From the NCBI GenBank assembly GCA_018335755.1, contig JAGXRK010000011.1, forward strand, positions 62,001 to 126,000: a stretch of 64,000 nt of DNA, written 5' to 3'. Numbering within the stretch: the first letter of the stretch is position 1; every line of letters begins with the position of its first letter. This DNA is from Ignavibacterium sp. (GTDB lineage Bacteria; Bacteroidota; Ignavibacteria; Ignavibacteriales; Ignavibacteriaceae). Positions 1-64,000 of this stretch are shown here, in pieces. The notes beneath the pieces are model-generated. The model worked only from the letters and a program-made list of their open reading frames with translations, was not told the DNA's origin and did no database searches. The position numbers were made by a program, and so were the translations under genes.

Positions 1-72
1 AAAGGTTATACAATAACTTATGAAGCTCCTATGCTTCGCCATTTTACAGCACAATTCAAACCATTGTATTAA
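1..72 (+). CDS. C-terminal end of an unidentified protein (partial)
   Basis: The first frame is open from base 1 to a TAA at 70-72 and gives 23 residues ending HFTAQFKPLY. The next gene starts two bases later, so the two are probably co-transcribed. Too little is visible to assign a family. A radical SAM partner of the AmmeMemoRadiSam genes just downstream would be one possibility from context only. Confidence 0.5.
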   Translation, partial: KGYTITYEAPMLRHFTAQFKPLY

Positions 73-74
73 AA

Positions 75-899
75 ATGAACATTAAGAAACAATACTTGTA
101 CAATAATGAACGGCAGATATGGAGAATCATTCCGGCCGGCAGCAGAGTAATTATTGAAGAGCGATCTTCAGAAAATAAAGTAGTATTTTTCAATTGTATT
201 AATATTAATACCGGTGACGGTATTTTTTCTGATATACAATTAGATGAAAAGTTCTGGGTTGGTATTGAAGCGGTTGAAGATGATTATATCTTTTTTCATA
301 AATTTCCCAAACCTGATATGCCGAATCATAAAAGCATTATTACCTTTGATATAAATACTGCTTCGGTTCTCTGGAAAAATGATGAACTAACTTATTTATT
401 CTATTATGATGGAAAAGTAGTTTGCTTCAAACAATTATTTGAAAAACGTAATTACTTTCTTATTGATGCAGCAACAGGGCAAATTATTTCTGAACTTGGT
501 GATGATGATGAACAAATAAATGAGCTTCGTCAGGATGCTATAGAAGATTATTATGCTGAAGGCTATCTGTTTCCAGTTGAATTCAGAAGAGATTTAACTC
601 CTGAAACTGAATGGGAAAAGTATCTTCATAACTATGTTCAGAAATTTGTGATAAAAGAAAATGTTTTTTGCGTTACTGTTGATGAACTACTTCTTTTTAA
701 CTATCATGAAATTTCTGAAGAGAATAAGTACAATAATATTTTTGTTGCTGTAGATCTTGAATCAGGTAAAGTTTTAATGAAAGAAACTCTTAATAAGAAA
801 ATTGAAAACCTGATGCCCGATTCTTTCTTTGTAAGAGATAACCTTCTGTTTCTGCTTTTTGAGAAAACGAAGTTTGGAGTTTATTTAATAACAAACTGA
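75..899 (+). CDS. DUF4905-like protein of unknown function
   Basis: This 274-residue protein has no signal peptide or membrane segment, so it is probably cytoplasmic. It has repeated short strand-like blocks ending in patterns such as ITFDINTASVLWKN and VAVDLESGKVLMKE, that is 'aspartate, two or three residues, G-K/S-V-L', as seen in beta-propeller-like repeats. Overall layout and these motifs resemble the Bacteroidota DUF4905 family, whose function is unknown; this is a recognition from memory. The ATG at 75 follows the preceding stop by two bases, and the next gene begins 12 bases after its stop, so it is likely part of one transcription unit with the AMMECR1 and Memo-type genes. No function should be inferred beyond that. 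Confidence 0.6.
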   Translation: MNIKKQYLYNNERQIWRIIPAGSRVIIEERSSENKVVFFNCININTGDGIFSDIQLDEKFWVGIEAVEDDYIFFHKFPKPDMPNHKSIITFDINTASVLWKNDELTYLFYYDGKVVCFKQLFEKRNYFLIDAATGQIISELGDDDEQINELRQDAIEDYYAEGYLFPVEFRRDLTPETEWEKYLHNYVQKFVIKENVFCVTVDELLLFNYHEISEENKYNNIFVAVDLESGKVLMKETLNKKIENLMPDSFFVRDNLLFLLFEKTKFGVYLITN

Positions 900-911
900 T
901 GAGATGATAAA

Positions 912-1457
912 ATGGATATCTCAGAAGATGCAAGATGGATTTTGCTTAAAGCTGCAAGAGAATCAATTCGTTCTGTATTCGGGGATTCTGATATTCCGGA
1001 ACCTGACTACGAAAAATATCCCTTACTTAAAACTCACAAAGGTGCTTTTGTTACTCTTACTATTAATTGTGAGTTGAGAGGGTGCATTGGATACATAATT
1101 GCCCAGCAGCCCCTTTTCGAAGTAGTGTGTGAAGCAGCAAAACAAGCTGCATTTTCCGATCCCCGCTTTCCATCACTAAAAGAAAAAGAGCTTGATTCAA
1201 TAAAGATTGAGGTTTCAGTACTCTCGGATTTTACTCCAATTAATAGCTACGAAGAAATTGAAATAGGTAAACACGGACTACTTCTTGAGGAGGGGGGCAG
1301 AGGTTTACTTCTTCCGCAAGTTGCCGTAGAACATAAAATGAACAGGGAAGAATTTTTGAGTGCAGTTTGCCGTAAAGCTGGTTTATATTCGGAGTATTGG
1401 AAAGAAAGACAATTAAATATTAAAGTTTTTACAGCTGAAATTTTTTCTGAGGAATGA
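912..1457 (+). CDS. amrA: AmmeMemoRadiSam system protein A (AMMECR1 family)
   Basis: A 181-residue AMMECR1-domain protein. The family signature LRGCIGYI is at about residues 54-61, followed by the conserved AAFSDPRFPSL block and the IEVSVLS strand. Bacterial AMMECR1 proteins are often encoded with a Memo-type protein and a radical SAM enzyme, forming the AmmeMemoRadiSam system, whose substrate is not established. Here protein B follows directly, 12 bases downstream, with the Shine-Dalgarno AAAGGAG in the gap. The radical SAM member is not in this window; it may lie upstream, where a gene is cut by the window edge. The protein is complete and of normal length. Family assignment is secure; biochemical role is not. 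Confidence 0.9.
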   Translation: MDISEDARWILLKAARESIRSVFGDSDIPEPDYEKYPLLKTHKGAFVTLTINCELRGCIGYIIAQQPLFEVVCEAAKQAAFSDPRFPSLKEKELDSIKIEVSVLSDFTPINSYEEIEIGKHGLLLEEGGRGLLLPQVAVEHKMNREEFLSAVCRKAGLYSEYWKERQLNIKVFTAEIFSEE

Positions 1458-1469
1458 AAGGAGTTAAAT

Positions 1470-2291
1470 ATGAAACAGGTGAGACACGCACAGGTTGCGG
1501 GATATTTCTATCCATCTGATCCGCAAAAACTAAAAAAGGAAGTTTCTCTTCTTCTTGATATTGCCAAACCACAAAAATCTTATGATAAAATATTCGGAAT
1601 AGTTGCTCCGCACGCAGGTTATGTTTATTCCGGAAAGACAGCAGCATATGCATACAATTTGCTTAAGGATAAAAACATTAAAACTGTTATAGTAATTTCT
1701 CCCAGCCACTCAGAATATTTTCCCGGAGTTTGTGTTTATGAAGGAGATGCTTATGAAACCCCGTTTGGTGAGATAGAGATTGATAAACTAAAAGCGGATA
1801 AACTTTGTGAAGAAAGCAGAATAGTATTTAAAGGTTTACAGGGACACAGAAAAGAACACGCACTTGAAGTGCAGCTTCCTTTTCTTCAAAGTATAATTAA
1901 AGGTTTTAAGATTGTTCCTATTGTAATTGGTGATCAGGGTAAAATGTTTGTTGATGAACTTGCCGCCAATCTTGTAAAAATTTATGATCATGAAACTATT
2001 ATAGTTGCAAGTTCCGATCTCTCGCATTTTCACGATTCGCATACAGCTAATCAGCTTGATTCAATAATTGAAAAAAGGATAAATAATTTTGATTTTGAAA
2101 ATCTACAGAAAGACCTTGAGCTGAATAACTGTGAAGCCTGCGGCGGGGGACCAATTGTAGCTATGATGAAAGCTGCATCATTAGTTGGCGTAAGTAATTC
2201 TCAGGTTCTTAATAGATGTGATTCCGGTGATGTAACTGGTGACAAAAGTGAGGTGGTTGGTTATCTTTCTGCAGTCATCTACAAGAATTAA
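1470..2291 (+). CDS. amrB: AmmeMemoRadiSam system protein B (Memo family)
   Basis: A 273-residue Memo-like protein. It starts with RHAQVAGYFYP, the usual beginning of bacterial Memo proteins. The motifs that build the Memo metal site are visible: APHAGYVYSG with a histidine near residue 49, SPSHSEYF, and CEACGGGPI toward the C-terminus. The fold is related to LigB-type non-haem iron dioxygenases, but no dioxygenase activity can be assumed. The start at 1470 is supported by AAAGGAG eight bases upstream and by homologue length. It forms a tight pair with amrA. It is followed by a short repeat-rich gap and then by convergent pit, so the hairpins at 2418-2474 probably end transcription from both sides. 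Confidence 0.9.
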   Translation: MKQVRHAQVAGYFYPSDPQKLKKEVSLLLDIAKPQKSYDKIFGIVAPHAGYVYSGKTAAYAYNLLKDKNIKTVIVISPSHSEYFPGVCVYEGDAYETPFGEIEIDKLKADKLCEESRIVFKGLQGHRKEHALEVQLPFLQSIIKGFKIVPIVIGDQGKMFVDELAANLVKIYDHETIIVASSDLSHFHDSHTANQLDSIIEKRINNFDFENLQKDLELNNCEACGGGPIVAMMKAASLVGVSNSQVLNRCDSGDVTGDKSEVVGYLSAVIYKN

Positions 2292-2294
2292 AAA

Positions 2295-2480
2295 ATAGAA
2301 CACGGATTGCACGGATCAAACGGATTTTCGCGGATCAAAATGTAGGGAACAGACTCCCTGCCTTATCCGGCCTGCCTGCAGTCTGTTCCAAAAATCTGAA
2401 GACGCAAACATATCTGAGGTCACGAACCCTTTCGTGACCATAGTTCCCTGAAGTCACGAACCACTTCATGACTTTTACAT
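2295..2480. repeat. Intergenic repeat block with two hairpins between convergent genes
   Basis: The gap between amrB and pit holds a run of related short repeats (ACGGATTGCACGGATC, then ACGGATTTTCGCGGATC) and two hairpins. The first pairs GGTCACGAA at 2418-2426 with TTCGTGACC at 2431-2439, nine perfect pairs around CCCT. The second pairs AAGTCACGAA at 2451-2460 with TTCATGACTT at 2465-2474, with one mismatch. The hairpins are near copies of each other. They may act as a bidirectional terminator, although T-runs are weak. Confidence 0.55.
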
Positions 2481-2482
2481 TA

Positions 2483-3478
2483 TCAAAAAATCGAATTGAT
2501 GTAAACTAATACCTGATAAGTAATCATTGCACAAACAGCAGAAAGAGGGATCGTTAATATCCATGCCCACAAAATATTTTTTGCGACACCCCATCTCACT
2601 GCTGATAAACTTTTTGTTGCTCCTACTCCAATGATAGCACCTGTGATTGTATGAGTTGTGCTTACAGGAATACCAAAAATAGTTGCACCCATAATAGTTA
2701 ATCCCGCAGAAGTTTCAGCGCTGAAACCGCCGAACGGAGTCAGTTTTGTTACACGCATACCAAGAGTTTTAATTACTTTCCAGCCGCCGAATAAAGTTCC
2801 CATTGCAATTACAGTATGACTTAATATTACAACCCAGAATGGAACATAAAATGTTTCGCCCAGCATTTGATTTGTGAAAAGTACAACGGTGATTATTCCT
2901 ATTGTCTTTTGTGCATCATTTGACCCATGACTTAAGCTGTATACTGCTGCAGATAACAACTGAAGTTTTCGGAAATAAAAGTCCACTTTTCGCGGAGGCT
3001 GGTTTCTGACTATCCATAAAGTGAGAACAGAAAAGATATAAGCTATTATCATTCCAAGTATTGGTGCAAGAAAAATGAAAATAATAATTTTCAGATAACC
3101 TGAGAGAATTAATGCTTCAATCCCAGCTTTGATTAGTCCTGCGCCGCCATAACCGCCGATTATTGCATGCGACACACTAATAGGAAGACCGAAATGTGTT
3201 GCACTTGCAGTAAGAATAATTGCACCAATAACTCCGGAAGCAATAACAAAATTATCAACAATGTTTACATCAACCAGACCTTTGCCGATTGTTGTAGCAA
3301 CACTGACACCGAAAGCAAAGGCAGCGGCAAAATTAAAAAATGCTGCCCATGCAACCGCCTGAAAAGGTGTAAGAACTCTTGTTGATACAATTGTTGCAAT
3401 AGAATTTGCGGCATCGTTCATGCCGTTATAGAAATCGAATACCAGTGCCAGAAAAATGATCAGAATTACAATTTCCAT
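2483..3478 (-). CDS. pit: PiT family inorganic phosphate transporter
   Basis: A 331-residue integral membrane protein with about ten hydrophobic segments. Both halves of the PiT signature are visible: DFYNGMNDAANSIAT near the N-terminus and SHGSNDAQKTIGII in the middle, each with the GxNDA core. PiT proteins carry metal-phosphate by proton or sodium symport across the inner membrane. The gene lies six bases downstream of a DUF47 gene on the same strand, the usual PhoU-like partner of PiT transporters, so the two are surely one operon. Length is on the short side, as in many bacterial and archaeal PiT proteins. Low-affinity phosphate uptake is the likely role; substrate cannot be proven from sequence. 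Confidence 0.93.
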   Translation of the reverse strand: MEIVILIIFLALVFDFYNGMNDAANSIATIVSTRVLTPFQAVAWAAFFNFAAAFAFGVSVATTIGKGLVDVNIVDNFVIASGVIGAIILTASATHFGLPISVSHAIIGGYGGAGLIKAGIEALILSGYLKIIIFIFLAPILGMIIAYIFSVLTLWIVRNQPPRKVDFYFRKLQLLSAAVYSLSHGSNDAQKTIGIITVVLFTNQMLGETFYVPFWVVILSHTVIAMGTLFGGWKVIKTLGMRVTKLTPFGGFSAETSAGLTIMGATIFGIPVSTTHTITGAIIGVGATKSLSAVRWGVAKNILWAWILTIPLSAVCAMITYQVLVYINSIF

Positions 3479-3484
3479 CTGTGA

Positions 3485-4096
3485 CTATGCGTTCTTAATA
3501 AATATAGTAAGTATGATGTTAGCTGTGGATTGGCATTTATCCGATATTCTTTCAAGCAAATCTAAAATTTCTTTCTTTTTAATCAGTTCAATTGCATCTT
3601 TCTCTTCGACAAATAATTCTTTCATAGCCTGTCTGTAAATTGCATCTGCCTGAGTTTCTAGATCTTTTACCGCTTTGCATTCATTGATACTTTTCACTTT
3701 CAAATCCTGTATTGCAACTCCCAGTTCGATTATCTGCTGATGAACAATCGCTGCCATCTGATCTGCGTAATTTATTTTTTTTGTAATGTTGAAGGTATCA
3801 ACCCTGGCTGCTGCACCGAGAAGCATATCGCTTATATCATCCAGTCGTTTTATCAGGGCAAATATGTCCTCACGATCAAACGGGGTTATATAAGTTTTAT
3901 TTAATCGCTTTGTAATTTTTGATGATATTTCATCACATCTGAGTTCAAGCGGCTTCATCTTTAGGAAATTATTCTGATCCGGAATTTCAGAGTTAAAAAG
4001 CTGTTCAGAATATCTTGACATCTCTCCGATATGAGAGATCATCTGTTTGAAGTCTTCAAAATATTTTTCTTCTTTTGGAAGCAATTTATTAAACAT
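3485..4096 (-). CDS. DUF47 family PhoU-like protein (TIGR00153 type)
   Basis: A 203-residue all-helical protein beginning MFNKLLPKEEKYFEDF, typical of the DUF47/TIGR00153 family. Members resemble PhoU in fold and are usually encoded immediately before a Pit transporter, as here. The helices contain regularly spaced acidic and basic residues, for example CDEISSKITKRLNKTYITPFDREDI and the SDMLLGAAARVD stretch, which match the family's metal-binding PhoU-like repeats. It probably modulates or assembles with the transporter at the membrane. The divergent glyS gene starts about 160 bases away, so the shared upstream region must hold both promoters. Confidence 0.9.
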   Translation of the reverse strand: MFNKLLPKEEKYFEDFKQMISHIGEMSRYSEQLFNSEIPDQNNFLKMKPLELRCDEISSKITKRLNKTYITPFDREDIFALIKRLDDISDMLLGAAARVDTFNITKKINYADQMAAIVHQQIIELGVAIQDLKVKSINECKAVKDLETQADAIYRQAMKELFVEEKDAIELIKKKEILDLLERISDKCQSTANIILTIFIKNA

Positions 4097-4254
4097 AACT
4101 CTCCACTGGTTTAGATAGGTGATATTTAGAAAATGAGCCTTCGACTATTCAAAACTAAAAATGTTTATAAACTTCACATAATTATTTCCGAAAAAAAATT
4201 AAAATTGTAATTGTTATATTGCCTGCCAGATTTTGAATTTTATGGAGAATCATC

Positions 4255-5739
4255 ATCGAAAAGAAAAATAAAGTACAGGATGCTGTTGCTAATATTGTTT
4301 CCTTAGCAAAAAGACGCGGATTTGTCTTTCAATCAAGTGAAATTTATGGCGGACTTAACGGCTGCTGGGATTATGGTCCGTTGGGAGTTGAATTGCTTAA
4401 GAATATTAAAGAAGAGTGGTGGAAGTCAATGACCTATCGCGATGATGTGGAAGGTCTTGATGCTTCAATTCTAATGCATGCCAGGGTTTGGGAAGCCTCG
4501 GGTCACGTTGAAAATTTTACTGATCCTATGATTGATTGTAAGCAATGTAAGGCCAGATTCAGACTTGATGTGCTTGGTGATTCTATAAATGATAAGAAAA
4601 AACAAAAAGCTGTTGATGAATTAAAATCTGAAGTGAAAGATAATTCAGATCTTCTAAGCTGGATTGAAAAAACATATGCTGATGCCGGTGATGAAGATCC
4701 TTTCAGTTTAATGCTCGAGCATTCTGAGTTAGGGAAAAAAATATTAAGCAAACTGAATTGCCCTCAATGCGGAAATGCGAATACTTTTACAGATGCCCGC
4801 AAATTCAATTTAATGTTTAAAACATTCGTGGGACCTGTTGAGGACACAGGGTCAGTGGTTTATCTTCGACCTGAAACAGCGCAGGGAATTTTTGTTAACT
4901 TTTTGAATGTTCAGAGTTCATCAAGACAAAAACTCCCATTCGGAATTGCACAAATAGGCAAAGCATTCCGCAATGAAATAAATACAAAGAATTTTCTTTT
5001 CCGTACAAGAGAATTTGAACAGATGGAAATGCAGTTTTTTGTCAATCCAAAAGCTGATAAAGAATGGTATGATTACTGGAAATCTGCACGTATTGAATGG
5101 TTCAAGTCACTTGGAATGACTCCGACAAAACTCCGTTATCACGATCATCCCCAGGATAAGCTTGCACACTATGCTAAAGAAGCGACAGATATTGAGTATG
5201 AATTTCCGTTTGGCTGGGGCGAGATTGAAGGAATTCATAACAGGACTGATTTTGATTTATCACAGCATGAAAAATTTTCGGGTAAATCTCTTAAGTATTT
5301 TGATGATGAAGCAAAAGAAAAATATGTTCCATTCATTATTGAAACTTCAGCAGGTGCCAGCAGATCGTTTATGGCGTTTTTGATTGATGCTTATTATGAG
5401 GAAGAGGTGAATGGTGAAATGAGATCAGTATTAAAGTTTCATCCTAAACTTGCACCAATAAAAGCAGCTATCTTCCCATTGGTTAATAAGGACGGAATGC
5501 CGGAAGTAGCAAGAGAAATTGAAAAAGAACTTCGAAAGAACTTCAAAGTATTCTATGATGATAAAGGTGCTGTCGGTAGACGTTACAGAAGACAAGATGA
5601 AGCCGGAACGCCGTTCTGCATTACTGTCGATACCCAGACTCTTGAAGATAAAACAGTAACTGTTCGTGACAGAGATACTATGGTTCAGGAAAGAGTTGTG
5701 ATAGATCAGTTATCAAGATATTTGAGCGATAAACTTTAG
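4255..5739 (+). CDS. glyS: Glycyl-tRNA synthetase, homodimeric type, with a probable ATC start
   Basis: This class II aminoacyl-tRNA synthetase charges tRNA-Gly. Class II motifs and family blocks are clear: FQSSEIYGGLNGCWDYGPLG, LRPETAQGIFVNF, FGIAQIGKAFRNEI, RTREFEQMEMQFF and the C-terminal anticodon-binding domain with FCITVDTQTLEDKTVT. The CxxC pairs in CKQCKARF and NCPQCGNAN are the metal-ribbon insertion. The conserved N-terminal block begins well upstream of the first ATG, GTG or TTG in frame (TTG at 4381). The frame is open from a TGA at 4234-4236 and contains only ATT/ATC candidates. GGAG at 4244-4247 sits seven bases before ATC at 4255, giving IEKKNKVQDAVANIVSLAKR, which matches where homologues start. 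An out-of-frame ATG at 4242 encodes only nine codons. Total 494 residues. A sequence error (ATG read as ATC) is the main alternative. Confidence 0.93.
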   Translation: MEKKNKVQDAVANIVSLAKRRGFVFQSSEIYGGLNGCWDYGPLGVELLKNIKEEWWKSMTYRDDVEGLDASILMHARVWEASGHVENFTDPMIDCKQCKARFRLDVLGDSINDKKKQKAVDELKSEVKDNSDLLSWIEKTYADAGDEDPFSLMLEHSELGKKILSKLNCPQCGNANTFTDARKFNLMFKTFVGPVEDTGSVVYLRPETAQGIFVNFLNVQSSSRQKLPFGIAQIGKAFRNEINTKNFLFRTREFEQMEMQFFVNPKADKEWYDYWKSARIEWFKSLGMTPTKLRYHDHPQDKLAHYAKEATDIEYEFPFGWGEIEGIHNRTDFDLSQHEKFSGKSLKYFDDEAKEKYVPFIIETSAGASRSFMAFLIDAYYEEEVNGEMRSVLKFHPKLAPIKAAIFPLVNKDGMPEVAREIEKELRKNFKVFYDDKGAVGRRYRRQDEAGTPFCITVDTQTLEDKTVTVRDRDTMVQERVVIDQLSRYLSDKL

Positions 5740-5756
5740 AGAGAGAGAGCACCTCT

Positions 5757-5900
5757 CCCAACTTCTTGCGGCGGAGGTAATTTTAAATCTCAGTTCGAAG
5801 GCCCCGACTCGTCGGGGGACTGAGATATCTTAACATAACAAAAGACTTCTCCCTTCGGTCGAAGTGACAATTAGAAGATTTACGCATTCACCAAAGGGAA
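5757..5900. repeat. Intergenic palindromic repeat downstream of glyS
   Basis: The region contains a long hairpin: ATCTCAGT at 5787-5794 pairs with ACTGAGAT at 5819-5826, and inside it CCCCGAC at 5802-5808 pairs with GTCGGGG at 5811-5817. The core CCCCGAC-TC-GTCGGGG is of the same type as the palindromes sitting in the broken tRNA-Asn copies at 26990 and 27085. A segment reading CTTCTCCCTTCGGTCGAAG follows. This looks like a dispersed intergenic repeat rather than coding sequence. Confidence 0.5.
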
Positions 5901-5922
5901 GCGGAGTAAAAGCAATTTTTCA

Positions 5923-5952
5923 GGCGATTAGTTCAATCGCCTTTTTATTTTT
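5923..5952 (+). terminator. Rho-independent terminator after glyS
   Basis: GGCGATT (5923-5929) and AATCGCC (5935-5941) form a seven-pair stem with a five-base loop, followed directly by TTTTTATTTTT. It lies after glyS and before the TPR gene, so it most likely ends the glyS transcript. Confidence 0.85.
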
Positions 5953-6010
5953 AGCTTGTTTTATTTCCAAATGATTTCAAAATTTGATTTGAACAAAATT
6001 TTAAGTGATT

Positions 6011-7147
6011 ATGAAAAAACTATTAGTAATATTCTTTCTGTTAACAGTAACAGCATTTACCCAATCTGATTTTGAAGATCGTGTTCAGGATGGCATTAAG
6101 CAGATTTATAATATTAAGTTTGATGAAGCTGAACGAACATTCAGAAATCTGATTGCTGACTATCCGGATCATCCGTCAGGCAGATTCTTTCTTGCTATGA
6201 TCGATTGGTGGAAAATCCTGCTTGAGCTGGATAATGAAGATCATGATGATATTTTCTTTCAGAAGCTTGAGGATGTAATCTTTCAATGCGATGAGATACT
6301 GAAGAAGGACAGAAGCAATGTTGATGCACTATTCTTTAAAGGAGGTGCTATTGGTTTCAGAGGAAGATTGCGTGCATTAAGAGAAAGCTGGCTTAAAGCT
6401 GCTGATGACGGTCGTGAAGCCCTGCCGATTGTTGAGCGGGCTGCTAACCTAGACCCTGGTAATCTTGATGTGCAATTAGGCTTTGGAATATATAATTATT
6501 ACGCAGATGTAATTCCTTCAGAATTTCCATTAATAAAACCGCTTATGATCTTTTTTCCATCCGGTGACAAAAAGAAAGGAATCGAGCAGCTTCGTAATAC
6601 TGCTTTTAATGGAAAGTATGCAAAGTATGAAGCTCAGTATTTTTTAATGACCCTATACTGGCGTTATGAAGGGGATATGTTTGCTGCTGATGAATTTGCA
6701 GGAATGCTTACGGATGAATTTCCTGATAACCCTGTTTTTCAAAGATGGCGAGGAAGAATTGCCGTCCGCAAAGGTGATTGGATTACGGCTGATTCTTTAT
6801 TTAAAGATGTTATTTATAAAGCTGAAAAAAATCTGCCCGGATATAATCTTCCGTCATCAATGAGAGAATCGACGTATTATGTCGGCTATAAAGCCAGGGA
6901 TAATGGCTTAATAGATTCGGCAAAAACAATGTTTGAAAAATGTCTTGAGTTATCTAAGAAAATTGATAAAAAGCAGGAATCCGGTTTCCAGGTAAATGCT
7001 CTTGTTTATCTTGCAATGATAGAAGAACAGCAGGGAAGAACGGAAAGCGCTATTGCAATGTATGAAAGAGTCTTGAAGATGAGGGATTATGGCAATTCCC
7101 ATTCCATTGCCAGAACGAGTATTAATTCACTTAAGCGGGGTGGTTAG
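6011..7147 (+). CDS. Secreted TPR-repeat protein
   Basis: A 378-residue protein with a signal peptide (MKKLLVIFFLLTVTAFTQS) followed by several tetratricopeptide-like helix pairs, for example around AERTFRNLIADYPDHPSGRFFLA, AADDGREALPIVERAANLDPGNLDVQLGFG and TESAIAMYERVLKMRDYG. TPR repeats mediate protein contacts; location is periplasmic or outer-membrane associated. The start at 6011 is preferred over a GTG six bases upstream because it places the basic residues at the front of the signal peptide. The gene follows the glyS terminator, so it is probably transcribed alone. It converges on and overlaps by 21 bases a truncated gene on the other strand. No specific role can be given. Confidence 0.8.
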   Translation: MKKLLVIFFLLTVTAFTQSDFEDRVQDGIKQIYNIKFDEAERTFRNLIADYPDHPSGRFFLAMIDWWKILLELDNEDHDDIFFQKLEDVIFQCDEILKKDRSNVDALFFKGGAIGFRGRLRALRESWLKAADDGREALPIVERAANLDPGNLDVQLGFGIYNYYADVIPSEFPLIKPLMIFFPSGDKKKGIEQLRNTAFNGKYAKYEAQYFLMTLYWRYEGDMFAADEFAGMLTDEFPDNPVFQRWRGRIAVRKGDWITADSLFKDVIYKAEKNLPGYNLPSSMRESTYYVGYKARDNGLIDSAKTMFEKCLELSKKIDKKQESGFQVNALVYLAMIEEQQGRTESAIAMYERVLKMRDYGNSHSIARTSINSLKRGG

Positions 7148-7423
7148 ATCAGAGTGGAGAAAAGGTATAATGCTTAAGCTATGCTCAGCGGCTGTACTGA
7201 TTGAATAAGCATAGCCATAATTGGTTGCATCATCGCCTGAGGTAGTGTAGTGAACGACAAAATTATTGCTTTCAATAATTAATTCCGGACCACTAAGGGT
7301 TGGTCTATCCAGTGTTTCTGTAAATCCATTTTGAAGTCCGTCTGATCCGCATCTTACTTCAAGATTCTGTGATAGAATTGCAGAAGCACAGAACAAAACT
7401 ATCAAAATAATAAACCTGTTCAT
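7127..7423 (-). pseudogene. Truncated N-terminus of a secreted MXAN_6640-like metallopeptidase
   Basis: The reading frame codes for a signal peptide (MNRFIILIVLFCASAILSQ) and then a stretch ending NFVVHYTTSGDDATNYGYA. That 'F-x-(V/I)-H-Y-(T/N)-x-S-G' block is the same one found near residue 100 of the full-length metallopeptidase at 16616-18349 (FKIHYNQSG). Here the frame ends about 50 residues later, with no zinc motif and no sorting domain. The stop lies inside the 3' end of the convergent TPR gene, as if a deletion joined the two. The start at 7423 is supported by AGGGA about seven bases upstream. It may be a gene fragment or a short secreted protein in its own right. Confidence 0.5.
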
Positions 7424-7486
7424 TTTATTCCCTTTCATTAGTTAAATAATAAAACGAATTGTTTTATGCATAGCAGTTCTTTATTA

Positions 7487-8824
7487 TCACCTCCTTCCTA
7501 TTGATATTACAGCCTGAGATGAAAGTCCCCCATATTTAACACCTACAGCAACTGCAATATTATCTTTTACTGCAACACCGAGATAATTTTTTGCATTTTC
7601 TTTTAATTCGTTAAATTCAGTGTAAGTAACACCGTTATAATGACCAACCAGCCCATCCTGTCCGGCTATAAATATGTTATTATGGTCTGTTCCTCGCATA
7701 GCGAATGCCACATCACTAAACCAGGGTGTTATTCTTTTTATATCAAGAGTATTATTGTTTGGCTGTGTATAAATAAAAGCCCAGTTCGTTACATAAGTAA
7801 AAAAGTTCGAGTTAGTCCAAACCCCAACAATAGGCCCTATATATTCGTTATTATTCTGATTATTAGGAGAGCCTTCATATACTTTATTCCACTGTGTCCC
7901 ATCGTATCTTAATAATGAAGTGAAAGCATCTTCGCTATTATAACCGCAAGCCCAAACAGTTCCATCGGGGCTACCCCATATATCGAGTAAATCTACTGTC
8001 GTTCCGCTTTGCATTTGGCTCCAAGTGCCAGTTTGGTATTTAGCTATATTTCCATTGGTAGCTATTGTATATATATCATCGCTACTTTTGCCCCAGATTT
8101 TGTTTAATGAAAAAAGCCATGGCAAACATAATGTTTTAGTATGTATTCCATTTTCAATTTTTGCTATTTGATCCCCCTTCATCGCAATACAGATTTCATT
8201 TTCTGGTAACAAAAAAACTGAAGAAGCTTGATATGCATTCTGATGCTGTTGACCACAAACAGTATAAAACATGATTCTATGTAAATTCCATTCATTCCCG
8301 TCCCATTGTGCTGCATTATAAAGTGTATAACCAACCGAACTTGTATCAGCAATTCTAATTTCTCCAACCGCCCACATATTATTTTCATCAATTATAGCTA
8401 CATCTCTTAAAATGCTGTTGCTGTGTTCTCCAAAAGTAAATGTTTGCCAGGTAAAGTTGTGGCTGGTCGTATCAAGGGTGGTTACGCTCAGCTCGTTGCT
8501 ATTGATACCGGATGCCGGATTCCCGATCCCGGATAGTTTGAAATTATATGTTTGGTTTGGCAGGAGTGAGTCAATGTAAAGCAAAGTATCTGCTGATTGC
8601 AGGTTTATTGTTTTTGTAACGTTGTTGTCTATTAACAAATTAAATGTTGCGGGCAGTTGTAGGTTGTTTGTTGTAAGTGTTATCCACGCTTCGGTGCAGC
8701 TTACGTCTTCAAGTTTTAAGGTAAGCACAGTTAAATCAGGCGGCGGGTCAACTTTGTTGCAGCTTGTCGTGCAGAGTAAGAGTAAGAAAAAAACTCTGAT
8801 TGAATATTCTTTAAATCGTACCAC
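7487..8824 (-). CDS. Lipoprotein with a fibronectin-III-like domain and a beta-propeller
   Basis: A 445-residue protein with a lipoprotein signal (hydrophobic LLLLCTTSC, with the lipidated cysteine at about residue 22). Residues 30-115 look like one fibronectin type III domain (TWEAW-type strands; SLLPNQTYNFKL). The rest consists of repeated 'W/F-G-x-x-D/N-x-x-(W/I)-A-x-G' blocks such as NNMWAVGEI, GKSSDDIYTIATNG, GSPDGTVWACGYN and GTDHNNIFIAGQDG, which are beta-propeller blades. It is predicted to sit in the outer membrane facing outside or the periplasm. Translation seems to start at GTG 8824; no better ATG is present. The gene stands alone. Such lipoproteins are frequent in Ignavibacteria; function is unknown. 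Confidence 0.75.
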   Translation of the reverse strand: MVRFKEYSIRVFFLLLLCTTSCNKVDPPPDLTVLTLKLEDVSCTEAWITLTTNNLQLPATFNLLIDNNVTKTINLQSADTLLYIDSLLPNQTYNFKLSGIGNPASGINSNELSVTTLDTTSHNFTWQTFTFGEHSNSILRDVAIIDENNMWAVGEIRIADTSSVGYTLYNAAQWDGNEWNLHRIMFYTVCGQQHQNAYQASSVFLLPENEICIAMKGDQIAKIENGIHTKTLCLPWLFSLNKIWGKSSDDIYTIATNGNIAKYQTGTWSQMQSGTTVDLLDIWGSPDGTVWACGYNSEDAFTSLLRYDGTQWNKVYEGSPNNQNNNEYIGPIVGVWTNSNFFTYVTNWAFIYTQPNNNTLDIKRITPWFSDVAFAMRGTDHNNIFIAGQDGLVGHYNGVTYTEFNELKENAKNYLGVAVKDNIAVAVGVKYGGLSSQAVISIGRR

Positions 8825-9015
8825 TATTTTCCCAATGAAATAAAATACAATTGGACAAAAAATGCTGTACTAAAGTAATCTTAAACACTTAGAAAAAAAA
8901 TAAAAAAGCGAAGATGTTTGTGAAGTGCATAGTAAAAAAATTGAGAAGGATAAGAGGTATATGGTAGAAGATTAAAAACGTAATTCATTATACCATATAC
9001 CTTATATCAAATCCA

Positions 9016-9948
9016 TCAAAGATTAGTGGAAACACTCACCCTGTGCCATCCGCCGATTAAACCTAGTGAAGAATATCCATAATCGAAGAAATAATCGGAT
9101 ATTTTTATACCCAATCCGGCATTAAATCCTGCTATGCCGGCAGTTGTACCAATCTTTAATTCGGATCTTCTTTCATTGTTATAACCAAATCTTAGTTTAA
9201 AGGCAGGACTCAATGTAAACTCGATACCAACTGCAAAAGCTTTGAACCTTTGAACAAAATCATCGCGGTCTTCATTTAGTTTATGAAAATCAACAGAAAT
9301 GCGTGCGGGTAAATTTTGTAATCTTACAGCTCCGCCTATAACTATGTCAAGTGGAAGATCTTCCCTGGTATCATAATAACTTGATAATTGTGAACCCAGG
9401 TTGAGAATGGAAACTCCAAAATTTATATTTTGCTCAGGCACTGTGTAGTGCAATCCGAGATCAAGTGCTAGTCCGATTGAGGATCTATCCGCAATACCGG
9501 AATAAATAAATTTAGCATTTGTACCGTAATAAAAATTTTCATCAAGCGAATTTGAATATCCGAGCAGCAGGGCAAATTCATTTGCTCCGAACTCACCAAA
9601 CCTGTTTCCAAATTCATCCGATTCAGTAAATGTGCCATAGTTAATATACTTAACTGCTGCCCCGAATCTGCCAATATCATCCAGTTCTGTGGAATAAGAC
9701 AGACTGGCAAGATTTATATCCATTAAATGCTTCACAAACGAAAATGAAACGGGGTTATCGGTAAGTAAACTTAAACCTGCAGGATTATAAAAAATTACAT
9801 CTGCATCATCGTTATTGGCAACAAAACTTCCTCCAAGTGCGCCGGATCTGGCACTTGGGTCAAGCCGTAAAAACTCGTATGTGCTTTGCGCATTTGATAA
9901 CGAAGAGATAAAAAATACTGAGATCAGAATAAGAATCGTGCTTTTCAT
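9016..9948 (-). CDS. porQ: PorQ-like type IX secretion system protein
   Basis: A 310-residue outer-membrane beta-barrel of the PorV/PorQ (FadL-like) group. It has a signal peptide, then STYEFLRLDPSARSGALGG, the conserved 'FL-x-L-x-x-S-A-R-x-x-A-L-G-G' opening of the family, and the 'FYNPA' block. The stretch FGAAVKYINYGTFTESDEFGN followed by FGANEFALLLGYS matches PorQ better than PorV, from family memory. PorQ is an outer-membrane T9SS component whose exact job is unclear. GGAG lies seven bases before the ATG. Its presence agrees with T9SS sorting domains on proteins encoded at 16616 and 55744. Confidence 0.8.
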   Translation of the reverse strand: MKSTILILISVFFISSLSNAQSTYEFLRLDPSARSGALGGSFVANNDDADVIFYNPAGLSLLTDNPVSFSFVKHLMDINLASLSYSTELDDIGRFGAAVKYINYGTFTESDEFGNRFGEFGANEFALLLGYSNSLDENFYYGTNAKFIYSGIADRSSIGLALDLGLHYTVPEQNINFGVSILNLGSQLSSYYDTREDLPLDIVIGGAVRLQNLPARISVDFHKLNEDRDDFVQRFKAFAVGIEFTLSPAFKLRFGYNNERRSELKIGTTAGIAGFNAGLGIKISDYFFDYGYSSLGLIGGWHRVSVSTNL

Positions 9949-10069
9949 TTATTCTCCAAAATGTCTGCAGCTATTTAATCATATTCAAAAATAAAGACAA
10001 GGGCAAATATTTGTTGATAAAATCATACTTCTATCCTATTTTTCATGTAGATTATTCATAGGGGATAAC

Positions 10070-11464
10070 ATGTTTAGAATATTTTCTCTTACCGCAGTTT
10101 TTTTCTTAATTTCTTTTAATGCCTTTTCGCAAAGTTCATTAAAAGAACTTCAAAAGCAGTTGCCTGAAACAATTCAGAGTAATCCTGAACTGTTAAAGCA
10201 GATTACCAGTACGCTACAGCGTGATCTTCAACTAAATCCGGATTTATTAGCATACAGAATTCGTTATTATCAAAAATTGTTTGATGAGGGAGTTCAGGAC
10301 AATGATCTGAATGGATTAAACAATTTAAGATTGTTAACGGCCTATTTTTATCAGGAACGAAACTTCTGGCTTAAGAATGAAAAACAAATTGTAACCAGAT
10401 CGAAATATCTGGACTCCTATAAACAAAATGCTCTTAACATATTGGATTCCTATTTCAGGCGTATTACTGAGGATCTTGGACCGGCAAGAATGGATATAGA
10501 TAAAAACCTGGTGGACTTTTATGCCGCTAATGCTTTAGGTGCAGAAAATTTAGGGAACTACGATTCGTCTTTAGACTATAGCAATTACAGAGCTGGTTAT
10601 AATGCTGTTATTATTAACTCATTTGTTGAAAAAAAAGAATTATTAAAAAAGGGTGTTTCAATTGATGAACCTATAGAAAAAATTATGGAATATTGGTATT
10701 TATTCCCGAATGATAATGGTGAAGATAAATTTAGTCCGGGTTTTTATTTCATGGAATATTTCGGATCAAAATATTCTGTAGAAGACTTTAATAGAATTGG
10801 TTTTTATGTAGGTTCTTCGTTTTATCATTTGAAAGAAACTATTGACATTATGTCCGAAAATTCAATTATTCCAAGTGAGACGTTATTGGGCAAGATAAAT
10901 AATTCGAACCTTATTAACATTTCGGCATCGTATAGGTTTTTATTATCAGAGAATATCGGTCCGGCTTATTTTTTTACGATTGCAATAAATGCCGGTTTGA
11001 ACCTAGAACCTACCCATAGTAAAATCGATAGTATAATTGTTTATAAACGATCGTCTTTGCCTAACAATGGATTCATTTCAGACACATGGGATATTGATAT
11101 TTTAGATATTAATGATATATCGAGATCTACTCTCAGCTTAAAAGCAACAACTCCTGTTTTCTTTTTTAATAAAGACTTATTCGCAGAAGTAGGATTTATT
11201 ACCGGGTTTAAGTTCGCCAGTTATAAAGTTTCTTATCAATATGATTATTCAAAAACCAAAGTTGAATGGAATTTTCTTACTGGGAGATATGTGTCAAGTA
11301 GTTTGGATCGACAGATTTCTGTTCCTGAAACCGAAAGTTATTCTCAATCAGAATTATTTATTTATCCAACTATTGACATTACAATTGATTTATTCAAACC
11401 ATTGTCTCTACAGTTTTCAGTGAGTTATAATTATTCATTATTAAGTGCGGGATTTATCTTTTAG
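10070..11464 (+). CDS. Predicted outer-membrane beta-barrel protein, unknown function
   Basis: A 464-residue exported protein with a signal peptide (FRIFSLTAVFFLISFNAFSQ). Residues 20-150 are helical and polar. From about residue 270 onward alternating hydrophobic strands appear (LINISASYRFLL, AYFFTIAINAGLNL, LFAEVGFITGFKFASYKVSYQY), and the chain ends LQFSVSYNYSLLSAGFIF with a terminal aromatic residue, the usual signal for outer-membrane barrel insertion. Start at 10070 follows AGGGGATAAC. The gene diverges from porQ, about 120 bases away. I do not recognise the family. Confidence 0.65.
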   Translation: MFRIFSLTAVFFLISFNAFSQSSLKELQKQLPETIQSNPELLKQITSTLQRDLQLNPDLLAYRIRYYQKLFDEGVQDNDLNGLNNLRLLTAYFYQERNFWLKNEKQIVTRSKYLDSYKQNALNILDSYFRRITEDLGPARMDIDKNLVDFYAANALGAENLGNYDSSLDYSNYRAGYNAVIINSFVEKKELLKKGVSIDEPIEKIMEYWYLFPNDNGEDKFSPGFYFMEYFGSKYSVEDFNRIGFYVGSSFYHLKETIDIMSENSIIPSETLLGKINNSNLINISASYRFLLSENIGPAYFFTIAINAGLNLEPTHSKIDSIIVYKRSSLPNNGFISDTWDIDILDINDISRSTLSLKATTPVFFFNKDLFAEVGFITGFKFASYKVSYQYDYSKTKVEWNFLTGRYVSSSLDRQISVPETESYSQSELFIYPTIDITIDLFKPLSLQFSVSYNYSLLSAGFIF

Positions 11465-11624
11465 TACAGTAAAAGCATTTTGATTTTTTGTTATTTTTGG
11501 GAAGAGTCGCCTAACACTTCAAACTTTTTCTGCTCCTGCGCATCTAATCAGGTGAATTTTGTTTAACTTGATTCATCAAGATTAACCTTATTATTTTAGA
11601 TTATAAAAAACGGAGAATGAAAAA

Positions 11625-12470
11625 ATGAACAGCGTTAAAACAGTATTCTTAATGACGGCAATGATGGCTTTGTTCCTTCTGGTCGGTTACGCACTCGGCG
11701 GCAACTCCGGAATGACCATTGCCTTTATCTTTGCCCTTGTTATGAACTTTGGATCTTACTGGTTTTCGGATAAGATCGTTCTGAAAATGTATCGTGCTCA
11801 GCAGGTTACAAGAGAACAATCACCAAAGTTTTACAATATGGTTGAGCAGCTTGCTCAGAATGCAAATCTTCCTATGCCGAAAGTCTATATTATTAACGAC
11901 CCGACACCAAATGCATTTGCAACTGGTAGAAATCCTAAAAATGCATCAGTTGCGGCAACAACAGGAATTCTGCAAAGCTTAAATAACGATGAAATGGCCG
12001 GTGTAATGGCACACGAGTTAGCTCATGTTAAGAATCGTGATATTCTTGTCAGCACGATTGCAGCTACTTTGGTTGGAAGTATTACTTATATTGCACAAAT
12101 TGCCGGTTGGGCTGCCATGCTCGGAAGAGGCAATGATCGCGGCGGCGGAAGCGGATTAGGTGGATTGATATTAATTATTCTATCGCCAATTATTGCAATG
12201 CTGCTGCAAATGGCAATTTCAAGATCAAGAGAATATATGGCGGATGCAGGCGGTGCACAAATAAGCGGTAATCCTATGGCACTTGCTACAGCTCTCGAAA
12301 AAATTTCAAGAGGAAATCAGATTAAACCTGTAAATCACAGCAGTCCGGCTTCCGCACATATGTTTATTATTAATCCTATGTTTGGCGGAATGGGTAAGTT
12401 GTTTTCTACTCATCCACCGACAGAAGAAAGAATAAAAAGATTAAGAGAAATGGCAATGGGAAGAAGGTAG
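11625..12470 (+). CDS. htpX: HtpX family membrane zinc metalloprotease
   Basis: A 281-residue inner-membrane M48 protease. The zinc motif HELAH is in VMAHELAHVKNRD at about residues 126-138, and the third ligand glutamate is in SREYMADAGGA. Two hydrophobic segments precede the catalytic domain and two lie within it, as in HtpX. HtpX degrades misfolded or damaged membrane proteins and acts alongside FtsH. Length fits the bacterial family. GGAG precedes the ATG by eight bases. No partner gene is adjacent. A hairpin with a T-run at 12611-12652, which would be a good htpX terminator, lies inside the start of the next gene. Confidence 0.93.
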   Translation: MNSVKTVFLMTAMMALFLLVGYALGGNSGMTIAFIFALVMNFGSYWFSDKIVLKMYRAQQVTREQSPKFYNMVEQLAQNANLPMPKVYIINDPTPNAFATGRNPKNASVAATTGILQSLNNDEMAGVMAHELAHVKNRDILVSTIAATLVGSITYIAQIAGWAAMLGRGNDRGGGSGLGGLILIILSPIIAMLLQMAISRSREYMADAGGAQISGNPMALATALEKISRGNQIKPVNHSSPASAHMFIINPMFGGMGKLFSTHPPTEERIKRLREMAMGRR

Positions 12471-12587
12471 TTCATTAGTCGGAAATATGCAGTAGGTAAT
12501 TGGCAGCATGTAAATTATTTATTCGGGTGATTCTTTATTGAAAATATACTTGATATAAATAGTATTTCTGTGGATATTCGAACTATA

Positions 12588-13232
12588 ATGAAACAAAAAC
12601 TTTTTAAAATAGCCGGAGACATTAATAAAGCGCTCCGGCTTTTTATTTTTTTGATTTTAATTTCATTTAACAGCAATGCTCAAACTCAAAGTAATCTGGA
12701 GATATTTTATTCACTTGTTGATTCAGCATCATACCAAACGGCTGATGAAGTATTAAAACTTGTTCCTGAAGCTGCATTAACAACAGAACTCGGCATTTAT
12801 TATACAGTATTTGAAAATCAGATATTTTCCGGGCTCAGCTCCAGAGGTTTAAAGTTGAAGAGGGGAGCCGGGGTAACAAATGATATTCCTAACTTGAATT
12901 TTCTAATCAACAATGCTGAAGTTAAATATGGTGAGCAGAAAAGAGACGGTTTTCTTGGTGATTTTATTGTTACAAGGGAATTGATTTTACAGGGTAGTTA
13001 TTTATTATCCTCCACTGAAGATGCATCTCTCACAAAAATGAATGAGTTCAGCTTTACCTATTTTGATCAGGTAAAAGTAGAGGAAATAGAAAAAATTGAG
13101 AATCGTTCATTTCCATTTACTTCAGGCATACTACCTCAGGAACCTTTTTTTTCAAGTATTTTAGAGCCTGTTATTGCAGTTAGCGCTGCAGCTGTTGCCG
13201 TAGTATTATTCTTTTCTGTCCGAAGCAAGTAG
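12588..13232 (+). CDS. Exported protein with C-terminal membrane anchor, unknown function
   Basis: A 214-residue protein with an N-terminal signal sequence (ALRLFIFLILISFNSNAQ) and a C-terminal hydrophobic segment (VIAVSAAAVAVVLFFSV) followed by basic residues, so it is a periplasmic domain tethered to the inner membrane by its tail. It precedes bamD by about 75 bases. The ATG at 12588 is chosen over an upstream GTG at 12570 because the latter adds only polar residues. A strong hairpin and T-run, at 12611-12652, lies within codons 8-22, so part of the signal peptide (F-I-F-L-I-L-I) is encoded by the T-run. I do not recognise the domain. Confidence 0.65.
   Translation: MKQKLFKIAGDINKALRLFIFLILISFNSNAQTQSNLEIFYSLVDSASYQTADEVLKLVPEAALTTELGIYYTVFENQIFSGLSSRGLKLKRGAGVTNDIPNLNFLINNAEVKYGEQKRDGFLGDFIVTRELILQGSYLLSSTEDASLTKMNEFSFTYFDQVKVEEIEKIENRSFPFTSGILPQEPFFSSILEPVIAVSAAAVAVVLFFSVRSK
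12611..12652 (+). terminator. Terminator-like hairpin inside the 5' coding region
   Basis: AGCCGGA (12611-12617) pairs with TCCGGCT (12634-12640), followed by TTTTATTTTTTTG. This is a full intrinsic terminator shape, but it overlaps the first codons of the exported protein gene at 12588. It could end htpX transcripts or act as an attenuator for the downstream gene and bamD. Confidence 0.6.
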
Positions 13233-13306
13233 CAAATTTTACCTTTGAAGCACGAAGTAAAATCTTTATTATTGCACGTATTTTTACAGATTTTTATATC
13301 ATTATT

Positions 13307-14065
13307 ATGCAAAAAACATTCTTAATATTAATTACACTCTTTATTGCCTGGGGATGTTCATCATCTTTCGATACTTCAAACCTGACACCCGAAGAACGTC
13401 TTAATTATGCAAAAAAGTTATATGAGCAGGAAGATTACCAGGAAGCAATAGACGAATTTCAGGCTTTAATTCTTCAATATCCCGGAAGTTCAATTATTGC
13501 CGAGTCACAGTTTTATCTTGCTATGTCAAGGTATCAGAGAAAGGAATTTATACTCGGGGCATTTGAGTTCAGTAAACTTATAAGAAATATGTCAACCAGC
13601 GAGTATCTTCCGGAAGCTCAATTTATGCTGGCTGAATGTTATCATCGTTTATCACCAAATGTTAATCTTGATCAAGCATATACAAAAAAAGCAATAGAAG
13701 AGTATCAGGCATTTATAGATTTCTTTCCTTTGAATGAAAAAGTATTTCAAGCAGAGCAGAAAATCAAAGAGCTGCACAATAAGCTTGCAAAAAAAGAGTA
13801 TGATATTGCAAGAATTTATGAGAAGATGGAGTATTACACAGCATCTTTAAAGTATTATGATTTTGTAATTGAACAGTACCACGATACCGAATACGCACCA
13901 CTGGCTTTATACAATAAAATATTTGTTCTGGATCAACGAAGATTAACTGATAAAGCCCTTGAAGAATCAATCAGATTTATTGAAACATACCCGGCGCATC
14001 CAAACTACAGAGAGGTTCTGTCGTTTAAAGAAAGTCTGGAAAGGCGGTTGTCAGTAAATAAGTAA
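13307..14065 (+). CDS. bamD: BamD outer membrane assembly lipoprotein
   Basis: A 252-residue lipoprotein with a lipobox ending IAWGC (cysteine 17). It then has five TPR-like repeats in the BamD arrangement, beginning LNYAKKLYEQEDYQEAIDEFQALI and including YQRKEFILGAFEFSKLI and the AIEEYQAFIDFFP block. BamD is the essential partner of BamA in folding outer-membrane proteins. Length is typical. The stop codon is directly followed by the thioesterase ATG, so they are translationally linked. The role is supported by domain layout and by the wealth of outer-membrane proteins in the window. Confidence 0.88.
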   Translation: MQKTFLILITLFIAWGCSSSFDTSNLTPEERLNYAKKLYEQEDYQEAIDEFQALILQYPGSSIIAESQFYLAMSRYQRKEFILGAFEFSKLIRNMSTSEYLPEAQFMLAECYHRLSPNVNLDQAYTKKAIEEYQAFIDFFPLNEKVFQAEQKIKELHNKLAKKEYDIARIYEKMEYYTASLKYYDFVIEQYHDTEYAPLALYNKIFVLDQRRLTDKALEESIRFIETYPAHPNYREVLSFKESLERRLSVNK

Positions 14066-14545
14066 ATGAAAAGAGCGGCAAAACAAATTAGTGACTCGGT
14101 TATAATTATGACCGAACTCGTACTTCCGAATCACACAAATCAGCTTGGTAATCTGCTTGGCGGACAACTGATGCACTGGATTGATATTTGTGCCGCTTTA
14201 AGTGCAGCAAAACATAATAACAGAGTTTGTGTTACTGCATCTGTTGACCGGATTGATTTTCATCATCCAATTAAACTTGGTGATGCCGTTACATTAAATG
14301 CTTCGGTTAACAGGGTATTTAATACATCACTTGAAGTTGGTGTAAAAGTTTATGCTCAGAATTTCAGAGAAGGTACAAAAGTTCACACTAACACTGCATA
14401 TCTAACCTTTGTTGCGGTAGATAATAACGGCAAACCTGTTATAGCAACAGAAGCTATACCAGAAACAGCAGATGAAAAAAGAAGATTTGATGAAGCACTT
14501 ATTCGCAGAGAAAACAGACTTAAGACCAGAACTAAAACTATTTAG
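14066..14545 (+). CDS. Acyl-CoA thioesterase, hotdog fold
   Basis: A 159-residue hotdog-fold thioesterase of the YciA/ACOT type. The characteristic block PNHTNQLGNLLGGQLMHWID is at about residues 22-41, with the catalytic-type asparagine/aspartate environment, followed by the VDRIDFHHPIKLGD strand. It hydrolyses acyl-CoA to free fatty acid and CoA in the cytoplasm; chain-length preference is not predictable. It abuts bamD with no gap and overlaps the following FG-GAP gene by 56-74 bases. Confidence 0.88.
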   Translation: MKRAAKQISDSVIIMTELVLPNHTNQLGNLLGGQLMHWIDICAALSAAKHNNRVCVTASVDRIDFHHPIKLGDAVTLNASVNRVFNTSLEVGVKVYAQNFREGTKVHTNTAYLTFVAVDNNGKPVIATEAIPETADEKRRFDEALIRRENRLKTRTKTI

Positions 14546-16616
14546 TTTTCTCTTTCTTTTACTTTCATTCGATATTTCCTTCGCACAGATACCTCTCAAC
14601 GGATTTTGTAAATTAAATACCTTTACTTCACCTCCCGGATTCAATAAAATTTCAGTTATAAACTTTAATAATAATTCGTTTTCCGATTTACTATTGATGA
14701 ATCCCTCTAACAATAATGGCGTTATAATGGAGGGAATTGATGAGGGGGAGTTTAAACCTGCAAGACGAATAAATCTCCCGTTCCGGATCAGCAATTTAGA
14801 ACCGGTCTTTAATGAGCAAAATGAAATTCAGTTTTATGCAGTTTCTTCCAGAACACAAAGATCGTTTGGAATAGTATCTTTTTCTAAATCAGGTTTCCCG
14901 ACTACAAAAGCATTTTATAAATTTAATTCATTTCCTGATAAGATAAGCATAGCAGATGTTGATGATGATGGCAATAATGAATTTCTTATTTCCGGCAGCG
15001 CTTTTAACGGCTTGTCAATTTTGTATTTTGACGGAAAAAAAATTACTGAACAAAAGACAGTAGAAAAAACCAGTTTCAGCTTTGCAAATTTTGCGGATAT
15101 TAACAGCAACGGGTTTGAAGATATTGCAGCATATAATTTATCCACCGGAGCTATTCATTTTTATTTCAATGATGGTGAAGGGAATTTTACTGAAAAAAGA
15201 ACACTTCAGCTGGATTTTAACCCCATGCAATTTAAGGTCTTTGATCTGAACAATGATTCATTTAATGATTTTATTTTTTCATCCGGCAGCAGCATTCAAA
15301 TCTTTTCGGGAAGCCGCAGTGCTTCTTTCGATAAAAGATTAACTATAAAAACAGCGTATCCGGTTGATGATTTTGTTATAAGTGATTTTAATAATGACGG
15401 TTTTTTTGATATAATTTATGCTTCATATCAGGCGGGAATAGTATCTTCTGTTTTTGGAAGGGCTGACAGAACCTTCCACAATGAATTTGTGCATTTGAAA
15501 AGAAACAGAATAGAAAGTATTACAACTTACGTAAGCAATTCAGTCAATGGCATTGCTTATCTTACTGACTATGGCGAGGCAGGATATATTTCCACCCTTT
15601 CATCAATCAATAAGGATTTTAGTTTAGCATTATCTGTTGCCCCTTCAGTCATCAATTACGTTGATTATGATGTTAACAAGACAGATGATTTTGTTTTTAT
15701 TGATGAGTATAACAACTCGCTGAACCTTATCATAAGTAATAACAGAGGTATTCCGGATAGAATTTTCTCAACAAGACTTTTCGGAAAGCATAAATATTTA
15801 ACAGTGGATAACGCCCGCCCAAAACTAAAAAGGATTTATTGTTACTCTTCCGATTCAAGGTTAATTGAGCTTATAACATTTGATATTTCATCCGGTGATA
15901 CAAAACGTGTACAGCTATATGCCCCGGGCACAGTAGTCGATCTGAAGATTAATAATTCTGATGATGAAAATTCATCATTCTACATAGCATACAAAAAAGG
16001 TAATGAATATTTTATCGGTGAATTCAGAGATCTTACAGTAAGATATTCTTTTCACGAAATTCTGAATATTGGGAATAATGTTCTTGATGTGGAAATTATT
16101 CCATTTGCCGTGCCGATGTTTTCGGTATGGGAAAATGTTAATCCAAAAATAAATCTTATTAATATTGAAACTATAAAAAATCAGTTTATCGAAAAAATAA
16201 AATTATCAATCCCGGTTGCAACTGCTGAAATTTTTTCAACTATCAGTTTCTTTAATAGTGGTGCCGATTATAGTAATTTCTCTTTTATCAAATCCGATGA
16301 AAAAACATTTATTTCATTTGAAGGCAGCGCATTTGAATCATTGATAAGTGCTGATAAGCAGTTCTTTAACTTTAGGATAAAGAACAAAAATCACTTATCT
16401 TTTAACGGCGCTAAGGACGTTTTTTTGTACGATGAGGTGCAGAAATCAGTGAGAAAAGTTGAGCTTTCGGGCAGCCGGAAAATATTCAGTGTCAAAGAAA
16501 TTTTCAGGAACATTGATGCTCATGATTTTACAATAATGAATCTTGATTTTATAAATGAGCATCTTATCTACACAAACAAAACAAATGGTTCTATATCAAT
16601 AAAAAGAATACAGTAA
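14490..16616 (+). CDS. Exported FG-GAP/VCBS repeat beta-propeller protein
   Basis: A roughly 708-residue exported protein. The hydrophobic segment LKLFSFLFLLLSFDISFAQ is the signal peptide, although its n-region is unusually long. Repeats carry 'D-x-D/N-x-D/N-G-x-x-D' calcium-loop motifs typical of FG-GAP/VCBS blades: IADVDDDGNNEFLIS, FADINSNGFEDIAAY, FDLNNDSFNDFIFSS and SDFNNDGFFDIIYAS. It is likely a surface or periplasmic propeller. ATG 14490 and 14472 are both possible; either way the 5' end overlaps the thioesterase gene by more than 50 bases in another frame, and no later start precedes the signal peptide. Its stop overlaps the next ATG (TAATG), so it is co-translated with the metallopeptidase gene. 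Confidence 0.75.
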   Translation: MKHLFAEKTDLRPELKLFSFLFLLLSFDISFAQIPLNGFCKLNTFTSPPGFNKISVINFNNNSFSDLLLMNPSNNNGVIMEGIDEGEFKPARRINLPFRISNLEPVFNEQNEIQFYAVSSRTQRSFGIVSFSKSGFPTTKAFYKFNSFPDKISIADVDDDGNNEFLISGSAFNGLSILYFDGKKITEQKTVEKTSFSFANFADINSNGFEDIAAYNLSTGAIHFYFNDGEGNFTEKRTLQLDFNPMQFKVFDLNNDSFNDFIFSSGSSIQIFSGSRSASFDKRLTIKTAYPVDDFVISDFNNDGFFDIIYASYQAGIVSSVFGRADRTFHNEFVHLKRNRIESITTYVSNSVNGIAYLTDYGEAGYISTLSSINKDFSLALSVAPSVINYVDYDVNKTDDFVFIDEYNNSLNLIISNNRGIPDRIFSTRLFGKHKYLTVDNARPKLKRIYCYSSDSRLIELITFDISSGDTKRVQLYAPGTVVDLKINNSDDENSSFYIAYKKGNEYFIGEFRDLTVRYSFHEILNIGNNVLDVEIIPFAVPMFSVWENVNPKINLINIETIKNQFIEKIKLSIPVATAEIFSTISFFNSGADYSNFSFIKSDEKTFISFEGSAFESLISADKQFFNFRIKNKNHLSFNGAKDVFLYDEVQKSVRKVELSGSRKIFSVKEIFRNIDAHDFTIMNLDFINEHLIYTNKTNGSISIKRIQ

Positions 16617-18349
16617 TGAAATTATTTTTTCCCGGTATAATACTTTTTTTAATAATCAGCCTATCGAACATATCCTCGCAGACAAGGGATGAACTTGATT
16701 CTCTCCATAATTTATTTCTTAACATAAGAGGAGTTGAAACCAGTATAAGTCCAGAAGGTCCATCAGCAACAGAAGAAAATTTAAAGTGCGGTTTACATAT
16801 AATAAATACTTTGCAATTTAACATGAGTTCTTTTTCGCAGGATAAACAGGAATTACTTAAAGTATTATTGCAAAGACCTTCTGCAGCCAATAGTTTGATA
16901 ACACCGGGCGGGAAATTCAAAATCCATTATAACCAATCAGGACCGAATGCTCCCGCATACGATCTTAATCAATTGGCCGTAGCTCTGGATTCTGTTTACA
17001 ATTTTGAAATCGAATTTTTAGGTTATGATTTTCCCCCGGGTGACTCATTGTACAACCCCGATTTAAGTCCCAACGAATATGGCGGCGACAACAGGTATGA
17101 TATTTATATAATGAACTTATCCGGACTTTATGGATACACTCAGTTCGAAACTGAAGTTCAGCCCGGCTCATCGAGATTTACATCCTTTATGGTAATTGAT
17201 AATGACTTTGCCGGTTATTATACCTCAGGTATAAATGGTGCAAGAGTAACTGTCGCTCACGAGTTTCATCATGCAATTCAAGGCGGCAATTATGTATTCC
17301 GTACAGATGATACCTTCTTTTATGAAATTACATCTACGGCAATGGAAGAATTCGTGTTTGATTCGATCAATGATTACTATGCATATATGCCTGATTATTT
17401 CCAGAGACCATCTCGAGCCTTTCCAAATAATAACGGATATAATCTTGCAATCTGGCATATTTATCTGAAGGAAATATTTGGCTTTGATATTATCAAGCGG
17501 CAATGGGAACTGATGAGAAATAACAGGGCTATTCGTGCTATAAGCAACAGTATTGAAGAACGCGGATCCGTCTTTGAGTTTGAAATGGCAAGATTTGGAA
17601 TTTGGAGCTATTTCACAAACTACCGCACAATTTCGGGTTTGTACTTTAGAGAAGCATCTTTTTATCCGGCACTTATTCCAACTGCTTCTACAGTTTATTC
17701 ACCTCCTTCACAGCTTTATGAATTCTCCGGATTTCCGGCCGCAAATTACTTTATGAGAATGGTGAATACATCAAATAACGATACCATTGTTTCAATTTTT
17801 GGTAATGGTGATATTCAGAATGCCATTGGAAATACAATTCCTGCTCAAATGGCTGATTATACTTTATATTCTGATACAACATCCGGTGATTATAAGATTG
17901 GTGATTTTTATTCTGCTGCATTTAATAACCGTGGAAATAATTTCTGGAGTCAGGCAGATATTGTAAATAATATTCCGCTTACAGGTGATTCATTACAGAT
18001 TATAAGTCAACAACTGCAGGATATTTTAGCATTTCCTTCTCCTTACAGATATAATAATCCGCAGAGGTCTGGCGAGTCAATCCGGTTTTCTGTTGATATC
18101 GAATTAAATAAGGAAGTAGATGTTAATATTTATACTACATCTATGGATTTAGTATCTTCTTTTAATCAGACAACTAAACCGTATATATTAAGAGATCCTG
18201 AAGCAAATATCGGCAGACAAATCTCTATCATTGAATGGGCAAGACCGGGGAACGAAAATAGTGAAAATCTCGCATCAGGGATCTATATAATTATTATACG
18301 GAACGGAAATGATTATCTTAAAGGTAAGTTCGTAATTTTCAATGACTAA
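16616..18349 (+). CDS. Secreted zinc metallopeptidase with T9SS sorting domain (MXAN_6640-like)
   Basis: A 577-residue secreted protein. After a signal peptide come an FKIHYNQSG block, then the zinc motif HEFHH in VAHEFHHAIQGG at about residue 215, and a downstream acidic residue in TAMEEF that could be the third ligand. The last 80 residues form a type A sorting domain (FPSPYRYNNPQRSGESIRF through SGIYIIIIRNGNDYLKGKFVI), which would direct export across the outer membrane by the type IX system. The gene overlaps its upstream neighbour by one base and ccmA by eight bases. A truncated relative is at 7127-7423. Proteolytic function is inferred from the motif. Confidence 0.8.
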   Translation: MKLFFPGIILFLIISLSNISSQTRDELDSLHNLFLNIRGVETSISPEGPSATEENLKCGLHIINTLQFNMSSFSQDKQELLKVLLQRPSAANSLITPGGKFKIHYNQSGPNAPAYDLNQLAVALDSVYNFEIEFLGYDFPPGDSLYNPDLSPNEYGGDNRYDIYIMNLSGLYGYTQFETEVQPGSSRFTSFMVIDNDFAGYYTSGINGARVTVAHEFHHAIQGGNYVFRTDDTFFYEITSTAMEEFVFDSINDYYAYMPDYFQRPSRAFPNNNGYNLAIWHIYLKEIFGFDIIKRQWELMRNNRAIRAISNSIEERGSVFEFEMARFGIWSYFTNYRTISGLYFREASFYPALIPTASTVYSPPSQLYEFSGFPAANYFMRMVNTSNNDTIVSIFGNGDIQNAIGNTIPAQMADYTLYSDTTSGDYKIGDFYSAAFNNRGNNFWSQADIVNNIPLTGDSLQIISQQLQDILAFPSPYRYNNPQRSGESIRFSVDIELNKEVDVNIYTTSMDLVSSFNQTTKPYILRDPEANIGRQISIIEWARPGNENSENLASGIYIIIIRNGNDYLKGKFVIFND

Positions 18350-18974
18350 TTATACTCTTGAATTATCGGATGTTAAAAAATTCTTCGGCAGGAGATTAAT
18401 ATTTAATAATCTCAACTTCCAAATTAAAAAAGCTGGAGTGTACGGCATATCTGGTCCGAATGGCTCTGGAAAATCAACCCTTGTAAAAATAATTGCAGGA
18501 ATTATCGGCACCTCTTCCGGAAAAGTAACGCACAATCTTAATGGAAAAGAAATTATACCTGAAAAACTTCACGATCATATCGGTTTTGTCTCTCCTTATC
18601 TGGTTTTGTATGAAGAGTTTTCTGCCTGGGAGAATCTGGAACTGTGTGCACAGATAAGAGGAATAAATCTCAATGAACAAAGAGTAATATATTTATTAGA
18701 AAAATTTCTGCTTCTTAACAGAAAAGGTGATCTTGTAAAAACATATTCTTCAGGAATGAAACAAAGATTGAAATTTATCTTTGCTCTAATGCATTCTCCT
18801 GCATTGCTTATTCTGGATGAACCGACATCTAATCTTGACGATGAAGGAAAAAGCTCTGTTTATGAAATTATAAAAGAAGAAGGATCAAAAAACATTGTAA
18901 TTCTTGCATCAAATGAAAATCAGGATTTAAGTCTGTGCCCGGAAATAATTGATCTAAAAAACTTTAAAGAATGA
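18342..18974 (+). CDS. ccmA: CcmA, haem exporter ATP-binding subunit
   Basis: A 210-residue ABC ATPase, the short length expected of CcmA. Walker A is GPNGSGKS at about residues 36-43, the signature is the variant YSSGMKQR, and Walker B is LLILDEPTSNLD. With CcmB and CcmC it forms the CcmABC complex, which uses ATP to release holo-CcmE for cytochrome c maturation (System I). The start overlaps the metallopeptidase gene by eight bases. It is followed by ccmB, but an apparent terminator at 18980-19024 separates them, so ccmA may be expressed at a different level from the rest of the block. Confidence 0.88.
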   Translation: MTNYTLELSDVKKFFGRRLIFNNLNFQIKKAGVYGISGPNGSGKSTLVKIIAGIIGTSSGKVTHNLNGKEIIPEKLHDHIGFVSPYLVLYEEFSAWENLELCAQIRGINLNEQRVIYLLEKFLLLNRKGDLVKTYSSGMKQRLKFIFALMHSPALLILDEPTSNLDDEGKSSVYEIIKEEGSKNIVILASNENQDLSLCPEIIDLKNFKE

Positions 18975-18979
18975 AAAAG

Positions 18980-19024
18980 AGTCAAAACCAATATATAAAT
19001 CTAAAGTTTTGACTTTTTATTTTT
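18980..19024 (+). terminator. Terminator or attenuator between ccmA and ccmB
   Basis: AGTCAAAAC (18980-18988) pairs perfectly with GTTTTGACT (19006-19014), followed by TTTTATTTTT. The nine-pair stem and T-run form an intrinsic terminator in the 63-base gap between ccmA and ccmB. Confidence 0.75.
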
Positions 19025-19037
19025 GACTTAAACAATT

Positions 19038-19697
19038 ATGAAATCATACGCATTATTTTTAAAAGATTTTAGTTCGGAAATAAGAACACGCTATGCAATA
19101 AACTCCTTAGCGATGTTCATAATTGTTGCAATCAGCGTAATTCTGTTTTCGATCGGACAGGAAAGAATCAGTCCGGAACTTACAGCCGGATTATTCTGGG
19201 TAGTTATTTTCTTTACCGCAATGTCCGGATTGGCAAGGGCATTCGTTTCTGAAGAAGAACGAGGCACTTCATTAACTCTTCAACTTATTGCATCTCCAAC
19301 AACAGTATTTACAGGAAAACTGATATTCAACATTATTTTAGTTTTTGCAATGAATACTGTTATTGCAATTCTTTACGCTGCTTTGTTCGAAGCGTTCATT
19401 ATTCAAAATTTTTCCCTCTTTTTACTTTCGTTTGTTCTTGGTAATATTGGGCTGGCAATTTCGTCAACTATAATAGCAGCAATAATTGCTAAAGCAGGAG
19501 CAAAAGGAACCCTTTATCCGGTGCTTTCTTTCCCGATTTTGTTGCCTTTAATTTTAACATCTGTGCAATTAACTTTGTTTTCAATAGATGGCACAGGGTT
19601 TGAAAAATCTATTTTTGAATTAGCAATTGTTGTCAGTTATGATGTGATTATGTTAACAGCTTCGTATATGCTATTCGATTTTATTTGGAAAGAATAA
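19038..19697 (+). CDS. ccmB: CcmB, haem exporter permease
   Basis: A 219-residue membrane protein with six hydrophobic segments, the expected CcmB topology. It contains the SEEERGTSLTLQLIASPTTVF stretch typical of CcmB, on the cytoplasmic side where it meets CcmA. It is the membrane partner of CcmA in the CcmABC complex. It overlaps ccmC by 13 bases, so translation is coupled. Confidence 0.88.
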   Translation: MKSYALFLKDFSSEIRTRYAINSLAMFIIVAISVILFSIGQERISPELTAGLFWVVIFFTAMSGLARAFVSEEERGTSLTLQLIASPTTVFTGKLIFNIILVFAMNTVIAILYAALFEAFIIQNFSLFLLSFVLGNIGLAISSTIIAAIIAKAGAKGTLYPVLSFPILLPLILTSVQLTLFSIDGTGFEKSIFELAIVVSYDVIMLTASYMLFDFIWKE

Positions 19698-20434
19698 CGA
19701 ATTCAATCAAAAATAATCAGTTTTTAATTATGATCTGGAAAATTTTTCTCTTTTTACTTTTAGCCTTTGTTTCAGTAGCAGGAATTGCGTTTCCCATTGT
19801 TGAGAGACCAAGTGCCTGGTACGAATTTCCTTTGATTCCCGGACTGGAAGAAAACGCAAAAATTATCTTCTTTCATGTTCCTACAGCCTGGCTTACTGTA
19901 ATTGCGTTTTTTATGTCCACGGTTTACAGTTTTAAGTACTTAAAGAATAAAAATCTGGATGACGATGCTAAATCATATACTGCAAATCAGTTAGGAATGA
20001 TATTTTGCATACTAGCAACAGTAACCGGTGCTGTTTGGGCAAAATTTGCATGGGGAGCTTTCTGGAGCTGGGATCCAAGACAAACAAGTATTTTTGCATT
20101 ACTTTTAATTTATGGTGCCTGGTTTGCTTTACGTTCATCAATTGAATCTGAAGATAAACGCGCCACACTTTCTGCAGTTTACTCAATGATAGCATTTGTA
20201 ACTGTGCCGTTCTTTATTTTCATAATGCCTAGAATTATGAAAGGACTGCATCCCGGGTCTGCCGATGATACAACTTCCGGACCGGTTGTAGATTTTAATA
20301 TGAATTCCAATATGCAGTTGATATTCTTTCTCTCGCTAATAGGTTTTACAATACTGTTTTTTTGGATGTGGAGAGTGGGATATAAATCATTAATTTACCG
20401 CGATAAACTTAACAAGCAATTAATAAGAGGTTAA
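19685..20434 (+). CDS. ccmC: CcmC, haem-handling WWD protein
   Basis: A 249-residue inner-membrane protein with six membrane segments. The WWD haem-binding motif WGAFWSWDPRQT is at about residues 122-133, and a conserved histidine is in FFHVPTAW. CcmC presents haem to CcmE in the periplasm. Two starts are possible: ATG 19685, overlapping ccmB, and an internal ATG at 19730 just before the first membrane segment. The next gene, ccmD, begins two bases after the stop. Confidence 0.92.
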   Translation: MERITNSIKNNQFLIMIWKIFLFLLLAFVSVAGIAFPIVERPSAWYEFPLIPGLEENAKIIFFHVPTAWLTVIAFFMSTVYSFKYLKNKNLDDDAKSYTANQLGMIFCILATVTGAVWAKFAWGAFWSWDPRQTSIFALLLIYGAWFALRSSIESEDKRATLSAVYSMIAFVTVPFFIFIMPRIMKGLHPGSADDTTSGPVVDFNMNSNMQLIFFLSLIGFTILFFWMWRVGYKSLIYRDKLNKQLIRG

Positions 20435-20436
20435 AG

Positions 20437-20586
20437 TTGGAAGAGTTCTTATCGAAAAATGCGATCTACATTGTTTTGATTATTGTACTTATAGTTTGGA
20501 TAGGCATTTTTCTATTCATGTTTAATATAGACAAAAGAATAAAGCTAATTGAAAAAGAAATGAACGGAGATACAAATGAAAAATAA
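20437..20586 (+). CDS. ccmD: CcmD-like small membrane protein, TTG start
   Basis: A 49-residue open frame between ccmC and ccmE with one hydrophobic segment (IYIVLIIVLIVWIGIFLFMF) followed by basic and helical residues (NIDKRIKLIEKEM). This is exactly the CcmD pattern and position: CcmD is a tiny inner-membrane protein that helps release holo-CcmE from CcmABC. The start is TTG at 20437, two bases after ccmC, with AAGAGG upstream; no ATG precedes the membrane segment. Its 3' end overlaps ccmE by 11 bases. Confidence 0.85.
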   Translation: MEEFLSKNAIYIVLIIVLIVWIGIFLFMFNIDKRIKLIEKEMNGDTNEK

Positions 20587-20965
20587 ATATATGTTCGGTG
20601 GATTTATTATAGTAATCTTTTTAGGATTGATGGGATATTTATTCACCCAAAGTAATATTAAATACGAAAGTGATTTTACAAACGTAATTAACAACGATAA
20701 AACCGTTAAAGCCACCGGAAGCTGGGTTAAAGAAAAGAATTATGTTGTTGACAGGGAAAGTAAAACCTTTTCTTTTTATATGGCTGATGAAAACGGCAAA
20801 CAGATGAAAGTTGTTTACGATGGTGTAATGCCTAATAATTTTGAAACGGCAACAAGTGTTGTTGTCACCGGTACATTTGAAAACGGACATTTTCACGCAA
20901 AAGATATATTAACAAAATGTCCAAGCAAATATGAAGAGCAGCCAATTCAGTCTTCAAGTTTATGA
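20576..20965 (+). CDS. ccmE: CcmE haem chaperone, CxxxY variant
   Basis: A 129-residue membrane-anchored periplasmic protein with one N-terminal hydrophobic segment and an OB-fold beta-barrel. CcmE carries haem covalently from CcmC to CcmF. In classical CcmE the haem ligand is the histidine of an HxxxY motif. Here the equivalent site reads TKCPSKYEE, that is CxxxY, near residue 118. A cysteine-type CcmE is known from archaea and some sulfate reducers (the System I* variant), usually with a reduced set of Ccm proteins. The rest of the domain (VVVTGTFENGHFHAKDIL) is normal. Confidence 0.92.
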   Translation: MKNKYMFGGFIIVIFLGLMGYLFTQSNIKYESDFTNVINNDKTVKATGSWVKEKNYVVDRESKTFSFYMADENGKQMKVVYDGVMPNNFETATSVVVTGTFENGHFHAKDILTKCPSKYEEQPIQSSSL

Positions 20966-21012
20966 TACAGGGGAAATTAAGTGAATTATACATACAGAAA
21001 TCCGAGGATTAA

Positions 21013-23418
21013 ATGATTGGAAGTATTGTACTAACCGCGGCACTTGTACTAAGCATCATCGCTATGGTGATGTACTATCTTACATTCAGGGGATATAAAA
21101 ACACACTTAATTATGCACGCTTGTCTTATCACGCAATGGCAATACTGGTTATTGTCGGTTCAACTTTATTATGGCACGCGTTACTGACACATCAATATCA
21201 GTATAAGTATGTTTATAGTTACAGCAACGGACAGTTAAGCACCGGTTTACTATTCTCTTCTTTCTGGGGAGGGCAGGAAGGAAGCTTCATGTTATGGCTG
21301 CTGCTTACCGCAATAATTGGAATTATTCTTCAGTCGTATTCATCAAAGCGCAGCGATCTTGAACCAAGAGTTATGGCAGTATTTACTATTGCCACATCAT
21401 TTCTTTTAGTGATGGTTTCGCCCTGGTTCAAAAATCCTTTTGAATATATATGGGCACATCCGATATTCATTAACATTCAGGACATAAACCCTCAGTACTT
21501 AAGTATGCCTTTCCTTCAGAACTTCTTCTTCTCTGATCAGCAAGGCGGACAAAGCTTTGTAAGAATGAGTACAGAACTTTATAGTGTTCTTTCTGCTCAG
21601 GGAATTGCGGTTAACAATTTTATTATTGATGGACGAGGTTTGAATCCACAGTTACTCAACTGGTGGATGCAGGTACATCCTCCTGTGCTGTTTATAGGTT
21701 TTGCAATGGCAACAGTGCCTTTTTCATTTGCTCTAGCCGCAATGATGAAAAATGAATATAAAGACTGGATACGTCAGGCGTTTCCGTGGGTCTTAGCAGG
21801 CACAGGAGTGTTAGGCTTGGGAATAATGATGGGCGGATACTGGGCTTATGAAATGCTTGGATGGGGCGGTTACTGGGCATGGGATCCTGTTGAAAACTCA
21901 AGCTTAATTCCCTGGCTAATAGGTGTTGCATCAATTCATACCTTGCTTGTTCAGAGGAGGAGTCAGCAAGGCGGCAATTCCGTTGGCCGTTATGCCAAGA
22001 CTAATCTTATTTTGTGCATATTGACATATGTTTTTGTTTTATACAGTACATTCTTAACCAGAAGCGGAGTGCTGGGAGATGCATCTGTTCACTCATTTGT
22101 TGATCCGGGAATGCTGGTTTATTTGTTCCTGCTGATTTTTATAGGATCGTTTATCTTATTAGGATTTGGTGCTTTAGCTTACAGATGGAAAGATCTTAAC
22201 GCAAAGCTTCCTGAAGACGAGAATCTTCTGTCTCGTGAACTTTCATTATTCACTGCAGCAGTTGTCCTTGGCGCATCAGCTTTAATAGTTTTGGTTGGAA
22301 CATCAGCGCCTATTTATGGACAATCCGTTGATACCTTCTTTTATGATGAAATGCATCTGCCTATTGCAATTATAATCGGGTTCCTGAATGGATTAAGTCT
22401 GCTTATCAAATGGAAGAAAACTTCAACACAGGAATTACTTAAGAGTTCAATATTCGCTGCGTCAGCAAGTGTGGTGTTAACAATAATCATAGTAGTTTTA
22501 AGCGGAATGAGTAACATAATGATGATTATTCTTACTCTTTCAAGCTCATTTGCTCTAATTGTCAATACTGAAATAGCAGTTAAGATAGTAAAGAATAATA
22601 TGAAGATGCTTGGCGCTTACGTTGCGCATATAGGAATTGCGTTATTCTTTCTTGGTGTTATCGGTTCAGCCGCATACAGCGAGGAAGTTGATCTCGATCT
22701 TGTAAAGAATAAACCAGTACAGGCATTCGGATATGAAATGACTTTCACGGGTTATCAGCCAATTGAAAATAATACCAAGTATGCTTTTAACATTGAATTG
22801 AAAAAAGGAGATAAATCCTATAATGCTGCTCCGGTAATGTACATAGCTGAGTTTAACAACAGTCTTATGCGCGAACCGGCAATCCTAAGCTTCTTTACAC
22901 GCGATGTTTATTTTACACCAAATGGTTATGAAGAAGGCGACAGCACTGCATCAGGTGAAAGTTCTGTTGTTAGTTTGCAGCGCGGCGCATCAACTGAATA
23001 TGCCAAGACAAAAATTACATTTGTGGATTTTGATTTTCCTGCAGAAGTGCGGGATGCTATGATGAGCGGAGCCGATTTTGAAATAGGCGTTAATCTTACT
23101 GTTGAATCTGAAGGCAAAAAGCAGAATACAAGGGTAGCAATGCAGAATAAGGGTGGTGAGCGACTTCTTACTGCGGCGGAGTTAAAAGATGTGAATATCA
23201 AAATACAGCTCAGCAATCTTGATGCAACCGGCAATGTCGATTTAGCGCTATCTTCTCTTGATGGAGTTGCAATTGATCCGACTGAACCAAAGGAAGAGAT
23301 TTTTTCAGTTTCTGCAAGCATTAAACCATTTATCAGTCTTGTATGGATAGGAGTTGTTGTAATGGTTCTTGGGTTCTTTGTAGCTGTAGGTAGAAGATTG
23401 AAAGAGTCATTAGTCTAA
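21013..23418 (+). CDS. ccmF: CcmF, cytochrome c haem lyase subunit
   Basis: An 801-residue polytopic membrane protein. The WWD motif WGGYWAWDPVENSSLIPWL is at about residues 286-304, and the N-terminal LSYHAMAILV and WHALLTHQYQYKYVY blocks carry conserved histidines. CcmF, normally with CcmH, attaches haem from CcmE to apocytochrome CxxCH. It is at the long end of the family owing to a C-terminal periplasmic domain (residues 560-770) before the last membrane segment. A terminator follows at 23442. A second, shorter CcmF is encoded at 48861-50987. Confidence 0.93.
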   Translation: MIGSIVLTAALVLSIIAMVMYYLTFRGYKNTLNYARLSYHAMAILVIVGSTLLWHALLTHQYQYKYVYSYSNGQLSTGLLFSSFWGGQEGSFMLWLLLTAIIGIILQSYSSKRSDLEPRVMAVFTIATSFLLVMVSPWFKNPFEYIWAHPIFINIQDINPQYLSMPFLQNFFFSDQQGGQSFVRMSTELYSVLSAQGIAVNNFIIDGRGLNPQLLNWWMQVHPPVLFIGFAMATVPFSFALAAMMKNEYKDWIRQAFPWVLAGTGVLGLGIMMGGYWAYEMLGWGGYWAWDPVENSSLIPWLIGVASIHTLLVQRRSQQGGNSVGRYAKTNLILCILTYVFVLYSTFLTRSGVLGDASVHSFVDPGMLVYLFLLIFIGSFILLGFGALAYRWKDLNAKLPEDENLLSRELSLFTAAVVLGASALIVLVGTSAPIYGQSVDTFFYDEMHLPIAIIIGFLNGLSLLIKWKKTSTQELLKSSIFAASASVVLTIIIVVLSGMSNIMMIILTLSSSFALIVNTEIAVKIVKNNMKMLGAYVAHIGIALFFLGVIGSAAYSEEVDLDLVKNKPVQAFGYEMTFTGYQPIENNTKYAFNIELKKGDKSYNAAPVMYIAEFNNSLMREPAILSFFTRDVYFTPNGYEEGDSTASGESSVVSLQRGASTEYAKTKITFVDFDFPAEVRDAMMSGADFEIGVNLTVESEGKKQNTRVAMQNKGGERLLTAAELKDVNIKIQLSNLDATGNVDLALSSLDGVAIDPTEPKEEIFSVSASIKPFISLVWIGVVVMVLGFFVAVGRRLKESLV

Positions 23419-23441
23419 AAACAAATTATATCCTCATCTCA

Positions 23442-23466
23442 AGCCCGGCTCGCCCGGGCTTTTTTA
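23442..23466 (+). terminator. Rho-independent terminator after ccmF
   Basis: AGCCCGG (23442-23448) pairs with CCGGGCT (23454-23460) around CTCGC, followed by a run of T. It closes the ccm transcription unit. Confidence 0.88.
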
Positions 23467-23538
23467 TTAGAATAAAATTTTCAACCTGTTTATATTGCAA
23501 ATGATTAGTTAATAAATTCTCAAACTCCGGAGATAATT

Positions 23539-25698
23539 ATGAAATTATTTAAGCAATCTAAAATCTTTCTTTCACTCTTAATCATAATCACACTTTCACT
23601 CGCCTTCATTCCATCCGTACCGGATGAAGGAATGTTCCCGCTGAGTGATATAAGAAACCTTGATCTGAAATCTGCCGGACTGAAAATAAGCATCGATGAA
23701 GTTTACAATCCGAGTGGAGTAAGTCTTGTTAATGCGCTTGTAAAAGTAGGCGGCTGTACCGGCTCATTCGTTTCTGAAGAGGGATTAATTTTAACAAACC
23801 ATCATTGTGTGTTTGGTGCGGTGCAGGCGGCAAGCACTGTTGAAAACAATTATCTTGAAAACGGATTTGTTGCAAACACAAGAGATGAAGAAATTCCCGC
23901 AAAGGGATTAACCTGCCGTATAACAGTTTCTTACGAAGATGTAAGTGCAGAAGTTCTTGAAGCCGCAGATAAAGCAGATGATATTTCAAAACGTACAGAT
24001 GCAATAAATAAAAAAATAAGAGAAATTATAAAACGTGAAGAAGAAAAAGACAGCACTATAAAAGCCGAAGTGTCTGAAATGTTCGTTGGTGAATCTTACG
24101 TGCTTTTCAGATACCAGATGATAAATGATGTAAGGATAGTATATGCGCCTCCGCGCAGCATTGGCGAGTTTGGCGGGGAATCGGATAATTGGGTTTGGCC
24201 AAGACATACCGGAGACTTTTCTTTTCTTCGTGCTTATGTTGCTCCCGATGGCTCGCCGGCTAAGTATTCTGAAGATAATATTCCTTTTACTCCTAAAAAA
24301 CATTTGCAGGTTAACGCTGATGGCGTTGATGAAAATGACTTTGTATTTCTCCTTGGATATCCAGGAAGAACATTCAAGCACCAGCCGTCTCATTTTATAG
24401 TGAACCAGGAAAAATATTTACTTCCATATATTTCAAAATTGTATCGCTGGATGATTGAGCTTTATGAAGCAAATGGCGCAGATGACCCTGAATTTGCTTT
24501 AGAAAAAGCCACTTTAATAAAAAACCTTGCAAATGTTGAAAAAAATTACCGCGGCAAGCTTCAGGGATTAGAAAGACTTAAACTTGTTCAGAAAAAACAG
24601 AATGAAGAAAAGCAGCTTCAGGAGTTTATTAATTCAAACCCGGAGCTAAAAAGTAAATACGGAAATGTTCTGAAAGAGATTGATGAGGTTTATCAGGAAA
24701 TTTTTGAGAGCGGGAGATTGCCTTACCTTTTATCCTCACTTTCAAGATTTGTTAACTATTACAGACTTGCAGAGATGTTTGTTGAATATAAGATTGAAAT
24801 TCAAAAGCCTGATAGTGTAAGAAAATCACGATACACAGAAAAAAGTATTCCTCAGTTTTTATCCTCTATTGACAATCTTTATAATGAATACAATCCTGAA
24901 ATGGACAAAGCTCTTTTTAAGAAAATATTAAAAGATGCTTTAACATTTCCTGAATTAAACACTGTGGGTGTTTTTAGGTTTCTTGCGGAAGTTGAAAGCA
25001 TTGATAGTTATGTTGATAAACTTTACTCTGATTCCTTTGTTAAAAACAGTGAAGATTATTTATCCAAATTGCTTGATGAAAAACTTTCAACAGAAATTTT
25101 AAATGATCCCCTTATTTCGCTTGCACAGAATTTTTATGAATTGAGTGAAAGCGAAACAGCAAAACGAAACCGAATAAATGGTCAATTAAATATTCTTCTT
25201 GCAAATATGATGGAAGTTAAACGCATCTGGCTTGAAAAATCTTTTATTCCCGATGCAAACAGCACTTTAAGACTTACATACGGATATATACTTGGATACA
25301 CACCAGCTGATGCAGTTTACTATTCACCGATCACTTCGCTAAAAGGCGTTATCGAAAAGGGAAGAGAAGAAGGTGACTACAAACTGCTTCCGAAGTTAAG
25401 AGAGTTATATGATGAAAAAGAATTCAGCAGATTCTATAATGAGAAGCTTGGTGATGTACCGGTTGCTATTTTATATAACACTGATACAAGCGGAGGAAAT
25501 TCAGGCAGTCCTATAATGGATGCTTACGGCAGAGTGGTTGGTGTGAACTTCGACAGAGCGTTTGAAGCAACCATAAATGACTTTACCTGGAGTGCAGAAT
25601 ACAGCCGTTCAATTGGAGTCGATATCCGTTATATTCTCTGGGTAACTCAAAAAGTAGGCGGTGCGGATTTTCTTCTCAAAGAGATGGGAGCAAATTAA
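23539..25698 (+). CDS. S46 family dipeptidyl-peptidase (DPP7/DPP11 type)
   Basis: A 719-residue exported serine peptidase. The catalytic triad blocks are visible: histidine in LTNHHCVFGAV, aspartate in the GGESDNWVWPRHTGDF region, and serine in SGGNSGSPIMD at about residue 655. Shortly after comes GVNFDRAFEA; an arginine at this position (about residue 672) is the S1 residue that gives DPP11 its preference for Asp/Glu, where DPP7 has glycine. I therefore favour DPP11-like specificity, as inference. These periplasmic enzymes remove dipeptides from oligopeptides in asaccharolytic Bacteroidota. Length matches the family. Confidence 0.92.
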   Translation: MKLFKQSKIFLSLLIIITLSLAFIPSVPDEGMFPLSDIRNLDLKSAGLKISIDEVYNPSGVSLVNALVKVGGCTGSFVSEEGLILTNHHCVFGAVQAASTVENNYLENGFVANTRDEEIPAKGLTCRITVSYEDVSAEVLEAADKADDISKRTDAINKKIREIIKREEEKDSTIKAEVSEMFVGESYVLFRYQMINDVRIVYAPPRSIGEFGGESDNWVWPRHTGDFSFLRAYVAPDGSPAKYSEDNIPFTPKKHLQVNADGVDENDFVFLLGYPGRTFKHQPSHFIVNQEKYLLPYISKLYRWMIELYEANGADDPEFALEKATLIKNLANVEKNYRGKLQGLERLKLVQKKQNEEKQLQEFINSNPELKSKYGNVLKEIDEVYQEIFESGRLPYLLSSLSRFVNYYRLAEMFVEYKIEIQKPDSVRKSRYTEKSIPQFLSSIDNLYNEYNPEMDKALFKKILKDALTFPELNTVGVFRFLAEVESIDSYVDKLYSDSFVKNSEDYLSKLLDEKLSTEILNDPLISLAQNFYELSESETAKRNRINGQLNILLANMMEVKRIWLEKSFIPDANSTLRLTYGYILGYTPADAVYYSPITSLKGVIEKGREEGDYKLLPKLRELYDEKEFSRFYNEKLGDVPVAILYNTDTSGGNSGSPIMDAYGRVVGVNFDRAFEATINDFTWSAEYSRSIGVDIRYILWVTQKVGGADFLLKEMGAN

Positions 25699-25883
25699 GG
25701 TTAAGTGTTAGTGTGAAGTTGAGGATTTAGAGTTATAGGGTATAAAGGTATATTATTTAATAACTGATTTAAGAATATGGAATAGCGATTTAAGATTTTT
25801 TATTCTAAATGTTAATTAAGAATAATAGTTACCTTACAGAATTCCTTTATACCTTAATCCACTATGCCTCTCACAACCAACCT

Positions 25884-26798
25884 CTAAAGTTTATTCCCGG
25901 GTGATATAACAGCCGGTTTTTTGGTTCCTTGTTTTACTAAGAATACACCAAGAATAATCACAACAGCACCGGCAGCTATGAGTAGATCGAGTTTTTCATT
26001 CAGGACAAACCATCCAAGAAAAACGGCGATAACAGGATTAATATAAGCGTAAGTTGAAACTAATGATAATGGAAGATGTTCAATTGCATAAATATAGGAA
26101 CCATATCCGAAAATTGAGCCAACTACAATCAGATAAGCCAATGAAAGCAGTCCTTCTTCTGTATATGAAATAAAGTTTTGTTCACCTAAAATTAATCCAA
26201 GAGTTATTTGGAGTGTTCCCGCAACTAACATTTGAACTGAAGCGCTCATAAGCGGATGAACGCCAACCTTTTTATATTTTGAATAGACTGATCCGAATGA
26301 CCAGGCAACCACAGCACCGAAAATACAAAGCACTCCGAGAATGTATTCTGTTTTTAACAGATCATCCCAATCACTACCGAAAATAAAAGTAACCCCTAGT
26401 ATTCCAACAATTAAACCTGATATAATTTTGTAATTTAATTTCGGACCTGTAGGTAATAACGATTCCATTCCCACAATCCAGAAAGGAACTGTTGTAATAA
26501 GCAAAGCTGCAAGCCCGCTGCTTATCCATTGTTCACCTACAACTACAAGTCCATTACCAAATCCTAACATCGCAATACCCATCACGGCTATATGTTTTAA
26601 ATTTTCTATTTTAGGAAAAGATTTTCCGGAAATCCTGAGTATTAAAATGAGAAGTGATCCGGCAATAATCCATCTGAGCCCTGCGAATAGCATTGGCGGA
26701 ATGTCTTCTACGCCTATACGTATTGCCAGATAAGTTGTTCCCCAGATAATGCAAACTGCAATCCAGGCAAAATATGCTTTGAAATTATCTTTGTCCAT
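25884..26798 (-). CDS. EamA/DMT superfamily permease
   Basis: A 304-residue membrane protein with ten hydrophobic segments in two EamA repeats. The opening AWIAVCIIWGTTYLAIRIGV and the second-repeat block VSTYAYINPVIAVFLGWFVLNE are typical. DMT permeases export amino acids or other small metabolites; substrate is not predictable. The ATG at 26798 is preferred over a frame start 24 bases upstream because the extra residues are hydrophobic but outside the repeat. The 185 bases between the S46 gene and this one show nothing I can identify. Confidence 0.88.
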   Translation of the reverse strand: MDKDNFKAYFAWIAVCIIWGTTYLAIRIGVEDIPPMLFAGLRWIIAGSLLILILRISGKSFPKIENLKHIAVMGIAMLGFGNGLVVVGEQWISSGLAALLITTVPFWIVGMESLLPTGPKLNYKIISGLIVGILGVTFIFGSDWDDLLKTEYILGVLCIFGAVVAWSFGSVYSKYKKVGVHPLMSASVQMLVAGTLQITLGLILGEQNFISYTEEGLLSLAYLIVVGSIFGYGSYIYAIEHLPLSLVSTYAYINPVIAVFLGWFVLNEKLDLLIAAGAVVIILGVFLVKQGTKKPAVISPGNKL

Positions 26799-26976
26799 AA
26801 TATTTATTATTGCAGCGGGCAACTTAAGTGCATTAAGTCAAAGAGAGAAATCTATTGTGATGTAAGGCAATAAACAATATCCTGCGGAAACTGAAAGATT
26901 TACAGCAATAAAAGTGTTAAATAACTTGACAAATAGGGTATGTAGGGTTATTTTTGGTCTCCAAATTGGAATACAT

Positions 26977-27019
26977 TCCGCGATAGCTCCCCCGATAAAT
27001 CGGGGCGGCTGTTAACCGG
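26977..27019 (+). pseudogene. Broken tRNA-Asn copy A with inserted palindrome
   Basis: TCCGCGATAGCTC at 26977-26989 is identical to the 5' end of the intact tRNA-Asn at 27464. The D-loop and anticodon-stem 5' strand are missing and replaced by CCCCGA-TAAA-TCGGGG at 26990-27005; CGGCTGTTAACCGG (anticodon arm with GTT) resumes at 27006. Nothing of the T-arm or 3' acceptor follows. It cannot form a tRNA. Confidence 0.8.
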
Positions 27020-27048
27020 AAAATTTATAAAATGGAAAAATTTAATAT

Positions 27049-27109
27049 TCCGCGATAGCTCAATGGTGGAGCATTCGGCTGTTATCCCGACAAAGTCGGG
27101 ATGCAAGTT
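27049..27109 (+). pseudogene. Broken tRNA-Asn copy B with inserted palindrome
   Basis: Bases 27049-27084 match the first half of tRNA-Asn up to CTGTTA in the anticodon loop. TCCCGAC-AAA-GTCGGGA at 27085-27101 then takes the place of the anticodon-stem 3' strand and variable loop, and TGCAAGTT of the T-arm follows before similarity ends. It is not functional. The palindrome is of the same type as in copy A and downstream of glyS. Confidence 0.8.
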
Positions 27110-27178
27110 TAATTATATGCCTTCCATTGACTTTACGGTTTGATTATCTTAAAAAATTTTCGGGGTTTTGATTTTCAA

Positions 27179-27436
27179 TTGAAATACTATTTGTACATAT
27201 TGAAATCCTTGAATTCACAGAAGTATTATACAGGTACTTCAGAAAATGCTGAGAAGAGATTAATATTTCATAATGCCTTTGAAAAAGGTTTCACATCGAG
27301 GTACAGACCGTGGGAAATAGTGTTCAAGCAGGAGTTTGAAGATAAAAAATTGGCTTTAGCTGCGGAGCGAAAAATAAAAAGTTGGAAATCAAGAAAAATG
27401 ATAGAAAAAATTATTAGAGGTGAATTAAAACTCTGA
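27179..27436 (+). CDS. GIY-YIG nuclease domain protein
   Basis: An 85-residue single-domain GIY-YIG protein. The two halves of the motif are YYLYILKS and KYYTGTS, followed by an arginine/histidine block (EKRLIFHN), and the catalytic glutamate sits in AAERKIKSW. Family members are small endonucleases with poorly known roles. TTG at 27179 gives the usual start; an upstream TTG at 27140 would add 13 residues that look unrelated. The gene lies between the broken tRNA-Asn copies and the intact tRNA-Asn, which suggests an association with tRNA locus rearrangement, although such genes are common and scattered in this group. Confidence 0.8.
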   Translation: MKYYLYILKSLNSQKYYTGTSENAEKRLIFHNAFEKGFTSRYRPWEIVFKQEFEDKKLALAAERKIKSWKSRKMIEKIIRGELKL

Positions 27437-27463
27437 TAAATTGATTGAGAATATATTATACAT

Positions 27464-27535
27464 TCCGCGATAGCTCAATGGTGGAGCATTCGGCTGTTAA
27501 CCGAAGGGTTGCAAGTTCGAGTCTTGCTCGCGGAG
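27464..27535 (+). tRNA. tRNA-Asn (anticodon GTT)
   Basis: The cloverleaf is complete: acceptor TCCGCGA (27464-27470) with TCGCGGA (27528-27534), D-arm starting GCTC, anticodon stem TTCGG/CCGAA around CTGTTAA with anticodon GTT, and T-arm GCAAG-TTCGAGT-CTTGC. CCA is not encoded. The antisense serine recombinase frame runs through its 3' half, so the gene is the likely integration site of the element to its right. Confidence 0.95.
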
Positions 27536-29116
27536 CACTAAGGGATTTATGGTGTGTTTATCACTGTAAGTCCCTTTTTTTATTGATACTTGCGCAGGTT
27601 CGACCCGACCTTTTTTCACTCTTTTACCCTTAACGGAACTTGAAATATCTTTTAGTAGAGAAAGTGGCTTTTCAAATTGAATTTCAAGTTTTCGATCTTT
27701 AATTAAGAGGTTCGACCCGATTGAGCTTAAAATGATTCTTTTCTCTTCAACAGTTGCATTTTGAAATGCAGTAGCTGCGACACTACCAAACTTCAATAAC
27801 TCTTTTACATTAGTTACAATATTATTATTAGACTTTTCAAACTCATCAATTATTAATTTCAGTTCTAGCTCCCGATTTTTATACTCTGATCTTTTACTAA
27901 TAAATTCTTCCTCTGAAATAAGATCACCCAATTTTAATTCCATCAGTTTGTTGAACTTCTTTGACAAATTACTTAACTCTGTTTTATGAGTCTCTATGAA
28001 ATCCTTATTTTTCTTGTTATCACTTTCAACATCATTCTCAATAACATCTATTGCAAACTGAATGAACTCTTCAGGTATTGTAATAGTTCTAAGGTAATCA
28101 ACAATTTGTTCCTCCAATATTTTTACTTCAACTGTTTTCTGAGAGCAGTCTTCTTTTTTTCTTTTAGTACAACTGTAGTAAGTGTAGTTGTGAACATTCC
28201 CATTTTTCTGATTCTTTACTTTATCCTCAGCTGTAATCATTGCACCACATTCGCCACATCTGATCAGGCCAGTGAATGAAAAAACCTTTGATTCCGGTTT
28301 TGGATTTTCATTTTTAGCTAAAAGCTTTTGTATCCTATCATATTCAACTTTGGTAATCATTGGCTCGTGTTTACCTTTTATCCAGTTCCCACTTCCTTTG
28401 GGGTATTCATAGTAGCCATAGTAAAAGGGATTTCTAAGAATCTGATAAATAGTTGCTCGCCCGACACTTCTATTAAATCTGTTTGTTAAACCAAGCTCTT
28501 TAGCAGCTTTGTCTATGACTTGAGATGGTAGATAAGTGCCACTAAGCATCCAATCAAAAATCTTTCTTGTCATTTCAAATCGTGCAGGGTCCTTCATCAT
28601 TTCCTTTTCACCTTTTCTCTTAAGAGGATTGTGAAGGTAACCTAATGGTGGTTGCGCAGGATACCATCCTCTTTCAGCTTTAGCTTTTAATCCACGCTGA
28701 GTGTTTTTACTGAGATCCCTGATAAATTGATTAGCCATCCCTTGCTCAACGCTCATTAGCAGAACGTTATCCTCCGGATAATAACTTCTATCGCTGCATT
28801 GGATATGTTTAATAATTGATTTTTGCAACATCCAACTTATCGTACCAAAGTCAACAGGATTTCGAAATAGTCGATCGGTTTTCCAACATATAATTCCATC
28901 AGCCTCTCCGTTACCAATTCTCTCAAGCATTTTATTAAACACTGGACGACCTGGTGCTTTAGCTGATTTAGCTTCTGTAAGAATATCGACTACTTCTAAT
29001 TTTCTGTCTTCAGCTATTTTTTTTAATACATCAATTTGCGAAGATATTGATTCAACCTGTCTGTCTTCTGATTCTGAAGATTTTCTTGCATATACAAAAT
29101 ATTTTGTCTTTATCAT
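27497..29116 (-). CDS. Large serine recombinase (integrase)
   Basis: A 539-residue large serine recombinase. The resolvase domain carries the catalytic serine in YARKSSESEDRQVESISSQ, with arginines in the KTDRLFRNP and LSKNTQRGLKAKAERGW blocks. A recombinase domain (about 165-280), a zinc ribbon (CGECG ... YYSCTKR ... C, 285-335) and a coiled-coil region (345-430) follow. These enzymes integrate and excise elements between short att sites. The last dozen residues (LREQDSNLQPFG) are read from the antisense strand of tRNA-Asn, and the stop lies in the anticodon loop, so the natural C-terminus was altered when the element joined the tRNA. AGGAGG lies just before the ATG. It is preceded by a short companion gene. 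Confidence 0.93.
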   Translation of the reverse strand: MIKTKYFVYARKSSESEDRQVESISSQIDVLKKIAEDRKLEVVDILTEAKSAKAPGRPVFNKMLERIGNGEADGIICWKTDRLFRNPVDFGTISWMLQKSIIKHIQCSDRSYYPEDNVLLMSVEQGMANQFIRDLSKNTQRGLKAKAERGWYPAQPPLGYLHNPLKRKGEKEMMKDPARFEMTRKIFDWMLSGTYLPSQVIDKAAKELGLTNRFNRSVGRATIYQILRNPFYYGYYEYPKGSGNWIKGKHEPMITKVEYDRIQKLLAKNENPKPESKVFSFTGLIRCGECGAMITAEDKVKNQKNGNVHNYTYYSCTKRKKEDCSQKTVEVKILEEQIVDYLRTITIPEEFIQFAIDVIENDVESDNKKNKDFIETHKTELSNLSKKFNKLMELKLGDLISEEEFISKRSEYKNRELELKLIIDEFEKSNNNIVTNVKELLKFGSVAATAFQNATVEEKRIILSSIGSNLLIKDRKLEIQFEKPLSLLKDISSSVKGKRVKKGRVEPAQVSIKKGTYSDKHTINPLVLREQDSNLQPFG

Positions 29117-29139
29117 TATTAATCCTCCTGCATTTATTA

Positions 29140-29161
29140 AGCAGCCGGACTACCGGCTGCT
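29140..29161 (-). promoter_or_regulatory. Perfect hairpin just upstream of the recombinase ribosome-binding site
   Basis: AGCAGCCGG (29140-29148) and CCGGCTGCT (29153-29161) form a nine-pair stem around four bases. It lies between the companion gene and the recombinase start, about 10 bases from AGGAGG. There is no T-run, so a translational control site or protein-binding operator is more likely than a terminator. Confidence 0.45.
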
Positions 29162-29166
29162 ACTAA

Positions 29167-29319
29167 TTATACTTTTCTATTTTTAATTGTACGTACAACA
29201 TTTATTAAATTACAAAGTTTTATGGCCTTTGATAATGCGGCTTCTTTTGTCAATTCTTCATTAAAAGTTTTTTTGTACAATATTTGAAACTTTGAAATTT
29301 GTTCATTACTTAGTTTCAC
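29167..29319 (-). CDS. 50-residue companion gene of the serine recombinase
   Basis: A short frame beginning with GTG encodes KLSNEQISKFQILYKKTF, then NEELTKEAALSKAIKL and a basic tail (IKNRKV). It is predicted helical. Small proteins with the same 'L-S-x-E-Q-I-x-K-F-Q-x-x-Y-K-K' opening are commonly encoded immediately before serine recombinases in integrative elements and phage-like elements; I recognise the pattern from memory. The gene ends 50 bases before the recombinase start and is on the same strand. Function is unknown; a directionality or DNA-binding role is speculation. Confidence 0.7.
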   Translation of the reverse strand: MKLSNEQISKFQILYKKTFNEELTKEAALSKAIKLCNLINVVRTIKNRKV

Positions 29320-29374
29320 TGAATTAATTTCCAAAGACTTGATATTGTAGCTTCAACAACATCAAACCAAATTT

Positions 29375-29542
29375 TTATGGAAGTGATACTCCAACAATAT
29401 CATTCCCATCGATTGTAGTACTAACACCATTACATTGGATGAAGTTGTTATCGCTGGATTCCCTAAATAACTCGGTATTCTTATACCGAATTGTGAAGGT
29501 TATTAAGTAAGCGGCTGCTACACCGCTTATGTTGATTGTTAT
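29375..29542 (-). CDS. Open frame with no standard start, possible 55-residue protein
   Basis: This frame is open from a TGA upstream and reads TINISGVAAAYLITFTIRYK, then a polar stretch ending GNDIVGVSLP. It looks like protein but has no ATG, GTG or TTG. ATA at 29540-29542 overlaps the TAA of the upstream gene (sequence ATAA) and follows GAGAAAGG by about nine bases, so translational coupling with an ATA start is conceivable. It could equally be the remnant of a longer gene. Low confidence. Confidence 0.35.
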   Translation of the reverse strand: MTINISGVAAAYLITFTIRYKNTELFRESSDNNFIQCNGVSTTIDGNDIVGVSLP

Positions 29543-30225
29543 CTGAGTAAACCTTTCTCATATAACGATATGATTGATTTAACTCTCAAGTTTTCTGAAT
29601 TGGATTTTAAAAACGTCTTTTTGAATTGATCGTTTTTTGCTGAGCAACCTTTCATAAGTCTAGTCAGTGCATAAAAGGATAAAGAATGAATACAGTCAAA
29701 GGATAAAGGTTCAAAAATATTTTCAAAAATAATGTTACTTAACTTCCCTAAATTATTTTTATTATACTTTTCCTCAGTGTCCTTTTGAACATTAATAATA
29801 ATTTCATCCAATGTTGCGGTCACACTGATTCTATCTAAGAGCAGAAATTCAACTTCGGAAATATCCGAGAATTGTTGATTTTCCAATTGCTTATTCCTAA
29901 TACATTCTAAAAGATCCGATTTTTTATACATTGGAATCATTGCGTGTCCAGATGACTGTAAATCCTGATTTATTCCTCCAAATTCTGTATGTACACCTTT
30001 AGCAAAAGAATGATCATAATCATAACTGCTCACTTTTGCCAGGCAGCCAAATTCTGCCAATCCATCTAAATCATTTTTTACAAATGCTATTTCTTTATTC
30101 TCTTTGACCGCCTGAATTAATAATAATTCGTCTTCCTCATCAAATACTTGCGGTACTTTTGAGCAGCCAAATGGTAGCACAACTTCCTTTGTTCTTATCA
30201 TAACATATTTTCTATTTTCGATCAT
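29539..30225 (-). CDS. Unknown protein encoded with two TPR genes in the element
   Basis: A 228-residue soluble protein with no signal peptide. The N-terminal half is strand-rich (KYVMIRTKEVVLPFGCSKVPQVF), the middle contains an HxEFGG-type stretch (GVHTEFGG), and the C-terminal half is helical. GGAAA precedes the ATG. It is the last gene of a three-gene unit, 15 bases after a TPR gene. I do not recognise the family. A tail of 'SxxNLRVKSIISLYEKGLL' suggests a helical protein-interaction end. Confidence 0.65.
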   Translation of the reverse strand: MIENRKYVMIRTKEVVLPFGCSKVPQVFDEEDELLLIQAVKENKEIAFVKNDLDGLAEFGCLAKVSSYDYDHSFAKGVHTEFGGINQDLQSSGHAMIPMYKKSDLLECIRNKQLENQQFSDISEVEFLLLDRISVTATLDEIIINVQKDTEEKYNKNNLGKLSNIIFENIFEPLSFDCIHSLSFYALTRLMKGCSAKNDQFKKTFLKSNSENLRVKSIISLYEKGLLR

Positions 30226-30240
30226 AATTTTTCCTTTATC

Positions 30241-30975
30241 TTAATTTTGATTTTTGTTCTGATTCATTTGTTGATTCCATTCTGCAGCCAGCTTTAATTT
30301 TAGCCATCGCATTCCAAACTCGTCATTTAATTCCGCTGACTTATATAAAAATTCATCAGACATATCCGTCTGACCTAAGTGATAATATGACGTTGCCAAA
30401 ATGTAGTATGCATGACCTAACAATCCGTCATCAGCGATAGCAGGTATAATTGGATTTAATATCTTTTTTGCTGGGTCGTAAGAACCATTTATATTGAATA
30501 TTTTAGCTTTATATACGATCATTTTTTCATCTTTACGATTTAGTTTTAGTAAATCTTCAATTTGCTCTAATGCATCACTATATTTACCCTGTGCATAAAG
30601 ACTTTGGACTTTAATTTTTCTAAGATTGATTGCTTCTTCACTATCTTGAGTACCTTTAAGGGCTATAAACTTATCACAGCATTCAATTGCTTTGTTGCAG
30701 TCGAGAGACATATAGTAATAATTTGTCAGACTATATAGGGCGAGATCATTTGAATTATCAATAATTAATATCTCCTCTAGTGGGGTAATTGCTCCCAATA
30801 GATCACCCTTTGCCTCCTGTATTAATGATTTTAGTAATCGTGACTGTGTATCTTCAGAATGACTCTTTAAATACTCTTCCAGTAATTTTTCTGCTACATT
30901 GAAATCCCCTCTCCTTAACGCTTCTGTAACCCGATCAAAAAAATCTTCCGGATCATAAAACATAAAATCTTCCAT
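30241..30975 (-). CDS. Cytoplasmic TPR-repeat protein
   Basis: A 244-residue protein with TPR motifs, for example GDFNVAEKLLEEYLKSHSED, GAITPLEEILIIDNSNDLAL and CNKAIECCDKFIALKG. No signal peptide is present, so it is cytoplasmic. It follows the other TPR gene by one base and has GGAG before its ATG. Twin TPR genes in one unit suggest a paired scaffold; function within the element is unknown. Confidence 0.75.
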   Translation of the reverse strand: MEDFMFYDPEDFFDRVTEALRRGDFNVAEKLLEEYLKSHSEDTQSRLLKSLIQEAKGDLLGAITPLEEILIIDNSNDLALYSLTNYYYMSLDCNKAIECCDKFIALKGTQDSEEAINLRKIKVQSLYAQGKYSDALEQIEDLLKLNRKDEKMIVYKAKIFNINGSYDPAKKILNPIIPAIADDGLLGHAYYILATSYYHLGQTDMSDEFLYKSAELNDEFGMRWLKLKLAAEWNQQMNQNKNQN

Positions 30976-30976
30976 A

Positions 30977-31672
30977 CTATTTTTTCTCCTTTTGTTTATT
31001 TATTAAATCTAATAGATCTTTTGGATGCTGAAAGTCTGGATGGTTAGAAACTAATTTTTTGCAGATCTTTTCCGCACTATTTATCTTATTGTTCAGATAG
31101 TAATTATATGCTTTTCCATAGAGAGCTATTTTATCATCTGGATGTACCAGCAGTACAGTATCATATATTTCATTCGCAATACCATAAGCACCCAACTTAC
31201 TGTAGCAATTTGCCCCACCTATTGCCGCGTGAGTTGCCTGGTGAAAATTCTCATCACTACCTAGTGCCACTGTATAGCTTCCTAATGCATTAAGTATGAG
31301 TCCTTTATTCTCCTGATACTCGGCGTATTGATCATACACTTCAAAATCTGCTTTACCTAACGCTATCAAATGCTCCAGAGTTTTAATATAAAGTTTATTA
31401 TCTCCAGTCTGATCGTATAACCATGCTTTATACTTAAGCGCTTGAGTATCCTCTGGATCGATGTCTAGTGCGTTTAGTACATAGTGCAACGCTTTAGCAT
31501 AATCTTTGCGACGAAAATGAATATGAGTCAAGGCCTTCAGTACTACAATGTCCTTTCCATCAAATTTATTTAGTAATTCAAGGATTGGTAACACTTTATT
31601 GTGCGGTTTGGTATCAATATCATCCAAAACTTTATTAAGAGTTACTAGATAGTTTTCATTTGTTATTTTCAT
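30977..31672 (-). CDS. Cytoplasmic TPR-repeat protein
   Basis: A 231-residue protein with TPR motifs such as KDYAKALHYVLNALDIDPED and GAYGIANEIYDTVLLVHPDD. It is the first gene of the three-gene unit that continues with the second TPR protein and the 228-residue protein. The structured intergenic module described at 31751-31923 ends 79 bases upstream of its start codon, on the same strand. Function unknown. Confidence 0.75.
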   Translation of the reverse strand: MKITNENYLVTLNKVLDDIDTKPHNKVLPILELLNKFDGKDIVVLKALTHIHFRRKDYAKALHYVLNALDIDPEDTQALKYKAWLYDQTGDNKLYIKTLEHLIALGKADFEVYDQYAEYQENKGLILNALGSYTVALGSDENFHQATHAAIGGANCYSKLGAYGIANEIYDTVLLVHPDDKIALYGKAYNYYLNNKINSAEKICKKLVSNHPDFQHPKDLLDLINKQKEKK

Positions 31673-31750
31673 AAAATTTCCTTTTTAGTTAATAATTGAA
31701 TATTATTTGTATCAATTAGTAGAGTCAATGAACTATTGGTAATAAAAGAG

Positions 31751-31923
31751 GTCCGATGTTATTAGTGTGGCAGGAACTAATTGTGCCGTCCTAGGCTTTC
31801 GCCAACATCGGACCAAAACATTAGTCGGCCCAACTAATAAACATCGCTGGACCTGGTTATATTCTTAAAGAGGGGAAATGAGACCCTTGCCACAGAATAC
31901 TACTACCATTATAGTTTTGTGGC
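31751..31923 (-). ncRNA. Structured module 1 (pseudoknot domain plus two hairpins)
   Basis: Plus-strand coordinates are given. P1 pairs 31751-31760 with 31804-31813 (10 perfect pairs). Inside, ATTAGT 31761-31766 pairs with ACTAAT 31776-31781; its loop segment GGCA 31769-31772 pairs with TGCC 31784-31787, a crossing pseudoknot; GGC-TTTC-GCC 31794-31803 is a mini-hairpin, GAAA loop on the minus strand. CGGCCCA 31826-31832 faces TGGACCT 31848-31854. GCCACA 31889-31894 pairs with TGTGGC 31918-31923 around ACTACCATTATA (31902-31913). The same order recurs at 32582 and 34789. The minus strand is the likely RNA because neighbouring genes read that way. Confidence 0.6.
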
Positions 31924-31951
31924 AAAAAAATAACGGCTTCTATATATGAAG

Positions 31952-32040
31952 GGTCAGTCTGATAGTAAGGAGTAGGAACTATCTATACTCCGTCTTTGGC
32001 GTTCACCACATCACTGACCTAATTAAAATTTAACGGCCCA
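31952..32040 (-). ncRNA. Structured module 2 (pseudoknot domain)
   Basis: P1 pairs GGTCAGT 31952-31958 with ACTGACC 32013-32019. GATAGT 31961-31966 pairs with ACTATC 31978-31983. GGAGTA 31969-31974 in the loop pairs with TACTCC 31986-31991, six perfect crossing pairs. TGG 31997-31999 and CCA 32006-32008 close the mini-hairpin. CGGCCCA follows at 32034-32040. An alternative helix, GACCCTT 31882-31888 with AAGGGTC 31949-31955, would compete with P1, so two exclusive folds are possible. Confidence 0.6.
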
Positions 32041-32140
32041 GGAAATCAATCTGAGCTTAATTATATTGCTTATGAGAAGGCGGTAATCCATACCTCTTGT
32101 CACACAACATATCTACTCTAGAAGTAAGTTTTATTACGGG

Positions 32141-32398
32141 CTAACTTTTCGGTTTAATAAAAAATATTCGTTCGTAACCTATTCTTGCCAATTCATTCAA
32201 GTCAATCCCTAATAAAGTGGCTTCCGCTTCGCCCGGCCATAGACCTGTCCATCTTGCAAATTCTTTGTCGTGCCCTTCGCAATCGCAAGTCAACCTTTGT
32301 CCGCCACAAACAGAACATCTTTCAACGTCACAATTTTCTTTATGTATTTCTCCGGGCTTTGCTCCACAATCGTGGCATATTTTTAATCCTGGTAACAT
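32141..32398 (-). CDS. Small cysteine-rich zinc-ribbon protein
   Basis: An 85-residue protein. Cysteine pairs KICHDCG, ENCDVERCSVCG and CDCEGHD suggest one or two zinc ribbons, followed by ARWTGLWPGEAEA. The pattern 'C-x-x-C-G-x-x-P-G-x-x-H-x-x-x-C-D-V-E-R-C' is widespread in bacterial and phage genomes, without a known function. The start at 32398 is chosen over the longer frame (to 32509) because GGAGAACTAAA lies just before this ATG and the extra N-terminus is not protein-like for the family. Confidence 0.75.
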   Translation of the reverse strand: MLPGLKICHDCGAKPGEIHKENCDVERCSVCGGQRLTCDCEGHDKEFARWTGLWPGEAEATLLGIDLNELARIGYERIFFIKPKS

Positions 32399-32581
32399 TT
32401 TAGTTCTCCTTCTATTTCGCCTGTAAAAAATTAACCCGCAACTCAGAAGACTGCAAGAATAGTTCAGGCTTTGTTTATAAATTATGTTAGTTAAATTTCT
32501 CAAGTTCATCTTTCTGTTACTTTCAGCTTGTTAGTTGCCAAGCTGTTAGTAGCCTCACCTCTAGAGCTTTTTAAATAAGAG

Positions 32582-32767
32582 GGCCAGTGCCGATAGTAAG
32601 GGATCGGAACTATCTGGATCCCGTCATGGGCTTTCACCACATCACTGACGCATTAAAACTTTTCGGTAAGGGTAAACCCTTCCTGGACCTAATTATTATG
32701 TGTGTCAATTAAGGCTGTATTTACGCAACCGATCTACTACATAATAACTACCACTGAATTAAGTAGA
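32582..32767 (-). ncRNA. Structured module 3 (pseudoknot domain plus two hairpins)
   Basis: P1 pairs CAGTG 32585-32589 with CACTG 32643-32647. GATAGT 32592-32597 pairs with ACTATC 32609-32614. GGGATC 32600-32605 in the loop pairs with GATCCC 32617-32622. Compared with module 2, the loop bases differ (GGAGTA against GGGATC) and the partner changes to match, which is compensatory change supporting the pseudoknot. TGG/CCA (32627-32629, 32637-32639) close the mini-hairpin. A hairpin AAGGGT...ACCCTT ends in TGGACCT (32684-32690). TCTACT 32733-32738 pairs with AGTAGA 32762-32767 around AACTACCA. It fills the gap between two small genes. Confidence 0.6.
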
Positions 32768-32772
32768 TATCA

Positions 32773-33171
32773 TCAACTAGCATTAATCAATCTGTCTTTA
32801 TAATTGCCTAGTGCGCTCTCTTTAATCTCTATCATCTTTTCTTCAACCTTTCGGACATATTTGGGATCAATTTCATCGATGAAAGTAAAGAGATATGCTT
32901 GCTCATTTATTTTATATTCATCTTCTTCTATCAGATCCAGGACAGATATAATCAGATCGTGGGTAATTTGATGTCTATCTTTACCTTCAAATGCATAAAC
33001 ACCCTGCACATCATTGTCCTGTACCTCTCTATCCGTTTTCCAAAATTTCATAGTGCCCCCACTATTTTTTTGAACTCCTAAAATATTTTGACCCTTGAGC
33101 AGTATCTGAAAGAAAGGTTCTTCATAGGGTGGTTGTGTTATAAACATTGTACTAAATAAAGGAAATTTCAT
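32773..33171 (-). CDS. Orphan 132-residue protein of the element
   Basis: A soluble, acidic-to-neutral protein with a strand-rich first half (PFFQILLKGQNILGVQK) and a helical C-terminus (PKYVRKVEEKMIEIKESALGN). GGAG lies nine bases before the ATG at 33171. Flanked on both sides by structured intergenic sequence. I do not recognise the family and no catalytic motif is visible. Confidence 0.65.
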   Translation of the reverse strand: MKFPLFSTMFITQPPYEEPFFQILLKGQNILGVQKNSGGTMKFWKTDREVQDNDVQGVYAFEGKDRHQITHDLIISVLDLIEEDEYKINEQAYLFTFIDEIDPKYVRKVEEKMIEIKESALGNYKDRLINAS

Positions 33172-33257
33172 AAAATTTCTCCTGTTTGAATTTTTATAAA
33201 TGTGTTAATTATTAATCATAGCGTAAAATGAAAAACATAAGTTGAGATTCCACAGCT

Positions 33258-33317
33258 TTATATACCAAATGCTGAACTAGCACCTAGTCTGAAAGTAACT
33301 TTTGTATTTCTTGACAT
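33258..33317 (-). CDS. Possible 19-residue peptide
   Basis: ATG at 33317, preceded by TTAGGAAATTAAAA, opens a 19-codon frame reading MSRNTKVTFRLGASSAFGI and ending TAA. The ribosome-binding site is reasonable and the peptide is basic. It stands alone in a 197-base gap. Chance occurrence is quite possible. Confidence 0.3.
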   Translation of the reverse strand: MSRNTKVTFRLGASSAFGI

Positions 33318-33368
33318 TTTTAATTTCCTAATTAAATTGAGGCGGGTTATCCCCACCCCTTGTTTAAA

Positions 33369-33731
33369 TTATTCAAGTATTACCATCTTGGGAAAGAATG
33401 GCCTACTTCCATCCAAATTAATTGCATCCATCACTATAACATCTTCCTCAACAGTTGCATCGTACTCGAATTGATAAACATAAGGTTTACCAGGTATCAC
33501 TTTTTTTATTCTATCAACTTTGAAAGTGAAGAATTTTTCGTATACCTTAAAACCTGTATTCTGATCAACATCAAATACGCATGCACCTACCTTATCTGTA
33601 TTAAGGGAATATCTAAATGCTGCCTGCCAATTAATCGTATCTGGACGATTTAATAATTGGTCTATCCACTTATCTGCATCCTTGTAACCAGGTTGAAGAG
33701 TGTATAATAAAGGGATCAAGTTTGAGTTCAA
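33369..33731 (-). CDS. Orphan protein of the element with an ideal Shine-Dalgarno
   Basis: A 120-residue soluble protein, rich in beta-strands (KVGACVFDVDQNTGFKVYEKF, PYVYQFEYDATVEEDVIVMD). The sequence AAGGAGGTGATC (minus strand, 33746-33735) is the full complement of the usual 16S rRNA 3' end. It places the start at TTG 33731, eight bases after AAGGAGG, rather than at the GTG (33740) that lies inside the Shine-Dalgarno itself. Strong translation is expected. Family not recognised. Confidence 0.65.
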   Translation of the reverse strand: MNSNLIPLLYTLQPGYKDADKWIDQLLNRPDTINWQAAFRYSLNTDKVGACVFDVDQNTGFKVYEKFFTFKVDRIKKVIPGKPYVYQFEYDATVEEDVIVMDAINLDGSRPFFPKMVILE

Positions 33732-33734
33732 AAC

Positions 33735-33746
33735 GATCACCTCCTT
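33735..33746 (-). promoter_or_regulatory. Full-length Shine-Dalgarno AAGGAGGTGATC
   Basis: The 12 bases match the complement of the canonical 16S 3' tail. This decides the TTG start at 33731 and shows that the element uses Shine-Dalgarno initiation. Confidence 0.75.
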
Positions 33747-33892
33747 GAACTCGAAGGGGTCCAGAACATACTGGAATTGAAGAGCTTACCACTCTTATAA
33801 TCATAATTTTTCTGAATTACTTAATGACTTGGAATGACAAATCATCAAATATTATATCCATTCTTTTCTTTCCTTATAAATGTGGGAATGAT

Positions 33893-34045
33893 ATTAGGTC
33901 CACTAAAATGTCCGGCCCACACCCTACTTGACTTCACGCCTAATGTGGGCCTAATTGTAAGTAAATCTTTAAGGTCCAATAGGTCTCCTAGCCTTCAAAC
34001 CTTTGCTACTTGATTCACATACAACTACCGTCCTGGATTAGTAGC
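33893..34045 (-). ncRNA. Structured module 4 (two hairpins, no clear pseudoknot domain)
   Basis: GGCCCACA 33914-33921 pairs with TGTGGGCC 33944-33951, the module's CGGCCCA/TGGGCC hairpin in an extended form. Further along, GCTACT 34005-34010 pairs with AGTAGC 34040-34045 around a loop containing AACTACC. This is the same order and spacing as the last two hairpins of modules 1, 3 and 6. Confidence 0.5.
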
Positions 34046-34070
34046 ATACTCAGGCAGCTTTGTAAAATTA

Positions 34071-34200
34071 GAGGTTCAGGTAGTGGATAGAAAGTAGGTA
34101 GAAGCACCACCATGTCCATATTTCCTACTCAACCTGACCTCAGGGCAAAATGATGGGTGGCAGAGCCATCTTTGCCATCCTAGCTTTCACAACACGGACC
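34071..34200 (-). ncRNA. Structured module 5 (H-type pseudoknot plus pseudoknot hairpin)
   Basis: GAGGTTCAGG 34071-34080 pairs with CCTGACCTC 34133-34141 with one bulge. Inside, GTGG 34083-34086 can pair with CCAC 34107-34110 while AGTAGG 34093-34098 pairs with CCTACT 34124-34129, a crossing arrangement. The segment TGTCCATATTTCC (34113-34125) is identical to one at 35959. A second unit follows: GATGG 34152-34156 with CCATC 34166-34170, loop GGCA 34159-34162 pairing with TGCC 34173-34176, then AGCTTTCA, matching module 1. Confidence 0.5.
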
Positions 34201-34355
34201 CAGGGAGTTATATCTGATTAGAATATAATGGAAAGCAATTCGAGCCATTATAAGAGTGTGACCAACTTACAACATCATTGTAAAATCTGAAGGATTTTGA
34301 TATAGAGGGTTCAAAGAAAAAATGTTAGATCTTTAAATATTTTTGAGCTTTAAAA

Positions 34356-34745
34356 TTAATTTTGGTTATTATTTATAATAATTTTGCCTGTTCTAATTTC
34401 TTGGCCATTCATAATATTAATCTCTTCTTCAAATTCACCAGTAGAAAAGATTTCAACAACTTCGAGGTTATAGAAATCGACCTCTTTACCTAATTCTGCA
34501 AGGTAAGCAGAATCTTTTTTAGCAGTCATCCAGACAGCTTTTGCAGCATCCGCTGTTTTTGAAACCTCATCGTACAGTACGAGTTTGAGAGCAAACTCAC
34601 TAGGTAAACTAGGAATGTGAGTTGACATTCCGTAAAATTTCCGAATCGAATCCTCCAAAATCATATCCAGATATTCATCTGCATAATCAGGATCTTTCGG
34701 AATGGCAAACACAGCTTTAACACTAAGACTTTTATTTTTTCCCAT
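34356..34745 (-). CDS. Orphan 129-residue protein of the element
   Basis: A soluble protein with basic N-terminus (MGKNKSLSVKAVFAIPKD), a helical middle (TADAAKAVWMTAKKDSAYLAEL) and an asparagine-rich tail. GGAAA lies before the ATG at 34745. Structured module 6 ends 44 bases upstream of the start. Family not recognised. Confidence 0.65.
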   Translation of the reverse strand: MGKNKSLSVKAVFAIPKDPDYADEYLDMILEDSIRKFYGMSTHIPSLPSEFALKLVLYDEVSKTADAAKAVWMTAKKDSAYLAELGKEVDFYNLEVVEIFSTGEFEEEINIMNGQEIRTGKIIINNNQN

Positions 34746-34788
34746 TTAACATTTCCTTTATTTTTTATTTGTAAATGATAAAAACATA

Positions 34789-34969
34789 GGACTGATATTG
34801 TAGCGTGAACCAGAGCCCGGCAGCAGCTACTATAGCCTTTCTCTTGGGATGGTCATATCAGTCCATTTAAATTAAGCGGCCCACTCTTGAGGATGGACCT
34901 TATTATGTTGTGGGGAATCGTGGATTTTTTGCCACTGACAACATAACTACCATTATAACTCGAGGTGGC
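34789..34969 (-). ncRNA. Structured module 6 (P1 domain plus two hairpins)
   Basis: P1 pairs GGACTGATAT 34789-34798 with ATATCAGTCC 34855-34864, ten perfect pairs. GTAGC 34800-34804 pairs with GCTAC 34826-34830, and CCAGAG 34810-34815 in its loop can pair with CTCTTGG 34841-34847 with one bulge. CGGCCCA 34877-34883 faces TGGACCT 34894-34900. GCCAC 34931-34935 pairs with GTGGC 34965-34969 around ACTACCATTATA (34946-34957), identical to the loop word in module 1. The module stands 44 bases before the start of the minus-strand gene at 34745. Confidence 0.6.
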
Positions 34970-34994
34970 AGTTACAACAGCTTTGAAGATAAGA

Positions 34995-35166
34995 GGACTG
35001 ATGTCCTGGTCACCCGCAATATTCCCAGGTCTACGGGTTCAAAATTGTTTTCGCAACACATCAGCCAAAAATATGCGGTCCGACTAGTGATTCTTAATCC
35101 GTGTGGCGGGATCACTTGAGGCTAATAGTCTCTGGATTACTCGTAGAGCTTTCGCCCGGTCAGACC
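34995..35166 (-). ncRNA. Structured module 7 (two pseudoknot domains in tandem)
   Basis: First domain: CTGATGT 34998-35004 with ACATCAG 35058-35064; CCTGG 35005-35009 with CCAGG 35025-35029; loop ACCCG 35012-35016 with CGGGT 35034-35038; TTG/CAA mini-hairpin at 35045-35056. Second domain: GGTCCGAC 35077-35084 with GTCAGACC 35159-35166 (one mismatch); AGTGAT 35086-35091 with ATCACT 35111-35116; loop TAATCC 35095-35100 with GGATTA 35134-35139; GAGCTTTCGCCC 35146-35157. Sequence differs from other modules but the order of helices is the same. Confidence 0.6.
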
Positions 35167-35312
35167 ATCAATTCGCTACAGAATGAAATCAATACTCCCG
35201 GTCATCTGTATTTTACTTTGATATAGATGAGCTATCACAGAGATATAAAAGACCCTTCTATTAATTAATGGGAAAGAAGTGAAGATCTTTTTAACCTGTT
35301 AATGCGGAGTCT

Positions 35313-35720
35313 TTAATTATTTCTAGCAATTGTGGATAAATTTGCTCCGATTTTTAAATAACCTAAAAAAGGACCATATGTGGGCAGGCGATTCAAAGTA
35401 AACTCACCTTTGCATAAAACTTCTTGTACTTCGAGCCTATAGAAGTAATGAAAACCTAATAAACATTTTTCATCGAAGTAATCAAAACTCGTTTTTACAA
35501 TAGCTGCCCTTATTTGTGAACCTTTAATTGAATTTGGGAGCGGAGCGGTATATAAAATTGCCATAGTTTTTGGAAGCAAGTGATTATTTGTCCCATAATT
35601 CCTAATGATTACCTCTGTATAGTTGAAGCGTAATGTGTCTTTGAGTAAAGTAAGGTCCTCATCCGAGCAAATATCAAGACCACTATATGCCTTATAAGTT
35701 TTTGTTGATTCAGTATGCAT
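35313..35720 (-). CDS. Orphan 135-residue protein of the element
   Basis: A soluble protein with no recognised domain; strand-rich in the middle (LLGFHYFYRLEVQEVLCKG) and glycine-rich near the end (YGPFLGYLKIGANL). GGAG lies nine bases before the ATG at 35720. It is flanked by the 71-base direct repeats on its upstream side and by module 7 downstream. Confidence 0.65.
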   Translation of the reverse strand: MHTESTKTYKAYSGLDICSDEDLTLLKDTLRFNYTEVIIRNYGTNNHLLPKTMAILYTAPLPNSIKGSQIRAAIVKTSFDYFDEKCLLGFHYFYRLEVQEVLCKGEFTLNRLPTYGPFLGYLKIGANLSTIARNN

Positions 35721-35835
35721 TTTTATCTCCTATTTGTTATCGAATAAATTAGAAATCATTTACAGCTTGGAGTAAAGTAAATAAACCTTATTCTGTTCTT
35801 AAGTCCATCTACCGCCAGGGATTACTCCCGCCGGA

Positions 35836-35906
35836 ACCTATTAAAATCTGTAGTGTAGTTTTCCCCCGTACATATTAATGGGAAAGAAGAGCAGATAATA
35901 TTAACC
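35836..35906. repeat. 71-base direct repeat, copy 1
   Basis: Identical to 36005-36075. It starts ACCTATTAAAATCTG and ends with GATAATATTAACC. A shorter, diverged piece (ATTAATGGGAAAGAAG and following bases) occurs near 35262-35296. The two copies flank structured module 8. Confidence 0.85.
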
Positions 35907-35916
35907 AAATATTCAG

Positions 35917-36005
35917 TCCCAGCCGTGACGTTAGTCTTGCGGTGGAAGCAGTCACGTCTGTCCATATTTCCGATTGACCGTTCAGTAGGTTTACTACCGC
36001 TGGGA
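35917..36005 (-). ncRNA. Structured module 8
   Basis: TCCCAGC 35917-35923 pairs with GCTGGGA 35999-36005. CGTGAC 35924-35929 pairs with GTCACG 35951-35956, and TGGA 35943-35946 in the loop can pair with TCCA 35961-35964. TGTCCATATTTCC (35959-35971) is identical to part of module 5. A further small hairpin GTAG/CTAC occurs at about 35985-35997. Confidence 0.5.
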
Positions 36006-36075
36006 CCTATTAAAATCTGTAGTGTAGTTTTCCCCCGTACATATTAATGGGAAAGAAGAGCAGATAATATTAACC
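36005..36075. repeat. 71-base direct repeat, copy 2
   Basis: Exact copy of 35836-35906. The perfect identity in an otherwise diverged intergenic region suggests a recent duplication or active maintenance. The remaining 76 bases before the sigma-like gene's stop show only AT-rich sequence. Confidence 0.85.
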
Positions 36076-36151
36076 TAGCTAAAACCATAAATATTACCAC
36101 AACCAATATAATTTTTAAAAATATATTACTGATTATATAAACCTCACCTAA

Positions 36152-38065
36152 TTACATTTCAGTTAATAATTCCTTTAATTCTGATTCTTGGGATAATCTA
36201 ATTAAGATTTTATTTACTCTTTTCGAAACTGCAGGTATGGAAATTTTAAGTTTTTTCCCAATCTCTTCATAGGGTTCCTTTTTAATTAAGTGCTCGTATA
36301 GCAATTCTTGTTCTTCTGCATTACAGTATTTTTCAATTATATCTCTGAAAAAAAATTCTTTAAAATTAAAATTAATTGATTTTTTTATATCAACACCAGG
36401 TTTTTTAACAGACATCGTATTATAGTTAATCTTATCTGTTTCAGTTTTTGAAGTGTCCTCTTCCAATACAGAAAAACTCTTAAAATGTCCCGAGAGATTA
36501 AGCATTTCACTCTCAGGTTCATCAGAGTCTATTTCAATATCTTTTAAATCAATTTCTTCATATTTAGAAATTTCACTTTCTTTTTCGTTTTTCTCCACTT
36601 TGAATGTATCAAGATCTTTTTCATCCCAAGATTTATTTTCCATGAATTGATCTACTACGAATCTTTTTTTGTACTCTAAATTCTGTTTACGCTCGTTCTC
36701 TTTTGACCGACTTAAACTTAGCCAGAATACATAAAATTTAAGAAAAGATAGAAATAACCGTACATTTACTAATTTAAGATCGATATCATTAATTTTATGA
36801 AGTTTAAAGACTGAAGAGAGCAAAAAGGTATATAGGTTAAGATTTTTAAAGTTAAGATATTTTAATAAAAGTGGATCAAATACTGGAGTTCTGTAACCGA
36901 GATATGGTGTACCTATATGCATTAGAATAAATAACCTTTTTTCTGGCTTAGTGAGGTTTTCGTTCTTATTTAATTCATCGAAAGTTTTTTTTGCCCATTC
37001 TCTATAACAACGTCGGAATAACATTTCAATTTCTAAATTAATTTGATCAACCATTCCTTGTGTACTGGAGAACTCATCATTGATATACACGAGAACTAAA
37101 AAACTATTCAATGGCTCAGGTTGTGAATGGTAGTGCTTGATTCCATCCATCCAATTCTGAATCTTTTCTATTTTCTCTTTACTTTTCTTTCCAACAAGAA
37201 ATTCATTCAACGATAGAAGCGCTTCCATTACTATTTTATTAAGCTCTTCATTGGTTACGACTCTTTGTGTCTTACTGTCCTTATTTTCTTTTAATTCAGG
37301 TGACTGTTGCTCATTCTGAGGATATCTGGAAAGCATCGATTTTACTGTTTTTAGTACCTTACCGAAATCTGTTGATCTTAACTCTTCGAAAATCGGATCT
37401 TCAGAAAGGTAGTCTTTTAATTCATCAATTTCTCTTTTTGTATATCTCGTTCTAAATTTTTCTTTATTATTCTGAATATTTTCACTAATATTTTGAATAT
37501 TAATTTTCAAAAAATATTGAACGATTTTCTCTAAATAATCTTTGGAAAAACGTATTTGTGTAGGCAATGTTTGATCAATTTCGTCAATTTCATCATATGC
37601 CGCTTCAAAAAATAATTTTTGAACGGAATAGTCGGTCACATCTAAAATTGAATATTCAATTTTTGACTTTACATCTTCCTCTTCCTTCTTTGTAGGCCAG
37701 GTTTTTCCCTGCTTAACAAGTAGTTCCCGTATGAGATTATTATAGTCCATCGAATTTATCTTGAATGTTCGAGTATTCTTTAATGTACTGCGGAGATATT
37801 GACCCTTTACATCAAAATGTGTTGCTCGATAATACTCTAAATAAAAGGTTATATTGAATTCAGAAAATTGATCTGATCCATATGTCTTAAGAAAAGGATG
37901 TAAAAATGATTCCGAAGAAAGAAGTTTTTCCCAATCTGGAATAAAAATTCTAACTTCACCGGAATTTTGAAGACCTGTTTCCTTCTTAAAGCCTTTCCTA
38001 AAATCAAGATCGAGTGTCTCAATTATTAAACCTGTGCCGTCGCTAAATGTTATTTCTTTTTCCAA
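36152..38065 (-). CDS. Large protein with a C-terminal sigma-region-4-like HTH
   Basis: A 637-residue soluble protein. The last 80 residues (from FKEFFFRDIIEKYC) contain LLYEHLIKKEPYEEIGKKL followed by KISIPAVSKRVNKIL, a helix-turn-helix of the sigma-70 region 4/LuxR type: 'Y-x-E-I-G-x-x-L-x-I-S-x-x-A-V-S-K-R'. The remaining 550 residues are helical and unrecognised; no region 2 motif is evident. The apparent start is TTG 38065. As the first gene of the leftward arm it may be a transcription factor that controls the small genes and their structured leaders. That is inference from position and the HTH. Confidence 0.7.
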   Translation of the reverse strand: MEKEITFSDGTGLIIETLDLDFRKGFKKETGLQNSGEVRIFIPDWEKLLSSESFLHPFLKTYGSDQFSEFNITFYLEYYRATHFDVKGQYLRSTLKNTRTFKINSMDYNNLIRELLVKQGKTWPTKKEEEDVKSKIEYSILDVTDYSVQKLFFEAAYDEIDEIDQTLPTQIRFSKDYLEKIVQYFLKINIQNISENIQNNKEKFRTRYTKREIDELKDYLSEDPIFEELRSTDFGKVLKTVKSMLSRYPQNEQQSPELKENKDSKTQRVVTNEELNKIVMEALLSLNEFLVGKKSKEKIEKIQNWMDGIKHYHSQPEPLNSFLVLVYINDEFSSTQGMVDQINLEIEMLFRRCYREWAKKTFDELNKNENLTKPEKRLFILMHIGTPYLGYRTPVFDPLLLKYLNFKNLNLYTFLLSSVFKLHKINDIDLKLVNVRLFLSFLKFYVFWLSLSRSKENERKQNLEYKKRFVVDQFMENKSWDEKDLDTFKVEKNEKESEISKYEEIDLKDIEIDSDEPESEMLNLSGHFKSFSVLEEDTSKTETDKINYNTMSVKKPGVDIKKSINFNFKEFFFRDIIEKYCNAEEQELLYEHLIKKEPYEEIGKKLKISIPAVSKRVNKILIRLSQESELKELLTEM

Positions 38066-38721
38066 TTATTCCACCCTTTAAAATTTTTCTTTTACATTTA
38101 TTATTTAATATAAATAATTTAAAATTATTTAATTAAAATATTTAACATTTTTGAAAAATTGAGTTCTCTTTTAAAATTATTTCTTCTATTGATTTTCATA
38201 ATTTAATTCAGCTTAGTTTGCTTTAATTATTTCCAATGTTTGTTTTTCGCATAAATAGATTGGATTTTATTTCTATTGAGCTATTCAATTGCTGAAAATA
38301 CGGATTACTCTACTTTCATCTCTCGGTCGTGCACGTGCTAAAGCAAGTGTGATGAATAATAATGGCAATTTATGGATACCAAAATTCCCAAACAGAAGTG
38401 AGGCTAAAAATATTGGAGGTTGGAAAATGGTTACATATAAATTAGCCGTAAGATTTGGCCTGAATATAATCTCTTAATTTATAAATAATAGCATAAAAAC
38501 ATTTATTCAATAATTTGGATACAATTCACAAACTGATAATTGAAACTTTCAATATTATGGTTTCTTTATTTTGGATTTCAATATGTGTTCTTATATCCAA
38601 GAATTTTAGGTATTAATTACAATTTTGAAAAATTTACATATTGTTTCACTTTGATTGTACTTGAAAAATTAAGGATTCTGTGTGGTACACAAAATGAATA
38701 AATAAAATCAAAAAAATAAAA
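38066..38721. other. Divergent intergenic region between the two arms
   Basis: 656 AT-rich bases separate the leftward and rightward arms and must contain their promoters. A frame at 38289-38477 (TTG start, 62 codons) has no ribosome-binding site and no recognisable protein features. TGTGTGGTACACA near 38677 is a small imperfect palindrome. No structured module of the type seen at 31751-36005 was found here. Confidence 0.4.
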
Positions 38722-39102
38722 ATGAAATTCGACCCTGATATTACAATCAATGTTGTTAGAACTTGGGATGGTTTGATTAATCCTAGTTTAATCAAATGGA
38801 GTGGTGCAATTAATATTCACCGGAGGGATGCTAAAAGAATATTACAGCGTGAGATATGGAATTCCAGAAAATTTCATAATGATGGTGATGATTTTGTTTC
38901 GATATATATCTCAAGATTCTGGGGAGATGACGAAGGGATAGACTATTTATTACATCTTAAAGACCTGAAAAATGGTGAAACAAGAGTGACACCAATGTAT
39001 GAGATTGAATTTGTTAAGCATTCACATAGAGATGGTCGTAAAAATTATATTGTGTTCAGACAAAAAGATCACCTTCAGAAATTAAAAATAAGTATTAAAT
39101 AA
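38722..39102 (+). CDS. Orphan 126-residue protein, first gene of the rightward arm
   Basis: A soluble basic protein with strand/helix alternation and several tryptophans (RTWDGLINPSLIKWSGA, ISRFWGDDEGIDYLLHL). No known domain is recognised. There is no good Shine-Dalgarno before the ATG, only A-rich sequence. It precedes structured module 9. Confidence 0.6.
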   Translation: MKFDPDITINVVRTWDGLINPSLIKWSGAINIHRRDAKRILQREIWNSRKFHNDGDDFVSIYISRFWGDDEGIDYLLHLKDLKNGETRVTPMYEIEFVKHSHRDGRKNYIVFRQKDHLQKLKISIK

Positions 39103-39103
39103 T

Positions 39104-39254
39104 GGGTGTGGTAACTGCCATTCGTAGCTGAGACTATGAGGTAGCAGCGAAAGCTATGACGGGTTATGATTCTATAACAGGATGTGTATCTGATGTTTCC
39201 CTGGCCCACAGAGACATTAAATTGTCAGCCTCTAAATACATAAGTGCCACACCC
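39104..39254 (+). ncRNA. Structured module 9, plus-strand copy
   Basis: GGGTGTGG 39104-39111 pairs with CCACACCC 39247-39254, enclosing 135 bases. The inner stretch AGCAGCGAAAGCTATGACGGG is close to the minus-strand reading of module 3 (GTGAAAGCCCATGACGGG), including the GAAA loop and the 'ATGACGG' that follows. GTTAT and ATAAC flank GATTCT next. TGGCCCA occurs at about 39203. The module lies 72 bases upstream of the plus-strand gene at 39327, so it keeps its orientation relative to transcription. Confidence 0.5.
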
Positions 39255-39326
39255 TTCTTATTAAAAAGCCTGGCAACTAGTAGCGCTTTCGTATCAATTA
39301 TTTTTAATTTATCATTTGAGGACAAA

Positions 39327-39722
39327 ATGAAACATAAAATAAAATCATTCGAAACTAACAAAGAAAATTTATTTATCGATACCAATCATCCTGACTACAA
39401 ATGGATTAAGAAGCATTACAACGATCTAGATGTTTCAGATTCTGAGCGTGAATGGGCAGATTTTGATGATTCAATTATTGATGTAAAAGTTGGAAAACAC
39501 TCGGTTAAATATATTGCTCCAAATACTTTTCCAAAGCAGGCAACTGAAACCATTGCTATCGTAGGTAAATCGAAAGGGAAGGATTTCATCGTTGATAGGT
39601 TAGTTCATTGTCGTTTTATGTATGATGGTCCAAATACTTATGAGATTTTTGGATTGGTCGACAAGGATAAAACAGAATTTAATAAAGATGGAGTATTAGT
39701 TCTGAAGCAGAAGAAGCTTTAA
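39327..39722 (+). CDS. Orphan 131-residue protein downstream of module 9
   Basis: A soluble protein with an acidic middle (NDLDVSDSEREWADFDD) and strand-rich C-terminal half (HSVKYIAPNTFPKQATETIAI). The frame is open further upstream, but ATG 39327 is preferred because GAGGACAAA lies right before it and the upstream part overlaps module 9. Family not recognised. Confidence 0.65.
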   Translation: MKHKIKSFETNKENLFIDTNHPDYKWIKKHYNDLDVSDSEREWADFDDSIIDVKVGKHSVKYIAPNTFPKQATETIAIVGKSKGKDFIVDRLVHCRFMYDGPNTYEIFGLVDKDKTEFNKDGVLVLKQKKL

Positions 39723-40659
39723 TTATGATCTGCGAAATGCTGTTCGGTTATCGGATTTAATGAGGAGTAGATATTAAAAGTTCCCAGCTATTTAACAGGA
39801 GAGAGGTGTAGAATAGTAATTGTAAAATTATAATAAATCTTTAAACACACCCCAAAATCTAATGCTCAGAGCTCCATACTCATGTTTTAAACCACTTTTT
39901 TACTTGAACCCATGGTTGTGGGCGGCTAAAATAAAATCTCATGACTACGGGCTTCTATTAATGTTTTAAGAATAATCTCTTTCATTATAAAATAAATTGA
40001 AGAGTGCAGGTCAAGTGAAAATGAATTCCTAAAAAATAAAGTGTTAGAAGCTGTTAGGCATTTGTTTAAATTTTAACTTATTTCAAAGGTTACTAACACC
40101 TCTAACAATTTTTTAATTTTACTGGGCGTTACTTAAACCCTTATTGTGCATGGGGTTATAGAGAGCACTAGCAGTATATATACTTTTTAAATATTTAAAT
40201 AATAAATATATATATATACCTTATCGACGATAAGAAAATAAAATAATATATATGGGCTGGATTTAGCCGCTGATTGGGAGGAGGTGTTTTACTCTACTAC
40301 CTTACCTAACCCCTTTAAATACATGCCATTACAAGGATTTTAACCTAAAATCGTTGCTGATTGGACTGCGTTTTTGGATTAAATATGCATGTTTTTTCTA
40401 ACAACAAATGCTAGGAATGTTAGCAGATTTAATAATGAATGTATTCTAATAATTTTTATTTTCATTGTTACTTGACGGCATGCTGAAATTTAAATATATT
40501 GAATAAGAGCAGACAGTATGATGTTTGCTTTGAAAACCTGCAAAAGACCACTTCTAAAACACACCAAGAGACAACCCGAATAATTTACAACCGAAAACTA
40601 ATTTATTAGGAATGCTCTTTCAGTGAGAGGGCATTCCATTTGAAAAATATTTGGAGAAA
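39723..40659. other. AT-rich intergenic region, candidate replication origin
   Basis: 937 bases without a convincing gene. It includes a very AT-rich tract (about 40175-40215) followed by the palindrome CTTATC-GAC-GATAAG at 40220-40234. It lies directly upstream of the DUF5659-like and primase/helicase genes. AT-rich unwinding tract, palindrome and adjacent primase together suggest an origin used when the element is excised; no experimental support exists here. Confidence 0.35.
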
Positions 40660-40956
40660 ATGAAAATGCAGAATTACATAACGAGAGACTTCTATGCTGC
40701 TGGCTACCTTCTTGCAGAGGGCTTCAAACTGGTTTCACATTCACGAATCGGTAAAATCACTCTATTCGAATTCGAAGGTAATCAGTCAGTCAAAGAAGCA
40801 GCAGATAAATATTTTACTATGCAGACACGGGTTGAACCGGTCGCTTATGGGAATGCCTTGAGGTCATTAAAATCGATCTTGCATTCTTACGATAAATTAA
40901 ATGCAGATGGAGATGTAAATAATTATGTTAAACAATACAGAGGATGCAAACCTTAA
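40660..40956 (+). CDS. DUF5659-like small protein upstream of the primase/helicase
   Basis: A 98-residue protein beginning with a TRDFYAAGYLLAEGF block, 'T-x-D-x-x-x-A-x-Y-L', typical of DUF5659, a family often encoded next to VirE-N primase genes. TTGGAGAAA precedes ATG 40660. Its 3' end overlaps the primase gene by 32 bases. Function unknown; co-translation suggests a replication accessory role. Confidence 0.75.
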   Translation: MKMQNYITRDFYAAGYLLAEGFKLVSHSRIGKITLFEFEGNQSVKEAADKYFTMQTRVEPVAYGNALRSLKSILHSYDKLNADGDVNNYVKQYRGCKP

Positions 40957-43513
40957 TCAGAAAAAAGAATTCTCAGAATATGAGAATGTAATTGTGTCCT
41001 GGGCGGATACGGTAAGTATCACCAAATTTGAAAAAGTTACTTTAGCAGATGTTTTTGAAGCCATTAAAGGTGATCAAGAATTAAAGAAAAAAATAGATCT
41101 AATACGCTCGATAAAGGATGCTAAAAAAAGACAAGATAAAAAATTTGAAATTCTGCCTTACTTTGTAATAGGAGAATTCACAGACAACACTAGATTAAAT
41201 AAAAACCTGATTTCTACCCAACATATGATTTTCGATTACGATCATCTTGGGAGAAAACTAAAAGGAAAAAGAAAGCAGTTAATTGAAGATCCACGAGTAA
41301 ATTTCATATTCACTTCACCGAGCGGAGACGGATTAAAAGTTGGTTATAAGTTAGATAATCCAATTACCGACTTTGAAACATTTTCAGCAATATATAAATA
41401 CTACGCAAATCAACTTGGTCTTGAACTAGGTGAAAAAGCTGATAAAACTTCTGCGGCATCAAATCCTTGTTATTTTAGTATTGATGAGGATATACACACT
41501 AATCCAAATTCGCAGTTACTTACAACTAATATTTCAAAAACAGATCTCGATAAATTTAGAGCTCATACGAAAATTGATTGGGAAGAAGTTGAAGTTGCAT
41601 TAAAGGGCCTTAGCAGTCCAAGAACACCAATGGCAGAAAAAATGATTGGAATGATGATGGGAAGAAGTATACCACGGGAAATTGCTATTGGATTGCTGCG
41701 TGGATGGAATACATTAAATAAGCCACCCCTGACTGATGAAAAAATAATCTATACAGTAAATGATATGTATGATAGGTACGAGCAACAGATTGATAGAGTT
41801 CCTGTGAAGTTTTTAGAGAAAGGCAATGCATACTTCAAGAAAGTATTTGTAAATAGAAACTGGGAAGAGGTACAGGTAACAACATTTATGATCATTCCAA
41901 GTGAACTGCTTGTCTTAGAGGACAGTGATTGCTTAGTATGTGAAATAGTAACATCTGCGGGTATTCATTATGAAAATGTAAAAATTGAAAACACGGACTG
42001 GCACACAAAGCAAAAATTTCAGAAAGCTCTTGGGCATCAGGATTGTGTATTTCTTGGAACAGATCACGATTTGCAGTCGTTGTGCCAGTTTATTCAGGTT
42101 TTAATACCGGTAAGAAAAGAAGCAACCAAAGTCATTGGATTATATGACAATGATACCTGGGTAACAGAAAAATATAATATTAAGAAAGATTTAATTAGTA
42201 AGGATCAAACTATAGTTCCTTATGATCGAGGTAAGGATGCATTCTACCACGGCATTAACTACAAGGAAATAGATGATGAAGAATATCAGGAATTGATAAC
42301 TATTTTTTATAACAATGTATTCAGATTAAATGAAAAAAATAAAATAGCTTCTTACTTAGGGTGGTTATTCGCTACTCCTCTTAAACCATTATTGACAGAT
42401 CTGGCAGATGGGTTTCCACTTCTATTTCATCACGGATCTCAGGGAGCTGGAAAGACAAGTCTCTCTCAAATATTTATGAGATTAGTCGGATACTCAAACC
42501 CTGACCCTAAATCCTGCACGATGAAACTTTTTCCTATGCTCAAGATGCTGTCAAGCACCAATGCAATCCCTCAATGGTATGATGAATTTAAGAAAGCCGA
42601 TATGAAGGAAACGGATGTTGATAATTTGCTGAGGTATATGAGAAGAGCTTATAAGGGAGAGGTGGAAGATAAAGGTCGTGCTGATCAGACGGTTGAAACT
42701 TATAATATTACTGCACCTATGGCTGTGATGGGAGAATGGAATATAAATCAGCCCGCAATAATGGAAAGAGTAATATTGATACGGTTTAATGATTATGTCA
42801 AGAAGAATATGGAATCGCAGGAATCATTCAGAATTATTAAGGCGCTTGAGCTCGAAGCTTTTATGCCAAGATACATTAGTTATTGTCTGGGGCAGAACAT
42901 TCGGGCATTATATAATAGTTCACAAAAAATAGTGGTAAAGGAAATTGAAAGTACTTTTATTGCCCCAAGGATAGTAAATAATCTCTCAGTTATGATAACG
43001 GGATTAGAATTGTTCAAAGGTTTTGCGAAAGAATATCAAATTGAAATTCCAGAATTAGATTATAAAGAATTACTTAATTATCAATTAAAGGAAATTACCG
43101 GGTCTAATAATGGAAGTGTTAAATCTGCTGTTGATCAGCTTATAGAGGAGTTGGCAATAATGGCAGAGAACGGGGAGATAAATAACATTTATGATTATAA
43201 AAAAGTGAAGACAAGTAATTCAATAAATGCACTGGCAATCAGATTTAACAAAATATTTCCTGACTTTATAGTATATGCGAAAAAAACAAACTATGAGGGT
43301 GATTTGTTAGATAAATCATCATATCTAAAAATGTTTGATGATTGTGAGTATGTATTAAATAAAAACCTGGCAGTAAAGATTCAGGGAAAGGCACATAGAT
43401 GTTTGGTATTGGATATTGGAAAAGTAAAGAAGAAAGGAATAAATATAGATGGACTCCTAGCATCTGAAGAACCTGTTATAACACTACCAGATGATATTCT
43501 GGAATTAGAATAA
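40925..43513 (+). CDS. VirE N-domain primase with C-terminal helicase-like ATPase
   Basis: An 862-residue protein. The N-terminal third resembles the VirE-N/BT4734 domain linked to primase-polymerase modules (STQHMIFDYDHLG, FIFTSPSGDGLKVGYKL), followed by a PriCT-like helical region (PREIAIGLLRGWN). The C-terminal half contains a P-loop, HHGSQGAGKTSLSQIF, and a later acidic/Walker B-like block (AIPQWYDEFKKAD) with an arginine-rich patch (RYMRRAYKGEVEDKG). Such proteins initiate replication of integrative elements and plasmids in Bacteroidota. It is the clearest replication gene of the element. GTTAC repeats follow directly. Confidence 0.85.
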   Translation: MLNNTEDANLNQKKEFSEYENVIVSWADTVSITKFEKVTLADVFEAIKGDQELKKKIDLIRSIKDAKKRQDKKFEILPYFVIGEFTDNTRLNKNLISTQHMIFDYDHLGRKLKGKRKQLIEDPRVNFIFTSPSGDGLKVGYKLDNPITDFETFSAIYKYYANQLGLELGEKADKTSAASNPCYFSIDEDIHTNPNSQLLTTNISKTDLDKFRAHTKIDWEEVEVALKGLSSPRTPMAEKMIGMMMGRSIPREIAIGLLRGWNTLNKPPLTDEKIIYTVNDMYDRYEQQIDRVPVKFLEKGNAYFKKVFVNRNWEEVQVTTFMIIPSELLVLEDSDCLVCEIVTSAGIHYENVKIENTDWHTKQKFQKALGHQDCVFLGTDHDLQSLCQFIQVLIPVRKEATKVIGLYDNDTWVTEKYNIKKDLISKDQTIVPYDRGKDAFYHGINYKEIDDEEYQELITIFYNNVFRLNEKNKIASYLGWLFATPLKPLLTDLADGFPLLFHHGSQGAGKTSLSQIFMRLVGYSNPDPKSCTMKLFPMLKMLSSTNAIPQWYDEFKKADMKETDVDNLLRYMRRAYKGEVEDKGRADQTVETYNITAPMAVMGEWNINQPAIMERVILIRFNDYVKKNMESQESFRIIKALELEAFMPRYISYCLGQNIRALYNSSQKIVVKEIESTFIAPRIVNNLSVMITGLELFKGFAKEYQIEIPELDYKELLNYQLKEITGSNNGSVKSAVDQLIEELAIMAENGEINNIYDYKKVKTSNSINALAIRFNKIFPDFIVYAKKTNYEGDLLDKSSYLKMFDDCEYVLNKNLAVKIQGKAHRCLVLDIGKVKKKGINIDGLLASEEPVITLPDDILELE

Positions 43514-43520
43514 ACTTAAA

Positions 43521-43723
43521 GTTACAAGTGGTTACATATGGTTACTAGAATTGTGTAACCATAAATCAATAGAAATTGGATTAGAATTAAAGAAAATATA
43601 AATCAGTTACATAGTTACATAATTATAGATATACTATATATAAATCATTTTACTTATACCTTAACATAAATACCTAATTACCCAAGGTACTAGAAAATCC
43701 TGGTAACTATGTAACTAAGTAAC
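43521..43723. repeat. GTTAC/GTAAC repeat cluster downstream of the primase/helicase
   Basis: Three direct GTTAC copies start at 43521, 43531 and 43541, exactly one helical turn apart, with an inverted copy at 43555. Two more GTTAC lie at 43606 and 43614. Three inverted GTAAC copies start at 43703, 43711 and 43719, exactly eight bases apart. Nine pentamers in about 200 bases in the gap right after the primase gene look like iterons or a protein-binding array. Confidence 0.6.
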
Positions 43724-43812
43724 CAAAACAGGTCTACTGCAAAGAGAAACTGGAAAAATAATTTAACCGTGGTAAGGACTTTTTATTAAACAGACAAAAA
43801 GAGGTATGAAAA

Positions 43813-44136
43813 ATGGGGATAAGAAAAAAGAGGGATACCAGCTATAGTATGACTCAAAGACTATTGAAAAAACTTGGTGAGGGTAGGGTAGTAGAGTATT
43901 GGACCAAGTATGGAATGTATAAATCAGCAGAGCTGCTCTCAATCGAAATGCAGGAATATGTCAGTCCCTACGTCCTCCGATATATGAGCAACAAGTACGA
44001 CTGGAAACGAAATTGTAATCCTAAATCAGCAATCTATGTAGGAGTAAAAAGAGGAACTGTTCCCAGCTCCTATTATAAACATTTAATATTTCCAACGGAG
44101 GAAATTAAAAATGAACACAATAATATATCCAGATAA
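43813..44136 (+). CDS. Orphan basic protein, possible HTH
   Basis: A 107-residue basic protein (KKRDTSYSMTQRLLKKLG) with a helical middle, KYGMYKSAELLSIEMQEYVSPYVLRYMSNKY, that could be a helix-turn-helix. GAGG lies before ATG 43813. It overlaps the next gene by 26 bases. A DNA-binding role, perhaps at the GTTAC array just upstream, is a guess. Confidence 0.6.
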   Translation: MGIRKKRDTSYSMTQRLLKKLGEGRVVEYWTKYGMYKSAELLSIEMQEYVSPYVLRYMSNKYDWKRNCNPKSAIYVGVKRGTVPSSYYKHLIFPTEEIKNEHNNISR

Positions 44137-44515
44137 ATTAGACAGTAAATTTTATGAGAAAACAATTCTAGCAAATCCGAACATCGTACTTGATGGTTTT
44201 TATTACGGACGATTTGACAAAGCCTACGAGGAAAGTAGGGTAGAGTTAGTAAATAGTTACAAGTTTACATACACCTGTGATTACTGGCTCGATGGTTACT
44301 ATTGGCACGACGATCGATCTTTCTTTCACGTAGCTGATACTAATGTCTTGCGATTGGTTGAAAAAAAATATGATGAATTTTCTATTCCACTTGGCTGCCT
44401 GGTAATCGCTGTCAAGCATAGGGATGAAATGCACGTTATGAGTCCTGATGGTATGGGGTTTGATTTGCTCTTTAACAAAAAAGCATTTCACGAATATCTT
44501 GAATTAAACAAATAA
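44111..44515 (+). CDS. Orphan 134-residue protein
   Basis: A soluble protein rich in aromatic residues (LDGFYYGRFDKAYEESR, YWLDGYYWHDDRSFFHVAD). GGAGG precedes the ATG. It overlaps the upstream gene and is followed by a 62-residue gene 18 bases later. No family recognised. Confidence 0.65.
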   Translation: MNTIIYPDKLDSKFYEKTILANPNIVLDGFYYGRFDKAYEESRVELVNSYKFTYTCDYWLDGYYWHDDRSFFHVADTNVLRLVEKKYDEFSIPLGCLVIAVKHRDEMHVMSPDGMGFDLLFNKKAFHEYLELNK

Positions 44516-44533
44516 ACTTATAGAGGAATAAAA

Positions 44534-44722
44534 ATGAAAAATACTATTGATAAACAAATGCTTGAAAAGCAAATGCACAAGCCTAAAGAAAAAGCAGATG
44601 TAGTTTTTAATAAACTGCTTGCTCAACAGAAAAAACCAAAAAACCCTTTTGATGAAGCAAGAACGCAAAGCTACCCGGCTGTCAATCTGAAACCAGGAGG
44701 TAACATAAATGAGTCTTTATAG
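44534..44722 (+). CDS. Small basic protein of the element
   Basis: A 62-residue lysine-rich, probably disordered or helical protein (KQMLEKQMHKPKEKADVVFN). GAGG precedes the ATG by eight bases. It overlaps the next gene by 14 bases. Function unknown. Confidence 0.6.
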   Translation: MKNTIDKQMLEKQMHKPKEKADVVFNKLLAQQKKPKNPFDEARTQSYPAVNLKPGGNINESL

Positions 44723-44960
44723 GGGAGGGGACGGTTCTACCAAAGAAAAGGCCATTATCATCCTAGCAAATTCAGAATATGAAGGGGTTAGTGCTGAGTG
44801 GGATTACCTTCAAGACAAGTTCGGCACCTGGGATCTGGAAGAGCAAACATTTTTAGAAGATGGCAATAGAAGGTATGATATTATGAAAATTATCTATCAT
44901 CTTGGACAGAAGCGCAAGGAGGTTTGGTTCGATGTCAGTGATTTCTATGGGAGGGAATGA
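44709..44960 (+). CDS. Small acidic protein, unknown function
   Basis: An 83-residue protein with a KAIIILANSEYEGVSAEWDYL opening and an RYDIMKIIYHLGQKRKEVWFDVS end, a compact alpha/beta pattern. GGAGG precedes the ATG. One base separates its stop from the next ATG. Not recognised by function. Confidence 0.6.
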   Translation: MSLYRGGDGSTKEKAIIILANSEYEGVSAEWDYLQDKFGTWDLEEQTFLEDGNRRYDIMKIIYHLGQKRKEVWFDVSDFYGRE

Positions 44961-44961
44961 T

Positions 44962-45390
44962 ATGTCTAAATATATATTCACATTAGCTACCCTACTGGAC
45001 TCTAAAAGCAAGATCAAAAAACACTACAGCCCAGACACTGTGATTGCTGATTTATTTGATGAGAATCTGGACGAGATAGATTTTATAAAGTCCTTGCCGG
45101 AGCTTGAATTGATTTATGGATTTGAAATTCCAGCAGACCTATACGACAAAACAGATTTGACCCTTCGTGAGTTTGCTGATGAACTATCACAATTAACGAT
45201 AATCACTGAAGAGTTATATCCAGAATTTTTTGATATTAAATTTACTTCATTGAAATTGACTAAAAGATGGATTGAGTTGGAGAATAAAACTGATGAAGAT
45301 TCACTTCGTGAGATGCAGATTATAAACGAGAAGTTTGCAGAGCTTGATGATCGCTTGAATGTTGTGCTCGGGAATGTGCTGATAAATTAA
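44962..45390 (+). CDS. Protein with an acyl-carrier-like helical region lacking the serine
   Basis: A 142-residue soluble helical protein. ATG 44962 is chosen over an open frame start 60 bases upstream because GAGG lies just before it and it abuts the previous gene. Residues 25-70 (ENLDEIDFIKSL then LELIYGFEIPADLYDKTDLT and REFADEL) follow the acyl carrier protein pattern 'D-S-L-x-x-x-E-L ... F-x-x-E-I-P', but the phosphopantetheine serine position is an asparagine. It would therefore not carry a prosthetic group. It is the last gene before a terminator and probably the last of the element. Confidence 0.6.
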   Translation: MSKYIFTLATLLDSKSKIKKHYSPDTVIADLFDENLDEIDFIKSLPELELIYGFEIPADLYDKTDLTLREFADELSQLTIITEELYPEFFDIKFTSLKLTKRWIELENKTDEDSLREMQIINEKFAELDDRLNVVLGNVLIN

Positions 45391-45392
45391 AA

Positions 45393-45416
45393 GGGAGCTA
45401 GGTAGCTCCCCTAATT
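45393..45416 (+). terminator. Terminator at the end of the rightward arm
   Basis: GGGAGCT (45393-45399) pairs with AGCTCCC (45404-45410), loop AGGT. The following sequence CTAATTT is only weakly T-rich. It closes the rightward transcription unit. Confidence 0.65.
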
Positions 45417-45632
45417 TAACTTTAATAAAATCATTTTTCTAGTTTGAATAAAATCTCCATCCTGCAATCGGTAAAAGTAAACTCAACTTGACAGGTTAGT
45501 TGTATTCCAATTTAACTCATGGTCTCAAAGGATCATTTTGTTTTTATTAATAAATTTCTTTTTAGTGTATTATTTATTTGTTACCGCTTTTCAAACTATT
45601 TACAGAGTCATTTAATAAGTTGAACTTGAACT

Positions 45633-46133
45633 CTAATACCCTCTCAAACTTTCATAAGTCAAAATCTGATCAGAGGTTAGAATACCTTTTTGCTGAATGT
45701 GGGAATTAAGATGTGTAAACCTAAGTTCGCCTTGATACTCTGCAATTTCCATTACCAGGTTTCTTACAGATTCTTCGTCTGCTTTACCGCTGCTAAGTAA
45801 TTGCTCCAACTGCTTCTCCTTTTCAATTATAATTTTTCCTAAATAAACAGCTTTCTCTTTCATCATACCGAAAATCTTTTCAGTAGTATCAATCTGAGCT
45901 TGACTTAGATTTAATTCCTTTGATAAATCCAATACATGTTTCGGCCCCGGGAAGTGATTCAATTCCGCAGCTTTAGCCAAACCCATTCCTTCTCCATTCA
46001 GATAGCCGTTTATTTGTTCTGAAGTAAATGCTTTTAATTCGTTCCCTGTTTCAGAAGAATGGTGGGATTGCGTCTGCGCATTAAGTATCGTGATCGAAAA
46101 AATAAAAACTAAAAAGAAACAAAAATTCTTTAT
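45633..46133 (-). CDS. Spy/CpxP-like periplasmic protein, probable ATA start
   Basis: A helical periplasmic protein of the Spy/CpxP type: LSKELNLSQAQIDTTEKIF followed by a long helix (KAVYLGKIIIEKEKQLEQLL) and LTSDQILTYESL. Relatives bind metals or act as chaperones in copper and envelope stress. The first ATG in frame (45986) would leave no export signal. Upstream the frame continues with KNFCFFLVFIFSITILNAQTQ, a perfect signal peptide, and then QSHHSSETG. The codon before it is ATA (46133-46131), seven bases after AAAGGA. So either translation starts at ATA or an ATG has been misread or lost. Length with this start is 166 residues. Confidence 0.75.
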   Translation of the reverse strand: MKNFCFFLVFIFSITILNAQTQSHHSSETGNELKAFTSEQINGYLNGEGMGLAKAAELNHFPGPKHVLDLSKELNLSQAQIDTTEKIFGMMKEKAVYLGKIIIEKEKQLEQLLSSGKADEESVRNLVMEIAEYQGELRFTHLNSHIQQKGILTSDQILTYESLRGY

Positions 46134-46171
46134 AGATAATTCCTTTATTTTTTTATTCAGTAATATTATGT

Positions 46172-46184
46172 TGTAACGGTTACA
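46172..46184. promoter_or_regulatory. Palindrome TGTAACgGTTACA, candidate operator
   Basis: A perfect six-base inverted repeat with one central base lies about 40 bases upstream of the Spy/CpxP-like gene. Its half-site is close to the GTTAC words near 43521-43723. It could be a repressor or activator site for the metal-response genes. Confidence 0.4.
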
Positions 46185-46201
46185 CTTTAGTGTGCAAACT
46201 T

Positions 46202-46327
46202 TTACAAAGAAAATTTAAGCCAAAAAAAATTATTTACAGCAATCTTTCCTTTGCTCACTTTCATAAACTTTCTAAAACCAAAGAAAGCCACGATGCCTAC
46301 AAAACCTAAACCAACAAGTATTTCCAT
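46202..46327 (-). CDS. Possible 41-residue single-pass membrane protein
   Basis: ATG 46327 opens a frame reading MEILVGLGFVGIVAFFGFRK and then a basic tail (KVSKGKIAVNN). One membrane segment followed by positive residues is a plausible small inner-membrane protein. It sits between the barrel protein and the Spy-like gene on the same strand, 15 bases after the barrel gene's stop. The ribosome-binding site is weak. Confidence 0.45.
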   Translation of the reverse strand: MEILVGLGFVGIVAFFGFRKFMKVSKGKIAVNNFFWLKFSL

Positions 46328-46342
46328 AATACTAAATCTTTT

Positions 46343-47224
46343 TTATAAATTAAAATTAAAACCTGCAGCAACTATAAAGTCAGAAGTTGAATTGTTTAAC
46401 CCGGCTGATCCGATCATAGTATAACTCAGTTTTGGATTGATTAAATAAGAGTAACTGAGTGACAATTGTTTTGGGGATGCGAACCCGGTTACAATCGTTG
46501 AGTACGAATCATATTCAAGAAGGAACAGATGTTTTCCTCTGCCAAAAATGTTCCCAATACCGGCACTAAAAGTTATTGGATTTTCAATAGTAGCTTCTGA
46601 AGAGTTGCCTAAAAATAAATATCCCGTTTGTACGTAGAATGAAAAAGTGCCAATAAATTTCCTTACACTTACTGCAAGATTAAAATCAATTTTTCCGGTA
46701 CCGATATTTAAAGATGTAGAAGCGGTTGGAAATTTCACAAATCCATCTGTTGAAAAACCTGGTAATGAATTTGTTTCTTTAACTAAAGTATAACTGCCAT
46801 AAACATATATATCTCCAATCCCTGCATTTAGATCTGACATTCCCAGATTCCCATTCATCATAGAGCCTTGACCACCTGAACCGTGCATACCCTCACCAAT
46901 GTTATTTCCGCTATCACTCCCCCCATTTGGAAAGTACATTCCTCCAAGCTGTGTAAATGAGCCGGATGAATTGAATACTAATGGTAAACTAAGGCTAAGG
47001 TAATAATCCTGAACCTGATATCGAAAACCCCCGTACAAGTAATAAGCGATGTTATGAGAGCCGTCAGACAAATTGCCTTCAACTGCAGTAATAGAAGTGT
47101 TGACAGAAAATCCTTCCTGTGCTGCGGCAGAAGAAAAAGCTCCGATGACAATAAGAAATATAATTAAAGAGAATATGCTATTCGGTTTAATGTTGCAAAG
47201 TTTTACTATGATTCCATTCTTCAC
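46343..47224 (-). CDS. Exported beta-barrel-like protein, unknown function
   Basis: A 293-residue exported protein. After a long signal peptide (IFSLIIFLIVIGAFSSAAAQ), amphipathic strands alternate (YQVQDYYLSLSLPLVF, KIDFNLAVSVRKFIGTFSFYVQTGYLFL), and the chain ends DFIVAAGFNFNL, as in outer-membrane barrels. A glycine/methionine-rich loop (NNIGEGMHGSGGQGSMMNG) could bind metal. Its ATG overlaps the stop of the Met-rich protein gene (ATGA), so they are coupled. Context suggests a role in copper handling, as inference. Confidence 0.7.
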   Translation of the reverse strand: MKNGIIVKLCNIKPNSIFSLIIFLIVIGAFSSAAAQEGFSVNTSITAVEGNLSDGSHNIAYYLYGGFRYQVQDYYLSLSLPLVFNSSGSFTQLGGMYFPNGGSDSGNNIGEGMHGSGGQGSMMNGNLGMSDLNAGIGDIYVYGSYTLVKETNSLPGFSTDGFVKFPTASTSLNIGTGKIDFNLAVSVRKFIGTFSFYVQTGYLFLGNSSEATIENPITFSAGIGNIFGRGKHLFLLEYDSYSTIVTGFASPKQLSLSYSYLINPKLSYTMIGSAGLNNSTSDFIVAAGFNFNL

Positions 47225-47658
47225 TTTATATTCTCTTGCTGCAATTGTTTCATTATTTCATCATAGTTATTCATCATTCCATCCATATTATCCATCATCT
47301 CTTTCATCTGCCCCTGCATCTGTTTGCTGTTCATCATCTCCTGGTTTTTCATCATTTCGTTCATCTGATTTAACATGTTGTTCATTTCACTGGACATCGT
47401 GTTCATATTTCCCATAAAATTCTTCATGCTTTCCGAGTGCTGCATTTGTTCCATATTTTTCATCTGGTTTGCCATTCCATTCATCTGTTCAGACATTTGA
47501 TTCATATGATCCATCATTTGCTGCATCTGCGTCATGTTATTTTGCATCATATTGTTATGCATCATACCCTGCATGTGGTCATTCTGAGCAACTGTGCTGG
47601 AATTGTGTACAGCTATAAATATAACAATTGCCATTATTAAATATTTCATAGATTTCAT
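47221..47658 (-). CDS. Methionine-rich exported protein
   Basis: A 145-residue exported protein in which about a quarter of the mature residues are methionine, in motifs such as HMQGMMHNNMMQNNM and MNQMSEQMNGMANQM, with asparagine and glutamine between. Clustered Met and His side chains bind Cu(I)/Ag(I), as in CusF, PcoE or Met-rich CopB regions, but this is no recognised family. Predicted to be a long helix or coiled coil in the periplasm. It is coupled to the barrel protein gene and lies in a copper-efflux neighbourhood. A copper buffer is the best guess. Confidence 0.75.
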   Translation of the reverse strand: MKSMKYLIMAIVIFIAVHNSSTVAQNDHMQGMMHNNMMQNNMTQMQQMMDHMNQMSEQMNGMANQMKNMEQMQHSESMKNFMGNMNTMSSEMNNMLNQMNEMMKNQEMMNSKQMQGQMKEMMDNMDGMMNNYDEIMKQLQQENIK

Positions 47659-47689
47659 TTCAAGTCTCCTTTTGTTTTTTGATGTTCAG

Positions 47690-48634
47690 TTATTTTATGT
47701 TAAGAAAAGAGTAAACTGTTTTAGCAGAATAATCCTTATTCAATTTTTTAGCTCTCTCAAGATAGTAACGTGATTTTAATTCATTACCCGTAATCTTATA
47801 TAAGTCACTTAGCAGATAGTATGCATCCGGTTCTTCCGGGTACTCTTCATTTTCCTGCAATGCATATTTTATGGCTGTTTCTATTTCTCCCTGAAGATAC
47901 TGCTGGTATGCTTTTAGTATATTTAAATCTTGCAAATCAGGTATTAAAGTTTCTAATTCTTTAATATATTTTAAAGATTCATTTAGCTCACTCTGATTCT
48001 GATATAGAATTACCAATCCCTTTCTCGATTCAATTAAATTTTTATCATACCTCAATGCTTCTAAAAAGTTATCTTCAGCATCTGAAAAAAGATTTTGAGA
48101 CAAATAGTACATGCCAATAGTTTCGTAGTACTTAGCATTATAAGGGTTGTATGATATTAGTTTTTTCAAAGCATTAACTGCAGTTGAATATTCTCCAATG
48201 GTTCCATATAAAATGCTTAAATTAAAAAGAGCCAGTTCATTTTTAGGTTCGTTATTAACAGCCTCTAGGAGAAACTCTTTAGCTCTCTTAATATTACCAT
48301 AATTAAGATGTATTACCCCCAAACTTATCAATGCATCTTCATCTCTTGAATCCAGGGTTAAAACTTTATCATAATAATAACTAATCATTATAAGATTTTT
48401 ATTTGCAACTGCAATTTCCGCAAGATATTTCAATATGGTTATATCATTAGGTTTAATCTTAAGTGCTTCTAAAAAATAATTTTCTGATTCTTCAATATTC
48501 CCAGTTGAGAAATTTTTAACACCGTATTCATATAACTCATTAAAATTAATACTATTAAACGGACTTGTTTTGTCCTGAGCTTTTAGTAAAACGAATGAAA
48601 AAACAATAGCAAATGACATATAAATTATTTTCAT
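47690..48634 (-). CDS. Exported TPR protein, possible CcmI/NrfG-like role
   Basis: A 314-residue protein with a signal peptide (KIIYMSFAIVFSFVLLKAQ) and eight or so TPR motifs, including GNIEESENYFLEALKIKPND and GNIKRAKEFLLEAVNNEPKN. The ATG at 48634 follows GGAG at the right distance and is preferred over a frame start 12 bases upstream. It lies downstream of the second ccmF. TPR proteins such as CcmI or NrfG present apocytochromes to the CcmF/CcmH haem lyase, so a similar role here is a reasonable inference, not shown. Confidence 0.7.
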   Translation of the reverse strand: MKIIYMSFAIVFSFVLLKAQDKTSPFNSINFNELYEYGVKNFSTGNIEESENYFLEALKIKPNDITILKYLAEIAVANKNLIMISYYYDKVLTLDSRDEDALISLGVIHLNYGNIKRAKEFLLEAVNNEPKNELALFNLSILYGTIGEYSTAVNALKKLISYNPYNAKYYETIGMYYLSQNLFSDAEDNFLEALRYDKNLIESRKGLVILYQNQSELNESLKYIKELETLIPDLQDLNILKAYQQYLQGEIETAIKYALQENEEYPEEPDAYYLLSDLYKITGNELKSRYYLERAKKLNKDYSAKTVYSFLNIK

Positions 48635-48860
48635 AACTAACTCCAATAGTAATCGGAATTTTATTGAAACAATTAATTAATTCTCTTTACAAAATTCCGA
48701 AAATATTTCTAACTCTATCATTCTCATCAGCAATTAATTCTAATAAATATCTTCTTCTTTTCTTTTGGTTCCTCTTGTCTGATCATGCATTCAATCACTT
48801 TTATTTTATAGGTATCATAATTCTACACAAATATTTATCTCATTAAGTAATAGTAAGTAT

Positions 48861-50987
48861 CTAAATGATGTTGTTTTCTTTTTTCCTTCTAATTATTACA
48901 ATTGTAAAGCCTACGGACATAATAACTACTCCAAACCAGACAAGGCTAATAAATGGTTTAATGCTGACATCAACGGTTAATATTTCACCGGTTAAATTTT
49001 CATTCTTAACTAAAGTAGTAGACCTATCTGAAGATGAGTTGTTGGAAGTCTTTTTATTTTCATTTTCGTCTATATAAGAAGTCGGGGAGATGTATAAATC
49101 TTTGCTAAATCCTTCAATTATATCCGGTTCTCTCATTATGGAATTATTATAATCTGAAATAAACATTACAGGGGAAGCTATAAATGTATTATAGCCTTCC
49201 TTTACTTTTATATCAAATGAATATTTATTGTCACTATCTATCGATTTAATTCCAAGAAAAGTTAATTCATAGTTAAAAATATTTTTTGTAGCTCCTTTTG
49301 GTAGTTCTATTTGCTGCGATTCAATTGCAGTGCTGGTAGTGAGTACACCTAACAAGAATGTTGCAAATCCAATATGTGCTATGTGACCGCCCCAGAAATA
49401 AAATCCATTTTTCATTACTTTCACCATCATCTGGATATTTACTGTTATTGTAAATATGATGGATAAAAGGAAAATGGCAAGCTTAATATCATGTAAGCCA
49501 AATAAATAAAATAAAACTATTGATAGGACTAACGATGCGACAATAGGAATACCAATGCTTTTAATAAATTCTGACTTATTTGTATCCCCCCATCTTAAAA
49601 ATAAACTTATACCAATCAGCGATCCCATAAGAATTACTAAAGGTAGATTCATTTGATTATAAAAAGTTGTTTCAACAGATTGGCCAAGTATAGGAGCAGA
49701 GGTTCCAACAAATACTACTATAGCTGACGCAATTAATAGCATTGCACCATAAAATAAACCGATTTCTCTGGAAAGAAGATTCTCCTTAAACTCAACTGAA
49801 TTGGTTAGCGATTTTCTTCTGTAATAAACTCCACCTATTCCTATCACTATAAAAGTAATTATAAAGAATAAAAGGAATAAATAAACAGTCATACCGGGAT
49901 CTTCAAATGAATGAACTGATGCTTGAGATAATATTCCGCTACGGGTTAAGAATGTACTATAAATAACCAGGATGAACATTACAGCAGCTAGTATAAGATT
50001 TGTTTTTGCAAATCGTCCAGGTTTGTAAAAAACCTGTGTTTGTTTCTGAACTAACATTGTATGAATTAATGCTATGCTAATAATCCAAGGTATTAAACTG
50101 GCATTTTCAACCGGATCCCATCCCCAGTAACCACCCCAGCCTAAAACACCATATGCCCAGTACCCGCCTATCATAAGCCCTAAGCCCAAGACAATAGAAG
50201 CTGTTAGAGTCCAGGGGAGTGCATGTCTTATCCATTGGTCATATTTATTTTTAATTAAAGCAGAAACAGCATACGTGAATGGTACTGTCATTAATGCAAA
50301 TCCCAAAAACAATATGGGCGGATGTATTTGCATCCAGAAATTTTGCAGTAAAGGATTGAGTCCTTTTCCTTTTATAAGAAAATCACCGAAGGTAATTCCA
50401 TTGTACTGTAATACTGAATACAGATCTGGTCCAAGCCTGACGAAGTTTTGCTTTGATGATTGATCGCTTACGAGGAAGTTTTGAAAAATTGGCATTCCCA
50501 GTATTGACTGATTAAAGTATTTTATATCAACGTAATTAGTTTGAGACCAGATAAGATGAAATGGACTTTTCAACATAGGTGTTACCATAGCTATAAGGAA
50601 GACAGCTATTAAAGAATAGATCATCATAATCCTTGACTCTAATCCTTCTACCTTAGAAGTTTGGCTTTGTAATGTTACACCGATTATGACAATAAATAAT
50701 AACCATAACAAAAAGCTGCCTTCTTGTCCTGCAAAAAAGGATGATATTAATAACCCGGTAGACAATTCAGCGTTACTATATTCAAAAACATATTTATATT
50801 CATATTGGTGGGTCAATATTAAATAAAACAAAAAAACACTGGCTGTGATAACAAGGATAGTCATAGTATGATATCCGATTCTTGCTTGGTTAAGCGATTT
50901 CACGTTACCATTTAAAGCTTTATAATATTTATACGTGCTGAATATTCCAGCGAGTAGTGCTAAAACTATTACTATATTGCCGAACAT
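48861..50987 (-). CDS. ccmF: Second CcmF-like haem lyase subunit
   Basis: A 708-residue polytopic membrane protein with the WWD motif WGGYWGWDPVENASLIPWI, the HQYEYKYVFEYSNAELSTGL block, and QIHPPILFLGFALMTVPF, all closely similar to the other CcmF at 21013-23418. It is about 90 residues shorter, mostly in the C-terminal periplasmic part. It stands in a cluster with a duplicated CcmH-domain protein, a DUF2318 protein and a MacB-type ABC transporter, not with ccmA-E. It may serve a specific cytochrome or another haem-protein. Confidence 0.88.
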   Translation of the reverse strand: MFGNIVIVLALLAGIFSTYKYYKALNGNVKSLNQARIGYHTMTILVITASVFLFYLILTHQYEYKYVFEYSNAELSTGLLISSFFAGQEGSFLLWLLFIVIIGVTLQSQTSKVEGLESRIMMIYSLIAVFLIAMVTPMLKSPFHLIWSQTNYVDIKYFNQSILGMPIFQNFLVSDQSSKQNFVRLGPDLYSVLQYNGITFGDFLIKGKGLNPLLQNFWMQIHPPILFLGFALMTVPFTYAVSALIKNKYDQWIRHALPWTLTASIVLGLGLMIGGYWAYGVLGWGGYWGWDPVENASLIPWIISIALIHTMLVQKQTQVFYKPGRFAKTNLILAAVMFILVIYSTFLTRSGILSQASVHSFEDPGMTVYLFLLFFIITFIVIGIGGVYYRRKSLTNSVEFKENLLSREIGLFYGAMLLIASAIVVFVGTSAPILGQSVETTFYNQMNLPLVILMGSLIGISLFLRWGDTNKSEFIKSIGIPIVASLVLSIVLFYLFGLHDIKLAIFLLSIIFTITVNIQMMVKVMKNGFYFWGGHIAHIGFATFLLGVLTTSTAIESQQIELPKGATKNIFNYELTFLGIKSIDSDNKYSFDIKVKEGYNTFIASPVMFISDYNNSIMREPDIIEGFSKDLYISPTSYIDENENKKTSNNSSSDRSTTLVKNENLTGEILTVDVSIKPFISLVWFGVVIMSVGFTIVIIRRKKENNII

Positions 50988-51029
50988 TTTATCTTCCTTG
51001 ATCAGTTAGTTTCTTGTTAAATAATTTTA

Positions 51030-51698
51030 TCAATTAATAATCTGTCCATCCTTGAAATAAATACTTCGTTTTCCGTATCCTTCAACTTTTTTGTCATGGG
51101 TAACTACAATGATTGTTCTACCTTCTTCATTAAGGTTACAAAACAATTCCATAATGGATTCTCCTGTTTTAGTATCCAGGTTACCGGTAGGTTCATCAGC
51201 TAATAAAATTAGCGGTTCATTAACAAGTGCCCTTGCAATCGCAACTCTTTGTTGTTCACCTCCGCTTAATTCATCTACCATTCTGTGTACCTTGTTTTCT
51301 AAACCGACCTTACTGAATATTTGCGTGCATCTTTCCTCTTTTTCTCCCTTTGTTAAATCACTAATTGCAAGAGGTAGCATAGTGTTTTCCTTAACCGTTA
51401 AATATTTGAGCAGGTGAAACGATTGAAAAATAAATCCGATATATTCGCGCCTGTACTTTGCCAGTTTATCCGCGCCCAATCCGAAGATGTTCATATCATC
51501 TATAATAACTTCTCCTTTTGTCGGATGGCTCAATCCGCCAATTGCTGTTAGAAAAGTACTTTTGCCCGAACCAGAAGGACCCATAACGGATAAAAATTCA
51601 TTCGACTCAATTGAAGCTGTGACATTATTAATTGCAAGGACGCTTTCATTTGCAGTGTTATATTCTTTGGTAAGATTATTTATTTTTATAAAACTCAT
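51030..51698 (-). CDS. MacB/LolD-type ABC transporter ATPase
   Basis: A 222-residue ABC ATPase with Walker A GPSGSGKST, signature LSGGEQQR and Walker B ILLADEPTGNLD. The subfamily is that of LolD and MacB ATPases, which work with FtsX-type permeases. The permease gene lies 30 bases upstream. In the p19/FTR1 iron systems of Campylobacter an analogous ATPase accompanies DUF2318 and FtsX-type permeases. Energy supply for a periplasmic mechanochemical step is the likely role. Confidence 0.88.
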   Translation of the reverse strand: MSFIKINNLTKEYNTANESVLAINNVTASIESNEFLSVMGPSGSGKSTFLTAIGGLSHPTKGEVIIDDMNIFGLGADKLAKYRREYIGFIFQSFHLLKYLTVKENTMLPLAISDLTKGEKEERCTQIFSKVGLENKVHRMVDELSGGEQQRVAIARALVNEPLILLADEPTGNLDTKTGESIMELFCNLNEEGRTIIVVTHDKKVEGYGKRSIYFKDGQIIN

Positions 51699-51728
51699 TA
51701 ATATTTCCTTCGTTAATGTTCTTTAATA

Positions 51729-52889
51729 TCAAAGCGATCTGAATGCAACTGTTGGATCAAGATTATTAGCCCTGAACACCGGGTAAATACTTGACAATAA
51801 TCCAACAACAATTGATAAAGCTGTAGCTGCAAGCAGGGTATAAAAATTAAAAGATATACCACCCTGATTAGTTGTACCAAGCAGCGGCACTATTAATTTT
51901 GAAACATAAATTCCAATTGCATATCCAAAAATTCCCGCAATTAAGCTTCCTATTAATACTTCGTAAAAAAATATTGTTGCAATATTAATTCCAGTAAATC
52001 CGACTGCCTTAATCACTCCTATTTCTGCAGTCCTTTCATTTACAGAAGCATTTACATTAGTGAAAACTATCAGCATACTGATGATTAAGATTACGATTGA
52101 TAATCCAAATGAAAATTGCTCAAACCTTTGAATCGTTGACATTTTCGATTCTATTGTCTGGCGGACAGCTGTTACTTCGGCTTTCGGCAATTGGTTTGAT
52201 GTTTGCGAAACAATCTCTTCGATAGGACAGTCGTAACAAAGAGCAGCCACTTCAATTAAACTTAATTTACTTTTTTGTTTAAATAATTCCTGGGCTTCTC
52301 CCAGGTTCATAAAGATCATTGCATCATCCTGCGAGCCTGTTTCTTCAATTATGCCTGCAATTTTAAATCTGCTACCATTAAGCATGATATTATTATTCAA
52401 TCCGAAGTTTAATTTTTGTTTTATTTTCGATCCAATTAAAACTTCATTCTCCTGGATTTCCCGTTTCCCAATTATCTTCCACCATTTTTTCAATCTCAAC
52501 TCGTCCGTAATGCTAATACCTGTTACTATTACTTTTTTATTTTCCACCGAAGTAATGTTCAATAGTTTTGGAGCAATTATGCTGATGTTATCTTTATTCT
52601 TTATTTTTTTGATAGAGTTAATATCTTCATTATTTAACTGGGCGTTAGAAAGGTTTACTCCGCCAACATTTAATCCGCCATAATTTATTACCAGTTCATC
52701 TGATTTAGGCGAGATGACAATATTGGCTCCGTACTCATCAAGATCTAAGGCAACACTTTTATTCACATTTTCTGAAACAGTGATTAAAGTAACTACTGAT
52801 GAAACTGCAAGCACCAGTCCGATTATCAGAAAAATTGTTTTAGATTTCCGTCTGCTTAAACTGTGCAAGGCAATATTGTAAAGCTTCAT
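51729..52889 (-). CDS. FtsX/MacB-type ABC permease
   Basis: A 386-residue membrane protein with one N-terminal membrane segment (TIFLIIGLVLAVSSVVTLITV), a large periplasmic domain (residues 45-255), and three C-terminal segments, the MacB/FtsX fold. The TAEIGVIKAVGFTGINIATIF block before the second membrane helix is typical. A CYDCP motif in the periplasmic domain (residue ~210) is unusual and might be redox- or metal-active. It pairs with the ATPase gene downstream and begins nine bases after the DUF2318 gene. Confidence 0.85.
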   Translation of the reverse strand: MKLYNIALHSLSRRKSKTIFLIIGLVLAVSSVVTLITVSENVNKSVALDLDEYGANIVISPKSDELVINYGGLNVGGVNLSNAQLNNEDINSIKKIKNKDNISIIAPKLLNITSVENKKVIVTGISITDELRLKKWWKIIGKREIQENEVLIGSKIKQKLNFGLNNNIMLNGSRFKIAGIIEETGSQDDAMIFMNLGEAQELFKQKSKLSLIEVAALCYDCPIEEIVSQTSNQLPKAEVTAVRQTIESKMSTIQRFEQFSFGLSIVILIISMLIVFTNVNASVNERTAEIGVIKAVGFTGINIATIFFYEVLIGSLIAGIFGYAIGIYVSKLIVPLLGTTNQGGISFNFYTLLAATALSIVVGLLSSIYPVFRANNLDPTVAFRSL

Positions 52890-52898
52890 TATGCTTTC

Positions 52899-53576
52899 CT
52901 ATATTCTTCTTTGCCAGTTTGCCACACTTGATACATCAATTTGTATCTCATTTCCTGTTACAATGCTTGGGATGGGATCAGGAGGATATTTCCCGCAGGA
53001 ACCGCTAATCGCATCCATATTATTCAGATCCCAGGTAGTACCGCAGGAGTTGCATATTAACTCATCACCTTTAATGTGGAAAGTAGTGGAATTACAAGGT
53101 TCACACATACTAATAGCTGTTATGACCTTGCCTTCTTCAGATATATATGCAAGTAAAGGTACAACAGGACCAGAACCAGTATAAGAGAATTTTACAAATT
53201 TATTATTTTTAACTACCTCAAGAGGTATAATTATTTTTCCGCTTTCTACTTTTGATTGTATAGTACTCATTTGTGTAGGACTGGACGGATACTCAATAGA
53301 GTTGATGACCTTTGGTTGTTTTTTTATAATTTCATTCTCTTTCGACCCGGTTGTAATAAAGTAAATTAATATTACTCCGATAAACCCTATAGATAAAACA
53401 ATATTTGTAGTCTTGAATTTTGAAGGCGATTTAGATAATATTTTTTCTCGTTTATGTATCTTTTGGTGATTATCTTTTACTGAGGAGCCAAGTAATCTAT
53501 GTCCGCAATCTGGACAAAATTTTACTCCATTGTTTACTTTGTGGCCGCATTGAGGACAATAATTTACATTCGTCAT
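52899..53576 (-). CDS. DUF2318 domain protein with N-terminal zinc ribbon
   Basis: A 225-residue protein. An N-terminal zinc ribbon (YCPQCGHKVNNGVKFCPDCGH) is cytoplasmic; a membrane segment follows (TNIVLSIGFIGVILIYFI), then a periplasmic DUF2318 domain with the paired motifs MCEPC and CNSCGTTWDL. DUF2318 domains bind a metal, thought to be iron-sulfur or copper/iron, and are linked to FTR1/P19 iron uptake in other bacteria. Here no FTR1 or P19 gene is visible; instead the neighbours are cytochrome c maturation proteins. Confidence 0.85.
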   Translation of the reverse strand: MTNVNYCPQCGHKVNNGVKFCPDCGHRLLGSSVKDNHQKIHKREKILSKSPSKFKTTNIVLSIGFIGVILIYFITTGSKENEIIKKQPKVINSIEYPSSPTQMSTIQSKVESGKIIIPLEVVKNNKFVKFSYTGSGPVVPLLAYISEEGKVITAISMCEPCNSTTFHIKGDELICNSCGTTWDLNNMDAISGSCGKYPPDPIPSIVTGNEIQIDVSSVANWQRRI

Positions 53577-53594
53577 TTCTTCACCTGCAATTAT

Positions 53595-53807
53595 TTAATT
53601 GAGTAAATCTTTTTTCTTTTCTTCAAACACTAGTTTATTAATTTCGCCCTTAGCGTACCGTTTCTTTAACAAATCTAACGGTGTTTCGTTTTGAATATCT
53701 GATACACATGTTCTAAAGCTGTTAACTGCATAAAAAAGAATAACAACTATGGCAATTACTATTAGCCATAACCACCACATTCCCATAAATCCCATCATAA
53801 TAATCAC
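53595..53807 (-). CDS. SHOCT-domain small membrane protein
   Basis: A 70-residue protein with one membrane segment (MWWLWLIVIAIVVILFYAV) and a C-terminal SHOCT motif (LLKKRYAKGEINKLVFEEKK). SHOCT domains are short oligomerisation modules often found on membrane proteins. It sits between the CcmH-like and DUF2318 genes in the same operon. A pair of zinc-ribbon proteins on either side suggests a membrane complex. Confidence 0.8.
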   Translation of the reverse strand: MIIMMGFMGMWWLWLIVIAIVVILFYAVNSFRTCVSDIQNETPLDLLKKRYAKGEINKLVFEEKKKDLLN

Positions 53808-53842
53808 TTCTTTCTTTTTGCTTTAATTGTTCGACTATACTT

Positions 53843-54784
53843 TTATATTTTCTTACCACCATATTTTTGGTCAACAATATCCACTATTTCATTAATCGTA
53901 TATTTATTTTCATTAATTTTTTCATCAATAAATTTCTTTACCTCGGTAGCGCCATTTGGGTGATTGCAAGTGCAATCCCTTAATTCATCTACTGCACATT
54001 TCCCACAAGGGCAATTAAATGCTGAATAAATTGTGTATTTGTCTGAAATAGTAGCTTTGGTATTAATCAAATCCGGTTGGTTTGAGATTAAATCTTTTGT
54101 TATTTGAAGCTGGTTAGGATTCCAAATGCGAGAAACATCTACATTGTAATTCGAAGCAAACTCTGCTTTCAACCAACCATATTTATTTGCGACTGCAATA
54201 ACAATATCATCCGGGTTTTGATTTTTTTCTAAATAGTCTCTGATAAATTGTCGCTCTTCAGCAGCAGTTGCACACTTACAAGTCTCAAGTGGTTCTTCAT
54301 TACACGAACCGCAAGAGCAAATAAATTTTGAGGCTATCTCATATACTTTCGCCTCAACTATCGGATTCGTACTCTTTTGTTCAATTGGAATTTCTGAGCT
54401 ATTCGGATATTTATTAAAAATCAATTCAAGGGATAAAACAATTATCACTGTGCCGATAACCACACCAACTGGTATCCATAAGAATTTCAAATTATTAAAG
54501 TAAGAATTCTTTCTTATCGCATTTTTCTTTAAGCTGTTTTTTGATTCTTGGCGAAGTTGTTTTTTACTTTTCTGCTTCCGCTGAAAAGTATTATTTATAG
54601 TCTCTGATTTTAGAATTAATTGTTTTCCGCAGGAAACACAATACTTACTCGACTCGCCATTTTCTGCACCGCAATTCGGGCAAGCATTCGGAGATGTATT
54701 CTTTATCACAGATAATTCTTTACCACATTTAATACAAAATTTATTCTCATCATTGTTATTATTTCCACAATTATTACAAATCAT
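53843..54784 (-). CDS. Tandem CcmH-like domains with double zinc ribbon
   Basis: A 313-residue protein with two N-terminal zinc ribbons (ICNNCGNNNNDENKFCIKCG and ACPNCGAENGESSKYCVSCG), a membrane segment (LWIPVGVVIGTVIIVLSL), and two periplasmic CcmH-like repeats. Each repeat has a 'C-x-C-G-x-C ... C-x-C' cluster (FICSCGSCNEEPLETCKC, FNCPCGKCAVDELRDCTC) followed by the CcmH helices ending in VANKYGW and VDQKYGG. CcmH normally has a single LRCxxC site and works with CcmF. Two repeats with doubled cysteines are unusual. Together with the nearby ccmF this supports a haem-attachment role, or a metal-chaperone variant of it. Confidence 0.8.
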   Translation of the reverse strand: MICNNCGNNNNDENKFCIKCGKELSVIKNTSPNACPNCGAENGESSKYCVSCGKQLILKSETINNTFQRKQKSKKQLRQESKNSLKKNAIRKNSYFNNLKFLWIPVGVVIGTVIIVLSLELIFNKYPNSSEIPIEQKSTNPIVEAKVYEIASKFICSCGSCNEEPLETCKCATAAEERQFIRDYLEKNQNPDDIVIAVANKYGWLKAEFASNYNVDVSRIWNPNQLQITKDLISNQPDLINTKATISDKYTIYSAFNCPCGKCAVDELRDCTCNHPNGATEVKKFIDEKINENKYTINEIVDIVDQKYGGKKI

Positions 54785-54852
54785 ATTTTACCTCTTGTCT
54801 TGATCTTGCCCCCCACTCTCCGATTTGGAGCGGGGAGTAAAGAGATGTTTTA

Positions 54853-55248
54853 TTATTTTTCTTTTATTTTAAAACCATTCTTAATGAGATTTTCCTTTGC
54901 ATTTTCAAGAGTTACTTCTTTTAATTTCATCCCACATAATGGGCAATCACCTGCTTCATCCGAAATAACGTTCCAGTCCATAGTATCTTGAAATACTTTT
55001 CCGTCTTTGTTTTTATCAATAGCTTTGAGATCAATTTCTCCATCCCTTACAAGCGATTCTGTCATTGTTTTACTGGAATCCATCTTCATATTTTTATGAT
55101 CTTTCATGTCCATATGTTTATGGTCTTTATGTTTCATTTCCATTTTATGCTCTTTCACCTTTTCATCCTTAGGTGATTCCTGAGCTAATGTACCTGAAAT
55201 GAGTGAGGCGAATAATACCATCGTAAAGATTTTTATTAGTTTTTTCAC
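54853..55248 (-). CDS. Exported metal-binding protein with a CPLCGM domain
   Basis: A 131-residue exported protein. After the signal peptide comes a His/Met/Lys-rich linker (HKDHKHMDMKDHKNMKMD), then a domain with VRDGEIDLKAIDKNKDGKVF and DCPLCGMKLKEVT. Almost the same domain forms the C-terminus of the CusB-like protein at 60296 and a pseudogene at 56529. The CxxCGM site and His/Met linker suggest Cu or Ag binding in the periplasm. Confidence 0.75.
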   Translation of the reverse strand: MKKLIKIFTMVLFASLISGTLAQESPKDEKVKEHKMEMKHKDHKHMDMKDHKNMKMDSSKTMTESLVRDGEIDLKAIDKNKDGKVFQDTMDWNVISDEAGDCPLCGMKLKEVTLENAKENLIKNGFKIKEK

Positions 55249-55307
55249 TTTATTTTCTCCTTTTTATTAATATTTAGTTATTTCTTTTTTATTTCTACTG
55301 TTCCCAT

Positions 55308-55727
55308 TTATATGGAAGATTCTTTCTTAATAACATTTCCAGTCAAAGGAACCTTTATAGTCGAATTCTCTGGATCATTTGTTTCAATGTTAATAGTCTT
55401 GTTTTGATTACCGGATTTTCCTTTAGAATCAAAAGTAACTTTTATCTTCGTTGATTCACCCGGCTTTAATTCGTTCTTTTCAGGCATCACCGCCGTACAT
55501 CCACAAGAAGCCCAAACTTTTTTTATTTTCAGAAGTTCACCACCTTCATTTGTAATTACAAAATATGTGGTAACAACCGAGTCTTGAATAATATCTCCAA
55601 AGTCGTAAGTCATAGGTACTATAACTGCCTTAGGTTCTTTTTCGAATTGTGCAAATGCAATGTTTGAAAGAACAATTACCAACAGAATGAACGAACTTCT
55701 TTGAATGATTTTTTTATCGAGCTGCAT
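55308..55727 (-). CDS. DUF1573 exported protein
   Basis: A 139-residue exported protein with a DUF1573 domain: VPMTYDFGDIIQDSVVTTYF, the ASCGCTAV motif and the ELKPGESTKIKVTFDS block. DUF1573 is an immunoglobulin-like fold with a CGC motif, frequent in Bacteroidota and function unknown. It sits between the T9SS protein and the CPLCGM protein in the copper island. Confidence 0.88.
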   Translation of the reverse strand: MQLDKKIIQRSSFILLVIVLSNIAFAQFEKEPKAVIVPMTYDFGDIIQDSVVTTYFVITNEGGELLKIKKVWASCGCTAVMPEKNELKPGESTKIKVTFDSKGKSGNQNKTINIETNDPENSTIKVPLTGNVIKKESSI

Positions 55728-55743
55728 TTTTATAACTCCTTTT

Positions 55744-56418
55744 TTATTTGTTTAGAATCATTTTTTTAGTTTCTGTATAGAACGGAGTTCTTATCATATA
55801 GAAATAAACTCCAGACGGATATCCGCTCATATCAAGATCAATTATATATCTGCCTTTTGGTCTTTCACCATTTACAAGAGTCATAATTTCGTTACCTAGT
55901 ATATTGAATAGTTTTATCATTACATTTTGAGTTTCAGGAATAGAGTAAAATATTTTTGTTGCCGGGTTAAATGGATTGGGATAATTCTGATTTAATGAAA
56001 ATGAATCCAGATTGCCGGATAAGAATTCTTCCGTTACATCAGTTGTGTTTTGAAAATAAATTCCAACCGGGATTGTAATTGGTCCGTGATGCGGATCTCC
56101 AACGTAAATGTTTGCATTGTTTATACCATTTTGAAGATAAGAAATGTCATAACTAATCTCAATTTCAACAGTATCTCCCACATTGATTGAGCCGCTGGTA
56201 GAACTGAAAGATATCCATGATACATCTGCACTTAATGAATAATTGAGAGGGGATACGGGTCCCAAATTGGTAATATAAAGTTGCGAAGTATTATTGCCCC
56301 CGGCATATAAAGTGTCTATTATAAGACCTGGATTAACGGATAAACTTGCTTCAATATTAGAAGTAAAGAATAACAGAACAGTCACTGTTGCAAAAACTAT
56401 TTTTAAGTATTTCATCAT
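55744..56418 (-). CDS. T9SS-exported protein with BACON-like domain
   Basis: A 224-residue exported protein. Residues 28-120 form an immunoglobulin/BACON-like domain (LNYSLSADVSWISFSSTSG). The C-terminal 80 residues are a type A sorting domain with the hallmark NYPNPFNPATKI and ending in MILNK. It would be secreted by the type IX system. Function unknown. Confidence 0.8.
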   Translation of the reverse strand: MMKYLKIVFATVTVLLFFTSNIEASLSVNPGLIIDTLYAGGNNTSQLYITNLGPVSPLNYSLSADVSWISFSSTSGSINVGDTVEIEISYDISYLQNGINNANIYVGDPHHGPITIPVGIYFQNTTDVTEEFLSGNLDSFSLNQNYPNPFNPATKIFYSIPETQNVMIKLFNILGNEIMTLVNGERPKGRYIIDLDMSGYPSGVYFYMIRTPFYTETKKMILNK

Positions 56419-56528
56419 TTTAATCTTTCTTTTAATTGTCCTATCAAATTGTTTCTAATTATTATTCATTTGAGTAAAAGTATTCTTCAATACCTTTGAC
56501 TAACCGTTTAATTAGTTCCATTTATCCG

Positions 56529-56715
56529 TTACCTTAAGTCATTCTTAACAAGATTTTCTTTTTCTTCTCTTAGAGTTACTTCCTTTAACTCCATTTTGCA
56601 TAACGGACATTTACCCGGCATATCTGAAATTACTTTCCAATCCATCATATCCTGATATACCATTCCACATTCAATCGCCGTTTATGTCAATTGTCTCGAG
56701 ATGAATGACACCTTC
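56529..56715 (-). pseudogene. Frameshifted copy of the CPLCGM metal-binding domain
   Basis: In one frame the minus strand reads EGVIHLETIDINGD and stops; after a shift it continues VYQDMMDWKVISDMPGKC, then PLCKMELKEVT and a stop at 56529. Together these match the DGEIDLKAIDKNKDGK and DWNVISDEAGDCPLCGM parts of the intact protein at 54853 and the CusB C-terminus. The copy has a frameshift and C-x-x-C-K instead of C-x-x-C-G, and no signal peptide. It is decaying. Confidence 0.7.
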
Positions 56716-56766
56716 ATAATTTTATTCAGGTAACTCATTTTTATCTTCTTTTTATTTAATGAATAA

Positions 56767-57111
56767 TTAAAGTGCTTTAATACCTTTTTGTTTTGTGCGG
56801 ATACTAATTGAATCAGTTATATCAGAGATAAATATTTTACCATCACCCTTACTTCCGGTATGGGCGTTCTCTAAAATTGATCCTACAAATTTGTTCAACT
56901 CATCATCCTCACAAACAAGCTCTATCTTAATACTTCTGCAATATTTCTCGCAATATTCTATCGATAGTTTGGTATTTTTAGGGTCAACCCAACCGCCTAA
57001 TGTAGAAACATCAATAACCGTCATTCCCTTAGCACCAGCTGATTCAAGTCCAAATATTACTTTGTCAGCTTTTTCTGGTCTTATGTAAGCCTTTATTTCC
57101 TTCATAGTCAT
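56767..57111 (-). CDS. P-II-like signalling protein next to cusA
   Basis: A 114-residue P-II-fold protein: KEIKAYIRPEKADKVIFGLE at the start, a T-loop-like region (GGWVDPKNTKLSIEYCEKYC) with two cysteines, and GDGKIFISDITDSISIRT at the end. The T-loop is not that of GlnB/GlnK; the cysteines suggest metal sensing, as in P-II relatives found beside HME-RND pumps. The gene follows cusA by 11 bases downstream in the same operon. Role in tuning Cu/Ag efflux is inference. Confidence 0.8.
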   Translation of the reverse strand: MTMKEIKAYIRPEKADKVIFGLESAGAKGMTVIDVSTLGGWVDPKNTKLSIEYCEKYCRSIKIELVCEDDELNKFVGSILENAHTGSKGDGKIFISDITDSISIRTKQKGIKAL

Positions 57112-57122
57112 TCACCATTAAA

Positions 57123-60100
57123 TTAATTTTCTAATAATTTTCCTTCAAGCTTTGCTTCTTTTTTCATCTCCCATGATTTCCACAAATAGTAAATCACTGG
57201 ATAGATTGCTAATTCCATTAAAACTGATGTAACAACACCACCGAGCATTGGCGCGGCAATTCTTTTCATAACATCGGCACCAGCGCCATGGCTCCACATA
57301 ATGGGCATTAAACCAGCTATTATTACTGATGCAGTCATAATTTTTGGACGAACCCTTTTAACTGCACCGTGATGTATGGCTTCTTTCAGATCTTTCAGAG
57401 TTTTCAATATTCCCTTTTCCTTCCATTCTTTTAGAGCAACATCTAAATAGAGAAGCATTACAACTCCAGTTTCTGCATCGAGTCCGGCTAAGGCAATGAT
57501 ACCAACCCAAACAGCTATACTAAGATTATAACCGAGAATGTAGAGCAGCCAAAATGTTCCCACTAAAGAAAATGGAACTGCTAAGAACACAATTGCTACT
57601 TTTATAACCGAACGTGTATTCAAGAAAATAATAAGGAAGATGATAAATAGGGTTAGAGGAATAACATACATCAATCTTTCGTTAGCACGCTGCATGTATT
57701 CATACTGTCCACTCCAAACAATGTTATAACCGGCAGGAAGTTTTATTTTTTCGCGTACTTCTTGCTGAGCATTCTTTACGTAAGTCCCTACGTCAATATC
57801 TTTTATATCAACATAAACCCAAGCATTTGGCTTAGTATCTTCACTTCTTATAACCATTGGACCTTTGCGAGTAACAATATTAGCTATTTGTCCGATAGGA
57901 ACTTGATCGCCGGTTGGAGTGGGAACTAATGCTCTTTTTAACGATTCAATATTGTCTCTTAATTCTCTGCTGTATCTCAAGTTAACTGTATATCTTTCCA
58001 ATCCTTCAACGGTGTTGGTAATAGGCATTCCACCCATAGCTGTTTGGATCACATTTTCCACATCTTCAATAGTAAGTCCGTACCGTGCAGCTTCTTTTCT
58101 ATTTATTTCGATATCAAGATAATTCCCACCAACCGATCTTTCGGCAAAAGCACTTAAGGTGCCAGGGACTTTTCGTATCACCGATTCTACTTCACGTCCT
58201 ATATTTTGAAGGACACTTAAATCTGGTCCGGAAATTTTTATACCAACCGGAGTTTTAATTCCCGTGCTAAGCATATCTACACGGGTCTTAATCGGCATAG
58301 TCCATGCATTCGTTAATCCTGGAAACTGAATAGACCTGTCCATCTCATCAATAAGTTTTTCCACCGTCATTCCGGGTCGCCATTCACTTTCCGGTTTTAA
58401 CATTATAGTTGTTTCAATCATATCTAATCCAGCAGGATCTGTAGCTGTTTCGGCGCGTCCAATTTTACCAAGTACGTGATGAACTTCAGGGAATTGAGAA
58501 ATAATTTTATCTGTCTGTTGGAGAATTTCCCTGGCTTTTGTAATAGACATTCCGGGCATCGTAGTAGGCATATAAAGAAGATCGCCTTCATACAGCGGCG
58601 GCATAAATTCCGAACCTAATTTGCTATAAGGGAAGTAAGTAATTCCCAATACTACGAGAGCTGTAAGAAGCGTGAACTTCCATCTTTTGATTACAAAATT
58701 AACTACGGGATGATATATTTTTATTAAAAATTTGTTTATAGGATTTCTCTCTTCCGGTAGAATTCTTCCTTTAATCCAATATCCCATTAAAATTGGTACA
58801 AGAGTAACAGATAGAATTGCAGCCGCTGCCATCGAATATGTTTTTGTAAAAGCCAGCGGTCTGAATAATCTTCCTTCTTGACCTTCAAGAGTAAACACCG
58901 GAATAAATGAAACAGTTATGACCAATAGCGAATAAAATAGTGAAGGTCCGACTTCTTTTGAAGCTTCAATAATTAGTAGCCATCGGTTCTTCCTATCACT
59001 CTCTGGCTTCAGTAAATCGTGTTCGATGTGCTTATGGGCGTTTTCAATCATAATTATTGCGGCATCCACCATCGCTCCGATTGCAATTGCAATACCGCCA
59101 AGCGACATAATGTTCGCAGTTATACCTTGCATTTTCATAACAATTAATGCCATAAGAATGGCTGTTGGCAAAGTAAAAATTGCAACCATCGAACTTCGGA
59201 AATGCAGTAAGAACAGAATACAGATTAGAGCTACTATTAATATTTCTTCAATTAATTTGTCTCTAAGTGTCTCAATGGCCCGTTCAATCAATGACGAACG
59301 ATCATAACCGATATTGATTTTAACATCATCGGGTAAACCTTGCTTAAGTACCTCAAGCTTCTTTTTGACATTTTCTATAACTGATAAAGCATTTTGACCG
59401 TAACGCATGACAACAATACCCGCAACAACTTCGCCCTCTCCTCCGGCTTCAGTTAAACCGCGTCTCATTAAAGGTCCAATATTTACATCGGCAACGTCCT
59501 TAATGTAAACTGGAGTATTGGTTGATTTGTCAACCATAATTGGAATATTTTCTATATCCTCTATGGACTTAATGTATCCAAGGCCCCTCACCATAAACTC
59601 CATTTCACCCATTTCAATTACTTCGCCGCCAACATCATTGTTTGATTTTTTGATTGCCATATCAACCATATTAAGGGGAATGTTATAAGCAAGTAGCTTT
59701 GCTGGATCTACGGTTACTTGATATTGTTTTACAAATCCGCCAACGCTGGCAACTTCAGCAACTCCGTCAACAGCAGACAACTCATATTTCAAATACCAAT
59801 CTTGAATTGAACGAAGTTCTTGTAAAGATCTTTTATCTGAGGTGAGTGTATATTCGAAGACCCAACCAACACCGGTTGCATCTGGACCCAATGTGGGAAC
59901 TACTTTATTTGGAAGTCTTTTTTGTGCATAGTTTAAATATTCAAGCACACGACTGCGGGCCCAATAGATATCTGTCCCATCTTCAAAGATTACATAAACG
60001 AGCGAGTAACCGAAAAACGAATATCCTCTTACAACTTTTGAACCCGGAACTGAAACCATTGCTGTTGTCAAAGGATAAGTCACCTGGTCTTCTACTATTC

Positions 60101-60275
60101 TGGGAGACTGCCCGCCATACTCGGTATAAATTATTACTTGAACATCGCTAAGATCGGGAATAGCATCAACATTAGTATTGTATAAAGAATATATACCTAT
60201 ACCTATTATAAATATCGTAGCTAAGATTACAAGAAATTTATTTCTAACAGAAAACTCTATTATTTTTTCTAACAT
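57123..60275 (-). CDS. cusA: CusA-like Cu(I)/Ag(I) RND efflux pump
   Basis: A 1050-residue heavy-metal efflux RND transporter with twelve predicted membrane segments and two large periplasmic loops. Membrane segment 4 reads GAMVDAAIIMIENAHKHIE, the monovalent-metal (CusA, HME4) form, rather than the CzcA form for divalent ions. The first block LEKIIEFSVRNKFLVIL is a standard HME opening. With the adaptor at 60296 and channel at 62019 it exports Cu(I)/Ag(I) from cytoplasm or periplasm to the outside. Gene order is C-B-A in transcription. Confidence 0.93.
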   Translation of the reverse strand: MLEKIIEFSVRNKFLVILATIFIIGIGIYSLYNTNVDAIPDLSDVQVIIYTEYGGQSPRIVEDQVTYPLTTAMVSVPGSKVVRGYSFFGYSLVYVIFEDGTDIYWARSRVLEYLNYAQKRLPNKVVPTLGPDATGVGWVFEYTLTSDKRSLQELRSIQDWYLKYELSAVDGVAEVASVGGFVKQYQVTVDPAKLLAYNIPLNMVDMAIKKSNNDVGGEVIEMGEMEFMVRGLGYIKSIEDIENIPIMVDKSTNTPVYIKDVADVNIGPLMRRGLTEAGGEGEVVAGIVVMRYGQNALSVIENVKKKLEVLKQGLPDDVKINIGYDRSSLIERAIETLRDKLIEEILIVALICILFLLHFRSSMVAIFTLPTAILMALIVMKMQGITANIMSLGGIAIAIGAMVDAAIIMIENAHKHIEHDLLKPESDRKNRWLLIIEASKEVGPSLFYSLLVITVSFIPVFTLEGQEGRLFRPLAFTKTYSMAAAAILSVTLVPILMGYWIKGRILPEERNPINKFLIKIYHPVVNFVIKRWKFTLLTALVVLGITYFPYSKLGSEFMPPLYEGDLLYMPTTMPGMSITKAREILQQTDKIISQFPEVHHVLGKIGRAETATDPAGLDMIETTIMLKPESEWRPGMTVEKLIDEMDRSIQFPGLTNAWTMPIKTRVDMLSTGIKTPVGIKISGPDLSVLQNIGREVESVIRKVPGTLSAFAERSVGGNYLDIEINRKEAARYGLTIEDVENVIQTAMGGMPITNTVEGLERYTVNLRYSRELRDNIESLKRALVPTPTGDQVPIGQIANIVTRKGPMVIRSEDTKPNAWVYVDIKDIDVGTYVKNAQQEVREKIKLPAGYNIVWSGQYEYMQRANERLMYVIPLTLFIIFLIIFLNTRSVIKVAIVFLAVPFSLVGTFWLLYILGYNLSIAVWVGIIALAGLDAETGVVMLLYLDVALKEWKEKGILKTLKDLKEAIHHGAVKRVRPKIMTASVIIAGLMPIMWSHGAGADVMKRIAAPMLGGVVTSVLMELAIYPVIYYLWKSWEMKKEAKLEGKLLEN

Positions 60276-60295
60276 TTATAGCTCCACTTATTGTA

Positions 60296-61999
60296 TTATT
60301 TCTTATACTCAAAACCGTGCTTATCAAGGTTTGCTTTAACTTCATCAATCGTAAATTCTTTTAACTCCATTCCACAAAGAGGGCACTTACCCGGTTTATC
60401 GGAGATTACATTCCAATCCATCAAATCTTGGTAAAGTTTCCCATCCTTATTTTTATCAATTGATTGCAAATCTATTACTCCGGTTCTGACCAATGGAGAA
60501 CTATCATTGTGTTCTTTCATATCTGTTGTTTTATCTTCTTGCATCTGATCATTGTTCATCTTGTTACTGTTCATATTTTCCTCTTTAACATCACCGGGGT
60601 TATTCTTCTGTGACTCATCCATAGGTTTGCTCATGTCCATTCCTTCGTGTCCTCTCATTTGATCAATGGCAGCTTTTAAGTTGCTTTCAGAATCAATTAA
60701 GAACTGTGACGATACTACTATTTTTTCACCTTCCTTAATGCCTTCTAATATTTGGATATAACCGTCAGCCGAAACTCCAAGTTTGACTTCACGCGGATCA
60801 AAATATCCGCCGCCTAAAGCAATAACTACAATACTCCTTTCACCTGATCTAATTACAGCTTGTTCTGGTACCGAAACAGTGTTCACAACTATTGGAGATT
60901 TTATTTTTACTGTTGCAAACATTCCCTGTTTAAATTCTATTGAAGTAGTATTCTTTACTTCGATTCTAACTTTTATAGTTTTTGTTTCCATGCCGAGATA
61001 AGGATATATATAGGTAATGTAGCCTTTATAGTTTTTGCCGGGCAAATAAGAAAGTTCCAAATCAACTGGCTGCCCAAGCTTTACCCAGGCAAGTTCGTAC
61101 TGATAAACATCTGCTTGAACCCAAATCGTGGAAAGATCTGCAATTTTATAAAGCTCCATTCCTGCCATTACATTTTGACCTTTCAAAACCATTTTATCTA
61201 TAACGATTCCGTTTACGGGTGAATAGATTGTCATTGTTTTTGTAGGTGACCCTCTTTCCTCAAGTTCTTCTATTTCTTTTTCTGATATATCCCAATACAA
61301 CAGCCTTCTCTTTGCGCTCTGGACTAAATCATTCGCGCCCTTTTGAGCTTCGGCTGATGTACTTCCGGACATTTTATTACTATACCGAATTGCCTGCAAA
61401 TACTCTTCTTGAGTGCTTACAAGTTCGGGGCTGTAAATTTCCATCAGTGGTTGCCCTTTACTTACATATTTGCCGGTGTAATCGACAAAAAGTTTTTCAA
61501 CCCATCCCATAATTTTTGTATTCACGGAATAAACTTTTGTTTCATCATACTCAACTTTTCCGGTTGTTCTTATAGTTTTACTTAGTCTTCTTGTCTCGGC
61601 TATTGCAGTTTTAACTCCAATATTTTGAACAGTAACGGGATCTATTTTTATTCCTTTAGCATCAGATTCTCCTTCATAAACGGGCACTAAATCCATACCG
61701 CAATCGGGGGCAGTACCGGGTTTATCCGATGTAAACCATGGATGCATCGGATCCTGATAGTAAGCAATTTTCTTTTCACCGCTGCTGCTTTTTTCTTTTT
61801 CATAAACGGGGACAAAGTCCATCCCATCGGGAGCTTTTTTGGGAGTCGGTGAAGTATTAGCCGGATTCATAGGATCCTGATAGTATAAAATTTTTCTTTC
61901 TTTATTACCTTGTTCGCTACTGTCGGATTTAAAAATTAACCAGCCACCTCCAAGCCCTATTATTAAAAAAGTTACCGCTATTATTAAACTCTTTCTCAT
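60296..61999 (-). CDS. cusB: CusB-like periplasmic adaptor with three metal-binding modules
   Basis: A 567-residue membrane-fusion protein. After an N-terminal anchor come two heavy-metal-binding domains (YYQDPMNPANTSPTPKKAPDG and YYQDPMHPWFTSDKPG...CGMDLVPVYE), then the lipoyl/barrel core (VDYTGKYVSKGQPLMEIYSPEL, VNGIVIDKMVLKGQNV), and at the end a His/Met-rich linker (HEGMDMSKPMDESQ) and a CPLCGM domain like that of the protein at 54853. The extra C-terminal domain is unusual for CusB. It connects CusA to the outer-membrane channel and hands over Cu/Ag. Confidence 0.92.
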   Translation of the reverse strand: MRKSLIIAVTFLIIGLGGGWLIFKSDSSEQGNKERKILYYQDPMNPANTSPTPKKAPDGMDFVPVYEKEKSSSGEKKIAYYQDPMHPWFTSDKPGTAPDCGMDLVPVYEGESDAKGIKIDPVTVQNIGVKTAIAETRRLSKTIRTTGKVEYDETKVYSVNTKIMGWVEKLFVDYTGKYVSKGQPLMEIYSPELVSTQEEYLQAIRYSNKMSGSTSAEAQKGANDLVQSAKRRLLYWDISEKEIEELEERGSPTKTMTIYSPVNGIVIDKMVLKGQNVMAGMELYKIADLSTIWVQADVYQYELAWVKLGQPVDLELSYLPGKNYKGYITYIYPYLGMETKTIKVRIEVKNTTSIEFKQGMFATVKIKSPIVVNTVSVPEQAVIRSGERSIVVIALGGGYFDPREVKLGVSADGYIQILEGIKEGEKIVVSSQFLIDSESNLKAAIDQMRGHEGMDMSKPMDESQKNNPGDVKEENMNSNKMNNDQMQEDKTTDMKEHNDSSPLVRTGVIDLQSIDKNKDGKLYQDLMDWNVISDKPGKCPLCGMELKEFTIDEVKANLDKHGFEYKK

Positions 62000-62018
62000 T
62001 CTTTATCTCCTAAAGTTT

Positions 62019-63293
62019 CTATTGTAGTTTTTCTTTAATTTCTGAAATTGTTAAACCTACTGCTTGTTCAAGTGCAGCTTGACTGTTCATAAAATTCATA
62101 ACAGACATATAATAATCTAATTTTACCATCAAGAGCATTCGATAAGCGTCTATCAACATTAGAAACTCTGTTTTACCGGTTTGGTAAGCTGCTGTGGTTG
62201 CATCTAAAGTTTGCTGCGCTTGAGGAATTACAGTATTCTTATATAACTCTACCAAATTTCTATTTGATTCAATTTTAACAAGTGCATCTTGAATATCGAA
62301 TGACACCATATTTTTCATACTGTTATATTGTTCTTCGGCTGACTTAATATTCAATTGATTCTCTTCAACCTTTGAAGTGAACTTTCCCGCCGACCAGGGC
62401 GCCAAAGGAATACTAACACCAATCATCGCAGACCAAAAATCTTTATTAGTACCAACCATATTTTTGTACATCAGTCTTGTCATTATGTCCGGATAATATT
62501 CAAGCTTTGATGCATCTAATTCCGAGCGATTCATTTCAATATTGAAATTCATTGCTTTCAGTTCATTTCTGGATTCAAAAGAAATGCTGCTGAGTTGTTC
62601 ATAATTCCATTTGGGAATGTCAGTATAAATTTCCTCAGTATTTCCAAATTTAGAATTAGCCTGTCTATTGAGTAGAGTATTAAGCATAGCTTCAACAGAA
62701 ACTTTTTCCTTTAAAAGGTTAATCCCATCGTTAATTAAAGTTGAAAGTTCTGTCTGAGCACGAATAATATCCGGCTGTTTACCCATACCTACTTCGTATT
62801 GTTTGGAAGCAATCTCAATAAATTTTCTAAGCAAATTTTGATTTTCTTCATTTATCTCAATTTTTTTTTGAATTAAGTACAGTTCATAGTAGGTCGACTT
62901 AACATCTTTAATTATTTTTCTTTCAAGGGCTTTAAACTGAGATTCGTACATATTGGCATTATTCTCTGCCACATTTCCCATTGCTGAGAGCTTTCCTGGA
63001 AAAGGAATCATCTGCTGGATGCTGTAATCCATTTCCATTTGATTTTTCAGCGGATTAGGAAAAGCTGAAATTGGCGATTGGAAAAATTCAACTCCAATTT
63101 GCGGTGCATCCCACGAGGTAACTTGATTAATTGTCTGTCTCTTCGCGAGCGCATATTGACTCGCTGATTTAAGCTGAGGATTATTTTGGATAGCCTCTGT
63201 TACTAAGGAGTTTAGTGATTCCTGACTCTGAGGAAATAATAATATATTATTTAATAGAACAATTGCAATAATTAAATTTATGATTTTCACCAT
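62019..63293 (-). CDS. TolC/CusC-like outer-membrane efflux channel
   Basis: A 424-residue exported protein with the two-repeat helical-barrel pattern of outer-membrane efflux proteins: SLNSLVTEAIQNNPQLKSA opening, GKQPDIIRAQTELSTLINDG in the first repeat, and the second repeat with AAYQTGKTEFLMLIDAYRML. It provides the exit duct for the CusBA pump encoded directly downstream. It begins the leftward copper operon. Confidence 0.9.
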   Translation of the reverse strand: MVKIINLIIAIVLLNNILLFPQSQESLNSLVTEAIQNNPQLKSASQYALAKRQTINQVTSWDAPQIGVEFFQSPISAFPNPLKNQMEMDYSIQQMIPFPGKLSAMGNVAENNANMYESQFKALERKIIKDVKSTYYELYLIQKKIEINEENQNLLRKFIEIASKQYEVGMGKQPDIIRAQTELSTLINDGINLLKEKVSVEAMLNTLLNRQANSKFGNTEEIYTDIPKWNYEQLSSISFESRNELKAMNFNIEMNRSELDASKLEYYPDIMTRLMYKNMVGTNKDFWSAMIGVSIPLAPWSAGKFTSKVEENQLNIKSAEEQYNSMKNMVSFDIQDALVKIESNRNLVELYKNTVIPQAQQTLDATTAAYQTGKTEFLMLIDAYRMLLMVKLDYYMSVMNFMNSQAALEQAVGLTISEIKEKLQ

Positions 63294-63305
63294 ATTAATT
63301 TCCTA

Positions 63306-63413
63306 CTATTTGTTTTTACTATTCATTACTTTTAGAAAGGACATTACCAATCCGGCCGTTATTGCCCAGTAGGCAACAAAAGCCAATATCCATATCAAAT
63401 TTCCATCAAACAT
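63306..63413 (-). CDS. Possible 35-residue membrane peptide upstream of the efflux operon
   Basis: ATG 63413 opens a frame reading MFDGNLIWILAFVAYWAITA then GLVMSFLKVMNSKNK. One or two membrane crossings followed by a basic tail make a plausible small inner-membrane protein. AAGG lies about ten bases upstream. It sits 12 bases before the efflux channel gene on the same strand. Confidence 0.5.
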   Translation of the reverse strand: MFDGNLIWILAFVAYWAITAGLVMSFLKVMNSKNK

Positions 63414-63805
63414 TTTTTTGTGCCTTACTTGATTTTGATATTGCTATTAAACTATAGTGCCAAGCCGAATTGTTTTGTTTTTGAAATGTAAACGAGGTTA
63501 ATGAATTTAATTTAGAAGTGTATTTTAAAGGAGTTTAAATATTTTTAAAGTTCTTAAAAGAAAAATTAGTTTTTATATTTAAGGTCTAAGGTCTAAGGTC
63601 TTTTTATTCTTGTATACATTGTACTTTAATGCTATATAATATGTTTTGAAAATTATGGACTTATTATTCTGGAAAGTATTGCTCTTGGCACTGTGCTAAT
63701 GTCTTTAAGTCACCTATTGTTATGATAAATGTTAAGTTTATAAAGGTTTAGTTTCTTTCATTAAAAAGCCGCTTAAGAAAGAGCGACTATAAATTTTAGA
63801 TATAA
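63414..63805. other. Intergenic region with promoters and a TAAGGTC tandem repeat
   Basis: About 390 AT-rich bases between divergent units. AAGGTCT is repeated three times without gaps at 63581-63601. The region must hold the copper operon promoter. I saw no other structure. Confidence 0.4.
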
Positions 63806-63847
63806 GAAACTGAATTAATTAGAAATAGATTCAAATTACTATCTAAT

Positions 63848-64000
63848 TTGACTTACCAAACTAAAAAGCATATCTTTCGCTTGAACAATTGCTCAATTAT
63901 TGTGATAAAAGATGATAACATAGTTTGCGAAGTTAATTTCTTTGATGAAAAGAAAATAAAGATTGTCAAAAAGAGATTGCCCGAAGATAATCTGATAAAT
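63848..64000 (+). CDS. 5' part of an unidentified gene running off the window
   Basis: A plus-strand frame is open from 63806 to the window edge; TTG at 63848 is the first standard start. It reads TYQTKKHIFRLNNCSIIVI then KDDNIVCEVNFFDEKK, with mixed strand and charge pattern that looks like protein. No ribosome-binding site is evident and the family cannot be told from this fragment. Confidence 0.35.
   Translation, partial: MTYQTKKHIFRLNNCSIIVIKDDNIVCEVNFFDEKKIKIVKKRLPEDNLIN

Follow-up and report, generated by a model that had tools for sequence, protein, structure and literature searches.

Sequence comparisons confirm that the spacers between the small orphan genes of a mobile element from an uncultured member of the Ignavibacteriales hold a real family of pseudoknotted RNA modules, and that this family is more extensive than first described. 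The modules follow one plan, made up of an outer stem (P1), a mini-hairpin with a GAAA loop and two crossing helices (S1 and S2), and this fold is kept while almost all of the module sequence is swapped. In the window, by which we mean the whole stretch of 64,000 nucleotides that was analysed, the modules always lie on the coding strand, both in the leftward (minus-strand) arm and in the divergent rightward (plus-strand) arm (Table 1). The initial annotation had proposed at least five modules of shared plan, and all of these (m1, m2, m3, e2 and e1) were found on the minus strand; d1, d2, e3, f and the plus-strand r1 were absent from its list and extend the family. The GAAA loop that it had ascribed to most copies is present in m1, m3, e1, e2 and d1, with GAAC as the exception in m2, and the independent S1 pairs that it had read could be located in m1, e2 and e1.

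Table 1. RNA modules, upstream halves of module units and neighbouring genes, in window coordinates.
Feature	Positions	Strand	Details
Module m1	31750..31814	-	P1 GGTCCGATGTT/AACATCGGACC; mini-hairpin GGC-GAAA-GCC; S1 GGCA/TGCC crossing S2 ATTAGT/ACTAAT; sequence and covariation in A10
Module m2	31952..32019	-	S1 GGAGTA/TACTCC; S2 GATAGT/ACTATC; sequence and covariation
Module m3	32583..32649	-	S1 GGGATC/GATCCC; S2 GATAGT/ACTATC; sequence and covariation
Module d2	34071..34141	-	P1 GAGGT-CAGGT; S1 AGTAGG/CCTACT; weaker assignment
Module d1	34143..34201	-	GAAA mini-hairpin; S1 TGGCA/TGCCA; S2 GATGG/CCATC; P1 poor in the window
Module e3	34789..34864	-	P1 GGACTGATAT/ATATCAGTCC; S2 GTAGC/GCTAC; S1 assignment weaker
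Module e2	34996..35066	-	S1 ACCCG/CGGGT, 7 pairs including U-G and A-U
Module e1	35077..35166	-	P1 GGTCTGAC/GTCGGACC; S1 TAATCC/GGATTA; S2 AGTGAT/ATCACT
Module f	35916..36006	-	P1 GTCCCAGC/GCTGGGAC; S2 CGTGAC/GTCACG; flanked by 88-bp direct repeats (35819-35906 and 35988-36075)
Module r1	39104..39255	+	rightward arm; begins 1 nt 3' of the 126-aa gene's stop codon
Upstream half of unit u1	31827..31925	-	X TTGCCAC/GTGGCAA crossing Y GTATTCT/AGAATAT, then hairpin GGTCCA/TGGGCC
Upstream half of unit u2	32035..32126	-	X ACTTCT/AGAGGT; hairpin GCTCAG/CTGGGC; begins 14 nt 3' of the upstream gene's stop codon
Upstream half of unit u3	32665..32768	-	X ATCTACT/AGTAGAT; Y TTATTATGT/ACATAATAA; begins 4 nt 3' of a stop codon
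Upstream half of e3 unit	34878..34971	-	X TGCCAC/GTGGCA crossing Y TTATGTTGT/ACAACATAA; hairpin GGTCCA/TGGGCC
Serine recombinase gene	27497..29116	-	adjoins tRNA-Asn; element end
231-aa TPR protein gene	30977..31672	-	downstream of m1
Orphan gene	32141..32509	-	likely start 32400
132-aa orphan gene	32773..33171	-	absent from G073:C11
123-aa orphan gene	33369..33740	-	absent from G073:C11; stop codon followed by a plain terminator-like hairpin (33359-33339), no module
129-aa orphan gene	34356..34745	-
135-aa orphan gene	35313..35720	-
637-aa element protein gene	36152..38065	-	weak sigma-70 region-4-like C terminus
126-aa orphan gene	38722..39102	+	stop codon next to r1; gene family conserved in G073, G075 and G076
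131-aa orphan gene	39327..39722	+	likely real start 39327, not 39156

Across nine aligned modules, the nested pairs of P1, the mini-hairpin and S2 were formed in 95.2% of cells, whereas shuffles reached 74% and slid controls no more than 47%; both partners had changed in 29 cells. Covariation, which the initial annotation had named as a check, went beyond chance, the nine modules scoring 0.62, shuffles 0.20 and slid controls no higher than 0.17. S1 strands paired far better within their own module than with the loops of other modules (permutation p ~5×10−6), and the compensatory S1 change claimed between m2 and m3, the most alike of the module pairs (72% identity over 94 bases), was borne out by their sequences. 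Three S1 pairs were changed on both sides in the trio e2/ge2/h2, which joins orthologous and paralogous copies from the window and from the related genome G073. On the coding strand, U-G pairs outnumbered A-C pairs 24 to 1, a ratio to be read with caution because the helices had been curated on this strand, and the U-rich tails after P1 had a T content of 50%, as compared to 31% in the spacers.

A blind scan of single sequences with a pseudoknot descriptor was not significant, because AT-rich shuffles match equally often, and nested folding energy was unusual in spacer A alone (z = −4.6; −0.1 to −2.1 in the remaining module spacers). The significance derives from module-to-module and locus-to-locus comparison and not from the single-sequence scan. 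As far as sequence analysis can establish it, these comparisons demonstrate a structure with crossing helices, placed on the coding strand and diversified under a constant fold. Several spacers carry, in addition, a second crossing pair (X/Y) in their upstream halves, preceding the modules; the X and Y helices each rank 2/120 in a permutation test.

The position of r1 points to a link with the gene in front of it. In the window and at four further loci (G073:C11, G073:C18, G075 and G076), r1 begins 0-1 nt 3' of the point where a gene of the 126-aa family ends with its stop codon, and at all five the upstream family is constant, whereas the downstream gene differs between loci. These loci come from at least three species, with proteins of the family diverging down to 31% identity, and comparison thus shows one module type anchored at the stop codons of a single gene family. 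A canonical terminator (AAAAAGCCTGG..CCAGGCTTTT) comes after the G073:C18 copy of r1. Several other structured blocks begin 4-18 nt 3' of a stop codon, and the blocks are biased towards the upstream stop codon overall (p ~0.006; eight spacers, two of them orthologous), with spacers D, E and F, which leave 76-154 nt, as exceptions. An intercistronic or 3' UTR cis element is expected to keep a set distance from the stop codon before it, as r1 does.

Relatives of the modules were found in a second element (93-97% identical), in a third, paralogous element and in two complete genomes from the same taxonomic family, with r1 homologues at L014, L039, L077 and L078. Genome G073 (Ignavibacteriales UBA8501) carries the sole further copy of the 637-aa protein found in a search of GTDB contigs. 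Its array G073:C11 lacks two of the genes; the breakpoints coincide with modules or fall inside them (that of a deletion within d1), chimeric modules occur, and the assembly has Ns nearby. Three single C-to-A changes in its copies gm1, gm2 and gf each break one S1 pair, and its copy of m3 is an m2/m3 chimera that has no S1; S1 may therefore be dispensable, or this copy may be decaying. A covariance model of m1-m3 (R1) gave chance matches alone in 294 genomes of the class, apparently within coding sequence (e.g. L018 and L033). A second model (R2), run order-wide, retrieved the window's genome and G073, plus one chance match over a CBS-domain-like ORF; a sample of 395 genomes from the phylum yielded no more. 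Searches of viral contigs by DNA patterns and proteins yielded no relative (17 pattern matches, none containing a module), phage and plasmid collections gave no match, and such an array was not found described in the literature.

Rfam 15 (gathering score, or credible at E up to 10) returned tRNA-Asn as the sole match in the window, three chance snoRNA/sRNA matches (E 5-9) in the array region, and one tRNA alone in the G073 loci, in agreement with the earlier view that the modules match no known class. They probably represent a new family of structured RNA, one for which Rfam holds no match. The earlier suggestion of a ribozyme found no support, as no known family matched and no large conserved unpaired set fit for a catalytic core was present. 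A riboswitch is likewise not supported, since few unpaired positions are conserved among the modules and r1 tracks its upstream and not its downstream gene. Type III toxin-antitoxin (ToxI-like) RNAs are tandem H-type pseudoknots beside a small gene in a mobile element. Here, in contrast, no ToxN/CptN/TenpN-type endoribonuclease or other toxin homologue was found among the array proteins (Pfam, PADLOC, NCBIfam and PHROGs), near-identical direct repeats are absent, the modules being strongly different even in the best pair, and the modules follow genes of many families.

Exoribonuclease-resistant RNAs of flaviviruses occur in tandem. They are pseudoknotted and sequence-diverse under a shared fold, lie in untranslated regions and block 5'-3' exonucleases (PMC5760640). 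The knotted, diverse fold is alike; however, RNase J was not above the model cut-off in the host genome (TIGR00649, 53 bits against a cut-off of 400 in G000, with 9/14 control genomes above it), and this makes a block to 5' exonucleases less likely. The idea that r1 stimulates readthrough of the stop codon was rejected by eye, because the frame in the window closes within a few codons of the stop. Orphan candidate structured RNAs from comparative genomics likewise have a conserved fold, an intergenic placement and no known ligand or function (PMC2864571), whereas here many diversified paralogues with crossing helices stand in tandem in one element. About a dozen paralogous RNAs that keep a double-crossing fold while exchanging nearly every pair would offer a ready-made set of natural mutants of a new RNA architecture, and they raise the question of why a mobile element puts such RNA at the stop codons of orphan genes.

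We tentatively favour, at somewhat less than an even chance, the reading that the modules are cis-acting, 3'-anchored intercistronic RNA elements that move as gene-plus-module cassettes, their role being predicted. Each cassette would consist of a coding region followed, at or shortly after its stop codon, by at least one pseudoknotted module. Transcribed as part of the mRNA, the modules would fold into compact knotted 3' or intercistronic domains that keep neighbouring messages apart. They might mark the 3' end of the upstream message or protect it against 3'-5' exonucleases, might help termination, or might block ribosomes or processing from crossing from one cistron into the next. Since mostly shape would matter, sequence could drift fast and modules could be exchanged by recombination. 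The tandem modules per spacer exceed the needs of a simple 3'-end barrier and count against it, and the ordinary nested folding energy outside spacer A and the S1 loss in G073:C11 also count against the cis-acting reading.

The initial annotation had ranked leader RNAs first, and here its structural family stands while its control of the downstream gene is weakened, because r1 is constant with the upstream gene and the downstream gene is variable. That each module belongs to the following gene's 5' untranslated region and controls its translation or transcription is in our estimate rather unlikely, and we give the same low weight to the variants in which the module is an operator bound by a protein or toggles, like a riboswitch, between S1 and S2 as alternative helices. 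The distance between a spacer's last module and the start codon that follows, given earlier as 44-184 bases, was measured as 43, 77 and 182 nt in the window. Modules e3, h3 and r1k end so close to a start codon (43, 43 and ~23 nt) that a promoter in between would not clearly fit, and they may therefore affect the downstream gene; in several spacers, however, 77-182 AT-rich bases follow the last module, and a promoter would fit. A switch would agree with the predicted nested folds of m2 and m3, in which S1 is formed and S2 is absent, as helices drawn as crossing could be alternatives. Yet pairing with ribosome-binding sites was not seen by eye, and aptamers keep their core, unlike these tandem, strongly diversified copies.

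The compact knotted tandem domains with their U-rich 3' tails, and an e2-type module that moves independently of genes, would also suit trans-acting small RNAs, either cut out of 3' UTRs or transcribed by themselves, which would, for example, bind element or host proteins. We regard this as unlikely, since promoter-like sites occur at shuffle level, so that own promoters do not stand out, and no constant unpaired region is common to the modules as a seed.

In TnpB systems the guide RNA is located at the 3' end of its gene, and this arrangement, or that of type III toxin-antitoxin pairs, is the model for a further reading that we consider quite unlikely. Each orphan protein would bind or work with the 3'-end RNA of its own message, and the element would be a swappable ribonucleoprotein collection, co-diversifying under a constant RNA fold; if true, it would define a cassette system of a new kind. 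That r1 and the 126-aa family are linked one to one speaks for it, as do the orphan proteins, which are small and fast-diverging with weak hints of common ancestry. As with the TnpB guide RNA (compare PMC11061315), a structured RNA starts at the 3' end of a protein gene; however, the modules come with neither a nuclease nor a guide or repeat-like segment, and the same four protein collections revealed no nuclease or toxin family in the array. AlphaFold models of two orphan proteins (pLDDT 41 and 51) were too poor to judge.

In integrons, an array of orphan genes carries an attC site, an imperfect palindrome, right after each stop codon, and cassettes are gained and lost. The arrangement is alike, and the missing genes, breakpoints and chimeric modules of G073:C11 would fit DNA-level recombination sites for cassette exchange. 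We nevertheless hold such sites to be very unlikely, since the R'/R'' boxes (GTTRRRY/RYYYAAC) were absent from module ends on inspection, the G-U bias and GAAA loops indicate RNA, and homologous recombination of similar modules such as m2 and m3 accounts for the chimeras. The recombinase of the window's element is, moreover, a serine recombinase, whereas the integron integrase is a tyrosine recombinase with an extra domain; G073:C11 has a 357-aa gene that reads, by inspection, as an ordinary tyrosine recombinase. Chance folding of the AT-rich spacers, with which the blind scan and most folding-energy z-scores would agree, is exceedingly improbable, being contradicted by independent compensatory changes across modules and loci.

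The spacers of the leftward arm hold nine modules on the minus strand (m1, m2, m3, d1, d2, e1, e2, e3 and f), and a tenth, r1, lies in the rightward arm, also on the coding strand; this confirms the initial annotation, in which coding-strand modules of one pseudoknotted plan had been claimed. The best modules share the order P1 (the outer stem, 7-11 pairs), a GAAA-loop hairpin of three or four pairs, usually with A-N-GACGG or a variant after it, the crossing helices S1, S2, S1', S2', and P1'. The fit is poorer for d2, e3 and f, in which the limits of S1 and S2 were set by eye. In the units of m1, m2, m3 and e3 the module is preceded by an upstream half: helices X and Y cross each other, and a GGTCCA/TGGGCC hairpin, in which a U-G pair recurs, comes after them. 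Module f lies between direct repeats of 88 bp (two copies, 95% identical) that look like the upstream half of the other units.

Positions of module r1 and of other features (window positions unless a locus is named)
Feature	Position	Strand
Module r1, rightward arm	39104-39255	plus (coding)
Repeats around f	35819-35906; 35988-36075	
tRNA-Asn 5'-part copies	26971-27087; 27455-27502	
Non-coding region with inverted repeats	39723-40650	
CcmF-like genes	21013-23418; 48861-50987	
Small orphan proteins	32400-35720; L039:9599-11637	
Replacement in G073:C11	L015:3964-4182 (window 32583-34155)	
Integration genes of G073:C11	L015:7251-8598	
1580-aa gene of G075	L077:4601-9343	

Single-sequence tests of the structure were not convincing, with a blind search for the module topology giving as many matches in shuffled sequence, and nested folding energy out of the ordinary in spacer A only. 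Comparison between modules and loci was convincing, and the compensatory changes initially proposed between modules were borne out. In nine end-aligned modules 95.2% of pairs were standard, versus 73.9% with the 3' letters shuffled and 19-47% with the partner slid, and 29 cells showed two-sided changes, although this statistic favours structure because two near-identical orthologues and paralogues from one array are among the rows, and because module ends were trimmed to put P1 in register. S1 was left out of this count and tested separately: the pairing energy of its upstream strand with its own loop, as against all other loops, was matched in none of 200,000 permutations. Three S1 pairs changed on both sides among e2 of the window (ACCCG/CGGGT) and its counterparts ge2 (ACAGGCA/TGCCTGT) and h2 (TGGA/TCCA) in G073:C11 and G073:C18, two loci of related elements in genome G073. 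Helices X and Y each ranked 2 of 120 permutations. Read on the coding strand, the helices have U-G and A-C pairs in a ratio of 24 to 1, which is supporting rather than independent evidence, since the helices were drawn with U-G allowed.

Some copies in G073:C11 speak against S1: gm1, gm2 and gf each carry one C-to-A change that breaks one S1 pair, and the m3 copy joins a 5' half like that of m2 to an m3 3' half, giving a chimera in which the S1 strands mismatch. Decay or misassembly of this copy is likely, because it contains Ns and its 126-aa gene has lost the ATG.

The window is a stretch of contig 11 of genome G000. G073, the Ignavibacteriales metagenome-assembled genome UBA8501, holds the nearest relative of the window element. 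The G073:C11 array is ~94-97% identical to that of the window and lacks the 123-aa and 132-aa genes, with the ends of the deletion falling in or beside modules. Two genes are replaced there by ~136 bp containing a new unit and the chimeric m2/m3 module, with breakpoints within module cores. Different integration genes thus carry the same array, as the serine recombinase of the window is replaced in this element by an excisionase-like gene and a putative tyrosine recombinase gene. G073:C18, located via the 131-aa protein, is a third, paralogous element with modules h1, h2, h3 and r1 in its spacers. G075 and G076, complete genomes of the same family that are identical across this stretch and were counted once, have a related core, apparently in the orthologous slot to that of G073:C18. 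Their 130-aa relative of the 126-aa protein (31% identity) is followed directly 3' of its stop codon by an r1-like module, r1k, which has a P1 of its own, a GTCA-GAAA-TGGC hairpin and then a further stem. No credible module was found in the other genomes tested or in the phage, plasmid and viral contigs searched.

In five loci r1 begins 0-1 nt past the stop codon of the 126-aa family gene, and what follows differs: the 131-aa gene in the window and G073:C11, a canonical terminator and then a long non-coding region in G073:C18, and a 1580-aa gene in G075 and G076. Parts of this last gene resemble a radical-SAM/Gp37-type protein and a primase-helicase, which are separate genes in locus L016. Other structured blocks begin 4, 14 and 18 nt past stop codons, and 76-154 nt past them in spacers D, E and F; after the 123-aa gene a plain terminator-like hairpin takes the place of a module. 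Sequence 3' of P1 is T-rich (50% versus 31%, p = 6e-7), with no clean T run. Since r1 is fixed at the 126-aa stop codon while the downstream gene varies, these results point to modules that go with the 3' end of the upstream gene and not to the leader RNAs initially favoured, although e3, h3 and r1k lie so near the following start codon that they may affect the downstream gene as well.

From structure rather than expression, we infer that the modules would most likely be cis-acting 3' or intercistronic elements, separating or protecting cassette messages. A block to 5'-exonucleases is unlikely: in the Ignavibacterium genome (G000) nothing scores above the cut-off of the RNase J model. For each of type III antitoxins, integron attC sites and riboswitches, one or more of the features tested is absent. 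As first suggested, no known Rfam family matches the modules, in the window or its relatives, and our literature search retrieved no description of such an array. The modules are a new structured-RNA family in an unusual arrangement: one element carries many diversified paralogues, and they are linked to orphan-gene ends.

The minus-strand genes of the leftward arm are that of a 637-aa protein and a series of orphan genes. The small orphan proteins p129, p135, h112 and h118 resemble one another weakly and may form one fast-diverging family. The rightward arm encodes, on the plus strand, the 126-aa and 131-aa orphan genes and a primase-like protein. With r1 on the plus strand at 39104-39255, the 131-aa gene most likely begins at 39327. 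The 930-base non-coding region upstream of the primase-like gene is a possible replication origin. The element borders a tRNA-Asn gene and has a serine recombinase; the 5' part of this tRNA gene recurs in three successive copies beside the element end (the first only ~20 bases), which may be remnants of earlier integration events. The element is flanked by two related CcmF-like genes for cytochrome biogenesis, one on each side.

Follow-up and report, generated by a model that had tools for sequence, protein, structure and literature searches.

The window analysed here, a 64,000-nt stretch of a 4.27 Mb genome, contains an element whose nearest relative was found in the Ignavibacteriales MAG UBA8501 (G054). 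A serine recombinase adjoins the tRNA-Asn gene at 27464, which suggests integration of the element, and a 48-nt partial repeat of the start of that gene (27040-27087 versus 27455-27502, 92% identity), lying 415 nt ahead of it, is possibly an attachment-site relic. The right end was placed at about 45.4 kb because another genome, G026, shows the same chromosomal genes beyond its homologue of the 44902 gene. The element encodes a PrimPol-like replication protein, TPR proteins and a 637-aa protein, and has two arms of small orphan proteins that read outward from its centre; the adjacent small proteins 35313-35720 and 34356-34745 appear to be distant paralogues (hhalign E 0.0005). The 637-aa protein (36152-38065, minus strand) has a weak C-terminal match to sigma region 4, and its relatives are in G054 (88%) and in G032 (27%), where the spacers of the element are without modules of the kind described below. 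A third element of the same family (L063, G054:C40:582001-586825), truncated at the contig end, is present in MAG UBA8501.

Two small plus-strand ORFs in this element flank a spacer that holds a pseudoknotted RNA module (Table 1). The module follows a plan that it shares with minus-strand modules of the left arm: an outer stem (P1), a short hairpin, mostly with a GAAA tetraloop, an NNNGAN linker, and an H-type pseudoknot, the final strand of which adjoins P1.

Table 1. The module at 39104-39254, its flanking genes and the left-arm modules, in window positions.
Feature	Positions	Strand	Remark
126-aa ORF, family not assigned, companion gene of the module	38722-39102	+	Homologues in four elements all precede a module
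Pseudoknot RNA module (main finding)	39104-39254	+	Begins 1 nt past the stop codon of 38722-39102
P1 outer stem, 5' strand GGGTGTGG	39104-39111	+	8/8 pairs in the window copy
GAAA-tetraloop hairpin AGC-GAAA-GCT	39146-39155	+	Extra pair on both sides in C11
Linker ATGAC	39156-39160	+	Belongs to the family signature NNNGAN; similar form across aligned modules
Pseudoknot helix 1, 5' strand GGG	39161-39163	+	From orthologue comparison
Pseudoknot helix 2, 5' strand TGTGTAT	39183-39189	+	Covaries in C11 and C18
Pseudoknot helix 1, 3' strand CCC	39199-39201	+	CTC in C18, G-U tolerated
Pseudoknot helix 2, 3' strand ATACATA	39236-39242	+	Partner of 39183-39189
P1 outer stem, 3' strand CCACACCC	39247-39254	+	Pairs with 39104-39111
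Decayed relative of a terminator hairpin	39255-39290	+	Intact counterpart in the C18 orthologue
131-aa ORF downstream	39327-39722	+	Adjacency to the module not conserved
Module M9, 65 nt, most compact	31750-31814	-	Descriptor and covariance models
Module M8	31952-32019	-	Descriptor and covariance models
Module M7 (module 3 of the initial annotation)	32583-32649	-	R2 and descriptor
Module M5a	34150-34220	-	P1 3' half altered at an indel boundary; G054 counterpart complete
Module M4, P1 GGACTGATAT/ATATCAGTCC	34789-34864	-	Pseudoknot read by hand only
Module M3b, P1 GGCTGATGT/ACATCAGTC	34996-35066	-	Helices change jointly in C11 and C18
Module M3	35076-35167	-	Descriptor
Module M1, variant hairpin, longer linker	35915-36007	-	Read by hand only

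The initial annotation had singled out a 17-mer of this spacer as nearly the minus-strand reading of part of M7. Both sequences are present, GCGAAAGCTATGACGGG at 39147-39163 on the plus strand and GTGAAAGCCCATGACGGG at 32620-32637 on the minus strand, and at these two places lie the single occurrences in the window of the exact patterns GAAAGC-N-ATGACGGG and GAAAGC-NN-ATGACGGG. At three mismatches, match counts for the 17-mer were no higher than in shuffled sequences; the letters alone are therefore thin evidence, and the structure is the stronger. The eight-pair outer stem that had been proposed to enclose the 17-mer is real, with every position paired. The heptamer TGGCCCA, also pointed out inside the stem, is located at 39202-39208 but is not a meaningful part of the module, as it reads TGACCTA and TAGCCCA in the orthologues.

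Orthologues of the module lie in G054 at L006:16174-16325 (-) and L044:9444-9596 (-), with 77% and 86% identity, respectively, beside an adjacent gene of about 70% identity; between the window and contig C18, the module is 86% and the adjacent gene 69% identical at the DNA level. Every helix of the window module is retained in both G054 orthologues, on contigs C11 and C18. At P1 position 7, G-C is replaced by A-U in C18, a compensatory change; P1 has a single U-U mismatch in this copy, and a U-A pair becomes U-G in C11. The hairpin stem, AGC/GCT in the window, is extended to AGAC-GAAA-GTCT in C11, a pair having been gained on both sides. Helix 2 reads GGTGTT/AACACC in C11 and GGTGTAT/ATACATC in C18, so that relative to the window U-A has changed to G-C, G-U has changed to G-C, and one pair has been lost jointly. 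Covariation at P1 position 7, in the hairpin and in helix 2, drawn from only three distinct orthologues, is the behaviour of a structured RNA encoded on the sense strand, as is the fixed strand of the module relative to the genes. Plain folding energies did not clearly favour either strand.

We assessed orientation with a descriptor of the module plan, applied to six spacers of the window in sense and in antisense and to 3,000 dinucleotide shuffles. Among the left-arm modules, five scored 51.6-60, as against maxima of 48.9 in the 3,000 shuffled spacers and 34.8 on the antisense strands. The 39104-39254 module needs a long form of the descriptor, which recovered the exact fold on the sense strand at scores of 48.5 (window), 47.5 (C11) and 51.1 (C18); the corresponding antisense scores were 40.0, 29.3 and 43.5, and 120 dinucleotide shuffles of the window spacer reached at most 43.1. 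Over 144 kb, made up of all of the window plus 40 kb from each of C11 and C18, all descriptor matches of at least 50 in the three elements fell on the sense strand and within spacers only. Control scans gave six matches in 439 kb of viral sequence, several of them visibly GC-rich, and one match in 24 kb from relatives. All of these descriptor figures are optimistic in that the descriptor was built from the very modules scored.

A structural alignment of 12 modules (A6), made by hand with loops trimmed or padded, is 97% paired and shows covariation in all four helices, measures that are partly circular since the alignment was built to fit the structure. Within its helices G-U outnumbers A-C by 12 to 1, which is the expectation if the RNA has the sequence of the aligned strand. 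The covariance model R2, derived from A6, found 31752-31812, 32583-32649 and 31952-32019, all on the minus strand, and had no plus-strand match in the window; an earlier model, R1, produced a single weak plus-strand match that overlies M9's own stem. The proposal that the strand flips together with gene direction is borne out by the strong R2 matches in the window and the descriptor matches of at least 50, all of which are gene-sense. The opposite outcome, best matches on the antisense strand, was sought in covariance-model scans of both strands and was not seen; the strong R2 matches were all sense. The 39104-39254 module has a defined architecture, a sense orientation, a position restricted to spacers and covarying helices, and we consider it with high confidence to be a functional sense-strand RNA.

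Comparison among elements indicates which gene the module belongs with. In each of the window, G054:C11, G054:C18 and G026/G061, a module lies -1 to 1 nt from the stop codon of the 38722 gene or its homologue. In C18, the 38722 homologue and the orthologous module, at the same spacing, are followed by an 11-pair intrinsic terminator, AAAAGCCTGGTCAACTGCCAGGCTTTT, and no gene is found for more than 500 nt beyond the module. No intrinsic terminator was reported after the module in the window or C11; the terminator is decayed in these two elements, where 39327 follows. The C18 homologue of 39327 sits elsewhere in the operon, after a different module (L044:10898-10971 (-), score 56.3). In G026/G061, GGGAGGTTCG...CGACCTCC comes directly behind a 27%-identical 38722 homologue and encloses GUCA-GAAA-UGGC and GAUGAA, with the same AU-rich flank behind the module; pseudoknot pairing in this distant G026 copy is ambiguous, its best descriptor score being 46.4 versus 40.9 in 60 shuffles. 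Because a 38722 homologue and its 3' module have been kept in four elements, the conserved unit is the gene plus the 3' module. The initial annotation had interpreted the spacer as RNA or as a directional promoter-leader unit, and not as a strand-neutral repeat. Its case for a sense-strand RNA holds, but a role as the promoter-leader of 39327 does not, given that the C18 orthologue has no gene behind it and that the 39327 homologue there lies behind another module; conserved adjacency, which a leader of 39327 should display, was not found. The promoter-like motif TATAATGG of some left-arm spacers does not occur in the 39104-39254 spacer.

A coding reading of the module was rejected: the 188-aa frame 39156-39722, which spans the module into 39327, is closed by TGA TGA in C11, and the C18 copy without a downstream gene further excludes it. 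Stop-codon readthrough was likewise discarded, as more in-frame stops, which are not conserved, come shortly after.

Database searches placed neither the RNA nor the small proteins in a known family. Rfam gave no match at gathering score in the window except tRNA, and none at E values up to 5 in 29000-41000; no covariance-model match to its known riboswitches, ribozymes or introns was obtained. The small proteins matched no Pfam, PADLOC, NCBIfam or PDB family, and their AlphaFold models were weak (pLDDT 43 for the 39327 protein and 64 for the 34745 protein, the latter model having no significant fold match). R1 and R2, applied to up to 295 relatives, found nothing credible beyond G000 and G054; matches in G041 (antisense inside a gene) and G011 (AU-rich) were false positives. 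Protein searches added only G026/G061 to the distribution, viral contigs yielded nothing related either to protein or to DNA-pattern searches, and literature searches returned no description that fits the module family. In the data searched, the family is narrowly distributed, within one lineage of elements.

The modules probably constitute a new family of intercistronic or 3'-UTR pseudoknot RNAs that act on their own carrier mRNA. The best explanation, which we favour tentatively, is that the element's small proteins, for the most part unrelated to one another, are expressed from strings of cistrons and that most inter-cistron spacers contain at least one compact RNA domain. The 39104-39254 copy belongs to the 38722 gene as its intercistronic or 3'-UTR module, being retained behind it in four elements irrespective of what comes next. 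Somewhat more cautiously, we infer that this module might act in cis as a punctuation element of the mRNA. A ribosome that terminates at the 38722 stop codon would cover the start of P1 with its footprint, so translation of this gene would hold P1 open and delay its closure. Once closed, P1 together with the pre-folded pseudoknot would create a stable block, and the closed module could protect the upstream cistron from 3' decay, separate the expression of the next cistron, or both. A terminator would sometimes come after the module, as with the intact example in C18 and the decayed one in the window. The tight stop-to-P1 spacing is limited to the 38722-type module, left-arm modules sitting farther from the preceding stop. 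Several of the latter end 43-77 nt ahead of the next start, which also fits a leader role; a 5'-leader function for left-arm modules is possible.

A trans-acting RNA-protein pair, similar to type III toxin-antitoxin systems, would have stable pseudoknot RNAs released from the transcript, each binding the small protein encoded in its own cassette and keeping it in check. We regard this as possible but rather unlikely. Tandem pseudoknots, hairpins and ~130-aa orphan proteins do lie side by side, AU-rich stretches border the modules, two adjacent left-arm proteins resemble remote paralogues, and the modules retain a common shape across diverging sequences, a pattern that cognate pairs should show. 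As in ToxI, CptI and TenpI, an H-type pseudoknot RNA is found beside a small-protein gene, sometimes in tandem and with a terminator nearby. However, the present modules are not tandem, near-identical short repeats; they are longer (65-150 nt), enclosed by P1, equipped with a GAAA hairpin and diverged in sequence. They match no known antitoxin RNA in Rfam, and the proteins have no toxin homology in Pfam, PADLOC, NCBIfam or PDB. In type III systems, according to a review (PMC5086642), pseudoknot repeats come first, then a terminator and then the toxin gene, whereas in C18, the best-resolved case, the gene precedes the RNA and the terminator comes last, the reverse order. Unlikely in our estimation is a further reading, according to which the modules would be a new functional class of pseudoknot RNA paired with the neighbouring orphan proteins as RNA-protein units, diversified for each cassette around one shape; such units of a mobile element could be toxin-antitoxin-like, anti-defence or replication-control devices.

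That the module is the 5' leader of the following gene, as a riboswitch, attenuator or initiation element, takes up one of the two roles proposed initially, and we find it improbable. The last module in several spacers ends 20-77 nt ahead of the next start, promoter-like TATAATGG motifs are sense-oriented in three left-arm spacers, and in some spacers a second GGTCC strand might compete for P1, all of which would suit a leader; the absence of a gene within 500 nt of the C18 orthologue, the different module before the 39327 homologue in C18, the lack of a riboswitch match in Rfam, and operon-first genes that have no module argue against it. A new type of processing RNA, such as a self-cleaving ribozyme, would account for compact, tandem, pseudoknotted domains in a mobile element and for the conservation of unpaired GAAA and GA letters, but Rfam yields no ribozyme match even at E 5 and a conserved cleavage site is not obvious, making this very unlikely. 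Least credible, to the point of being highly implausible, is a DNA-level site (for recombination, or as folded single-strand DNA) or a chance repeat: the cassette indel that distinguishes the window from G054 starts and ends within modules, as it might at such a site, yet copies in both arms and in relatives are strictly sense-oriented, G-U is in 12 to 1 excess and the pseudoknot covaries, all of which speaks for RNA.

Bacterial intergenic and 3'-UTR structured RNAs catalogued in Rfam are likewise conserved, covarying spacer domains; the modules differ in matching no family at E 5 and in having been detected in a single lineage of elements. The intergenic-region IRES of dicistroviruses, a ~150-nt RNA with several pseudoknots that separates two cistrons, offers an analogy only, since it serves a eukaryotic virus mechanism and shares no homology, and one module copy here precedes no gene. 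The module represents an RNA architecture not described before, supported by covariation, for which Rfam has no relative and of which a single small element carries diverged copies; these copies hold their shape while their sequence changes. That one copy is tightly coupled to a stop codon, and in one case ends a transcript, makes the choice between a cis role (mRNA punctuation) and a trans role (RNA-protein pair) directly testable.

The left arm offered several further observations. In G054:C11, helix 1 of the pseudoknot has changed on one side only in each of three left-arm modules, one of which, beside an NN gap, may be an assembly chimera. The TATAATGG motif occurs in sense orientation at 34957, 34252 and 31913 (-), with TGTTG or CGTTA ~17 nt upstream of each, and these sites may be promoters recognised by a special sigma factor. 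Hand reading of 31800-36100 (-) revealed apparent additional H-type pseudoknots upstream of modules, for example near 34980 (TGCCAC..ATGTTGT..GTGGCA..ACAACAT), and some GGTCC strands that could compete for P1. An 88-nt spacer unit is duplicated in tandem at 35819-35906 and 35988-36075 (95% identity), as it also is in G054. A two-gene cassette, 32666-34155, is absent from G054 (L007 1262-1399); both of its boundaries fall within modules, suggesting that the modules are recombination points.
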